Shown piece by piece: positions 1 to 34,839 of a stretch of 34,839 nt of DNA. The notes below the pieces were generated by a model. That model did not search any database. It worked only from the letters and a program-made list of their open reading frames with translations, and was not told the DNA's origin. Origin of the DNA: Ramlibacter sp. Lineage in GTDB: Bacteria > Pseudomonadota > Gammaproteobacteria > Burkholderiales > Burkholderiaceae_C. The DNA is taken from positions 1 to 34,839 of the forward strand of contig JAQGNJ010000234.1 in assembly GCA_028291885.1 (NCBI GenBank). The letters are read 5' to 3'. Numbering within the stretch: the first letter of the stretch is position 1; each line of letters opens with the position of its first letter. The translations under genes were made by a program, and so were the position numbers.

Positions 1-895
1 GGTTGTCGTTGATCCCGTTGACGGTGCGACTGAGTTGGCGCGCCGCGCGCGAGGCGTCCTCGGTCACGCGGTTGATCCGCGGCAGGGTCGCGGCATTGAA
101 GGAATCGGCGGCGTGCGCCAGGCCTTCCGCGCCTTCGGCTAGCCGGTCGACCGGACCGTCCTTGGCATTCAGGCGCTGGCCCACCCTGCCGAACTCGGCG
201 ATGGTGGCCTTTGCCTGGTCCGCGGTCCCGCGCACCGAGCTCAGCGTTGCATCAGCGTTCTTGACGAAGGACGGGATGTCGACCCGGTCCGGCCCGAGCT
301 GCGCATTGAGGATGGTCGTCACGCTGGTCGAAAGCTTGCTGACGCTGGTCGCCGCCTCGCCCACGTTGTCCAGCGCCGCGGCCAGCCGCTTCTGGTTCGG
401 ATCGCCCAGCACCTGGTTGATCCGGACCGTGGCTTGCTCCACCTGGTCGAGGATCTTTTCGCCCCGGTCCTGCAGCTTGGCCAGCAGCCCCGGCCGCAGC
501 GGGATGCGCGGCGGCGCTTCGTCGTTGGGGACCAGCCGCGGCGCCGGTTTTCCGCTGTCGTCGAGCTGCACGAAGGCCAGGCCCGTCACGCCCTGGAAAC
601 TCAGCGTGGCGAAGGTTTCCGCCGTGACCGGCGCGGCGCTGTCCACCTCCAGCCGCAGCAGCACGTTGCCCGTGGTCTTGGGATCGAAGCCGATGGTGTC
701 GACCTTGCCGACGTCGACGCCGCGGTAGCGCACCGGCGCCTGGGGCTGCAGTCCCGTCACCGTCTCGCGGGTCGAGATCTCGTAGATGTTGCGCTCGCCG
801 GTGTCGCGCGTCAGCCAGGCGGCCAGCCCCAGCAGCAGCATGCTGAGCAACGCGACGAAGATGCCTGCGGCCAGGGCGTGGGATTTGTTTTCCAT
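1..895 (-). CDS. mlaD: MlaD/MCE family lipid-transport protein, C-terminus cut by window edge
   Basis: This is a periplasmic substrate-binding subunit of an Mla-type phospholipid ABC transporter, anchored in the inner membrane. It starts MENKSHALAAGIFVALL, with one transmembrane helix at about residues 8-26. An MCE domain follows at about residues 38-115, with the typical stretches YRGVDVGKV and SFQGVTGLAFVQL. A long helical region rich in Ala, Asp and Lys follows and runs off the left edge, so only about 298 codons are visible. The gene lies 24 bases downstream of the ATPase gene on the same strand, the usual permease-ATPase-MCE order. The purine-rich stretch just before the ATG (read on the minus strand) can serve as a ribosome binding site. 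The family is clear; the assignment to Mla rather than another MCE system rests on the neighbouring genes. Confidence 0.93.
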   Translation of the reverse strand, partial: MENKSHALAAGIFVALLSMLLLGLAAWLTRDTGERNIYEISTRETVTGLQPQAPVRYRGVDVGKVDTIGFDPKTTGNVLLRLEVDSAAPVTAETFATLSFQGVTGLAFVQLDDSGKPAPRLVPNDEAPPRIPLRPGLLAKLQDRGEKILDQVEQATVRINQVLGDPNQKRLAAALDNVGEAATSVSKLSTSVTTILNAQLGPDRVDIPSFVKNADATLSSVRGTADQAKATIAEFGRVGQRLNAKDGPVDRLAEGAEGLAHAADSFNAATLPRINRVTEDASRAARQLSRTVNGINDN

Positions 896-919
896 GTCTT
901 GTCTCTGCTTTCTCTCTTT

Positions 920-1765
920 CTAGATGGCGAACGGGTATTCGCGCAGCAGTTCCATTGCGCGCTGGCCCCGCGGCCCCAGGAAAAAATCGTGGATGAAAGG
1001 ATGGGGATGGGCGATCACTTCCTTGGGCGGCGCCGCGATCACCACGTGCCGGTCGGCCAGCACGGCGATGCGGGTGGACAGCTCGAACAGCGTGTCGAGG
1101 TCGTGCGTGACCATGATCACCGTCAGATGGAGGTCGCGGTGCAGCGACCGCAGCAGCGTGACGAAGCCGTCCGAGCTGTCCGGGTCGAGGCCGGCCGTGG
1201 GCTCGTCCAGCAGCAGCAGCGGCGGGTCCATGATCAGGGCCCGCGCCAGCGCCACCCGCTTGATCATGCCGCCGGACAGGTCGGACGGCATGCGGGCCGC
1301 GTCCTCCGGCTTCAGGCCGACCATCTGCAGCTTGACCATCGCCGCTTCCCGGATCAGCGTCGGCGTCAGCGTCTTGAGTTCGCGCAGCGGGAAAGCGATG
1401 TTCTCCAGCACGGTGAAGGCCGAGAACAGCGCCCCGTGCTGGAACAGCATGCCGATCCGGCTGGCCGCGCCGCGCCGGCCCAGTTCCGACACCGACTGGC
1501 CCAGGACCTCGATGTCGCCGCGGGTCGGCGTCTCCAGGCCCAGGACCTGCCGCAGCAGGACGGTCTTGCCGGTGCCCGAGCCGCCGACCAGGGACAGCAC
1601 CTCGCCCTGCCGCACGTCGAGATCGAGGTCTTCGTGGACGACGAAACGCCGCTCCGGACTGGTGAACACGGTCCACAGCTTGCGGATCTCGACCATCGGC
1701 GCGGCGGCGGCCGTTGCGGCCGTTGCGGCAGTGGCCGGCGTGGTCTCGCGGGCGCTTGTCGCCAT
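920..1765 (-). CDS. mlaF: ABC transporter ATP-binding protein of the Mla system
   Basis: This cytoplasmic ATPase powers the MlaE permease. In the 281-residue reading it has a Walker A (GGSGTGKT) near residue 62, an ABC signature (LSGGMIKRVALA) near 160 and a Walker B (LLLLDEPTAGLDP) near 180, followed by the switch His in VTHDLD. The chosen ATG at 1765 shares bases with the permease stop (TGATG overlap), which suggests translational coupling. This adds an Ala/Thr-rich leader of 23 residues before the conserved MVEIRKLW. The ATG at 1696 is the alternative start and would give a more typical MlaF N-terminus. The open frame continues upstream to 2059, but that part is antisense-frame noise inside mlaE. 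Confidence 0.93.
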   Translation of the reverse strand: MATSARETTPATAATAATAAAAPMVEIRKLWTVFTSPERRFVVHEDLDLDVRQGEVLSLVGGSGTGKTVLLRQVLGLETPTRGDIEVLGQSVSELGRRGAASRIGMLFQHGALFSAFTVLENIAFPLRELKTLTPTLIREAAMVKLQMVGLKPEDAARMPSDLSGGMIKRVALARALIMDPPLLLLDEPTAGLDPDSSDGFVTLLRSLHRDLHLTVIMVTHDLDTLFELSTRIAVLADRHVVIAAPPKEVIAHPHPFIHDFFLGPRGQRAMELLREYPFAI

Positions 1766-2886
1766 CACAGGCCGACGTCCTTGAACATCACGGCGAACAG
1801 GGCGTCGACCAGGATCACGACGGTGATCGAGGTCACCACCGAGGCCGTCGTGCCCTCGCCCAGGCTCTGGGTGTTGGGCTGGACCCGCAGGCCGAAGTGG
1901 CAGCCGATCAGGGCGATCAGCACGCCGAACACCACCGACTTGGCGCTGGCCAGGCCGAGGTTGCCGGGGCTCACCGCCTGGGGCAGCGCATTGAGGAAAA
2001 ACGTCGGCGTGATGCCCAGCGACACGTCGGCCGCGAGCATGCCGCCGGCCAGCGCGCAAACGGTGGTCCAGACGCTGATGAGCGGCATCACCACGGCAAG
2101 CGCCATCGCGCGCGGCATCACCAGGCGGTAGCTCTGGGAAATCCCCATCACCCGCATGGCGTCCAGTTCCTCCGTCACGCGCATCACGCCGATCTGGGCC
2201 GTGATGGAGGAGCCCGAGCGGCCGGCGATCAGGATCGCGGCCAGCATGGGCCCGAGCTCGCGGATCAGCGCGATGCCCAGGATGTTAACGATGAAGGAGT
2301 CGGCGCCGAACTGGCGCAATTGCCGCGAGGTGAGGTAGGCCAGCACCACGCCGATCAGGAAGCCGACCAGCGCGGTGATCGGCAGGGCGGTCGCGCCGAT
2401 CCGATAGAGGTGGCCCGACAGGTCGCGCCACGGCCCCTGGTGCGGCGCCCGCGCCAGCTTCAAGAGATTGAGGGTGAGCTCGCCGATCAGGACCAGGAAC
2501 GACTGCATGTGGCCCAGAGCGCGCAGCACGGCGGCGCCGATCGCCAGGTAACGGCCGGACCAGCCGATCTTCTTGCGCGGCGGCGGCAGGGCGGTGAACT
2601 GCGCCACGTGCTCCAGCACCGCCCGCTGTCCCGGCAGCAGCTCGATCGGCTCCGGCCATTTGCGCCCCCAGTGGTCCCACAGCAGCTGTCCGCCGACGTG
2701 ATCGAGCTGGTCGGCCCGGGTCAGGTCCCAGCGGCCGCCGGCGGCGACCGCATCCTTCAACTGCGCTTCCAGTCCCTTGAGCAGCCTGCGCCTGGCGAAC
2801 TGCGCCGCGGTCCATTGGCCAAGCACCAGCGTGCTCTTGCCCTGGGGATTGGACTGCTGCTCGATGCGTGGCGTGGGTTGGTCCAT
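1765..2886 (-). CDS. mlaE: MlaE family lipid ABC transporter permease with N-terminal STAS-like domain
   Basis: This is the inner-membrane permease of the Mla/MCE lipid transporter, 373 residues. The first about 110 residues are soluble and resemble a STAS domain (WDLTRADQLDHVGGQLLW). Beta-proteobacterial MlaE homologues often carry this fusion; the E. coli protein lacks it. The MlaE permease domain follows, with several hydrophobic helices and the conserved segments LTSRQLRQFGAD, ELGPMLAAILIAGRSGSSI and VMRVTEELDAM. The ATG at 2884-2886 starts the longest frame with family-like sequence. The gene heads the operon mlaE-mlaF-mlaD and overlaps the ATPase start. It diverges from the dehydrogenase gene at 3048 across a 161-bp intergenic region. 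Confidence 0.94.
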   Translation of the reverse strand: MDQPTPRIEQQSNPQGKSTLVLGQWTAAQFARRRLLKGLEAQLKDAVAAGGRWDLTRADQLDHVGGQLLWDHWGRKWPEPIELLPGQRAVLEHVAQFTALPPPRKKIGWSGRYLAIGAAVLRALGHMQSFLVLIGELTLNLLKLARAPHQGPWRDLSGHLYRIGATALPITALVGFLIGVVLAYLTSRQLRQFGADSFIVNILGIALIRELGPMLAAILIAGRSGSSITAQIGVMRVTEELDAMRVMGISQSYRLVMPRAMALAVVMPLISVWTTVCALAGGMLAADVSLGITPTFFLNALPQAVSPGNLGLASAKSVVFGVLIALIGCHFGLRVQPNTQSLGEGTTASVVTSITVVILVDALFAVMFKDVGL

Positions 2887-2979
2887 GAGGGCCGGGATTG
2901 TCAGCCTGCCATCCTAACTGCTGGGCCAGGGCCATGGGTGTAGGAGAGCGGGCCGTGCGGACCGGCCGCGAAGAAGCGC

Positions 2980-3001
2980 TATTCTTGACATATTCTTGAC
3001 T
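2980..3001. repeat. Tandem 11-bp duplication in the mlaE/mmsA divergent promoter region
   Basis: TATTCTTGACA at 2980-2990 is followed directly by TATTCTTGACT at 2991-3001. The two 11-bp units differ only in the last base. One helical turn of spacing and a position between two divergent genes would suit a pair of binding half-sites, but each unit also contains a -10-like TATTCT and a -35-like TTGAC. No partner hexamers at good spacing are obvious, so its role is open. Confidence 0.5.
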
Positions 3002-3047
3002 CCCGCCGGCCCGGTGCCGCGCGCCCCGCGCCTTTCGAAAGCCTCCG

Positions 3048-4601
3048 ATGAACGCACCAGACAAGTCCACCCAATCCGCCGCCGCTGCTTCGATCGAACA
3101 CTGGATCGGCGGCCGCGTCGTTCCCGGCAACAGCGGCCGCCGCGCCGACGTCTTCAACCCCGCCACCGGCAAGGTGAGCGGCCAGGTGGCGCTGGCCAAC
3201 AGCGCCGAAGTGGATGCTGCGGTCGCATCGGCGCAGGCAGCGTTCCCGGCCTGGGCCGACACGCCGCCGATCCGCCGCGCCCGCGTGATGTTCAAGTTCC
3301 TCGAGCTGCTGAACCGCAACCGCGACGCGCTGGCCCACGCGATCACCGCCGAACACGGCAAGGTGTTCACCGATGCCGTGGGCGAAGTCACGCGCGGCAT
3401 CGACATCGTGGAATTCGCCTGCGGCATCCCGCAGCTGCTCAAGGGCGACTACACCGACCAGGTCTCCACCGGCATCGATAACTGGACGATGCGCCAGCCG
3501 CTCGGCGTGGTCGCCGGCATCACCCCGTTCAATTTCCCGGTGATGGTGCCGATGTGGATGTACCCGGTGGCGATCGCCGCCGGCAACTGCTTCGTGCTCA
3601 AGCCCAGCCCGCTGGACCCCAGCGCGTCGATCATGATGGCCGAACTGCTCAAGCAGGCCGGCTTGCCCGATGGCGTGTTCAACGTGGTGCAGGGCGACAA
3701 GGACGCGGTCGACGCGCTGCTGGAGCATCCCGACGTCAAGGCGCTGTCCTTTGTCGGGTCGACCGCCGTCGCGCAGAAGATCTACGAAACCGGCGCCCGC
3801 CACGGCAAGCGGGTCCAGGCCCTGGGCGGCGCCAAGAACCACATGGTGGTGATGCCCGACGCCGACCTGGAGCAGGCGGTCGACGCGCTGATCGGTTCGG
3901 CCTACGGTTCGGCCGGCGAGCGCTGCATGGCGATTTCGCTCGCCGTGCTGGTCGGCGATGCGGCCGACAAGATCATGCCGATGCTGGCGGAACGCACCCA
4001 GCAGCTGAAGATCAAGAACGGCACCGAGCTGGATGCGGAAATGGGCCCGATCGTCTCCAGCGCCGCCCACGGCCGCATCACCGGCTACATCGGGACGGGC
4101 GAGCAGGAGGGCGCCAAGCTGGTGGTCGACGGCCGCAAGTTCCAGGCGGCGAAGGCGGGGGCCGGTTGCAATGTCGACACGTCCGGCGGCTTCTGGATCG
4201 GCGGCTCGCTGTTCGACAACGTCACGCCCGAAATGAAGATCTACAAGGAAGAAATCTTCGGACCGGTGCTGGGGTGCGTCCGGGTGCCGGACCTGGCGGC
4301 GGCGGTGGAGCTGATCAACTCGCACGAATACGGCAACGGCGTCTCCTGCTTCACCCGCGACGGCAACGTCGCGCGCGAGTTCTCGCGCCGGGTGCAGGTG
4401 GGCATGGTCGGCATCAACGTGCCGATCCCGGTGCCGATGGCGTGGCACGGCTTCGGCGGCTGGAAGAAGAGCCTGTTCGGCGACATGCATGCCTACGGCG
4501 AGGAAGGCGTTCGCTTCTACACCAAGCAGAAATCGATCATGCAGCGCTGGCCGGAGAGCATCGGCAAGGGCGCCGAGTTCGTGATGCCGACCGCGAAATG
4601 A
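3048..4601 (+). CDS. mmsA: CoA-acylating methylmalonate-semialdehyde dehydrogenase
   Basis: This cytoplasmic NAD+- and CoA-dependent aldehyde dehydrogenase converts (methyl)malonate semialdehyde to propionyl-CoA or acetyl-CoA with loss of CO2, in valine and beta-alanine/inositol breakdown. The 517 residues match the ALDH6 family in length. It has the Rossmann cofactor segment ([15 protein letters not shown]), the ALSFVGST turn, [18 protein letters not shown] and the catalytic Cys at about residue 293 in [11 protein letters not shown]. The MmsA-type ending [22 protein letters not shown] is present. The ATG at 3048 precedes a poorly conserved leader; there is no strong Shine-Dalgarno sequence. 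It is probably monocistronic: the next gene begins 28 bp later but is functionally unrelated. Confidence 0.95.
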
Positions 4602-4629
4602 GGGCGCGGGCCGGCCGCCTTTCCCGCGC

Positions 4630-5799
4630 ATGAACAAGCGGGCCGATCCCGTGGCACTGCCGCAGGACGGCTATGCGTTCGTCGATGCCTTGCGCGGGAT
4701 CGCCGCGATGCTGGTTCTGATCTTCCACACCAAGCACGTGGGAGGCAGGGACGATTTCCCGCAGCGGTTCTGGGCTTTCTTCGATTCCGGCTGGGCCGGG
4801 GTCAACATGTTCCTGTTGATCAGCGGCTTCGTGATCACCCTGAGCGTGCTCAGAAATTTCCAGCAGGACCCGGAAGGATTCAGGCGCGGTTTTCTGGTGT
4901 CGCGGTCCGCTCGCATCGTTCCGCTTTATCTTCTCACCGGCGCTGTCTTCCTCGCGATCGCCAGTCCGGCATGGCTGCAGGGACCGCTCGCGGTCAAGGC
5001 GGCGCACCTCGGATCCCACCTCGCCTTCGTCCACAACCTGCATCCGGTGACCCATGGCAGCATCAATGGGCCCAACTGGTCGATCGGGCTTGAAGTGCAG
5101 TTCTACCTGCTGATCCTGTGCATCGCGCCCTGGCTGGTCCGGCATGCCGGCGCGCTGCATCTTGCGGGAGCGCTCCTGTTCGCCGCCTCGTTCCGTTATG
5201 CGAGCACACTGGTGGTTCCGGCGGGCGACATCAACCTTCAGTTCTTTTACGCGACCCAGCTCCCCGGCGTCATCGATCATTTCGCGCTGGGCATGGCGCT
5301 CGCCATCGTTACGACCCGATCGCGGGGCCTGGCAGTTGCCGCCACCACGCCCGGCTGGAGGCCTTGCCTGGTGTCCACCGCGGCCTCGCTCCTGCTGCTG
5401 GGGCTGGCGGGACATCAACTCGCCCGGTTCGGCTATTGGGGCAACGTCTGGATGGTGACCTTCCTTCCCGTTGTGCTCTCCCTCGCGTTTGCGGCGCTGC
5501 TCAATGCCGCGGTCACCTTCCCACTGGCGAAGAACGCAGCGTTCGCGCCTTTGCGCTACCTGGGGGAGATCAGTTATGGCCTGTACCTGTGGCACATGCC
5601 TGTCCTGCTGTTCCTGAAGCTTCAGGCTCCCTCGTTGAGGGGAGTGGCCCTGCTTGCGGCCGTCTTTGCCGTGACGCTGCTGCTCTCCGCGCTGTCCTGG
5701 CACACGTTCGAAAGGCCACTGATGCAGTTTCTTCGCCGGCGCGCAGCGCGGCCTGGCCTCCAGGACAGCGGCCTGGTCGCACCCCGCCAAGCCCTATGA
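4630..5799 (+). CDS. Acyltransferase family 3 (OafA/YrhL-like) membrane O-acyltransferase
   Basis: This is an integral inner-membrane protein of 389 residues with about ten hydrophobic helices. The family transfers acyl groups, usually acetyl, to sugars, lipids or peptidoglycan. The hallmark N-terminus is present: FVDALRGIAAMLVLIFHTKH, carrying the Arg and the catalytic His. SGFVITLS and the RSARIVPLYLL loop follow, and there is a late YGLYLWHMPVLLFLKL helix. The 3' end overlaps the next ORF by four bases (ATGA at 5796-5799), so the two proteins are probably made together. The acceptor cannot be predicted from sequence. Confidence 0.92.
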   Translation: MNKRADPVALPQDGYAFVDALRGIAAMLVLIFHTKHVGGRDDFPQRFWAFFDSGWAGVNMFLLISGFVITLSVLRNFQQDPEGFRRGFLVSRSARIVPLYLLTGAVFLAIASPAWLQGPLAVKAAHLGSHLAFVHNLHPVTHGSINGPNWSIGLEVQFYLLILCIAPWLVRHAGALHLAGALLFAASFRYASTLVVPAGDINLQFFYATQLPGVIDHFALGMALAIVTTRSRGLAVAATTPGWRPCLVSTAASLLLLGLAGHQLARFGYWGNVWMVTFLPVVLSLAFAALLNAAVTFPLAKNAAFAPLRYLGEISYGLYLWHMPVLLFLKLQAPSLRGVALLAAVFAVTLLLSALSWHTFERPLMQFLRRRAARPGLQDSGLVAPRQAL

Positions 5800-7436
5800 G
5801 CGACACCAGCTTCGACTACGTGATCATCGGCGGCGGCACGGCCGGCTGCCTGCTGGCCAACCGGCTCTCGGCGGATCCGTCCAAGCGGGTGCTGCTGATC
5901 GAGGCCGGGCGACGCGACGACTACCACTGGATCCACATCCCGGTCGGCTACCTGTACTGCATCGGCAATCCGCGCACCGACTGGCTGTACAGCACAGAGG
6001 CCGACGCCGGCCTGAACGGCCGCCAGCTGCGCTATCCGCGCGGCAAGACGCTGGGCGGCTGCTCCAGCATCAACGGCATGATCTACATGCGCGGCCAGGC
6101 ACGCGACTACGACCAATGGGCGCAGATCACGGGCGATGCGAACTGGACCTGGGAGCGTTGCCTGCCGTACTTCAAGAAGCACGAGGATTACTACAAGGGC
6201 GCCGACGCGCTGCACGGCGAAGGCGGCGAATGGCGGGTCGAGCGGCAGCGCCTGCGCTGGGACGTGCTCGACGCCTTTGCGCAGGCGGCGCAACAGGCCG
6301 GCATCCCGCACAGCGAGGACTTCAACCGCGGCGACAACGAGGGCGTCGGCTACTTCCAGGTGAACCAGAAGCACGGCTGGCGCTGGAACACCGCGAAGGC
6401 TTTCCTGCGGCCGATCTGCTACGGGCGCCCCAACTTCGAGATGTGGACCAACGCCCATGTGATGCGGCTGGTCGTCGACCAGCAGGCCGACGGCAGCCGG
6501 CGCTGCACGGGTGTCGAGGTCTGGACCGGCGACGAGCAGGTGACCGTCCAGGCGGATCGCGAGGTGCTGCTGTGCGCCGGCAGCATCGGCTCGCCGCAGA
6601 TCCTGCAGCTCTCGGGGATCGGTCCTGCGCCACTGCTCCAGAGTCTCGGGATTGCGGTGGTGCAGGACTTGCCCGGCGTCGGCGCCAACCTGCAGGACCA
6701 CCTGCAGATCCGGGCCGTGTTCAAGGTCAAGGGCGTGGCGACGCTGAACACGCTTGCCAACAGCTGGTACGGCAAGCTGAAGATCGGCCTCGAATACGCG
6801 TTCAAGCGCAGCGGGCCGATGAGCATGGCGCCGTCGCAGCTCGGCGCCTTCACGCGCAGTTCGCCGGAGCTGCCCTATCCGAACATCGAATACCACGTGC
6901 AACCCCTGAGCCTCGATGCCTTCGGCGAGCCGCTGCACGATTTCAACGCCTTCACCGCGAGCGTGTGCAACCTGAACCCGACCAGCCGCGGCACGGTGCG
7001 GATCCGCAGCAAGAGCTTCGGCGATGCGCCGCTGATCGCGCCGAACTACCTGAGCACGGCGCAAGACCGCAAGGTGGCCGCCGATTCGCTGCGCGTGACG
7101 CGGCGCATCGTGCAGCAGCCGGCGCTGGCGCAGTACGAGCCGCAGGAATGGCGGCCGGGCGCGCAGTTCGAGAGCGACGAGGACCTGGCGCGGCTGGCGG
7201 GCGACATCGCCACCACCATCTTCCATCCGGTGGGCACGACGCGGATGGGGCAGGACGACGATCCGATGGCTGTCGTCGATTCGCAGCTGCGGGTGCGCGG
7301 CGTCGCCGGCCTGCGCGTGGTCGACGCCGGCGTGATGCCCACCATCACCAGCGGCAACACCAACTCGCCGACCCTGATGATGGCGGAGAAGGCCGCCGAA
7401 TGGATCCTTCGCGCGGCGGGCTCGCGCGCTCGCTGA
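5796..7436 (+). CDS. GMC family FAD-dependent oxidoreductase (choline/alcohol dehydrogenase-like)
   Basis: This flavoprotein has 546 residues and oxidises an alcohol group on a small molecule. It opens with the dinucleotide-binding motif YVIIGGGTAGCLLANRLS. It then has the GMC signature 1 region (PRGKTLGGCSSINGMIYMRG), signature 2 (GSIGSPQILQLSGIGP), the catalytic His at about residue 477 (IFHPVGTTRMG) and the C-terminal SGNTNSPTLMMAEKAAE. No secretion signal is visible. The ATG at 5796 overlaps the acyltransferase stop; the open frame extends further upstream, but only in shadow of that gene. The closest well-known relatives are choline dehydrogenase BetA and alcohol dehydrogenase AlkJ; the actual substrate is unknown. 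Confidence 0.94.
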   Translation: MSDTSFDYVIIGGGTAGCLLANRLSADPSKRVLLIEAGRRDDYHWIHIPVGYLYCIGNPRTDWLYSTEADAGLNGRQLRYPRGKTLGGCSSINGMIYMRGQARDYDQWAQITGDANWTWERCLPYFKKHEDYYKGADALHGEGGEWRVERQRLRWDVLDAFAQAAQQAGIPHSEDFNRGDNEGVGYFQVNQKHGWRWNTAKAFLRPICYGRPNFEMWTNAHVMRLVVDQQADGSRRCTGVEVWTGDEQVTVQADREVLLCAGSIGSPQILQLSGIGPAPLLQSLGIAVVQDLPGVGANLQDHLQIRAVFKVKGVATLNTLANSWYGKLKIGLEYAFKRSGPMSMAPSQLGAFTRSSPELPYPNIEYHVQPLSLDAFGEPLHDFNAFTASVCNLNPTSRGTVRIRSKSFGDAPLIAPNYLSTAQDRKVAADSLRVTRRIVQQPALAQYEPQEWRPGAQFESDEDLARLAGDIATTIFHPVGTTRMGQDDDPMAVVDSQLRVRGVAGLRVVDAGVMPTITSGNTNSPTLMMAEKAAEWILRAAGSRAR

Positions 7437-7462
7437 ACCCGGGCCTGCCCGTCCGTACCGCG

Positions 7463-7573
7463 GTGCGCCATGGGCGGGAAAGTCCCGATGGCACTGGCTG
7501 AGCCGGGCCGGTAGAGTCTCCCCACTCGCAACGGCCCCCCGGGGCTCGCAAGGGCGAGGGTCCGAGGAGACTC
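7463..7573 (+). other. Structured non-coding stretch between the GMC gene and the 7690 gene
   Basis: The 253 bases between 7436 and 7690 carry no convincing ORF but have two strong foldbacks. Hairpin 1 (7463-7494) pairs GCCAT (7467-7471) with ATGGC (7488-7492) around an inner CGGGA/TCCCG stem. Hairpin 2 (7514-7573) has a perfect 8-bp base, GAGTCTCC with GGAGACTC, then CTCGC/GCGAG and GCCCC/GGGGC inside. A Rho-independent terminator follows at 7630. Stacked stems followed by a terminator are what a riboswitch, attenuator or small RNA would look like. I compared it with the glycine, SAH and 6S patterns I remember and found no match. Confidence 0.45.
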
Positions 7574-7629
7574 CCAAGAAATCCAAAATTCAGGCCGAGA
7601 CAGGTCACGCATCCTGGAGATGCCTTTTG

Positions 7630-7660
7630 AAAAGACGCCGCATGCGGCGTCTTTTGTTTT
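7630..7660 (+). terminator. Rho-independent terminator with perfect palindromic stem
   Basis: AAAAGACGCCG pairs with CGGCGTCTTTT around a CATG loop (7630-7655). The stem is a perfect 26-bp palindrome, followed by GTTTTT. It ends transcription from the GMC gene or from the structured leader before it. It also argues against the upstream ATG at 7627 as the start of the next gene, since translation would run through the terminator stem. Confidence 0.85.
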
Positions 7661-7689
7661 TGGGGGAGCGAAACACGATAATCCAGGAC

Positions 7690-8211
7690 ATGGACGACAT
7701 CGTGCGCCAGGCCATCGCGAAATGGCCGAACGTTCCCCACTGCTACGGCTGGCTCGGACTCGACGACCGCGGCAGCTGGTACATGCGCGACGACCGCACG
7801 CAGGCGGCAGGCGCTTTTCCCGCCAGCAAGGGATCGCTGCTCAAACACGAGAAGCTGGTGGACTTCATCCACCGCAACTACGAGGCGGACGACCGCGGCT
7901 GCTGGTTCTTCCAGAACGGGCCGCAGCGCGTCTATGTGGAACTGGAATCCGCCCCCTGGGTCTGGCGGCTCGGCGCAGGGGACAGCGTGACCTCGCACAG
8001 CGGCCGGGCCGCTGCCGTCCGCTCCTGCGTCATGGATGAGCACGGTCGGCTCTACCTCGACACCGACATCGGCTTCGGCCTGGTCCACACGCTGGACATG
8101 GAGCAGGCCTCGGAGGCGGTGGAGCGGGGTCTCTGGGTCCCCGACGAGCTTGCGGCCGGGGATCTGCCCGCGCGCTTCGGCTTCGTGCGCAGCCCGCAAA
8201 CGCTGGAATGA
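7690..8211 (+). CDS. Conserved hypothetical protein of a beta-proteobacterial DUF family
   Basis: This soluble protein of 173 residues begins MDDIVRQAIAKWPNVP. It has recognisable blocks CYGWLGLDDRGSWYMRDD, FQNGPQRVYVELE, APWVWRLG and GFGLVHT, followed by a C-terminal PARFGFVRSP. The pattern is one I recall from Burkholderiales proteins of unknown function (about 180 residues), possibly annotated DUF2946 or a neighbouring DUF number; I am not sure of the number. The ATG at 7690 is preferred over 7627 because the upstream codons overlap a transcription terminator and encode an Arg-rich leader unlike the rest. The gene ends in its own terminator. No function can be assigned. Confidence 0.8.
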   Translation: MDDIVRQAIAKWPNVPHCYGWLGLDDRGSWYMRDDRTQAAGAFPASKGSLLKHEKLVDFIHRNYEADDRGCWFFQNGPQRVYVELESAPWVWRLGAGDSVTSHSGRAAAVRSCVMDEHGRLYLDTDIGFGLVHTLDMEQASEAVERGLWVPDELAAGDLPARFGFVRSPQTLE

Positions 8212-8236
8212 AAAAGGCCGGGAGTCCCGGCCTTTT
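8212..8236. terminator. Bidirectional Rho-independent terminator between convergent genes
   Basis: AAAAGGCCGGG pairs perfectly with CCCGGCCTTTT around an AGT loop. It begins one base after the stop codon of the plus-strand gene and lies 18 bases beyond the stop of the minus-strand cytochrome gene. The A and T runs on either side let it serve both directions. Confidence 0.88.
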
Positions 8237-8254
8237 CAGATCGCCGCCAGGTTC

Positions 8255-9169
8255 CTACCTGGAGGCATTCACCATGTATTCGACCGCGGCGCGGATATCC
8301 GCGTCGGGGGCGTTGGTCCCGCCCTTGGGCGGCATCGCGCCCTTGCCCTTGATCGCCGCTTCCACCAGGTGCGGCAAGCCTTCCTTGATGCGCGGCGCCC
8401 ATGCGGCCTTGTCGCCGAACTTGGGAGCGTTGGCGACGCCGGTGGCGTGGCACACGGCGCAGGCCTGCTTGTACAGGGCTTCGCCACCGCCTGACGCACC
8501 GGCGACCTGCGTCGCCGCGGCCGGAGCCGCAGCCGCAGCTGCCGCCGCAGGAGCCGCAGGGGCCGCTGCCGTTGTTGCCGCAACCGGGACAGCGGTCGCT
8601 GCTTCGGCCGGCGCTGCGGCCGTCGTGGCGGCTGCTGCCGGGCGCTGCGGCTCGGCAAACTTCGCACCGCCGGCGTTGGCCATATAGGCGACGGCGCGCG
8701 CGATTTCCAGATCGTCGAAATCGCCCCCGCCCTGGGGCGGCATCGCGCCCTTGCCATGCAGCGCCGAATTGACGAGCGCGTCGAAGCCGTTGCGGATGCG
8801 GGCACCCCAGACAGCCGCGTCGCCGAGCTTCGGCGCACCGGCCGCGCCCGTAGCGTGGCAGGCGGCGCACTGGACCTTGAACACTTCCTCACCGGACTTG
8901 AGCGGACGGTTGGCGTCGCGGATCTCGACCGTGCCGACCTTCTGGATGCGCGCCTGCACGCCCCGCTGGAGGTCGTCGGCGCTGACGCCGCCGAGCGAGA
9001 AGCTCTCGGCCTGCGTGGCCCCGGAGGGCTTGTTCTCCGAGACGACGTAGTAGACCAGGCCGATGATCACGAAGACCGGAATGATGAAAGAGAAAAACAC
9101 CGCCAGCAGCAGCTGACCGGGTGTCCTGATCGGGCCTGTGTGGGCCTCTTCCTGCGTCGTATCGCTCAT
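8255..9169 (-). CDS. Membrane-anchored diheme cytochrome c5 family protein
   Basis: This 304-residue electron carrier has an N-terminal transmembrane anchor at about residues 17-42 (LLLAVFFSFIIPVFVIIGLVY). Two cytochrome c domains face the periplasm. The first has heme site CAACH at 101-105 and a methionine ligand in GAMPPQGG. The second has CAVCH at 237-241 and GAMPPKGG. A low-complexity Ala/Pro/Thr linker of about 50 residues joins them. Both domains share a W(G/A)xRI segment, typical of cytochrome c5, and look like an internal duplication. It probably passes electrons between the respiratory chain and a terminal oxidase. It ends at the shared terminator and appears monocistronic. Confidence 0.95.
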   Translation of the reverse strand: MSDTTQEEAHTGPIRTPGQLLLAVFFSFIIPVFVIIGLVYYVVSENKPSGATQAESFSLGGVSADDLQRGVQARIQKVGTVEIRDANRPLKSGEEVFKVQCAACHATGAAGAPKLGDAAVWGARIRNGFDALVNSALHGKGAMPPQGGGDFDDLEIARAVAYMANAGGAKFAEPQRPAAAATTAAAPAEAATAVPVAATTAAAPAAPAAAAAAAAPAAATQVAGASGGGEALYKQACAVCHATGVANAPKFGDKAAWAPRIKEGLPHLVEAAIKGKGAMPPKGGTNAPDADIRAAVEYMVNASR

Positions 9170-9233
9170 GGCGTCCTCAAAAAAGCGGGCTTGAAATCAA
9201 CCTTTGAGTATAAGCCAGCCCCTCCGGCCGCCT

Positions 9234-9271
9234 CCCATGCGCAAGCCGGGCGAGCCCGGCCGACGCATGGG
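9234..9271. repeat. Two-tier perfect inverted repeat (hairpin or cruciform)
   Basis: CCCATGCG at 9234-9241 pairs with CGCATGGG at 9264-9271. Inside it GCCGGG pairs with CCCGGC around a small GAG-containing loop, with a symmetric CAA/CGA internal loop between the tiers. It lies between the cytochrome promoter region and the 3' end of the Clp remnant. There is no T-run on either side, so it is not a classic terminator. It could be a REP-like element; I see no second copy in the window. Confidence 0.6.
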
Positions 9272-9302
9272 GGACGATGCGCGACGCGATCTGCAATACG
9301 GC

Positions 9303-9632
9303 TCAGGCCGGCGCGGTGGCAGGCTCGGCTGCCTGGGCCTGCCCGGCGCCGGTTTGCGTCCCGTCTTGCTTGCCCTGCGGCCTGGCCTTGTCGATGCCCA
9401 GGGCCTTGCGCGCCGGGTCGTAGCCGAGCTTGACCCGATCGCCCGCCGACACTTCGTCCTTGAGCATCGCGCTGGCCAGCGGCGATTCGACCTCGCTGCG
9501 GATGCGGCGCTTCAGCATGCGGGCGCCGGACTCGGGGTCGTGGCCGACTTGCGCCAGGTGGTCGACCAGCTCGCGGTCGACCTCCAGAGGCCCCGGGTTT
9601 CCATCCATCCCGGCTTCAAGTCCGGCCGGCAT
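9303..9632 (-). pseudogene. C-terminal remnant of a Clp-type (ClpB/ClpK-like) AAA+ ATPase
   Basis: The translated piece (109 residues from an internal ATG) contains DRELVDHLAQVGHDPESGAR, then MLKRRIRSEVESPLASAML and AGDRVKLGYDP. This is the small C-terminal domain of the second AAA+ module of Clp/Hsp100 ATPases, whose consensus is a GYDP-x-x-GAR-x-L-(K/R)-R block. An Ala/Gln-rich tail follows. Full-length family members have about 750-950 residues; here everything upstream of the last about 70 conserved residues is missing. Conserved sequence stops around 9600, and the DNA beyond that belongs to an unrelated protease fragment on the other strand. I judge it non-functional debris. Confidence 0.72.
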
Positions 9633-9699
9633 TTTTCCTGCTGCGCTTCCTGCAAGCCTCGCGCGGGATCGGCGTCGACCACGTGATCGTGACAGGCCT

Positions 9700-9795
9700 G
9701 CCTGGCTCGGCCTGTTCGCGAGTCATCCGCCGGTCGAGGCGCGGATCGCGGCGCTGCAGCACGACCGGGCGGCAGCAGCCGCAACCTGGCGCTGA
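9700..9795 (+). pseudogene. C-terminal remnant of an HtpX-like M48 metalloprotease
   Basis: About 30 codons read WLGLFASHPPVEARIAAL and a short Ala-rich end before TGA at 9793-9795. The (S/T)HPP-x-E-x-RI-x-AL block is the characteristic tail of HtpX-like M48 proteases, where it follows the zinc-binding domain. The HExxH domain and membrane helices are absent upstream. The frame stays open leftward to 9430, but only in shadow of the Clp remnant. The fragment therefore abuts the Clp fragment on the opposite strand and ends 12 bp before the next flavoprotein gene. Confidence 0.6.
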
Positions 9796-9806
9796 AAGCG
9801 CCGGCG

Positions 9807-11558
9807 ATGGAAAACGACGACGGGCAGGACGCCGCGGCCGCACCGGCCGATGCCGACCTCGACGCGCTGGTCGACGAGGCCCTGCGCGAGACCTTTCCCG
9901 CCAGCGATCCGCCGCGCTGGACGCTGGGGCTGGAGCGGCACGCGGCCCGCCCGGCAGCGGGGGACCGGCGCACGGTTCGCATCTACGGCCGCCTCGGCAA
10001 CGCCGCGGCCTACGCCATCCGCGACTTCCTGCACCGCTGCGACGTGCCGTTCGAGTGGGTGCAGGTGGACGGCCCCGGGCCGCCCGGCCCCTTGTGCGTG
10101 TTCCCCGACGGCACGCGGCTGGAGGCGCCGACGATCCGGCAGATCACGGCCAAGCTCGGCTGGTTCCGCAACCCCTCGCGCACCGAATACGACCTGGCGA
10201 TCTACGGTGCCGGCCCGGCCGGCCTGAACGCGGCGGTGTATGCCGGCGCCGACGGGCTCAGCACCGTGCTGGTCGAGCGCTGGACCATCGGCGGCCAGGC
10301 CGGCAGCAGTTCCCGCATCGAAAACTACCTGGGCTTCGACCAGGGCATCAGCGGCGTCGAGCTGGCCGACCGCGCGCGCCGTCAGGCAGAGAAGTTCCGC
10401 GTCGAGATCCTGCTCGCGCGCGAAGGCCGGGGCGCGGAACTGCAGCCGGGCCACGGCGTCGGCGTGCTGGAGGACGGCACCCGCGTCGTCGGGCGCGCGT
10501 CCATCTGCGCCACCGGCGTGGCCTACCGCCGCCAGGGCCTGCCGGACGAGGACCGCTTCCTGGGCGCCGGCCTCTACTACGGCGCCGGGGCCAGCGAAGC
10601 GCCGCTGACGGCCGGCGAGCACGTGTTCATCGTGGGTGGCGGCAATTCGGCCGGCCAGGCAGCGATGCACTTCGCCACGCACGCGCGGCAGATCAGCATG
10701 GTGATCCGCGGCGAATCGCTGCGCAGCACCTTGTCGCACTACCTGCTGGAACGCATCGCGGCGGCGCCCAACATCGAGGTGCTGGCGCGCACCGAGGTGA
10801 CGGCGCTGCACGGCGACGCCACCGGCCGCGAGCGCCGCGTGCCGACGCGATGGCTGTTCGTGTGCATCGGCGGCGACCCGCAGACCCAGTGGGCCGAGGG
10901 CATCGGCATGGTGCGCGACGAGGCTGGCTATCTCGTCACCGGGCCGGACCTGCTGCGCGAGGACCGCCGCCCGCCGGGCTGGCCGCCGTACGAGGCAGGC
11001 GATGAACCGACTGCTCGTGTCCGAGCAAGACCGCTCCTGGCGCCAGGACTACTCGGCACGCCCCTATGTGCGAAACCTCGCGCCTCGGCTGGGACCAGGC
11101 GCGGCCGGCGGTGCGCGACGCAGCTGAGCGAGGCCCGCGGCGCGACGAATGCACGCCAACCACCGACCGGTTACGAACGTGGCTTGCGCCACGGCGGCCG
11201 CTTCGGGGGGGATCACCCCCAGCGCTCGCCACTCGAGCATGGCGCGGTGCAGGTCCAGGCGCCGGTCGATCTCCGCGCGCAAGGAGTCTTGAAAGCGCGG
11301 CTCGACCGCGATGCGCAGGAACTCGAAGCGCGCCTGTGCATACGCCTGCTCCAGCAGGTCGGCCACCCGCCGGGCGAAACGCTGCATCGGTTCGCCCGAG
11401 GGCTCACCCGGCCTGGAAGTCGCCTGAGGAGCGACCAGCTCCTGCAGCAGCTGGGGCGGCTCGCCAATACTGCGTTTCGGGCCCCAGGGCTGCGGCGGCA
11501 TGCCCGGCGACGCGCCCGCTGGATGCGACGGGACCGCAGGCTGCCGGGGGACTGCTGA
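9807..11558 (+). CDS. Thioredoxin-reductase-like FAD oxidoreductase, C-terminus lost and replaced by read-through
   Basis: The first about 395 codons are a flavin-dependent pyridine-nucleotide oxidoreductase. A thioredoxin-fold-like leader spans about residues 55-125 (RTVRIYGRLGNAAAYAIRDF). The FAD motif YDLAIYGAGPAGLNAAVYA and IGGQAGSSSRIENYLGF follow, then the NAD(P)H motif VFIVGGGNSAGQAAMHF. This matches the family, often with an N-terminal cyclic-nucleotide domain, that lacks the CxxC pair of true thioredoxin reductase. Homology stops at about position 10990, after PPGWPPYE. The usual last 40-50 residues, including the second FAD contact (AGD-x-R), are missing. The remaining about 190 codons are unlike any protein I know and run antisense to another ORF. 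The active gene is probably broken. Confidence 0.7.
   Translation: MENDDGQDAAAAPADADLDALVDEALRETFPASDPPRWTLGLERHAARPAAGDRRTVRIYGRLGNAAAYAIRDFLHRCDVPFEWVQVDGPGPPGPLCVFPDGTRLEAPTIRQITAKLGWFRNPSRTEYDLAIYGAGPAGLNAAVYAGADGLSTVLVERWTIGGQAGSSSRIENYLGFDQGISGVELADRARRQAEKFRVEILLAREGRGAELQPGHGVGVLEDGTRVVGRASICATGVAYRRQGLPDEDRFLGAGLYYGAGASEAPLTAGEHVFIVGGGNSAGQAAMHFATHARQISMVIRGESLRSTLSHYLLERIAAAPNIEVLARTEVTALHGDATGRERRVPTRWLFVCIGGDPQTQWAEGIGMVRDEAGYLVTGPDLLREDRRPPGWPPYEAGDEPTARVRARPLLAPGLLGTPLCAKPRASAGTRRGRRCATQLSEARGATNARQPPTGYERGLRHGGRFGGDHPQRSPLEHGAVQVQAPVDLRAQGVLKARLDRDAQELEARLCIRLLQQVGHPPGETLHRFARGLTRPGSRLRSDQLLQQLGRLANTAFRAPGLRRHARRRARWMRRDRRLPGDC
11002..11127 (+). pseudogene. 41-codon gene head fused onto the broken flavoprotein gene
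   Basis: An ATG at 11002 opens a short frame encoding MNRLLVSEQDRSWRQDYSAR, then PYV, and ending at TGA 11125-11127. The spacing of D-x-x-W-R-x-x-Y-x-x-RPYV resembles the N-terminus of small hypothetical proteins common in stress-gene neighbourhoods of Burkholderiales. The sequence after RPYV loses that character. It begins exactly where the flavoprotein homology ends, so one deletion may have removed the 3' end of one gene and left the head of the next. The assignment is from memory of the pattern and is weak. Confidence 0.35.
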
Positions 11559-11564
11559 GGGCAC
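11064..11564 (-). CDS. Hypothetical protein, possibly a fragment of a host-attachment-type protein
   Basis: This 166-residue minus-strand frame has a protein-like core: FARRVADLLEQAYAQARFEF, then LRIAVEPRFQDSLRAEIDRRL. It resembles the C-terminal half of 'protein required for attachment to host cells' (AtsE-like/BaeRF) proteins, which read HRFA-x-x-(L/V)A-x-x-L, then RLVLVA-x-P-x-FLG-x-LR. The N-terminal half of that family is absent, and the flanks are Pro/Arg-rich and look random. It overlaps the read-through part of the flavoprotein frame on the other strand; of the two, this minus-strand frame looks more like real coding sequence. Start codon uncertain (11564, or an internal ATG before QRFARR). 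Confidence 0.4.
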   Translation of the reverse strand: MPSAVPRQPAVPSHPAGASPGMPPQPWGPKRSIGEPPQLLQELVAPQATSRPGEPSGEPMQRFARRVADLLEQAYAQARFEFLRIAVEPRFQDSLRAEIDRRLDLHRAMLEWRALGVIPPEAAAVAQATFVTGRWLACIRRAAGLAQLRRAPPAAPGPSRGARFRT

Positions 11565-11642
11565 GGCGTTGGCGCCTGGAGGGCCGGTACGGACAAAGCG
11601 CCTGCAGCGGCAGAGCCTCGCGAGGGGCGATGGCTCACGCGG

Positions 11643-11648
11643 TAGAAT
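11643..11648 (+). promoter_or_regulatory. Probable -10 box of the tRNA-Arg promoter
   Basis: TAGAAT lies 10 bases before the mature tRNA 5' end, a fitting distance for a short 5' leader. I see no good -35 hexamer at 16-18 bp upstream. Confidence 0.45.
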
Positions 11649-11658
11649 GCGTGCTGCT

Positions 11659-11734
11659 GCGGCTGTAGCTCAGTGGATAGAGTATTGGCCTCCGAAGCCA
11701 AGGGTCGTGGGTTCGATCCCCGCCAGCCGCACCA
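11659..11734 (+). tRNA. tRNA-Arg, anticodon CCG
   Basis: A complete cloverleaf of 76 bases including the encoded CCA. The acceptor stem GCGGCTG (11659-11665) pairs with CAGCCGC (11724-11730), followed by discriminator A and CCA. The anticodon stem TTGGC/GCCAA holds the loop CTCCGAA with anticodon CCG, reading CGG. The T arm is GTGGG-TTCGATC-CCCGC. It is the last clearly housekeeping feature before the catabolic cluster. I found no second copy of its 3' end in the window that would mark an integration site. Confidence 0.97.
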
Positions 11735-11801
11735 CTCATGAACGCACCTCGTTGGCAGACCGCCTGCAGGAGTGCGCCTCCTCCGACAGGCACGCATGCA
11801 C

Positions 11802-11824
11802 CGCAGCAGGGGAGCCCCGCTGCG
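11802..11824. other. Hairpin downstream of tRNA-Arg
   Basis: CGCAGC and GGGG pair with CCCC and GCTGCG around an AG loop, with a single bulged A. No T-run follows, so it is at most a Rho-dependent or processing element. It lies within the 298-bp gap between the tRNA and the oxygenase gene at 12033, which otherwise has no convincing ORF. Confidence 0.35.
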
Positions 11825-11958
11825 GCGCCACTGAGGTCGCGTTTCTGCGGGAGCTCAACGACAATCCTCCCGCACGCACGTTGCTGACGTGCCAGTGGTC
11901 CTGGGCGAGTCGGCCAAGGTCTCCCGGGGGCCGCATATCAGCTGCGCTGATCGCCCCT

Positions 11959-11978
11959 ATCCAAAGTTTTGGTTGGAT
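11959..11978. promoter_or_regulatory. Inverted repeat upstream of the 12033 operon, candidate LysR site
   Basis: ATCCAA at 11959-11964 and TTGGAT at 11973-11978 form perfect 6-bp arms around an 8-bp centre (AGTTTTGG). The ATC-x-GAT outline and the length suit a LysR-type recognition site. It lies 55 bp before the oxygenase ATG at 12033, and that operon encodes a LysR regulator as its third gene. The link is inferred. Confidence 0.4.
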
Positions 11979-12032
11979 CGCAGTCGCTCTTGCCGATATG
12001 GTCGGCGGTTTCCGATTCGTTCCAGCTGCAGC

Positions 12033-13250
12033 ATGACCTTGCCCCCGGCTTCCGCCCTGCCCGATTCAGGCACCGCCTATCGCCTCCCCGCGCCCGAGTA
12101 CCGCAACGAGTTGACCGAAGTCGGCCCCGGCACACCCATGGGGGAGCTCCTTCGCCGGTACTGGCACCCGCTCGCGCTGTCCAGCGACGCGACCTCGACG
12201 CCACGCAAGGTGCGCGCACTCGGGGAGGACCTGATCCTGTTCCGTGACGGTCTTGGCCGCCCAGGACTGGTCTATCCCCATTGCGCACACCGCGGCACTT
12301 CGCTCTATTACGGCAAAGTGGAAGACGCAGGCATCCGCTGCTGCTATCACGGCTGGCTCTTCGACGTTCAGGGCCATTGTCTGGAGCAGCCTTGCGAGCC
12401 GGATGGCGGCCGCGCGCGCGACCGGATCCGCCAGCCCTGGTACCCCGTGCAAGAGCAGTACGGACTGGTCTGGGCCTACATGGGCCCGCCGGACAACAAG
12501 CCGGTCCTGCCGCGCTACACCTGCCTGGAGGAGCTCGGGCCGGGCGAATTCCTGGAGGCGGACGACCAAAGCATCGGCGGGGGCGGGCCGCCCATCATTC
12601 CGTGCAACTGGCTGCAGCACTACGAGAACCTCGTCGATCCTTTCCACATCGTCATCCTGCACTCGTCGTTCTCGGGCACCCAGTTCGTGCCCCAAATGGG
12701 ACTGATGCCGGAGGTCACCTACGAAACGGCCGCACAGACGGTTCGCTATACGTCGGTGCGGCAACTGGAAGACGGGAGGACCTTGCGGCGCATCACCGAG
12801 GCAGGTTTGCCGACCCTGCGCGTGGTCCCGAGCCCGAAGCTGCGGGTTTTCGGCCAGGTGGACTCGCTCGGCTGGGTGCTCCCGATCGACGACACGCACT
12901 TCCGCATCTACGTGGTCGGGCGCGTGAAGGAGAGCGGGGAGCTGTTTCGCAACCGCTCCCGCCTCAACGGCAAGTTGTGGGAGGAGCTGAGCGAGGAGGA
13001 GCACCGCGTCTATCCGAGCGACTACGAGGCGCAGGTCAGCCAGGGTGCCATCGCAGCCCACTCGATGGAGCACCTTGCGACCACCGACCGCGGCGTCGTG
13101 ATGGTTCGCCGACTGCTGCAGGCGCAGCTGGATGCCGTCCGGGCCGGGCGCGATCCAGCGGGCGTGAGCTTCGACCCCCACACTGCGCCCGTGCGTTTCG
13201 CAGCGGGCAACTACATCGACGAACAAGCATCTTCAGGAGAAAAGAATTGA
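12033..13250 (+). CDS. Rieske [2Fe-2S] ring-hydroxylating oxygenase, phthalate-dioxygenase-like
   Basis: This terminal oxygenase component has 405 residues. The N-terminal Rieske centre uses Cys84, His86 (CAHRG), Cys103 and His106 (CCYHGW). The mononuclear iron site is the Asp202-x-x-His205-x4-His210 triad within NLVDPFHIVILH. The opening VGPGTPMGELLRRYWHP is typical of the phthalate 4,5-dioxygenase/LigX group of single-subunit oxygenases, which work with a separate reductase. The ATG at 12033 begins shortly before the conserved region; the frame is open back to 11889 without family-like sequence, and no strong ribosome binding site is visible. It is first in the operon oxygenase-Bug-LysR-SDR and its stop overlaps the next start. 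The substrate is unknown, probably an aromatic acid or ether. Confidence 0.92.
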   Translation: MTLPPASALPDSGTAYRLPAPEYRNELTEVGPGTPMGELLRRYWHPLALSSDATSTPRKVRALGEDLILFRDGLGRPGLVYPHCAHRGTSLYYGKVEDAGIRCCYHGWLFDVQGHCLEQPCEPDGGRARDRIRQPWYPVQEQYGLVWAYMGPPDNKPVLPRYTCLEELGPGEFLEADDQSIGGGGPPIIPCNWLQHYENLVDPFHIVILHSSFSGTQFVPQMGLMPEVTYETAAQTVRYTSVRQLEDGRTLRRITEAGLPTLRVVPSPKLRVFGQVDSLGWVLPIDDTHFRIYVVGRVKESGELFRNRSRLNGKLWEELSEEEHRVYPSDYEAQVSQGAIAAHSMEHLATTDRGVVMVRRLLQAQLDAVRAGRDPAGVSFDPHTAPVRFAAGNYIDEQASSGEKN

Positions 13251-14224
13251 AGCTGACCCGCAGGACCGCACTCGCCGCCCTGGCCTCTGCCGCCACCGCG
13301 CCTGGATGGGCGCAACCGTCGTCCAGTGAGGTGGCCAAGATCGTCGTCGGCTTCCCGCCCGGTGGAGCATCCGATGTCGCGGCCCGGCTCATCGCGGATC
13401 GGATGCGCGGCCGCTACGCGCCTTCCGTCATCGTGGACAACAAGCCCGGCGCCGCGGGCCGCGTGGCGGCCGAACTGGTGAAGAACGCTGCCCCGGACGG
13501 GCAGTCGATCCTGTTGACGCCGGGCTCGACCCACACCGTCTACCCCTACGTCTACAAGAAGTTGCCTTACCACCCGGAGAAGGATTTCATCCCGGTCACG
13601 ATGGCGTGCAGCTTCGACTTCGTCCTGGCGGTCGGGCCGAAGGTCCCGGAAAGCGTGCGCACGGTGGCGGATTTCGTGCGTTGGTGCAAGGCCAACCCGC
13701 AAGACGCCGCCTACGCCTCCGCGGCCATGGGATCGCTCGTGCATTTCGTGGGCGCGATGTTCGCCCGCGAAGCCGGCATCCAGCTCGTGCACGTCCCGTA
13801 CAAGGGCGGCGCGCCGGCGATGCAGGACCTGATGGGGGGCCAGATCGCCTCCAGCTTCCTGGTCATGGGCGAAGCCCTGCCGCACCTCAAGGGCGGACGG
13901 CTGCGGCTGATCGCGTCCTCCGGCGCGAAGCGCTCGCGGCTGCTCCCGGAACTGCCGACGTTCCGCGAAGCAGGGCTCGATCTGGACCTGCAGGGCTGGT
14001 TCGGCTTCTTCGTGCCGGCGCGCACCCCCGCCGAGCGGGTGGACCAGCTCGCGTCTGCCATCGCCCACGCGCAAGCCTCGCCCGAAGTGGCCGCGGGCTT
14101 TGCGAAGATCGGATACGACGTTCCCCCGGCGATGGGCCCGCGGGCATTTGCCGCCCGCGTGCGGGCCGACGACGAGCGCTGGCGCAACATCGTCAAGCTG
14201 ACGGGGTTCACGCCCGAGGAGTGA
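13247..14224 (+). CDS. Bug family (tripartite tricarboxylate) periplasmic substrate-binding protein
   Basis: This 325-residue periplasmic binding protein captures a carboxylated compound. I chose the TTG at 13247. It overlaps the oxygenase stop (TTGA) and has AGGAGA six bases upstream. It yields KLTRRTALAALASAATAPGW, a signal peptide ending near AQP, with a possible twin-arginine motif. Bug hallmarks are KIVVGFPPGGASDVAARLIA, VIVDNKPGAAGRVAAELV and [19 protein letters not shown]. No TctA/TctB membrane partners are nearby; orphan Bug genes are common in Burkholderiales and may serve in uptake or sensing of the operon's substrate. Confidence 0.93.
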   Translation: MKLTRRTALAALASAATAPGWAQPSSSEVAKIVVGFPPGGASDVAARLIADRMRGRYAPSVIVDNKPGAAGRVAAELVKNAAPDGQSILLTPGSTHTVYPYVYKKLPYHPEKDFIPVTMACSFDFVLAVGPKVPESVRTVADFVRWCKANPQDAAYASAAMGSLVHFVGAMFAREAGIQLVHVPYKGGAPAMQDLMGGQIASSFLVMGEALPHLKGGRLRLIASSGAKRSRLLPELPTFREAGLDLDLQGWFGFFVPARTPAERVDQLASAIAHAQASPEVAAGFAKIGYDVPPAMGPRAFAARVRADDERWRNIVKLTGFTPEE

Positions 14225-14245
14225 GCAGCCTGCTACGCTGCGCGG

Positions 14246-15196
14246 ATGAAGCAAGTGGACATCCGCAGCCTGGACCTGGCGATGCTGCGCACGTTCGAGG
14301 CGCTGATGCAGGAGCGAAGCGTCTCGCGCGCGGCCGGCCGCCTCTTCCTGAGTCAGCCAGCCGTGAGCGCCTCGCTGGCGCGCCTGCGGGACGTTTTCGG
14401 CGACCCGCTTTTCACTCGCACGCCGCAGGGCATCGCGCCCACGGCGCAGGCGCTCGCACTCTTGCCGGAGGTGACGCAGATACTTGCAAGCGTCAAACGC
14501 CTCTTGAGCGGCGTGCAGGCGTTCGATCCCGCCACGTCGACCCGCGTCTTGCGCATCGCAGGGTCCGATCATGCGAGCCGGCTCGTCCTCGCGCGGTTGT
14601 CGGAGTTGCTCACGCACGCTGGTTCCGGTATCCGGATCTTCTGGGACCGGCCCGATGGCACCGTTGCGCACCGCCTGAACCAGGGCGAGCTGGACCTCGG
14701 GATCATCGCGCAGCTCGAGACACCCACCGATGTCCGCAGCGAGGTCCTATACCGCGACGAATACGTCGTCGCACTCCGCAAGCAGCACCCCTTGGCGGCT
14801 GGGCCGATCACATTCGACGTCTTCTGCCAGCTGCCGCAGGTGTTCCTCGGATACGGCAATTCCACCCTGGAGGATCGGATCGATGCCTGCCTGGCAAGGG
14901 CCGGCAGGACGCGACTGGCGCAGATCGCGGTCAGGAGTTTCGACCAGATGGTGTTCCAACTGCGCCATAGCGACCATGCCGCAGTGCTCGGGCGCAGGGT
15001 TGCGGAGCAGTTCCCGCACGACCTGGTCGTTCATCCGGTCCCGTTCGATCTGGCGGGCTATGAACTGAGTCTTTGCTGGGCACCGCAGGCAGACGGGGAC
15101 CACGGAATCCGCTGGTTGCGCGAGCAAGTGTTGGGCTGCATGGCGCAGGCAGACGCTCTTCCAACTCGTTGCGATCCGCAATTAACCGGACTATGA
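14246..15196 (+). CDS. LysR family transcriptional regulator
   Basis: This DNA-binding regulator has 316 residues. A winged helix-turn-helix occupies about residues 5-65 (LDLAMLRTFEALMQERSVSR, then AAGRLFLSQPAVSASLARLR and FGDPLFTRTPQGIAPT). A LysR substrate-binding domain spans about residues 95-300. Unusually, it sits inside the operon it probably controls, on the same strand, rather than diverging from it. It lies 21 bp after the Bug gene and about 27 bp before the SDR start. Its likely inducer is the oxygenase substrate or a product. Confidence 0.93.
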   Translation: MKQVDIRSLDLAMLRTFEALMQERSVSRAAGRLFLSQPAVSASLARLRDVFGDPLFTRTPQGIAPTAQALALLPEVTQILASVKRLLSGVQAFDPATSTRVLRIAGSDHASRLVLARLSELLTHAGSGIRIFWDRPDGTVAHRLNQGELDLGIIAQLETPTDVRSEVLYRDEYVVALRKQHPLAAGPITFDVFCQLPQVFLGYGNSTLEDRIDACLARAGRTRLAQIAVRSFDQMVFQLRHSDHAAVLGRRVAEQFPHDLVVHPVPFDLAGYELSLCWAPQADGDHGIRWLREQVLGCMAQADALPTRCDPQLTGL

Positions 15197-15223
15197 TCGC
15201 CCGGTTGCATGGAGGAGCTGCGG

Positions 15224-16018
15224 GTGGAAGGCATCGCCGGGAAGACTGCGATCGTGACTGGCGGAGCCAGTGGCCTGGGCGCCGGCCTGGTCCGCGCCTT
15301 CGTGCGTGCAGGCGTCAACGTCGCGGTGGCGGACATCCTCGAGCCGCAGGGTGAGCAGCTCGCGGCGGAGCTGGGCGCCGGCTGCCTGTTCCGCAGGACC
15401 GACCTCAGGTCGGACGCCGACATCGACCAGCTCCTGGCCGCAACCCAGGCCCGCTTCGGGCGCATCGACTTCCTGATCAACCTGGCCTGCTCCTATGCCG
15501 AGCAGGGGCTGAACAGTTCGCGCGCCGATTGGCAGGCGGTGTTCGACATCAACCTGTTCGGACACGCGATGCTGATCCAGAAGGCCGTACCTTTCCTCGA
15601 AAAGTCGGCTGGCGCGAGCGTCGTGAACTTCTCTTCCGCCAGCGGCCACATCGCCCAGATGGGACGCTGGGTCTACCCGGCGACCAAGGCGGCCATCGAG
15701 CAGATGACCCGCAGCGCGGCGCTCGAGCTTTCGGCGCGCGGCATCCGCGTCAACGCGCTGCTGCCGGGGATGGTCGGCAAGCGGCCCGAGGACTATCCGT
15801 CGGAAGAGGCGGCGACCAGGAGCGCGGCGATGGCGGCACGCTCCAGCATGCTGGCACGGCTGCAACAACCCGACGAGGTGGCGGAGGCAGCGCTGTTCCT
15901 TTGCTCCTCGCATGCCCGCTTCGTCACCGGCAGCTGCCTGAAGGTGGATGGCGGCTACACCGCGCTCGGGCCCATGGCCAGGGAACTGCACGTTCCAAGC
16001 CGGCCGGCTTCTTCCTGA
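15224..16018 (+). CDS. Short-chain dehydrogenase/reductase (SDR)
   Basis: A cytoplasmic NAD(P)-dependent dehydrogenase of about 264 residues. The cofactor motif is AIVTGGASGLGAGL. The Asp of VADILEP suggests NAD+. The catalytic Ser lies in VVNFSSASG and the Tyr-x3-Lys in WVYPATK. The usual NNAG is replaced by NLAC, as in its paralogue at 22387. I prefer GTG at 15224 because GGAGGA lies seven bases upstream and the paralogue begins MEGVAGK at the same place; the ATG at 15209 is the alternative and has no ribosome binding site. It is last in the operon and convergent with the hydrolase at 16035. It may oxidise a dihydrodiol or alcohol from the oxygenase. Confidence 0.9.
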   Translation: MEGIAGKTAIVTGGASGLGAGLVRAFVRAGVNVAVADILEPQGEQLAAELGAGCLFRRTDLRSDADIDQLLAATQARFGRIDFLINLACSYAEQGLNSSRADWQAVFDINLFGHAMLIQKAVPFLEKSAGASVVNFSSASGHIAQMGRWVYPATKAAIEQMTRSAALELSARGIRVNALLPGMVGKRPEDYPSEEAATRSAAMAARSSMLARLQQPDEVAEAALFLCSSHARFVTGSCLKVDGGYTALGPMARELHVPSRPASS

Positions 16019-16034
16019 CGCGCCTTCTGCGTGC

Positions 16035-16946
16035 TCAGCGAGCTGCCGGCCCGAGCAGCACAGGCGCGGCATGGTCGGCGATCGCATCGGTCGTCGCGAA
16101 CCAGATGTCGTCGCGGCGGGTCAGCGCTTGCAGCAGCTGCGCAAGATGGCTGATCCGGTACGGCTGCCCCATCAGCCAGGGATGGAGGTTCAGCACCAGC
16201 AGCCGGCCGCCGGCGCGGCCGTCGATCGCGAGCCGGTCGGCAGCCTCCAGCACGCTGCGCACCCAGCGGTCCATCGAGATCTTGCGGTGCCAATGGGCCA
16301 TGACGTCGTCCAGGTCCGCCGACATGGGCAGGGACAGGATTGGTCCGGCCGGCGTGGCCATCGGAACGACGCGCTCGTCGTGCGGCCAGTCCAGCATGTA
16401 CGCGAGCCCTTCCCGCGCGAGCAGGCGCGGTGTCCGGGATGACTGCGCGTACTCCGGCCCGTGCCAGCCCTTCACTTGTTTCCGGGCCCGCAGCGGCTCC
16501 AGCGAAGCGCGCAGATAGTCGCGCTCCTCCTGCTCGGACAGATGTTCGCCGATGACCTCGGTCACGCTCAGGCCATGGCCGACCAGGTCCCAACCCAGGT
16601 CCAGCGCCCTCTCGACGATGATGCCGCGGTTCGCGGCGACGAACCGGTCGGCGGCCAGCGAAGCCTTGAGGCAATGCCTGGACAGCAACTCCATCAAGCG
16701 GAACACGCCCACCCGGTTGCCGTACTCGCGCATCGAGAAAGCCCGGTAGTCGGGATAAGGGCCGCGCCCGAATCCGCCGGGCACGTTGGCGGGTGTGAAG
16801 GCGTTGTCCGCGGGATAGAGCTCGTAGGACTCGGCGCTGACGACGAACGCCAACGCAAGCGGCTTGGCTCCGGGCCACTCCATCCGCGGTAGCGAGTGGG
16901 CCGAATCCCTGGCGTAGAAGCTGTGCTCGGTAGCAAGGGTGGACAT
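16035..16946 (-). CDS. PuuE-like polysaccharide-deacetylase-fold hydrolase
   Basis: This 303-residue protein belongs to the NodB/polysaccharide deacetylase superfamily, in the branch containing PuuE allantoinase and cyclic imide hydrolases, which open cyclic amides. Supporting segments are LALAFVVSAESYEL, DYRAFSMREYGNRVGVFRLM, GWDLVGHGLS, MLDWPHDE and LVLNLHPWLMGQPYR. The Asp-Asp and His-x3-His metal motifs of sugar deacetylases are not conserved, which speaks against a chitooligosaccharide deacetylase. It follows the related gene at 16955 with an 8-bp gap and is surely co-transcribed with it. The reaction is inferred from the family. Confidence 0.85.
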   Translation of the reverse strand: MSTLATEHSFYARDSAHSLPRMEWPGAKPLALAFVVSAESYELYPADNAFTPANVPGGFGRGPYPDYRAFSMREYGNRVGVFRLMELLSRHCLKASLAADRFVAANRGIIVERALDLGWDLVGHGLSVTEVIGEHLSEQEERDYLRASLEPLRARKQVKGWHGPEYAQSSRTPRLLAREGLAYMLDWPHDERVVPMATPAGPILSLPMSADLDDVMAHWHRKISMDRWVRSVLEAADRLAIDGRAGGRLLVLNLHPWLMGQPYRISHLAQLLQALTRRDDIWFATTDAIADHAAPVLLGPAAR

Positions 16947-16954
16947 GTCGCTCC

Positions 16955-17902
16955 TCAGCCGTTCAGGTGGTCGACCATCTGCTTGTAATGGTTCTTCATG
17001 TAGTACTCGGCGATCTCGTCACCCGTGGCGTGCCAGACACCTTCGTGCGAGCGCAGGTAGTCGAAGATTTCATGCAGGTAGGCGATGCGGTGCGCCTGGC
17101 CGAAGAGCGCCGGGTGCAGGGAGACGCACATCACTTTGCCGCTCGCGGCGCCCTCGCGATGAAGCACGTCGAAGTGGCGCTTGACCAGGTCGACGAATCC
17201 GTCGGCCTCGAACGCCGCGCCGAGGTAGGGAGCGTCGTTCACATCCATTGCATAAGGCATCGAAATGAGCCTGCCGCTCTTCACCTCGAGGGGGAAGGGC
17301 TCATCGTCGTGGAACCAGTCGCTGTGGTACGTGAAGCCCAGCGCGGCCAGGATGTCGGGCGTGTTTTCGCTCGAGGCTTGCGGACCGGGCCCGCCGGTCC
17401 CCTGCATCCGGACGCCGGTTTCCTGGTACACCATGTCGACCATCCGCCGGTAGTACGCGGTCTCGTCCTGCGTCGACATGCCATGGACGAAGCGGGTGTT
17501 GTTGATGCCGTGCCCGAGGTAGGCCCAGTTGCGCTCCACCATCGCGTCGCGGATGCTGGGATTCTTGGCTAGCGCCTGCGCGTTGAGGACGGCCGTGCAG
17601 CGGATGTCGAACTTGTCGATCGCTTCGAGCATGCGCCAGAAGCCGACGCGGTTGGCGAAGTCCTGGCGGCCGTACATCATCACGTCGGGCGCCGGCATCC
17701 TGGCCCAGGCGTCGATCCAGGGATCGGCGGGCGGCATGTACTCGTAGTGCAGGACGTTGGGGCAGACCCACAGCGCGACCCGCGCCCCGCCCGGCCAGCG
17801 CAGCGGCGGCCGCTCCGTGACGGCGCAGTACCGGACCCACTCCTGCCGGGCCCTCGACCGGGCGGTAGCGGGTGGCGCTGGGCGGTACGAATACTGAAGC
17901 AT
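16955..17902 (-). CDS. PuuE-like polysaccharide-deacetylase-fold hydrolase (paralogue of the next gene)
   Basis: This 315-residue relative of the downstream gene reads VALWVCPNVLHYEYMPP, YGRQDFANRVGFWRMLEAID, NWAYLGHGINNTRF, YHSDWFHDDEPFPLE and VSLHPALFGQAHR. The shared D-W-x-H-D-(D/E) and LHP-x3-GQ-x-x-R blocks mark the same subfamily. The ATG at 17902 has AGGAG about six bases upstream; the frame is open to 17983, but the extra codons lie in the promoter region. The gene diverges from the Rieske gene at 18056 across a 153-bp region carrying the recurring GCAA motif. The two hydrolases may form a heteromer or act on successive rings; this is inference. Confidence 0.86.
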   Translation of the reverse strand: MLQYSYRPAPPATARSRARQEWVRYCAVTERPPLRWPGGARVALWVCPNVLHYEYMPPADPWIDAWARMPAPDVMMYGRQDFANRVGFWRMLEAIDKFDIRCTAVLNAQALAKNPSIRDAMVERNWAYLGHGINNTRFVHGMSTQDETAYYRRMVDMVYQETGVRMQGTGGPGPQASSENTPDILAALGFTYHSDWFHDDEPFPLEVKSGRLISMPYAMDVNDAPYLGAAFEADGFVDLVKRHFDVLHREGAASGKVMCVSLHPALFGQAHRIAYLHEIFDYLRSHEGVWHATGDEIAEYYMKNHYKQMVDHLNG

Positions 17903-17925
17903 CCTGCTCTCCTTGTCGCTGCCCG

Positions 17926-17990
17926 ATGATTGTAATCCGCAAGCAACCAGAAGCCCGCCGCTTGCAAATATCGCGAAACACAAATAAACT
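17926..17990. promoter_or_regulatory. Divergent operator/promoter region with recurring GCAA motif
   Basis: The shared element ATGATTGTAATCCGCAAGCA starts at 17926. GCAAGC (17939-17944) and GCTTGC (17960-17965) form an inverted repeat, and GCAAATAT begins at 17964. A plausible plus-strand promoter is TTGCAA (17962-17967), 17 bp, TAAACT (17985-17990). Its -35 box overlaps the right arm, as expected for a repressor site controlling the oxygenase gene at 18056 and possibly the hydrolase gene at 17902. Confidence 0.55.
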
Positions 17991-18055
17991 CACCGGAACG
18001 GCTGACGCCTCGCCGCGGCATCCCGCCGGCCTTCCACGTTGCCCAAGGAGACCAA

Positions 18056-19360
18056 ATGCTCACCAGCGAAGACAACAGGCGCCTCACCCAGGTCGGGCCG
18101 GGGACGCCTCTGGGCAAGTTCTTTCGCCGCTACTGGATCCCTGCCGCCGTGCTCGAGGAGATCGGGGAGCCGGGTGGCGCGCCGGTGCGGGTCGGACTGC
18201 TGGGTGAGCGGCTGGTGGCCTTTCGCGACCCGGAGGGCAAGCCCGGCCTGATGAAGGAGCACTGCCCGCACCGTGGCGCTTCGCTGGCCTACGGCCGCAA
18301 CGAGGTGGGCGGCCTGCGCTGCCTGTACCACGGCTGGAAGATGGGACAGGCCGGCAAGATCCTCGAGATGCCCGCCGAGCCGCCGGACACCAGGATGAAG
18401 GCTGTCCTCACCCACCCCGCCTATCCGGTGCAGGAGGCCGGCGGCATCCTGTGGACGTACATGGGCCCGGCCGACAAGATGCCGCCCTTTCCCAGGTTCC
18501 CCTGGATGGACCTGCCGGCCGACCAACTGCTGGTGGTCAAGATGCACCAGGATTCCAACTATCTGCAGGGCCTGGAAGGCGATCTCGATCCCGCGCACCC
18601 GAACTACCTGCACAGGGACTTCGACGAGGCCGTCGCGCGCCAGAGCTGGACCGGCGCCGGCTGGCAGTCGATCAGCGACCTGATGTCGGACGGCGCGCCG
18701 GTGATCCAGGTCGAGGAGACGCCGCAGCTGATGCGCGTCGGCGCGATCCGCAAGACCGCCGATGCGGGCATGTCGTACGTTCGCACCACCGAATGGGTGG
18801 CGCCGTTCTACACCCACATCGCGACGGGCCCGCACGAGTCGCAGCTGTTCAAGGCCTGGTTGCCGATCGACGACAACTCCTGCTTCACTTTCTACATCCA
18901 CCACGATGCGCGCAAGAAGCTCGACGTGCCGGCGATCTACGGCAACTGGGGCCACAGGTCCGAGCCGCCGCACTACAGGACGGCGCACACGGCGCAGAAC
19001 ATGCACCTGCAGGACCGCAAGATGATGGTGGACGGCAACTTCTCCGGCGTGATCGGCGCCGCCATCCAGGATCGGGCCGTGCAGGAAAGCATGGGGCCGG
19101 TCTTCGATCGCACGCAGGAGCACCTGGGCACGAGCGACAAGGCCGTGATCTTCTTTCGCCGCCTGATCCTGCGCAAGCTGCAGGAAATGGAGGAAGGCAA
19201 GGAGCTGCCGGGCACCGCACCGGGGCTGGACTTCAGGCAGCGCGCCGCGTCCGTCTACATGCCGGCCGGCGCTCCGTGGCAGGAAGCAGTGCGCTGGATC
19301 GAAGCCCAGGAGGCGGGCCTGAAGGACCCGCTGCCCAAGCAGGAGGCGACTTCGGTCTGA
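18056..19360 (+). CDS. Rieske [2Fe-2S] ring-hydroxylating oxygenase, phthalate 4,5-dioxygenase-like
   Basis: This terminal oxygenase has 434 residues. The Rieske ligands are Cys70, His72 (CPHRGASLAYG), Cys89 and His92 (CLYHGW). The iron site lies in LEGDLDPAHPNYLH (Asp-x-x-His-x4-His). The opening MLTSEDNRRLTQVGPGTPLG and the length match phthalate 4,5-dioxygenase/LigX-type single-subunit oxygenases. The start is supported by AAGGAG five bases upstream of the ATG. It is followed after 7 bp by a ferredoxin and then a reductase, so this unit may be a full three-component oxygenase. That differs from classic phthalate dioxygenase, which uses one fused reductase. Confidence 0.94.
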   Translation: MLTSEDNRRLTQVGPGTPLGKFFRRYWIPAAVLEEIGEPGGAPVRVGLLGERLVAFRDPEGKPGLMKEHCPHRGASLAYGRNEVGGLRCLYHGWKMGQAGKILEMPAEPPDTRMKAVLTHPAYPVQEAGGILWTYMGPADKMPPFPRFPWMDLPADQLLVVKMHQDSNYLQGLEGDLDPAHPNYLHRDFDEAVARQSWTGAGWQSISDLMSDGAPVIQVEETPQLMRVGAIRKTADAGMSYVRTTEWVAPFYTHIATGPHESQLFKAWLPIDDNSCFTFYIHHDARKKLDVPAIYGNWGHRSEPPHYRTAHTAQNMHLQDRKMMVDGNFSGVIGAAIQDRAVQESMGPVFDRTQEHLGTSDKAVIFFRRLILRKLQEMEEGKELPGTAPGLDFRQRAASVYMPAGAPWQEAVRWIEAQEAGLKDPLPKQEATSV

Positions 19361-19367
19361 GCGCCTG

Positions 19368-19691
19368 ATGGTCTGGATCACCTACATCGCGGCCGACGGC
19401 GCGCGATCCCGGGTCGACGTGCCCGGGGGCAGCAACCTGATGATGGGCGCCATCCAGAACAACGTGCGCGGCATCGACGGCGAATGCGGCGGCTGCCTGT
19501 CTTGCGCGACCTGCCACGTGTACCTCGATCCCGCATGGCAGGAGCGTGTCGCGCCGGCGGACGCTATGGAAACCGAGATGCTGGAGGCGGTCGTCGCCGA
19601 GCGGCGGCCGACCAGCCGCCTCGGCTGCCAGGTGAGGATCACGCCCGACCTGGACGGCATGCCCGTCCATCTTCCCGAAACCCAGTCGTGA
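19368..19691 (+). CDS. [2Fe-2S] ferredoxin, adrenodoxin/putidaredoxin type
   Basis: A small soluble electron carrier of 107 residues. The cluster ligands are visible as Cys-x5-Cys-x2-Cys in GECGGCLSCATCHVY, with the fourth Cys in SRLGCQV. This plant/vertebrate-type cluster transfers single electrons from a FAD reductase to an oxygenase. The gene lies between the Rieske oxygenase and the reductase, and its stop overlaps the reductase GTG start by four bases (GTGA). It probably supplies the oxygenase at 18056, and perhaps the other two oxygenases of the cluster, which have no ferredoxin of their own. Confidence 0.95.
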   Translation: MVWITYIAADGARSRVDVPGGSNLMMGAIQNNVRGIDGECGGCLSCATCHVYLDPAWQERVAPADAMETEMLEAVVAERRPTSRLGCQVRITPDLDGMPVHLPETQS

Positions 19692-20914
19692 GCGCGGCGG
19701 GGATCGTGATCGTCGGCGGCTCCTACGCCGGCCTGAACGCCGCGGCCGCCGCGCGGGCCGCGGGTTTCACCGGCCCGATCACGCTGGTCGGCGACGAGCC
19801 GCATCTGCCCTACCAGCGGCCGCCGCTGTCCAAGGATTTCCTGAAAGGACGCGTCGAGTCTTCGCAGTTGCCGCTGCGGGCGCCGAAGTTTTTCGACGAC
19901 AGCGCGATCGAGCTGCGCCGCGGACACGAGGTCGTGGCAATCGACCGGCACAAGCAGGAGGTCGTCCTCGCGGCCGGCGACAGCTTGCCCTACGCCAAGC
20001 TCGTCCTGGCGACCGGATGCCGGCCCCGAAAGCTGTCGGTGCCGGGCTCGGACGCCGCCGGCATCCACTGCCTGCGCACGCTTGACGACGCGCAGGCGAT
20101 CGCGCGCGAATGCGCTGCGGCAAGCCGTGTCGCCATCGTCGGCGGCGGCTTCATCGGGCTGGAGATTGCCGCGGCGCTGCGCACCATGGGCAAGGAGGTG
20201 GTCGTCGTCGAAGCCCAATCTCGCCTGCTGGCGCGGGCCCTGCCGCCGGAGCTGGCCGCGTACATCGCCCGGCGGCACGAACGCGAGGGCGTGCGGCTGG
20301 TCTTCGACGCGCAGGTCGCCTCGTTCCCGACGCGCGGCGGCCGCGTGGACGCCGTGCTTCTCGCCGACGGCACGGAGATCGCGGCCGACCTCGTGATCGT
20401 CGGCATCGGCGTCGTTCCCAACCAGGAGCTGGCGCAGGCGGCCGGCCTGCGCTGCGACAACGGCATCGTCGTCGACGAGCGCGCCGCGACCCAAGACCAG
20501 AACATCTACGCCGCCGGTGACTGCACCTCGCACCCGAATCCCTTCGCGCCGGGCATGACCAGGCTGGAATGCGTGCAGAACGCGATCGACCAGGGCCGGG
20601 TGGCTGGAACGAACGCCGCCGGCGCAAGCGCGACATACGCGGTCGCGCCCTGGTTCTGGTCCGACCAGTACGACCTCAAGCTGCAGGGCGTGGGCATCTC
20701 CACCGGCTACGACCGCATCGTGCGCCGCGGCGACATGGAGCAGGGCGCTTTCTCGTTCTTCTACTTCCGCGGCGAACGACTGCTCGCGGTGGAGTCGATC
20801 AACAAGCCCGGCGACCACATGCTTGGCCGCAAACTGCTGGCGGCAGGCGCGAAGCTGTCGCAGCGCGAAGTCGAAGACACCGGCTACGACCTGAAGCAGG
20901 CGCTCGCGCAATAG
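19688..20914 (+). CDS. FAD-dependent ferredoxin reductase (BphA4/putidaredoxin-reductase-like)
   Basis: This 408-residue flavoprotein moves electrons from NADH to the neighbouring ferredoxin. It has the FAD motif IVIVGGSYAGLNAAAAARAA, the conserved PYQRPPLSKDFL, the NADH motif VAIVGGGFIGLEIAAAL, ATQDQNIYAAGDC and a C-terminal reductase domain with WFWSDQYDLKLQGVG. The GTG at 19688 is chosen because it overlaps the ferredoxin stop and begins just before the FAD fold. The open frame further upstream is shadow of the ferredoxin gene. The 3' end is six bases from the convergent amidase gene, with no obvious terminator. Confidence 0.95.
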   Translation: MSAAGIVIVGGSYAGLNAAAAARAAGFTGPITLVGDEPHLPYQRPPLSKDFLKGRVESSQLPLRAPKFFDDSAIELRRGHEVVAIDRHKQEVVLAAGDSLPYAKLVLATGCRPRKLSVPGSDAAGIHCLRTLDDAQAIARECAAASRVAIVGGGFIGLEIAAALRTMGKEVVVVEAQSRLLARALPPELAAYIARRHEREGVRLVFDAQVASFPTRGGRVDAVLLADGTEIAADLVIVGIGVVPNQELAQAAGLRCDNGIVVDERAATQDQNIYAAGDCTSHPNPFAPGMTRLECVQNAIDQGRVAGTNAAGASATYAVAPWFWSDQYDLKLQGVGISTGYDRIVRRGDMEQGAFSFFYFRGERLLAVESINKPGDHMLGRKLLAAGAKLSQREVEDTGYDLKQALAQ

Positions 20915-20920
20915 CGCCAC

Positions 20921-22363
20921 TCATCCCAGCGACGCGTGCATCCGTTGGCCGGCGACTTGTTCGACGGCCGCCGCGATCCGCAGCAGCCGCGCGTCCGCGC
21001 CCGGCTCCGCGTACAGCGTGATGCCGAAAGGAGCGCCGCTCTTGTCGCGGCCGGCCGGCAGGGCGACGACCGGCGCGCCCGCCTTGCCCGTGCACTTGGC
21101 CGCGGCCGTCATCGGCGACAGCAGCACGTCCGCGTTGCCGACGCGAAGTGCGCCGACGATCCCGCCCGCGACGCTGAGCGCGATGTCGCGGCGGCGATCG
21201 AGCACGTATTGGTCGGCGTGGATGCCGGCCGTCGCGTTCGCCGCTTCCAGCAGGCTCTGTCCGTACGGGATCGCCTCCGGATGCCTGGCGTTCCAGGCAA
21301 TGATGTCGGCCATGCTTCGCATGCCGCAAGGCTGGTAGGTCTCCAGCAACGCATCCAGGCCGGCCTTGAATTCCGTGCGGAACACGCAGGAGCGGACCTC
21401 GCTCAGCTGCTCGGCGCTTGGCAGATCGCAGGGATCGACGATGACGGCGCCGGCCCGCGACAGCGCGGTCAGGACCTGCTCGAACGCCTGCTCGCGACTC
21501 GCGTTCATCACCGCGTCGGCGACGAAACGGCGCGGAACGCCGATGCGAACGCCTTGCAGCGAGCCCGCTGCCTCGCCACCGCCCACGTCCGGGAAGTACG
21601 CCAGGGTCGCGGTGTCGCGCATGTCCGCGCCGGCCATGGCCTGAAGCACCAGCCAAGCGTCGTCTACGCAAATCGTCAAGGCGCCGGCCGTGTCCTGGCT
21701 GGGCACCAGCGGCACGACGCCATGGCGGCTGACGCGGCCCACCGTGGGCTTGAAGCCGACGATCGAGGAGAAAGTGGCCGGGGTCTGGATGGAGTTCTGC
21801 GTCTCCGAGCCGATCGCGAACGCGCAAAAGCGCGCAGCCACCGCCGCCGCCGACCCCACGCTGGAGCCCTGGCCGCGGTCGTAGCACGAGCCCAGCGGGT
21901 TGCGCACCACACCGCCCGCGCCGCTGAACTCCGAGGGCATGACTTCGGAGACAAAGTCGGCGAACTCCGTCAGGTTGGTCTTGCCAAGCAGGACGGCGCC
22001 CGCGGCGTCGAGGCGCGTCACGAGTGTGGCCGCGTGCGGCGGAACGAAGTCCACGAGCGCCCGCGCGCCGGCGCAGGCCGTGCAGCCGTCGGCGGTGAAA
22101 ACGTTGTCTTTCACGAGGTACGGCACGCCCTGCAACGGTCCGCGGATCCTGCCGGCGGCGACCTCGCGATCGGCTTGCTCCGCCTGCGCGAGCGCGAGCG
22201 GGGACACCGCCCGAACGGCATTGATGCCCATCTCGCCGCCGTTGAAGCGCGCGATGCGTGCCAGGTACCAGCGGGTCGCCTCGACCGAGGTGATTTCACG
22301 CCTGGCGATGGCGGCGCCGATCGCCCGCGCCGATCCGGTGAGAAGCAGGCCTGACATGTCCAT
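20921..22363 (-). CDS. Amidase signature family hydrolase with unusual oxyanion-loop residues
   Basis: This 480-residue amide hydrolase uses a Ser-cisSer-Lys triad. The Lys lies in PYLVKDN, the cis-Ser in GQGSSVGSAAAVAA and the nucleophile Ser in GSETQNSIQTPATFSSIVGF. In typical members the last block reads GT(D/E)-x-GGSI; here the glycines before the Ser are Gln-Asn, which may alter the oxyanion hole. The start is the ATG at 22363 (MDMSG); the ATG at 22357 is possible and neither has a clear ribosome binding site. It is last in the minus-strand operon with the dioxygenase subunits and SDR. It probably hydrolyses an aromatic or dicarboxylic half-amide. Confidence 0.9.
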   Translation of the reverse strand: MDMSGLLLTGSARAIGAAIARREITSVEATRWYLARIARFNGGEMGINAVRAVSPLALAQAEQADREVAAGRIRGPLQGVPYLVKDNVFTADGCTACAGARALVDFVPPHAATLVTRLDAAGAVLLGKTNLTEFADFVSEVMPSEFSGAGGVVRNPLGSCYDRGQGSSVGSAAAVAARFCAFAIGSETQNSIQTPATFSSIVGFKPTVGRVSRHGVVPLVPSQDTAGALTICVDDAWLVLQAMAGADMRDTATLAYFPDVGGGEAAGSLQGVRIGVPRRFVADAVMNASREQAFEQVLTALSRAGAVIVDPCDLPSAEQLSEVRSCVFRTEFKAGLDALLETYQPCGMRSMADIIAWNARHPEAIPYGQSLLEAANATAGIHADQYVLDRRRDIALSVAGGIVGALRVGNADVLLSPMTAAAKCTGKAGAPVVALPAGRDKSGAPFGITLYAEPGADARLLRIAAAVEQVAGQRMHASLG

Positions 22364-22386
22364 GTTGTTGCTCGTGTGGTTGATGG

Positions 22387-23205
22387 CTATTTCGTCCCGG
22401 GCGGAACACTTGCGGCCTTGCGCAGCGCCGTCGGAAGGACCTTCTCGCGACCCTGCGGGCCCATGGCGCTGTGGCCGCCGTCGACGACCATGCAGCTGCC
22501 GGTCGTGAAGCTCGCATGCGAGGAGCAGAGAAAAAGCACCGTGTCGGCCACCTCGTCCAGGGTGCCGAGCCGGCCCAGCATGTGCAGCTTGTCGCCCCAC
22601 TTCGCGTATTCCTGCTTCACTTCGGCAGGGGCGGTGTCGTGCATGGGCTTGCGGATCCAGCCGGGAAGCACCGAGTTGACCCGGATGCCTTCGTTGGCGA
22701 GGTCCAGCGCCTGGCTCTTGGTCAGCTGCTCGATCGCCGCCTTGCTGGAGGGATAAACCCAGCGGCCCGCCAGGCCCGCGTGCGCCGCCTCGGTCGTGAA
22801 GTTGACGACGCTCGCGTTCTCCGAGCGGGCCAGGTGAGGGCGCGCCAGCTGCAGCAGCACGACGTGGCCGAAGACGTTGACGTTGTACGCGTCCAGCCAC
22901 TCTTCGCGCGTCGCCGCCTCGCCCCGGTCGGCATAGGTGCACGCCGAATTGATCAGGAAGTCGATGCCGCCGAACTCGCGCACCGTCGCCGCAACGAGCT
23001 GCTCGACGTCCTCGTTGGAGCGCAGGTCGGCATGGACATAGCGGCAGTTCTCGCCCAGCTCCGAGGCCAGGCGTTCGCCGGGCTCGTCGACGATGTCCGC
23101 CAGCACCACCTTCACGCCGGCGCGGACGAACTTGCGCGCCACGCCGACGCCGATGCCGCTGGATCCGCCGGTGACGATCGCAACCTTTCCAGCCACGCCT
23201 TCCAT
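22387..23205 (-). CDS. Short-chain dehydrogenase/reductase (SDR), paralogue of the 15224 gene
   Basis: This 272-residue dehydrogenase has the motif AIVTGGSSGIGVGVARKF, an Asp in LADIVDEPG favouring NAD+, NSAC in place of NNAG, and the Tyr-x3-Lys in WVYPSSK. The position of the catalytic Ser, 13 residues before the Tyr, is a Thr (VVNFTTEAAHAG). Its paralogue keeps Ser there. Both share the C-terminal G-x-x-x-G-P-x-x-RE segment. The ATG at 23205 has AGGAG at a five-base spacing; the GTG at 23211 would be too close to the ribosome binding site. It follows the beta subunit by nine bases and may be the cis-dihydrodiol dehydrogenase for the dioxygenase. Confidence 0.9.
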   Translation of the reverse strand: MEGVAGKVAIVTGGSSGIGVGVARKFVRAGVKVVLADIVDEPGERLASELGENCRYVHADLRSNEDVEQLVAATVREFGGIDFLINSACTYADRGEAATREEWLDAYNVNVFGHVVLLQLARPHLARSENASVVNFTTEAAHAGLAGRWVYPSSKAAIEQLTKSQALDLANEGIRVNSVLPGWIRKPMHDTAPAEVKQEYAKWGDKLHMLGRLGTLDEVADTVLFLCSSHASFTTGSCMVVDGGHSAMGPQGREKVLPTALRKAASVPPGTK

Positions 23206-23214
23206 GCTCACTCC

Positions 23215-23709
23215 TCAGACGATGATCGAGAGCCGGCCCTGGGGACGAAGCGATCCGATGTCGAGCACCGTGCGCTTCTCCTTGATCCTCAGCGCGCCCT
23301 CTTCTTCGACGAAGAGGTATTGATGCTGGCCGAAGTAGGTGTCGGTGACCTGCTGGCTGGTCCGGTAGGTCGTGAAGTTGCTGGTCGCACGCAGATGCAA
23401 CTCCGCGCGCTCGGTGATCCTCACGTTGGTGATCATCCGGCGGGAACGCGAGCGCGGATGCTCGGCGTGCGCCGTCTTCTTGCCCAGCCGCTTGACGCGC
23501 TCGGTCAGGTGGTGGCCGTCGTCGACGATCAGGTGCAGCACGCCCGCCGTCGGCGTGTCGCCGGGAAGCGCGAGGTTGGGAACCACATAGGCGCAGTCTT
23601 CGGTGAACAGCCGGCGCCACTCGACGAGCTGCCAGCTGTCCAGGAGCTCGGCCTCGAGGTACAGGAAGTCCTCGATCTCGCTGCGCGAAACGGTTTGCAG
23701 GACGGCCAC
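23215..23709 (-). CDS. Aromatic-ring-hydroxylating dioxygenase beta subunit
   Basis: The small structural subunit (164 residues, SnoaL-like cone fold) of an alpha3beta3 Rieske dioxygenase. Typical segments are SRSEIEDFLYLEAELLDSWQ, WRRLFTEDCAYVVP, DDGHHLTERVKRL and TSNFTTYRTSQQVTDTYFG. It has no metal centre. The GTG at 23709 overlaps the alpha stop codon (TAGTG) and has GGAGGA about nine bases upstream, so the two subunits are translationally coupled. Length and order (alpha then beta) fit the naphthalene/biphenyl/benzoate dioxygenase group. Confidence 0.93.
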   Translation of the reverse strand: MAVLQTVSRSEIEDFLYLEAELLDSWQLVEWRRLFTEDCAYVVPNLALPGDTPTAGVLHLIVDDGHHLTERVKRLGKKTAHAEHPRSRSRRMITNVRITERAELHLRATSNFTTYRTSQQVTDTYFGQHQYLFVEEEGALRIKEKRTVLDIGSLRPQGRLSIIV

Positions 23710-25001
23710 TATTTCTTTCCTCCAGCGGACAGGCATTCTCTCCACGCAAGCCAGAACGCCCGCTGCGTGATCTCGTCGGTCGGGTGGCTGGCGGGCGCGC
23801 CGAATCCCTTGGAGAGGTCGTTCCAGGGCGCCTCGCGCCAGGATGCAAAGGCCCGCTGGCAGGACTCGAGGGCCTCGATGTCGTCCGGCGTGGCGAAGCC
23901 TCCCGGACCGAGGAATTCGAAGAAGTTCGTCAGGCGCCGCTCCAGGGCGGGCTTGCCGAACTCCTCCTTCGGCGCCATCGACCAGACGCTGACCTCCATG
24001 AAGTCCTCCGACACCGGCTGGAACGTCCGCACCGTCACCGACATGATGTCGTTGATCACGAGGTTGGGGAAGATCAGGAGGTTGCGGCTCTTGGTCGCCA
24101 TCCGGTGCGCGCGTTCCTCGCCGAACTTCGCCACCAGCCGGGCATAGATCTGGTCGATCTCGACCTTGGCCTGCTCGCCCCAGAGCGAGATCCATTGCGC
24201 GACCGGCCGGCCGTACGTCGCCTCGCGTTCGACCACGCCGTGGCCGTTGCCCAGGGAGATCCCGCCGCCATTGAGCTTGCCGCGGACCATGGTCCCGCCG
24301 GAGTTCGTGCGGATCAGGTCCAGGTAGGTCGGGTGCAGCGTCTCGACGTGCAGCACGTCGGTGCTGTTTTCCGCAAGCATTTTCCAGTTGGCGCGGGCGC
24401 TGTATTCCTGGAGGCCGTCGACGACGCACATCTCCTCTTCGGCCTGGTCGACCACCAGGTCGATGTATTCGCGGGCGCCGGCAAGATAGTCGTGCAGGCT
24501 CACCGCGTCGCGATCGTAGTTGAGGAACCAGAAGCCGCGGTATTGCTCGAACCGGGGCACCGCGACCAGGTCGTTGCGCGAATCCGCATGGAAGGACTCC
24601 GGATAGGTGTCCGCTTCGGAGACGAGCTTGCACTTGCCGGTGTTCTCGAACGTCCAGCCGTGGTAGATGCAGCTGAAATGTTTTGCGCGGCCGCTGCGAT
24701 GCCGGGTGATCTGCGCGCCGCGGTGCGGACACACGTTGAGGAAGCACCTGACCTGCCCGTCCTTGTCGCGCAGGAAGACCACGGACCTGCCGCCGACGCG
24801 ACGCATCTCGAAAGCGTCGTTGCCCTTGAGCTCGGAGTCGTGGCCGACGTAGAGCCAGCATTTCGAGAAGATCGCATCCATCTCGGCGCGGAAGATCTCC
24901 GGGTCGACATAGTTGGACCTGGCGACCTGGAACAGCCTGGCCTGGGGATCGATCTTCAACGAGGTTTCGATCTTCGCCTCGGTCTTCGCAATCATGTTCA
25001 T
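23709..25001 (-). CDS. Aromatic-ring-hydroxylating dioxygenase alpha subunit (Rieske)
   Basis: This catalytic subunit has 430 residues. The Rieske ligands are Cys91, His93 (CPHRGAQI), Cys111 and His114 (CIYHGW). The iron triad with its bridging Asp is in ENSTDVLHVETLHPTY. The N-terminal FQVARSNYVDPEIFRAEMDA and FSKCWLYVGHDSEL are typical of two-subunit dioxygenases, unlike the two phthalate-type oxygenases elsewhere in the cluster. The first ATG, at 25001, has a G-rich ribosome binding site (GGGGTGGA). No ferredoxin or reductase is adjacent; the pair at 19368-20914 is the obvious candidate. It diverges from the MarR gene and lies next to the recurring operator motif. Confidence 0.94.
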   Translation of the reverse strand: MNMIAKTEAKIETSLKIDPQARLFQVARSNYVDPEIFRAEMDAIFSKCWLYVGHDSELKGNDAFEMRRVGGRSVVFLRDKDGQVRCFLNVCPHRGAQITRHRSGRAKHFSCIYHGWTFENTGKCKLVSEADTYPESFHADSRNDLVAVPRFEQYRGFWFLNYDRDAVSLHDYLAGAREYIDLVVDQAEEEMCVVDGLQEYSARANWKMLAENSTDVLHVETLHPTYLDLIRTNSGGTMVRGKLNGGGISLGNGHGVVEREATYGRPVAQWISLWGEQAKVEIDQIYARLVAKFGEERAHRMATKSRNLLIFPNLVINDIMSVTVRTFQPVSEDFMEVSVWSMAPKEEFGKPALERRLTNFFEFLGPGGFATPDDIEALESCQRAFASWREAPWNDLSKGFGAPASHPTDEITQRAFWLAWRECLSAGGKK

Positions 25002-25010
25002 TCCACCCCG

Positions 25011-25171
25011 ATGATTGGGTTGCGCAAATACCCGGGCATCGCAAATTCCCGGGCCGGTCGCGGCTGGAGCGGCCGCCGCCTCGCAGCCGTTCCTGGCCCG
25101 CGTGTCGGTCCGCTCCCGCTCATTCCAGACTCCACCCGGTTGCGGCGCTCATATTTGCATTATGCAAGTAT
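25011..25171. promoter_or_regulatory. Divergent operator region of the dioxygenase operon and the MarR gene
   Basis: The shared element ATGATTGGGTTGCGCAAATA starts at 25011, ten bases from the dioxygenase start codon. GCAAATACCCGGG (from 25023) and GCAAATTCCCGGG (from 25041) form a direct repeat 18 bp apart. At 25151-25171 a 21-bp near-palindrome has ATATTTGCAT on the left and ATGCAAGTAT on the right around a T. The size and symmetry suit a MarR dimer, and the MarR gene begins 79 bp downstream, so autoregulation is likely. Confidence 0.6.
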
Positions 25172-25249
25172 CGGCGGCAACTGCCAACACCGGAGTTGTT
25201 GATAGACTGCTGGTTCGCCTTGCGCACGACCACCTTGACGGAGACCCCC

Positions 25250-25801
25250 TTGAACCCTCAGTTCAGCCTGGAGAAGCGGCTTGCCTACCGCTTCTCGATC
25301 CTGTCGACCCTCAATGTCCGCTGCATTGCCGGCCTGTACACGAAGAAGTTCGGTCTCTCGTCGGCGGGATGGCGCATCCTGTCGATCATCGGCCGCTACG
25401 AACCGATCTTTCCCGGGGTGGCGGCGCAATTGAGCACCATGGACGCGGACAAGGTGACGCGCGCGGTCGACCGGCTGGTCGAGATGGGATACGTGATCCG
25501 CAACACGGATGCGGCGGACCGGCGACGCGTGATCCTTTGCCTGACCTCCCGCGGCCACGCCGTCTACGCCGAGGTCGAGGAGGTGAGCCAGGAGCTGGAT
25601 GCCGAATGGCGCAGCGTCCTGACGGCGGAAGAGAACAAGATGCTCAACGGCATCATGGACAAGCTGGACGCCCAGGCCCGCGAGCTGTTCACCGGCGAAC
25701 TGGCGGAGACACGATTCGCCCCCGTGCGCGCAACCAAGCGGCCCGCCGCCGCCAAGAAGACCGCCAAGGCCGCCGCTGCGCGCAAGACGACGGCTCGCTA
25801 G
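25250..25801 (+). CDS. MarR family transcriptional regulator
   Basis: This winged-helix regulator has about 183 residues: [37 protein letters not shown], then the recognition region [20 protein letters not shown], the wing [13 protein letters not shown] and a C-terminal dimer helix. It ends in a Lys/Ala-rich tail ([19 protein letters not shown]) resembling histone H1-like DNA-binding tails. I prefer the TTG at 25250, with GGAG six bases upstream and a family-like N-terminus right after; the frame is open to a TTG at 25196. It diverges from the dioxygenase operon. MarR proteins of catabolic loci usually repress until an aromatic ligand binds. Its stop overlaps that of the convergent Bug gene. 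Confidence 0.88.
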
Positions 25802-26763
25802 TCGAGCGTCAGGCCGATCTTCTGGACCAGCGCCTTGTAGCGAGGCGCTTCTCGGTCCAGCAGCGCACCGAATTCCTGCGGCGTCCCCGGCGACGCAGTG
25901 AGGCCCTGTGATTCCAGCGCCGCTTTCACCTCGGGACTCTCGAGGGCCGAGCGCAAGGCGGTATGCAGCTGGCTGACCGTCTGCGGCGGCATGCCGGCCG
26001 GCCCGACCACGCCGAAGAAGAACACGGTGTCGACGCCGTTGAGGCCCTGTTCGCTGAAGGTCGGCGTGTCGGGCAGCTTGGCCAGCCGCGTGGGGCCCGT
26101 CACGGCGATCGGCTTGACCTTGCCGGGGTGGAGCAGTGGGCCCGGTGCGCTGTCGAAGAGCAGCTGGATCTCGCCGCCGAGCAAAGCCGTCCATGCCGGC
26201 GCGCCGCCTTTGTAGGGCACGTGCAGGGCGTCCACACCCGAGGCCTGCTTGAATCCCTCCATCGCCAGGTGGTGCGCACTGCCGGGCCCGGCCGAGCCGT
26301 AGTTCAGCGTGCCGGGATTCTTCTTCGCGTAATCCAGCAGCTCCTTGAGGTTGTTCACCGGCAGGTTCCGCTGGGCCGTCAGGATGAAGGGGCCGCGCGT
26401 GACTTCGATGATCGGCTGGAACGACTTCACGCCATAGGTGATGTTCTTGTACAGCGCCGGCGAAACCACCATGGCGCTGGAGGTGGCGAACATCAGCGTG
26501 TAGCCGTCCGGCTGCGACCGGGCGACATGGGTCGCGCCGATGGTTCCACCCGCACCGGCCTTGTTGTCGACGACGACCGACTGGCCCAGGGTTTTCGCCA
26601 TGCCCTGCGCCACCCGGCGGGCCACCACATCGACCGAGCCGCCCGGCGGGAACGGAACGACGAGCGTGATCGGCCGGTCGGGGAAGGCGCCCTGGCTCAA
26701 CGCCACGGCGGGGATCGCGAGCGAGGCCGCCATGCACAGGCGGCGGAAGGCATTCGATGGCAT
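25798..26763 (-). CDS. Bug family (tripartite tricarboxylate) periplasmic substrate-binding protein
   Basis: This 321-residue periplasmic binding protein has a Sec signal peptide ([20 protein letters not shown]). Bug hallmarks are [53 protein letters not shown] and [19 protein letters not shown]. The ATG at 26763 has GGAGCG about five bases upstream; the frame extends to 26961 only through the promoter region. As with the gene at 13247, no TctAB permease is nearby. It is convergent with MarR (the stop codons overlap at 25798-25801) and has GCAA-type motifs upstream. Confidence 0.93.
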
Positions 26764-26819
26764 GGGACGCTCCGTGGATATCGCAGGAGATGCACATCGT
26801 AAGCCAACTATTTGGGATA

Positions 26820-26996
26820 CGCAACTTTCGCAAATGGCGCAAATACGCTTGCGCCGCGGCTTGCACTGGCCTCGTGCAGGGTCCGCACACCCCCGGTGCG
26901 CGGAGGGGCGTTCGAGGTGCATGAAAGACCGGGTAGCGTCGTGATTCGCGTCTGGCCGCAACCTGCGCCCGCATGATTGCGTTGCGCAAACTACCC
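26820..26996. promoter_or_regulatory. GCAA-motif cluster upstream of the second Bug gene
   Basis: GCAAC, GCAAATGG and GCAAATAC begin at 26821, 26830 and 26839, about nine bases apart. GCGCAA at 26837-26842 and TTGCGC at 26849-26854 form an inverted repeat. The long element recurs as ATGATTGCGTTGCGCAAACT from 26973, 210 bp upstream of the Bug start. A weak minus-strand promoter, TTGCGT then 17 bp then TACGAT, would have its -35 next to the motifs. The 273-bp gap between the Bug and hemerythrin genes holds nothing else I can support. Confidence 0.5.
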
Positions 26997-27036
26997 GCTC
27001 CGGCTCGCGGCCGGTCAGGGCCGCACCGGCCCGGAG

Positions 27037-27477
27037 CTAAGCGGCTTGCTGCGGCTTGCGGGTGATGACCACCGGCGCGCCGCCGAAGCGCGACTTGGTA
27101 CGGAAGATCGCCACGCCGGCATCCATCGCCTGGACGTGCTCCGGGAGCCAGCGATACAGCTCCGCGCAGAGCGGCCGGATCAGGGCCGCGACGTCCAGGG
27201 AGGGGCCTGCGCCGGCGACGATGTCCCGGACTTCGGCGAGGGACTTCAGGACCGCCTGGTGCTCGTCGAGATGGCAGCTCGCGTTGCCGTCCTTCATTTG
27301 TCTGAGCTCTTCGTCCTCGACGGCGAAATGCCTCGCCGCGTGATCGCGCAGCGCTTCGAGCGCCGCGACCAGTTCGTGCGGCTGCGCGGCACTCAGAGAA
27401 TCGATCAGCCGAAGAAGCTCGGCGTGGTCGGCGTCCAGGGTCGGATCGCCAAGCAAGTATTGGGAAGACTCTTGCAT
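27037..27477 (-). CDS. Bacteriohemerythrin (hemerythrin-domain oxygen-binding protein)
   Basis: A 146-residue four-helix di-iron protein that binds O2. The ligand set is complete: His18 (DADH), His46 and/or His50 with Glu54 (HAARHFAVEDE), His69 and His73 (HLDEH), and His114 with Asp119 (HVQAMD). No signal peptide or signalling domain is present, so it is probably a cytoplasmic oxygen store or sensor. The ATG at 27477 is chosen; the frame continues far upstream only as antisense noise over the transporter genes. It diverges from the transporter operon across 156 bp containing operator motifs. An O2-carrier beside several O2-consuming oxygenases may be functional, but this is inference. Confidence 0.9.
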   Translation of the reverse strand: MQESSQYLLGDPTLDADHAELLRLIDSLSAAQPHELVAALEALRDHAARHFAVEDEELRQMKDGNASCHLDEHQAVLKSLAEVRDIVAGAGPSLDVAALIRPLCAELYRWLPEHVQAMDAGVAIFRTKSRFGGAPVVITRKPQQAA

Positions 27478-27547
27478 ACGGTTTGTCTCGTTCCAGTCAA
27501 TGCGCCGGCGGACCCGCCATCGCCGCGCCACGATAGCAGAGAACAAG

Positions 27548-27599
27548 ATAATCGTGATCCGCAAGTATTGACGTTTGCAAGTATTGTGAATATTCTTGC
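27548..27599 (+). promoter_or_regulatory. Promoter with overlapping operator for the ABC importer operon
   Basis: The promoter is TTGACG (27568-27573), exactly 17 bp, TATTCT (27591-27596). The long element occurs as ATAATCGTGATCCGCAAGTA from 27548. GCAAGTATTG occurs twice (27561 and 27577). An inverted repeat, GCAAG-x-AT with AT-x-CTTGC, spans 27577-27599 and covers the spacer and the -10 box. A repressor bound here would block RNA polymerase. The ATG of the first gene is at 27634. Confidence 0.65.
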
Positions 27600-27633
27600 G
27601 CAGCGCGGTCGGTCCGCGTTCTTGAAGGGAAAC

Positions 27634-29163
27634 ATGAAGCGTCGTTCTTTCGTCCAGTCTCTCGCAGCTTCCCCGGCGGCCCTGTCCGCGATCTTGTGGT
27701 CGGCCCAGGCGCGCGCCGCGATCGGTCCGACGCTGACGATCGCGTACAACGTGGCGCCCCCCGGCTTCGATCCCAACAGCGGTTCGTATGCGGTCAATCC
27801 CGGACTGCAGTCGATCTTCAAGACGCTCTACGACCCCTATTTCGAGCAGGACGAGGACCTGTCCCTGCGCCCCGGCCTGCTGGACCAGTTCAGCTGGAGC
27901 CAGGACCGCAACCGCATTTCCATGCGTCTGCGCCGCGACGCGAAGTGGCACGACGGCAAGCCGGTCACGCCCGACGACGTGCTCTGGAACCTGCGCCGGC
28001 TCGGCGACGCCAGTGCGGGCAATCCCCTGGCCTCGGTCTTTGCAAGCAACAAGAACTTCACTGTCCGCGACAACATCATCAGCTTCGATGTCCAGCCCTG
28101 GCGCGCCAACATGCTCGAGCGCCTGAGCTTCCTGGCCTGTTACCTCATCCCGCCGCATTACTACCAGCAGGTCGGCAAGGAGGGCTTCGAGAAGAAGCCC
28201 ATGGGCTCGGGGCCCTACATGTTCGACCAGTTCGAGCGCGGTTCCTTCCTGCGCCTGAAGGCCAATCCCCACTACTGGGGCGGCAAGCCGGCCTTCGAGA
28301 CGGTGGTGTTCAAGTTCATCACCGATGCGTCCAGCCGTGTCGCCGAGATCGAGCGCGGATCCTCCGACCTCACCGTCGACGTCCCCTACGAGGAATACGA
28401 GCGGCTGCGCGCCAAACCCGGCCTGGTCGGGGTCGCCGGCCCGGTGACGGACATCGCGATGCTGTTCCTCAACAGCGTCGGGGTGATGCAGGACGCCAAC
28501 GTCCGCAAGGCCGCCGTCCATGCGATCGACAAGAAGCTGATCGTCAGCAGGTTGCACCGCGGCCTGGCCAACCCGATCGACACGCTTCTCGTGCCGCAAT
28601 ACCGCGGCTACGACGCAGCGGTCAAGACGCCGTACGACCCGGCACTGGCGGAGTCGCTGCTCAGGCAGTCGGGCTACTCGCGCGAGAAGCCGGTCGAATT
28701 CACCATCCAGACGACGCGCGGCTACAAGCCCAAGGACTATGAAACCGTCCAGGCGGTCGTCGAGATGTGGCGGCGCGTCGGCATCAAGGCCAACATCGAG
28801 GTCTACGAGATCGCCAGGCACTTCGAGTTGCGCACCCAGCACAAGCTGGCGCCGGCCGCGTTCTACAACTGGGGCAACTCCACCGGCGATCCGGAAAGCT
28901 CGCTCGGCACCGCGATGACCACGGCCTCGCCGCATTCGTCCTGGAAGTCGGCCGACCTCGACGCGCGCATCCGGCCGCTGTTCGAGGAACGCGACGAGGC
29001 AAAGCGGATGGAAGGCTACAAGGCAGCGAACGCCTACATCGCCCAGAACGCCTACGTGATCCCGCTGTTCCAGTTCTACCAGCCGATCGTCCACAAGAAG
29101 GGCCTGCGGTTCAAGCCGCACATGGCGGGCCACGTCCTGCCCTTCAAGATCGGCCGGGCCTGA
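27634..29163 (+). CDS. ABC transporter substrate-binding protein, peptide/nickel family (SBP_bac_5)
   Basis: This 509-residue periplasmic binding protein starts a five-gene operon. The N-terminus MKRRSFVQSLAASPAALSAI carries a twin-arginine-like signal peptide ending near ARA. Family blocks are LRPGLLDQFSWSQDRNRISM, DAKWHDGKPVTPDDVLWNLR, GSGPYMFDQFERGSFLRLKA, NPHYWGGKPAF and VRKAAVHAIDKKLIV. The ATG has GAAGGGA just upstream. The family binds oligopeptides, but members in catabolic clusters also bind other polar compounds, so the ligand may be the cluster's substrate. Confidence 0.94.
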   Translation: MKRRSFVQSLAASPAALSAILWSAQARAAIGPTLTIAYNVAPPGFDPNSGSYAVNPGLQSIFKTLYDPYFEQDEDLSLRPGLLDQFSWSQDRNRISMRLRRDAKWHDGKPVTPDDVLWNLRRLGDASAGNPLASVFASNKNFTVRDNIISFDVQPWRANMLERLSFLACYLIPPHYYQQVGKEGFEKKPMGSGPYMFDQFERGSFLRLKANPHYWGGKPAFETVVFKFITDASSRVAEIERGSSDLTVDVPYEEYERLRAKPGLVGVAGPVTDIAMLFLNSVGVMQDANVRKAAVHAIDKKLIVSRLHRGLANPIDTLLVPQYRGYDAAVKTPYDPALAESLLRQSGYSREKPVEFTIQTTRGYKPKDYETVQAVVEMWRRVGIKANIEVYEIARHFELRTQHKLAPAAFYNWGNSTGDPESSLGTAMTTASPHSSWKSADLDARIRPLFEERDEAKRMEGYKAANAYIAQNAYVIPLFQFYQPIVHKKGLRFKPHMAGHVLPFKIGRA

Positions 29164-29172
29164 ACCGGACCG

Positions 29173-30180
29173 ATGACCGCCGGCTATCTCGCGCGTCGCC
29201 TGCTGCTGGCGATCCCCACGCTGTTCGGCGTGGCCCTTGCGGTGTTCGTCCTGTTGCGGGTCGTCCCCGGGGATCCGATCGCCATGATGGTGGTCGGAGA
29301 ATCCACGCCGGAGGATATCCAGGCGCTGCGGGTGGCGTACGGCCTGGACAAGTCCCTGCCCGAACAGTTCGCGATCTACCTGCGTGACCTGGCGACCGGC
29401 AACCTGGGCACCTCGATCAGCCTGAAGCAGGATGTACTCACGCTGGTGCTCGGCAGGTTGCCGGCGACGCTGGAACTGGCGCTCGTGTCCATCGTGCTCT
29501 CCGTCGTGCTGGGACTGGCCCTGGCGCTTGCCGCCGTGCACTGGCGGGGAACCGTCGTCGAAACCGCCGTGGATGCTGTCAACTCGCTGGCCCTGGCGAT
29601 CCCGGAGTTCCTGTGGGCGCTGCTCCTGATCCTGGCCTTCGGCGTGCTCTGGCCGGTCCTGCCGCTGTCCGGCCGGATCGACCCCTCGCGCGGCACCGAG
29701 TTCTCCACGCAGTTCTACCTGTTCGAGAGCCTCGCGAGGCTGCGCTGGGCCGATGCGCTGGAGATCCTGCAATATCTCGTGCTGCCCGCGATCGCCCTGG
29801 CCTTGCCGCTGGTCGCAGTGATCGCGCGGGTGCTGAAAAGCTCGCTGCTCGAGGCGCTGGTGCAGGACTACATCCTGCTTGCGCGGGTCAAGGGCTTCAG
29901 CCGCGGCCGGACGCTGGTGCGCCATGCGCTGCCCAACGCGCTGCTGCCGACGATCACGCTCACCGGAGTGCATTTCGTGTTCCTCGTCGGCGGCACCGTG
30001 CTGGTGGAACTGATCTTCGCTTACCCCGGCATCGGCAACCTGCTCTATGGCGCGGCCATCAACCGGGACCTGCCCCTGATCCAGGGCGTGACGATCGTCT
30101 TTTCCGTGCTCTTCGTCCTGATGAACCTGTTCATCGACTTCCTGCATTCCCTCCTGAACGTCCGGGCGGGCGACGCGTGA
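29173..30180 (+). CDS. ABC transporter permease, DppB/OppB type
   Basis: The first inner-membrane permease of the importer, 335 residues with six transmembrane helices. It opens MTAGYLARRLLLAIPTLFGV and has LRVVPGDPIAMMV, typical of DppB. The conserved cytoplasmic loop that contacts the ATPase is DYILLARVKGFSRGRTLVRH. It lies 9 bp after the binding protein. Its stop overlaps the GTG start of the second permease by four bases (GTGA). Confidence 0.95.
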   Translation: MTAGYLARRLLLAIPTLFGVALAVFVLLRVVPGDPIAMMVVGESTPEDIQALRVAYGLDKSLPEQFAIYLRDLATGNLGTSISLKQDVLTLVLGRLPATLELALVSIVLSVVLGLALALAAVHWRGTVVETAVDAVNSLALAIPEFLWALLLILAFGVLWPVLPLSGRIDPSRGTEFSTQFYLFESLARLRWADALEILQYLVLPAIALALPLVAVIARVLKSSLLEALVQDYILLARVKGFSRGRTLVRHALPNALLPTITLTGVHFVFLVGGTVLVELIFAYPGIGNLLYGAAINRDLPLIQGVTIVFSVLFVLMNLFIDFLHSLLNVRAGDA

Positions 30181-31028
30181 CCGGCGCCATCGTCAATTCG
30201 CTGCGCGGGGGCAACCTGCGCATCTGGCTCGGGGGCGCTGTCCTGCTGCTGTTCGTCGCGACGGCATTGCTCGCACCCTGGATCGCGCCGCACGACCCGA
30301 TCGAGCAGAGCCTGATGAACCAGCTGTTGCCTCCGGCGTGGGCCGCCAATGGCCAGCCCGGATACTGGCTCGGCACGGACAGCCTCGGGCGCGACCTGCT
30401 CTCGCGGCTGATCTACGGCACCCGGCCGGCGCTGTTCGTGATGCTCGTTGGCGCCGCTGCTTCCGCGCTGGTCGGAACGACGCTCGGCATCCTGGCCGGC
30501 TACTTCCGCGGCTGGGTGGACGCGGTCGTGTCGCGGGTGCTGGAAATCTTCATGTCGTTTCCGCCGATGCTGCTGGCGATCGTCCTGGTCGCGGTGATGG
30601 GACCGGGCCTGCATGCCGTGGTCACGGCGGTCGCGGTCATCGGGTGGACGCGCTTTTGCCGGCTGATCCGCGGCGAGGTTCTCGCGCTGCGCGAACAGGA
30701 CTTCGTCACCTCCGCACGGACCATCGCCATGCGTCCGATGCGCGTCGTGATGCACGAGATCCTTCCCAACCTGGCGCCGATCCTCACGGTGCTGTTCGGG
30801 CTGGAAATGGGCCGCGCCATCATTGTCGAAGCCGTCCTGAGCTTCATCGGCTTCAGCTCGAGCGGCCTGGCGACCTGGGGCGGCATCATCGCCGACGGCC
30901 GGGCCTACATCCACCAGGCCTGGTGGGTGCTCGCCGCGCCGATCTTCGCCATCATCGCCACGGTGCTGGGAATGAACGCCTTCAGCGACGGCCTGCGCGA
31001 CGCCACCGACCCGGTGCTGCAACGATGA
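30177..31028 (+). CDS. ABC transporter permease, DppC/OppC type
   Basis: The second permease, 283 residues. It has an N-terminal helix (LLLFVATALLAPWIAPHDP), the family motif YWLGTDSLGRDLLSRLIYG and an EAA-type loop (RGEVLALREQDFVTSARTIA). The last helices include SFIGFSSSGLATWGGIIADG. The start is the GTG at 30177, overlapping the DppB-like stop; the frame upstream of it is shadow. Its 3' end overlaps the next ATG by four bases (ATGA). Confidence 0.95.
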   Translation: MTGAIVNSLRGGNLRIWLGGAVLLLFVATALLAPWIAPHDPIEQSLMNQLLPPAWAANGQPGYWLGTDSLGRDLLSRLIYGTRPALFVMLVGAAASALVGTTLGILAGYFRGWVDAVVSRVLEIFMSFPPMLLAIVLVAVMGPGLHAVVTAVAVIGWTRFCRLIRGEVLALREQDFVTSARTIAMRPMRVVMHEILPNLAPILTVLFGLEMGRAIIVEAVLSFIGFSSSGLATWGGIIADGRAYIHQAWWVLAAPIFAIIATVLGMNAFSDGLRDATDPVLQR

Positions 31029-31918
31029 ACGCGCAGCCGCTGCTCGAGGTCCGCGACCTCCATCTCAGTGTCCGCGCGCCGAACGGGAACCGCGCCCCCG
31101 TGCTGCGCGGCGTCGACTTGTCCCTTGCCCGCGGCCAGGTGCTCGGACTGGTCGGCGAGTCGGGCGGCGGCAAGACCATGGTCGGCAAGGCCATCCTCGG
31201 CGTCCTGCCCGATGGCGCCCGAGTCGAGCGGGGCAGCATCCTGTTCGACGGCAAGGACGTCCTGGCCATGCCGGGTTCCGCGCGCCGGATGCTCAGCGGA
31301 AAGTCGATGTCGATGATCCTGCAGAACCCCATGACGGCGCTCAACCCGGTCATGCGCATCGAGGACCAGATCACCGACGTGCTGCGCTTGCACATGCGGA
31401 TGGACAAGGCGGCCGCGCGAGAGCGCGCGCTGGAGATGCTCGATGCGGTGCAGATCCGCGACCCGCGGCGGGTGCTGCGGCAGTATCCGCACGAGCTTTC
31501 GGGCGGCATGTGCCAGCGGGTCGTGATCGCGATCGCCTTTGCCTGCAATCCCGCGCTGATCGTCGCCGACGAGCCGACCACGGCACTCGACGTGACCGTG
31601 CAGCACCAGGTGCTGAGGCTGATCCGCGACCTGCAGATGAAGTCGCAGACCTGCGTGCTGTTCGTGACCCACGACCTCGGCGTCGTCGCCAAGGTCTGCG
31701 ACGCGGTGAGCGTGATCTTCGCCGGCCGCATCATCGAATCGGGCCCGGTGCGCGAGGTGTTCGAAGCGCCCCGGCACCGCTACACAAGGGCGCTGCTGGA
31801 GGCGGCTCCGCGCTACGACAGGCCCGAGACGGCGCTGCATCCGATCTCGCCCGCGCTGCGCGAGGAACTCACGCAAGAGATCGTCCACACCTACAGGATC
31901 CCCGGCCATGCTGTTTGA
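31025..31918 (+). CDS. ABC transporter ATP-binding protein, DppD/OppD type
   Basis: The first ATPase of the importer, 297 residues. Walker A is GESGGGKT, the signature is ELSGGMCQRVVIA, Walker B is LIVADEPTTALD and the switch His is in FVTHDLG. The C-terminal segment RHRYTRALLEAAPRYD is the OppD/F-type extension. It is a little shorter than typical DppD (about 320-330 residues), and the Cys cluster some members have is not seen. It overlaps the preceding stop by four bases and the next start by eleven, so all importer genes are translationally linked. Confidence 0.95.
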   Translation: MNAQPLLEVRDLHLSVRAPNGNRAPVLRGVDLSLARGQVLGLVGESGGGKTMVGKAILGVLPDGARVERGSILFDGKDVLAMPGSARRMLSGKSMSMILQNPMTALNPVMRIEDQITDVLRLHMRMDKAAARERALEMLDAVQIRDPRRVLRQYPHELSGGMCQRVVIAIAFACNPALIVADEPTTALDVTVQHQVLRLIRDLQMKSQTCVLFVTHDLGVVAKVCDAVSVIFAGRIIESGPVREVFEAPRHRYTRALLEAAPRYDRPETALHPISPALREELTQEIVHTYRIPGHAV

Positions 31919-32750
31919 GGTCGAGGGCCTTCGCGTCGCCTTTCCCGATCGCAGCAGGAACAAGCTGTTCGGCGCTCCGCCCATGATCGAGGTCCTGCAC
32001 GGCGTCGACCTGGCGGTCGGCAGCGGCGAGTCGGTCGCCATCGTCGGCGAGTCGGGCTCCGGCAAGAGCACATTGGCGCGCGCACTGCTGCGGCTCAACG
32101 AGCCCTCGGGCGGCGTGATCCGCTTCGAGGGCCGCGACATCACGCACCTGGCGGAAAGCGGATTGCGTCCGCTGCGCCGGAAGATGCAGATCATCTTCCA
32201 GGATTCGCAGTCGGCCCTGAACCCGCGGCTGTCGGTCGGCGCCATCCTCGCCGAGCCCTCCATCTGCAATGGCCTGGTCCGCAACGCCAGGGAGGCGCGC
32301 GAGCGCGTCATGGAGCTGCTGGACCTGGTGGGCCTGTCGCCCGATTTTTACGACCGCTTCGCCCACCAGCTTTCGGGCGGGCAGCGGCAGCGGGTGGGCA
32401 TCGGCCGCGCGCTGGCGCTGGACCCGTCGGTCATCGTCGCCGACGAGATCGTCTCCGGCCTGGACGTCTCGGTTCAGGCGCAGATCCTTCGATTGCTCGA
32501 CGACCTGCGCCGCAGCCGGGGACTGGCGCTGGTCCTCATCAGCCACGACCTGTCCGTGGTGCGCGCGACCTGCGAGCGGGTGGTGGTGCTGCGCCAGGGC
32601 GCTGTCGTCGAGGCCGGGCCCACGGCCGACGTCTTCGCCGACCCGCGCAACGCCTACACGCGCCGGCTGCTGCGCGCGATCCCGCTGCCGGTGGTCGATC
32701 CCGAGTGGATCCACCGCGTGCAACTGGATGAGGACGCAGAGGCGGCGTAG
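31908..32750 (+). CDS. ABC transporter ATP-binding protein, DppF/OppF type
   Basis: The second ATPase, 280 residues. Walker A is GESGSGKST, followed by the Q-loop region IIFQDSQSALNPRLSVG. The signature is QLSGGQRQRVGIGRAL, and Walker B is VIVADEIVSGLD, with Ile in place of the more common Pro after the catalytic Glu. The switch region is LISHDLSVVRATCERVV. It starts 11 bp inside the preceding gene. With it the importer is complete: binding protein, two permeases, two ATPases. Confidence 0.95.
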   Translation: MLFEVEGLRVAFPDRSRNKLFGAPPMIEVLHGVDLAVGSGESVAIVGESGSGKSTLARALLRLNEPSGGVIRFEGRDITHLAESGLRPLRRKMQIIFQDSQSALNPRLSVGAILAEPSICNGLVRNAREARERVMELLDLVGLSPDFYDRFAHQLSGGQRQRVGIGRALALDPSVIVADEIVSGLDVSVQAQILRLLDDLRRSRGLALVLISHDLSVVRATCERVVVLRQGAVVEAGPTADVFADPRNAYTRRLLRAIPLPVVDPEWIHRVQLDEDAEAA

Positions 32751-32763
32751 ACTCGACCGCATC

Positions 32764-33576
32764 ATGGCGACGCCTTTCGATCCAGCGACGGCGCACGCAG
32801 CGGCAGCGGAGCTGGTCCGCCAGCATGCGCAAGGCGAGACCTTTCGAGCGCTTGCCGGATCCTTCGCACCGGCAAGCGCCGAATCGGCGTACGGGATCCA
32901 GGACGCCTACGTCGCACTCCTGCTGGAGCAGCGACGGACGTCGCCGGCCGGCTACAAGATCGCGATCACCACACCGGCCATGCGCGACATGGTGGGCTTC
33001 CAGGATTGCGTGTCGGGCCGGTTGCTGCGCGACCAGCTCCATCGCAGCGGCGACAGCGTAAAGGCAGGCGACTATGGCCGGCTGATCGTCGAATTCGAGA
33101 TCGCCTTCCAGATGGCCGACGACCTGCCGCCCGCGCCCGCGCCTTGGACAGGCGCCTCGATCCTCGAGCATGTCGCCTGCGCTTGTCCGGCGCTGGAAAT
33201 CGCCGACGATCGCGGCGCCGATTACGCGGGTCTCAAGAGCGCCGTGCTGACCCTTGCGGCCGACAACGCCTGGAACCAGGGACTGGTGCTCGGCGAGCCG
33301 GTGACGGGCCTCGGCGCGGATTTCCTGCAGGCGGTCGAAGGCGTTGCCTTCATCGACGGGCGGGAGGTGGGACGGGGCACGGGCCGGGATGTGCTGGGCC
33401 ATCCGCTGGACGCGCTGGCATGGCTTGCAAACCACCTGAACGGCCGCGGGCTGGCCATGAAGGCCGGCGACATCGTCACGACCGGAAGCCTGGTGAAGTC
33501 CCAGTTTCCGGTGGCCGGGAATCGCATCGCGTTCCGGCTCGCCGGCCTGGGGGAAGTGCATCTCGCCGTGGAGTGA
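32764..33576 (+). CDS. 2-keto-4-pentenoate hydratase-like protein (MhpD/DmpE family)
   Basis: This 270-residue enzyme is of the fumarylacetoacetase-like hydratase/decarboxylase family. It would add water to a 2-hydroxypenta-2,4-dienoate-type product after meta-cleavage of an aromatic ring. Supporting blocks are YGIQDAYVALLLEQ, GYKIAITTPAM, IVEFEIAFQMADDLP (with the metal-binding Glu pair), LEIADDRGADY and GDIVTTGSLVKSQFP. The ATG at 32764 follows the last transporter gene by 13 bp with no terminator between them. Other aromatic-degradation enzymes expected with it (extradiol dioxygenase, aldolase) are not in the window. Confidence 0.9.
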   Translation: MATPFDPATAHAAAAELVRQHAQGETFRALAGSFAPASAESAYGIQDAYVALLLEQRRTSPAGYKIAITTPAMRDMVGFQDCVSGRLLRDQLHRSGDSVKAGDYGRLIVEFEIAFQMADDLPPAPAPWTGASILEHVACACPALEIADDRGADYAGLKSAVLTLAADNAWNQGLVLGEPVTGLGADFLQAVEGVAFIDGREVGRGTGRDVLGHPLDALAWLANHLNGRGLAMKAGDIVTTGSLVKSQFPVAGNRIAFRLAGLGEVHLAVE

Positions 33577-33597
33577 TCACGGCGGACGCAGAAACAG

Positions 33598-33625
33598 AAA
33601 CGCCCACTTGGTAGTGGGCGTTTTT
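33598..33625. terminator. Rho-independent terminator, usable in both directions
   Basis: AAACGCCCACT (33598-33608) pairs with AGTGGGCGTTT (33613-33623) around a TGGT loop, followed by TT. It closes the importer/hydratase operon on the plus strand. On the minus strand it lies just beyond the tRNA-fMet and is followed by a T-rich run (TTTCTGTTTC), so it can end the rplQ/tRNA transcript too. Confidence 0.88.
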
Positions 33626-33628
33626 GCT

Positions 33629-33644
33629 GGAGCCTTGCGGCTCC
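33629..33644. other. Short hairpin between terminator and tRNA-fMet
   Basis: GGAGCC pairs with GGCTCC around TTGC, six bases from the tRNA 3' end. It may assist 3' processing of the tRNA or strengthen the adjoining terminator on the minus strand. Confidence 0.4.
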
Positions 33645-33649
33645 ATATC

Positions 33650-33726
<77 letters not shown>

Positions 33727-33736
33727 GTATGTGTGG

Positions 33737-33742
33737 ATTATA
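33737..33742 (-). promoter_or_regulatory. Perfect -10 box of the tRNA-fMet promoter
   Basis: On the minus strand TATAAT ends 10 bases before the tRNA 5' end, inside the short gap after rplQ. No consensus -35 is seen at 17 bp. The tRNA can probably be transcribed on its own as well as by read-through from rplQ. Confidence 0.6.
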
Positions 33743-33758
33743 TAGCGAAACTCACTGC

Positions 33759-34154
33759 TTATTCGGCAGTAGGGGCATCCGCTGCATCAGAAATTTCCGG
33801 ACGGTCGACCAGTTCGACCAGCGCCATCGGCGCGTTGTCGCCGACGCGGTAACCCATCTTCAGGATGCGGGTGTAGCCGCCCGGACGCGCGTTGTAGCGC
33901 GGGCCGAGTTCGTTGAACAGCTTCGTGACGATGTCGCGGTCGCGCAGGCGGTCGAAGGCCAGGCGGCGATTGGCCACCGTCGGCACCTTGGCCAGCGTGA
34001 TCATGGGTTCGACGACGCGGCGCAGTTCCTTGGCCTTGGGAACCGTGGTCTTGATGACTTCGTGCTCGAGCAGCGAATTCATCATGTTGCGCAGCATGGC
34101 GAGGCGGTGCTCGCTCGTGCGGTTGAGTTTACGAAGGCCGTGGCCGTGACGCAT
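33759..34154 (-). CDS. rplQ: 50S ribosomal protein L17
   Basis: A ribosomal large-subunit protein of 131 residues. It opens [20 protein letters not shown], the invariant L17 start. [20 protein letters not shown] and [20 protein letters not shown] follow. The C-terminal extension after ELVDRPE is acidic and variable, as in other beta-proteobacteria. It is the last gene of the alpha operon and follows rpoA by 88 bp, which is longer than in E. coli and contains a stem-loop. Confidence 0.98.
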
Positions 34155-34204
34155 GGTGTTTCCTTACTTTATTAATTCCGCAGCCGGATCAGGTACTGCG
34201 GGTT

Positions 34205-34226
34205 CAAGGCTGCGACCGCAGCCTTG
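34205..34226. other. Perfect stem-loop between rpoA and rplQ
   Basis: CAAGGCTGCG and CGCAGCCTTG form a 10-bp perfect stem around a two-base centre (AC). On the transcribed minus strand no T-run follows, so it is not a terminator for rpoA. It may protect or process the mRNA, or set the rpoA/rplQ ratio. Confidence 0.5.
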
Positions 34227-34242
34227 TTTTCACCGACTTCAA

Positions 34243-34839
34243 TTACCTCTTGTCGAGACCGGCGGGGGGCCAGCTCTCGAGCTTCATGCCGAGCGTGAGG
34301 CCACGCGAGGCAAGGACTTCCTTGATTTCGTTGAGCGACTTGCGACCCAGGTTCGGGGTCTTGAGCAGCTCGTTCTCGGTGCGCTGGATCAGGTCACCGA
34401 TGTAATAGATGTTCTCGGCCTTCAGGCAGTTGGCCGAACGCACCGTCAGTTCGAGCTCGTCCACCGGACGCAGCAGGATCGGGTCGAACTGCTGCGAGCT
34501 GCGCTGCACCGGCTGGTCGAAGGCGGCGAGTTCGCTGCCCTCGAGCTGGGCAAACACCGCCAGCTGCTCGACGAGGATCTTGGCCGAAGCGCGCACTGCG
34601 TCTTCGGCGGTGATCGCGCCGTTGGTCTCGATCTCGACGACCAGCTTGTCCAGGTCGGTGCGCTGCTCCACGCGGGCGCTCTCGACCGTGTAGCTCACGC
34701 GCTTGACCGGCGAGAACGAAGCGTCCAGCTCGATCCGGCCGATCGACTTGGTCGGCTCGTCGGCGTAAAGGCGCATCGTGCCCGTCACATAGACGCGGCC
34801 CGTCGCGTCCTTGATCTGCATGTCGATCTTGCCGCCTTG
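34243..34839 (-). CDS. rpoA: DNA-directed RNA polymerase subunit alpha, N-terminus outside the window
   Basis: The last 198 codons of the alpha subunit are present. The end of the N-terminal dimerisation domain is seen in [20 protein letters not shown] and [19 protein letters not shown] linker follows, then the complete C-terminal DNA- and activator-binding domain ([59 protein letters not shown]). The frame runs through the right edge. It anchors this end of the window to the core genome. Confidence 0.98.

Follow-up and report, generated by a model that had tools for sequence, protein, structure and literature searches.

A palindromic element repeated in a catabolic gene cluster of Ramlibacter sp. 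is the probable operator of its MarR-family regulator

One element recurs in the intergenic regions of a catabolic gene cluster of Ramlibacter sp., and its repetition is confirmed by our searches of the 34,839-nucleotide stretch of DNA that was analysed (hereafter the window), of the rest of the genome and of L013, a 20-kb segment of Pusillimonas noertemannii carrying the orthologous cluster. It is better described as an imperfect palindrome, about ATATTTGC-N5-GCAAATAT, with a TTG-N7-CAA core and A/T-rich arms. Judging from the sequence, this palindrome probably (roughly 0.7) serves a single dimeric regulator as operator, and the likeliest one is the MarR-family product of the gene at 25250-25801, which would repress catabolic and uptake units until released by a ligand.

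A preliminary description of this DNA had proposed a directional 20-mer at four positions. The 20-mer is indeed found without mismatch at 17926, 25011 and 27548, and with one mismatch at 26973, where the inserted base suggested at the time proves unnecessary. With up to three mismatches allowed, the window contains six matches against 0.13 expected, a number reached by 0 of 100 shuffles; the remaining two lie at 25151 (three mismatches) and, outside the cluster, at 1677 on the minus strand (two mismatches). We dropped the 20-mer because it is an asymmetric version of the palindrome, which recovers more sites and accounts for the half-sites. The shorter core reported with it, GCAA(A/G)TA(C/T), is present at 17964, 25024 (given as 25023), 25164, 26839, 27561 and 27577, and these copies do lie in gaps between genes. 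That all copies do so is incorrect, since two of three further ones fall inside genes (27453, in the hemerythrin gene, and 14480, minus strand, in the LysR gene) and the third in a gap (25151, minus strand), which leaves seven of nine occurrences in gaps.

The window has 12 exact copies of TTG-N7-CAA, six of them in the gaps named by the preliminary description (17930, 25015, 25155, 26812, 26977 and 27568). The original list of sites lacked the cores at 26812 and 17971 (TCG-N7-CAA), and had 25155 and 27568 as half-sites only. A matrix trained on seven window sites gave leave-one-out scores of 26.6, 22.7, 21.5, 21.3, 18.7, 18.7 and 12.1, the last for core 27568, the weakest training site, which ranks 12th in the window when left out. 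Under a third-order Markov background, matches scoring at least 18 are expected 0.01 times per window and 1.3 times per 4.32 Mb.

The candidate operators, given here without strand, are distributed over the cluster as follows. O1 (25150-25172; catatTTGCATTATGCAAgtatc; matrix score 31.1), whose core at 25155 lies in the gap between the dioxygenase and MarR genes, is the best site found in the genome, with 9 of 10 arm pairs complementary. To its right, the MarR gene (25250-25801, plus strand, TTG start) encodes a winged-helix domain that exceeds the Pfam gathering scores (MarR_2, PF12802, E 4.1e-9; MarR, PF01047, E 1e-6). To its left runs a minus-strand operon that begins with the ring-hydroxylating dioxygenase alpha gene (23709-25001) and continues with the beta (23215-23709), SDR (22387-23211) and amidase (20921-22351) genes. 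O2 (25010-25032; gatgaTTGGGTTGCGCAAatacc; score 25.0, leave-one-out 21.5) is centred 20 bp upstream of the alpha start codon, next to a weak match (core 25032, 13.3). O3 (17925-17947; gatgaTTGTAATCCGCAAgcaac; score 24.9, leave-one-out 21.3) is centred 34 bp upstream of the start codon of DeacA, which forms with DeacB a minus-strand pair (16035-17902; DeacA 16955-17902, DeacB 16035-16946) of PuuE-allantoinase-like deacetylase/cyclic-amide-hydrolase genes. The pair scores 126.7 and 68.3 bits against TIGR03212, both below the curated cut-off of 424.6, and has no match in Pfam; DeacA matches the solved PuuE with an E value of 1.6e-25.

O4 (17950-17988) is a tandem pair with a 16-bp offset, composed of a weak core at 17955 (10.5) and one at 17971 (18.2), both outside the training set. 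It spans the predicted promoter of a Rieske oxygenase gene of the LigXa/phthalate 4,5-dioxygenase type (18056-19360, plus strand), downstream of which lie a small gene, probably for a ferredoxin (19368-19691), and a reductase gene (19691-20914). Two sites precede the Bug (TctC) solute-binding protein gene (25798-26763, minus strand): O5 (26807-26829; actatTTGGGATACGCAActttc; score 23.4, leave-one-out 18.7), centred 55 bp upstream of its start codon, and O6 (26972-26994; catgaTTGCGTTGCGCAAactac; score 22.8, leave-one-out 18.7), centred 220 bp upstream, between that gene and the 3' end of the hemerythrin gene. O7 (27547-27585) is again a tandem pair with a 16-bp offset, its cores at 27552 and 27568 scoring 26.4 and 20.6 (leave-one-out 22.7 and 12.1), and spans the predicted promoter of a dipeptide-type ABC importer (27634-32750, plus strand). 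The importer's binding protein (27634) and first permease (29173) were assigned by Pfam, and its second permease (30183) and ATPases (31025 and 31908, all plus strand) by reading the translations and matching them to L013. A possible further site (15164-15186; actcgTTGCGATCCGCAAttaac; score 19.4, outside the training set) is centred 34 bp upstream of an SDR gene, yet lies within the 3' end of a LysR-type regulator gene (14246-15196).

At three predicted promoters, all of them consensus matches, the -35 box, the spacer or the -10 box is overlapped by sites; two of the three have counterparts in L013. The dioxygenase operon promoter (25159-25187, minus strand; TTGGCA-N17-CATAAT, 10/12) has its -10 at the centre of O1, which covers it; the scan that found it gave two promoter-like sites in 2.6 kb against a shuffle mean of 0.3. 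The Rieske oxygenase promoter (17962-17990, plus strand; TTGCAA-N17-TAAACT, 8/12) corresponds to TTGCAA-N17-TAAAAT in L013 (9/12, with one alternative as good). For the importer (27568-27596, plus strand; TTGACG-N17-TATTCT, 9/12), the -35 coincides with the left half of core 27568, and L013 has TTGATT-N17-TATTCT in the same register (8/12, with a 9/12 alternative further upstream). If the start is taken 7 nt past the predicted -10, the cores are centred at about -9 (O1), -20/-36 (O4) and -29/-45 (O7), while O3 falls at about -61 of the Rieske promoter. A consensus search found no promoter before DeacA or the Bug gene, and none overlapping O1 for marR, which has only a weak CTGCCA-N16-TAGACT just downstream of the site. 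Overlap with promoter elements, together with the 16-bp pairs, suits repression relieved by a ligand.

The element is kept in Pusillimonas. Its MarR orthologue shares 68% identity across residues 1-148, the recognition helix, ADK(V/L)TRAVDRLV, being nearly the same. The three best matches of the window-trained matrix in L013 (15800, 9909 and 5316) fall in the three syntenic gaps, which precede the oxygenase, MarR and importer genes. One of 500 permuted matrices achieves this placement, and the best score in L013 is attained by 0 of 500. Both tandem pairs have counterparts there, at cores 5300/5316 for O4 and 15800/15784 for O7. The blocks that combine operator and promoter are similar in the two genomes at the Rieske and importer genes: the O4 block is identical at 26 of 50 positions (reached by 4 of 1000 shuffles) and the O7 block at 29 of 56 (0 of 1000). 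Taken whole, the block from the MarR gap does not stand out from shuffled sequence (177 of 1000 do as well). Comparison of the same gaps in a relative, which the preliminary description had called for, thus finds the sites together with the MarR gene across two genera. A covariance model found no site at E <=10 in the Pusillimonas genome (150 of 784 candidates scored); since this model is less sensitive than the matrix, the evidence from this organism rests on the 20 kb of L013 and on patterns. One pattern was drafted after the L013 sites had been seen and so speaks to rarity only; a second, symmetric pattern occurs in the Pusillimonas genome at seven two-strand places, three of them in L013.

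In the 4.3-Mb Ramlibacter genome, the covariance model found five distinct places at E <=10 (150 of 672 candidates scored), with O1 at the top. Four are in the window, and the fifth, C30:16576, outside the training set, lies upstream of a second Bug gene on another contig. Many equally good matches elsewhere would have spoken against a regulon, and few were found. On the contigs C30 and C82, which were chosen by pattern, 0 of 500 permuted matrices reach the best score. The regulon probably extends to at least one other contig (C30), whose Bug gene has no match at E <=1e-90 in the 59 other genomes of the genus that were searched. A wider picture, in which one accessory and perhaps mobile MarR commands a scattered catabolic network that spans three contigs and at least six transcription units (among them a separate Bug/dioxygenase cluster on C30 and an amidase/importer/deacetylase cluster on C82), with operator pairs of conserved 16-bp offset seating two dimers on opposite promoter faces, is a tentative proposal that we hold to be rather less probable than its negation.

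Could the matches be chance in the A/T-richer gaps of a GC-rich genome, or merely shared promoter elements? The gaps are indeed richer in A/T and -35 boxes have TTG in common with the core, but composition-keeping permuted matrices fail in the tests above and matches are few genome-wide, so that we give this explanation almost no credence. The question of ownership is more substantial. The sites might belong to a LysR-type regulator such as that at 14246-15196, with the box pairs acting as recognition and activation sites: TTG-N7-CAA contains the T-N11-A inverted repeat of a LysR-type box, core 15169 sits at the end of the LysR gene and before the SDR gene, two other Pusillimonas palindromes are just upstream of LysR genes, and O3 is placed near -61 of the predicted Rieske promoter. 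Yet the sites are kept in Pusillimonas, where no orthologue of the window LysR is present: its 15 matches there reach no more than 34% identity, against 68% for MarR. None of the 20 best window matches is just upstream of the LysR gene (14246), and the cores at the predicted promoters, five in all, are centred between about -9 and -45, not near -65. We regard LysR ownership as improbable, and MarR is the best candidate because the window LysR has no Pusillimonas orthologue. Even less probable is another MarR paralogue of the same genome, for example one on contig C291 (31-32% identical), which is of the same subfamily and adjoins a Bug gene; its own upstream region reaches a matrix score of only 2.6, and the best site found in the genome precedes the window MarR, whose orthologue accompanies the Pusillimonas cluster. 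The earlier suggestion of separate units under the window MarR is thus supported by the few genome matches, the three conserved Pusillimonas gaps with MarR, the absence of the LysR there, and palindromes of the same architecture near two more distant MarR genes on plasmids (described below), one of which is statistically weak.

The alternative with most weight, though still an unlikely one, concerns the sign of control: the window MarR could own the sites as an activator or dual regulator. The MarR-family protein BhbR2 of Pigmentiphaga kullae H8 covers -22 to -43 of its promoter with or without ligand, and activates (PMC12016517). Against activation, O1 lies over a predicted -10, and spacer and -35 are covered by the O4 and O7 pairs, an arrangement that suits repression; this overlap is not decisive because the promoters are consensus matches, and a site over the -35 is no proof of repression because BhbR2 activates from such a site. 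BhbR2, likened here by operator and description rather than by protein, resembles the window system as a MarR-family dimer acting on an aromatic catabolic operon through an imperfect N5 palindrome, its footprint over the -35; it differs in its palindrome (TTGATT-N5-AATCAA vs TTGC-N5-GCAA) and in that one promoter was studied, activation was shown and the ligand does not release the protein (PMC12016517).

Repression by the window MarR remains our preferred reading; its binding, its repression and the identity of its ligand are what we infer. Without inducer, a MarR dimer would be bound to the palindrome at the dioxygenase, Rieske oxygenase and importer promoters and block RNA polymerase, with a second dimer 16 bp away at some of them. 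The same may hold for the sites upstream of the deacetylase pair, the Bug gene and marR, where no overlapping promoter was found. The releasing ligand would be a substrate or an intermediate of the pathway, probably an aromatic or N-heterocyclic acid, and the units would then be induced together.

Similar arrangements are known. The half-sites of E. coli marO are TACTTGCC..GGCAATAT-like, resembling those of the window operator with one base fewer between them, and the E. coli and window MarR proteins have the recognition-helix motif TRxxDRLVxxG in common, whereas E. coli MarR controls antibiotic-stress genes. The window MarR also distantly matches the solved chain 7kfo (E 1.1e-6), which we take to be MarR_73/IadR. 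MarR_73/IadR of Variovorax CL14 is a ligand-released repressor of the indole-3-acetate locus; as proposed for the window MarR, it controls an aromatic-acid locus from a site in the gap that separates the regulator gene from the pathway's first gene (PMC9613470). MarR-family operators are described as palindromes of 16-20 bp beside the regulator's own gene (PMC10458429); O1 is such a palindrome, and is kept in Pusillimonas.

The motif is absent from most of the more distant relatives. MarR queries covered genomes of the family (299) and order (399), 150 genomes related to that of Pusillimonas, plasmids and a collection of genome contigs (at least two loci confirmed); DeacA was sought in 399 family genomes and plasmids, the Rieske oxygenase in 369 class genomes and plasmids, and the dioxygenase alpha and importer binding protein in plasmids alone. 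One orthologous cluster was found, that of Pusillimonas; the family, order and class samples (299, 399 and 369 genomes, best few candidates per genome scored) yielded none besides the genome's own. No third cluster near Pusillimonas identity appeared, the matches listed reaching at most 36% for MarR, 46% for DeacA, 42% for the Rieske oxygenase and 55% for the binding protein. Among 19 distant MarR upstream regions, one (L038) has a matrix match of at least 15. Eight plasmid MarR loci (of 13 matches) were examined; five lack a match of at least 12, and one match falls inside the MarR gene. Immediately ahead of the start of a MarR that is 33% identical (L049), TTG-N7-CAA occurs three times, with a 16-bp offset between two of the copies. 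Across 20 upstream regions, N7 is the commonest TTG..CAA spacing, with five occurrences in three regions including L013, against four in four each for N6 and N17, a margin too slight to serve as proof. Two plasmids, pBPS33-1 (Hydrogenophaga) and pAKD15 (IncP), share with the window a MarR gene amid oxygenase/Bug genes and a GC-N5-GC palindrome, 23-24 bp before an oxygenase gene; their MarR is only 34-36% identical to that of the window, the outer half-site is TAGC or GCTA rather than TTGC/GCAA, and the other pathway genes differ. Some 2.4 kb separate the pAKD15 palindrome from the MarR gene, and the pBPS33-1 site is statistically weak (matched by 10 of 500 permuted matrices). The open-access literature yielded nothing on this Pusillimonas cluster or operator, an absence that carries little weight.

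The proposed MarR-type catabolic regulon is well supported, and is a familiar, ordinary kind of bacterial gene control. It would assign an uncharacterised catabolic island to one switch, with an operator that can be used for searches elsewhere. It would also unite a pair of oxygenase systems, two routes of uptake and hydrolases of the cyclic-amide type in one inducible pathway, which narrows the search for its substrate.

The recurring operator-like element that the preliminary description had placed in the gaps of the catabolic cluster is confirmed, and sites beyond those originally claimed can be added. A scan of the window recovered the 20-mer consensus exactly at 17926, 25011 and 27548 and with one mismatch at 26973; when up to three mismatches were allowed, there were six matches against 0.13 expected, a number reached in none of 100 shuffles. 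The six proposed short cores were all present (that given as 25023 is really at 25024), together with another on the opposite strand at 25151, but their supposed restriction to gaps holds for seven of nine occurrences, two being intragenic (27453 and 14480). When aligned, the sites form an imperfect palindrome. Its best copy, catatTTGCATTATGCAAgtatc at 25150-25172, is a putative operator (O1) between the dioxygenase and MarR genes, with nine of ten arm pairs complementary, as against only four to six in the remaining six sites used for matrix training. The 20-mers have the geometry of this copy, TTG-N7-CAA with A/T-rich arms (one has TCG), and exact TTG-N7-CAA occurs 12 times in the window, six of them within cluster gaps. 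A site at 15164-15186, TTGCGATCCGCAA, lies over the 3' end of the LysR gene immediately ahead of an SDR gene and may extend the regulon. At 33759-34839, the catabolic island adjoins putative core ribosomal rplQ and rpoA genes, as read from translations.

A matrix built from seven window sites and their reverse complements gave leave-one-out scores of 26.6, 22.7, 21.5, 21.3, 18.7, 18.7 and 12.1. Under a third-order Markov background of own-genome DNA, a window is expected to contain 0.01 matches scoring at least 18, and 4.32 Mb to contain 1.3; the top score in 10 Mb of simulated DNA was 20.4. Since the seven sites were picked after inspection, independent tests on other genome regions and on another genus weigh more.

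Among the matches listed from the genome collection, the closest relative of the MarR protein (gene at 25250-25801, forward strand) is that of Pusillimonas noertemannii DSM 10065 (68% over residues 1-148), and no second close relative appears there. A 20-kb stretch of this species (L013) encodes orthologues of the two deacetylases (72 and 71% identity) and of the Rieske oxygenase (83%) with the small gene that follows (68%) and the reductase (63%). The amidase (66%) and each of the five importer genes (70-78%) have orthologues there too; the dioxygenase pair with its SDR, the hemerythrin and the Bug gene have none within these 20 kb. The window-trained matrix has its top three matches in L013 at 15800 (21.6), 9909 (21.1) and 5316 (18.0), the fourth scoring 12.8. 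These lie upstream of the importer, upstream of MarR and between the deacetylase and oxygenase genes, which are the three gaps matching those of the window; the gaps make up 3.1% of the DNA, and only one of 500 column-permuted matrices put its top three in all of them. With block boundaries placed by hand, the Rieske promoter block is identical to its counterpart at 26 of 50 positions (reached by 4 of 1000 shuffled gaps) and the importer block at 29 of 56 (0 of 1000). The pre-MarR block, at 18 of 35, is not above chance overall (177 of 1000 shuffles); the palindrome before MarR itself is kept.

In 4.32 Mb of the own genome, a degenerate pattern matched perfectly four times, every one in the window. 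At most one mismatch gave 15 hits, seven of them (six distinct places) on the 34.8-kb window contig, and at most two gave 110 matches versus 64 with a reversed control. A sequence-only covariance model, scored on 150 of 672 first-look candidates, returned nine hits at E ≤ 10 that correspond to five separate places. Four of these are in the window; the fifth, C30:16576 on another contig, was outside the training set. The centre of this site lies ~85 bp upstream of the presumed start of a second Bug/TctC gene, which shares 46.6% identity with that of the window. Nearby genes read, from their translations, as an IclR regulator and the alpha and beta subunits of a dioxygenase; among 59 further genomes of the genus, the second Bug gene had no match at E ≤ 1e-90. 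Within C30:14500-18600 (L002; see also L032) the site is core 2082, a strong one, and nearby is a third putative Bug gene that shares 55% identity with the second. With TCG accepted in place of TTG, a symmetric pattern gave 15 hits in 12 places versus three in the reversed control; only three places matched on both strands, two of them in the window and the third C82:19595, ~120 bp before a putative amidase gene followed by putative importer and deacetylase genes (from translations). In C82:18500-20700 (L003; see also L033), cores 1100 and 1116 form a pair ahead of this amidase. On C291, the contig of a MarR paralogue, core 3527 of locus L034 scores 18.9, equalled by 2 of 500 permuted matrices, and lies outside the upstream region of the paralogue.

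The scarcity of equally good matches elsewhere in the genome and the sites kept in L013 support the regulon reading, and the MarR recognition helix is near-identical between Ramlibacter and Pusillimonas. The LysR protein encoded at 14246-15196 is another regulator in the cluster and a much less likely candidate owner; TTG-N7-CAA also fits the LysR T-N11-A rule. Counting against MarR, two further Pusillimonas palindromes lie directly upstream of LysR genes (L013 core 19063 and G686:C3:425413), a reminder that T-N11-A boxes resemble one another, and palindrome shape alone therefore cannot name its protein. Against this candidate, Pusillimonas lacks an orthologue of the window LysR, its 15 LysR matches showing at most 34% identity.

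As for mechanism, simple consensus scans predict an importer promoter, TTGACG-N17-TATTCT, in which the left half of core 27568 forms the -35; a Rieske oxygenase promoter, TTGCAA-N17-TAAACT, with core 17971 in its spacer; and a dioxygenase promoter, TTGGCA-N17-CATAAT, with its -10 at the O1 centre. Counterparts in matching register occur in Pusillimonas (TTGATT-N17-TATTCT for the importer, TTGCAA-N17-TAAAAT for Rieske), in regions that also hold equally good or better alternatives. Upstream of the Bug gene and the deacetylase pair the scan found no such promoter; marR has a single weak candidate, directly downstream of O1. Cores also pair at a 16-bp offset (27552/27568, 17955/17971, L013 5300/5316 and 15784/15800, C82 1100/1116), which is prominent among offsets 12 to 45 (z 3.8), with a second core scoring at least 6 at only 3 of 12 primary sites. 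Promoter overlap and site pairs suit a repressor that would block RNA polymerase, as two dimers at some promoters, and would leave the DNA upon ligand binding. MarR could instead be an activator or dual regulator like BhbR2, which activates from a site covering the -35 (PMC12016517); overlap with the -35 in the window is thus an uncertain guide to repression. Because predicted overlap is limited to three units (importer, Rieske oxygenase and dioxygenase), we rate this alternative slightly higher, though still unlikely, and slightly lower the MarR-repressor regulon, which on sequence evidence remains the main explanation with a probability of about 0.7.

Among distant MarR relatives, those on plasmids pBPS33-1 and pAKD15 (34-36% identical) sit amid oxygenase and Bug genes, and within each 12.4-kb stretch the matrix scores highest on a GC-N5-GC palindrome located 23-24 bp ahead of an oxygenase gene. 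That of pBPS33-1 falls in the gap that also adjoins MarR, but it is weak (equalled by 10 of 500 permuted matrices); that of pAKD15 is strong (1 of 500), yet ~2.4 kb from the MarR gene. Three TTG-N7-CAA sites lie directly upstream of the start of the L049 MarR gene (33% identical), and the L038 locus (35%) has two TTTC-N5-GAAA palindromes. The majority of the remaining relatives lack such sites: of 19 distant MarR upstream regions, L038 alone has a score of at least 15; among plasmid MarR loci (eight of 13 matches), five have no score of at least 12 and one has its match inside the MarR gene. In pBPS33-1 (164386-176805, L054), IS1071 transposase genes flank the MarR/Rieske/Bug set on either side, which suggests a mobile catabolic unit.

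The conserved core consists of PuuE-like hydrolases, an amidase, a phthalate-4,5-dioxygenase-like Rieske oxygenase with its reductase and a peptide-type importer, and this gene set suggests degradation of a compound, aromatic or N-heterocyclic, that contains a cyclic amide or imide bond. MarR-type catabolic regulons are a well-known class; what is new here is limited to the double-operator layout and the probable reach of the regulon to other contigs.
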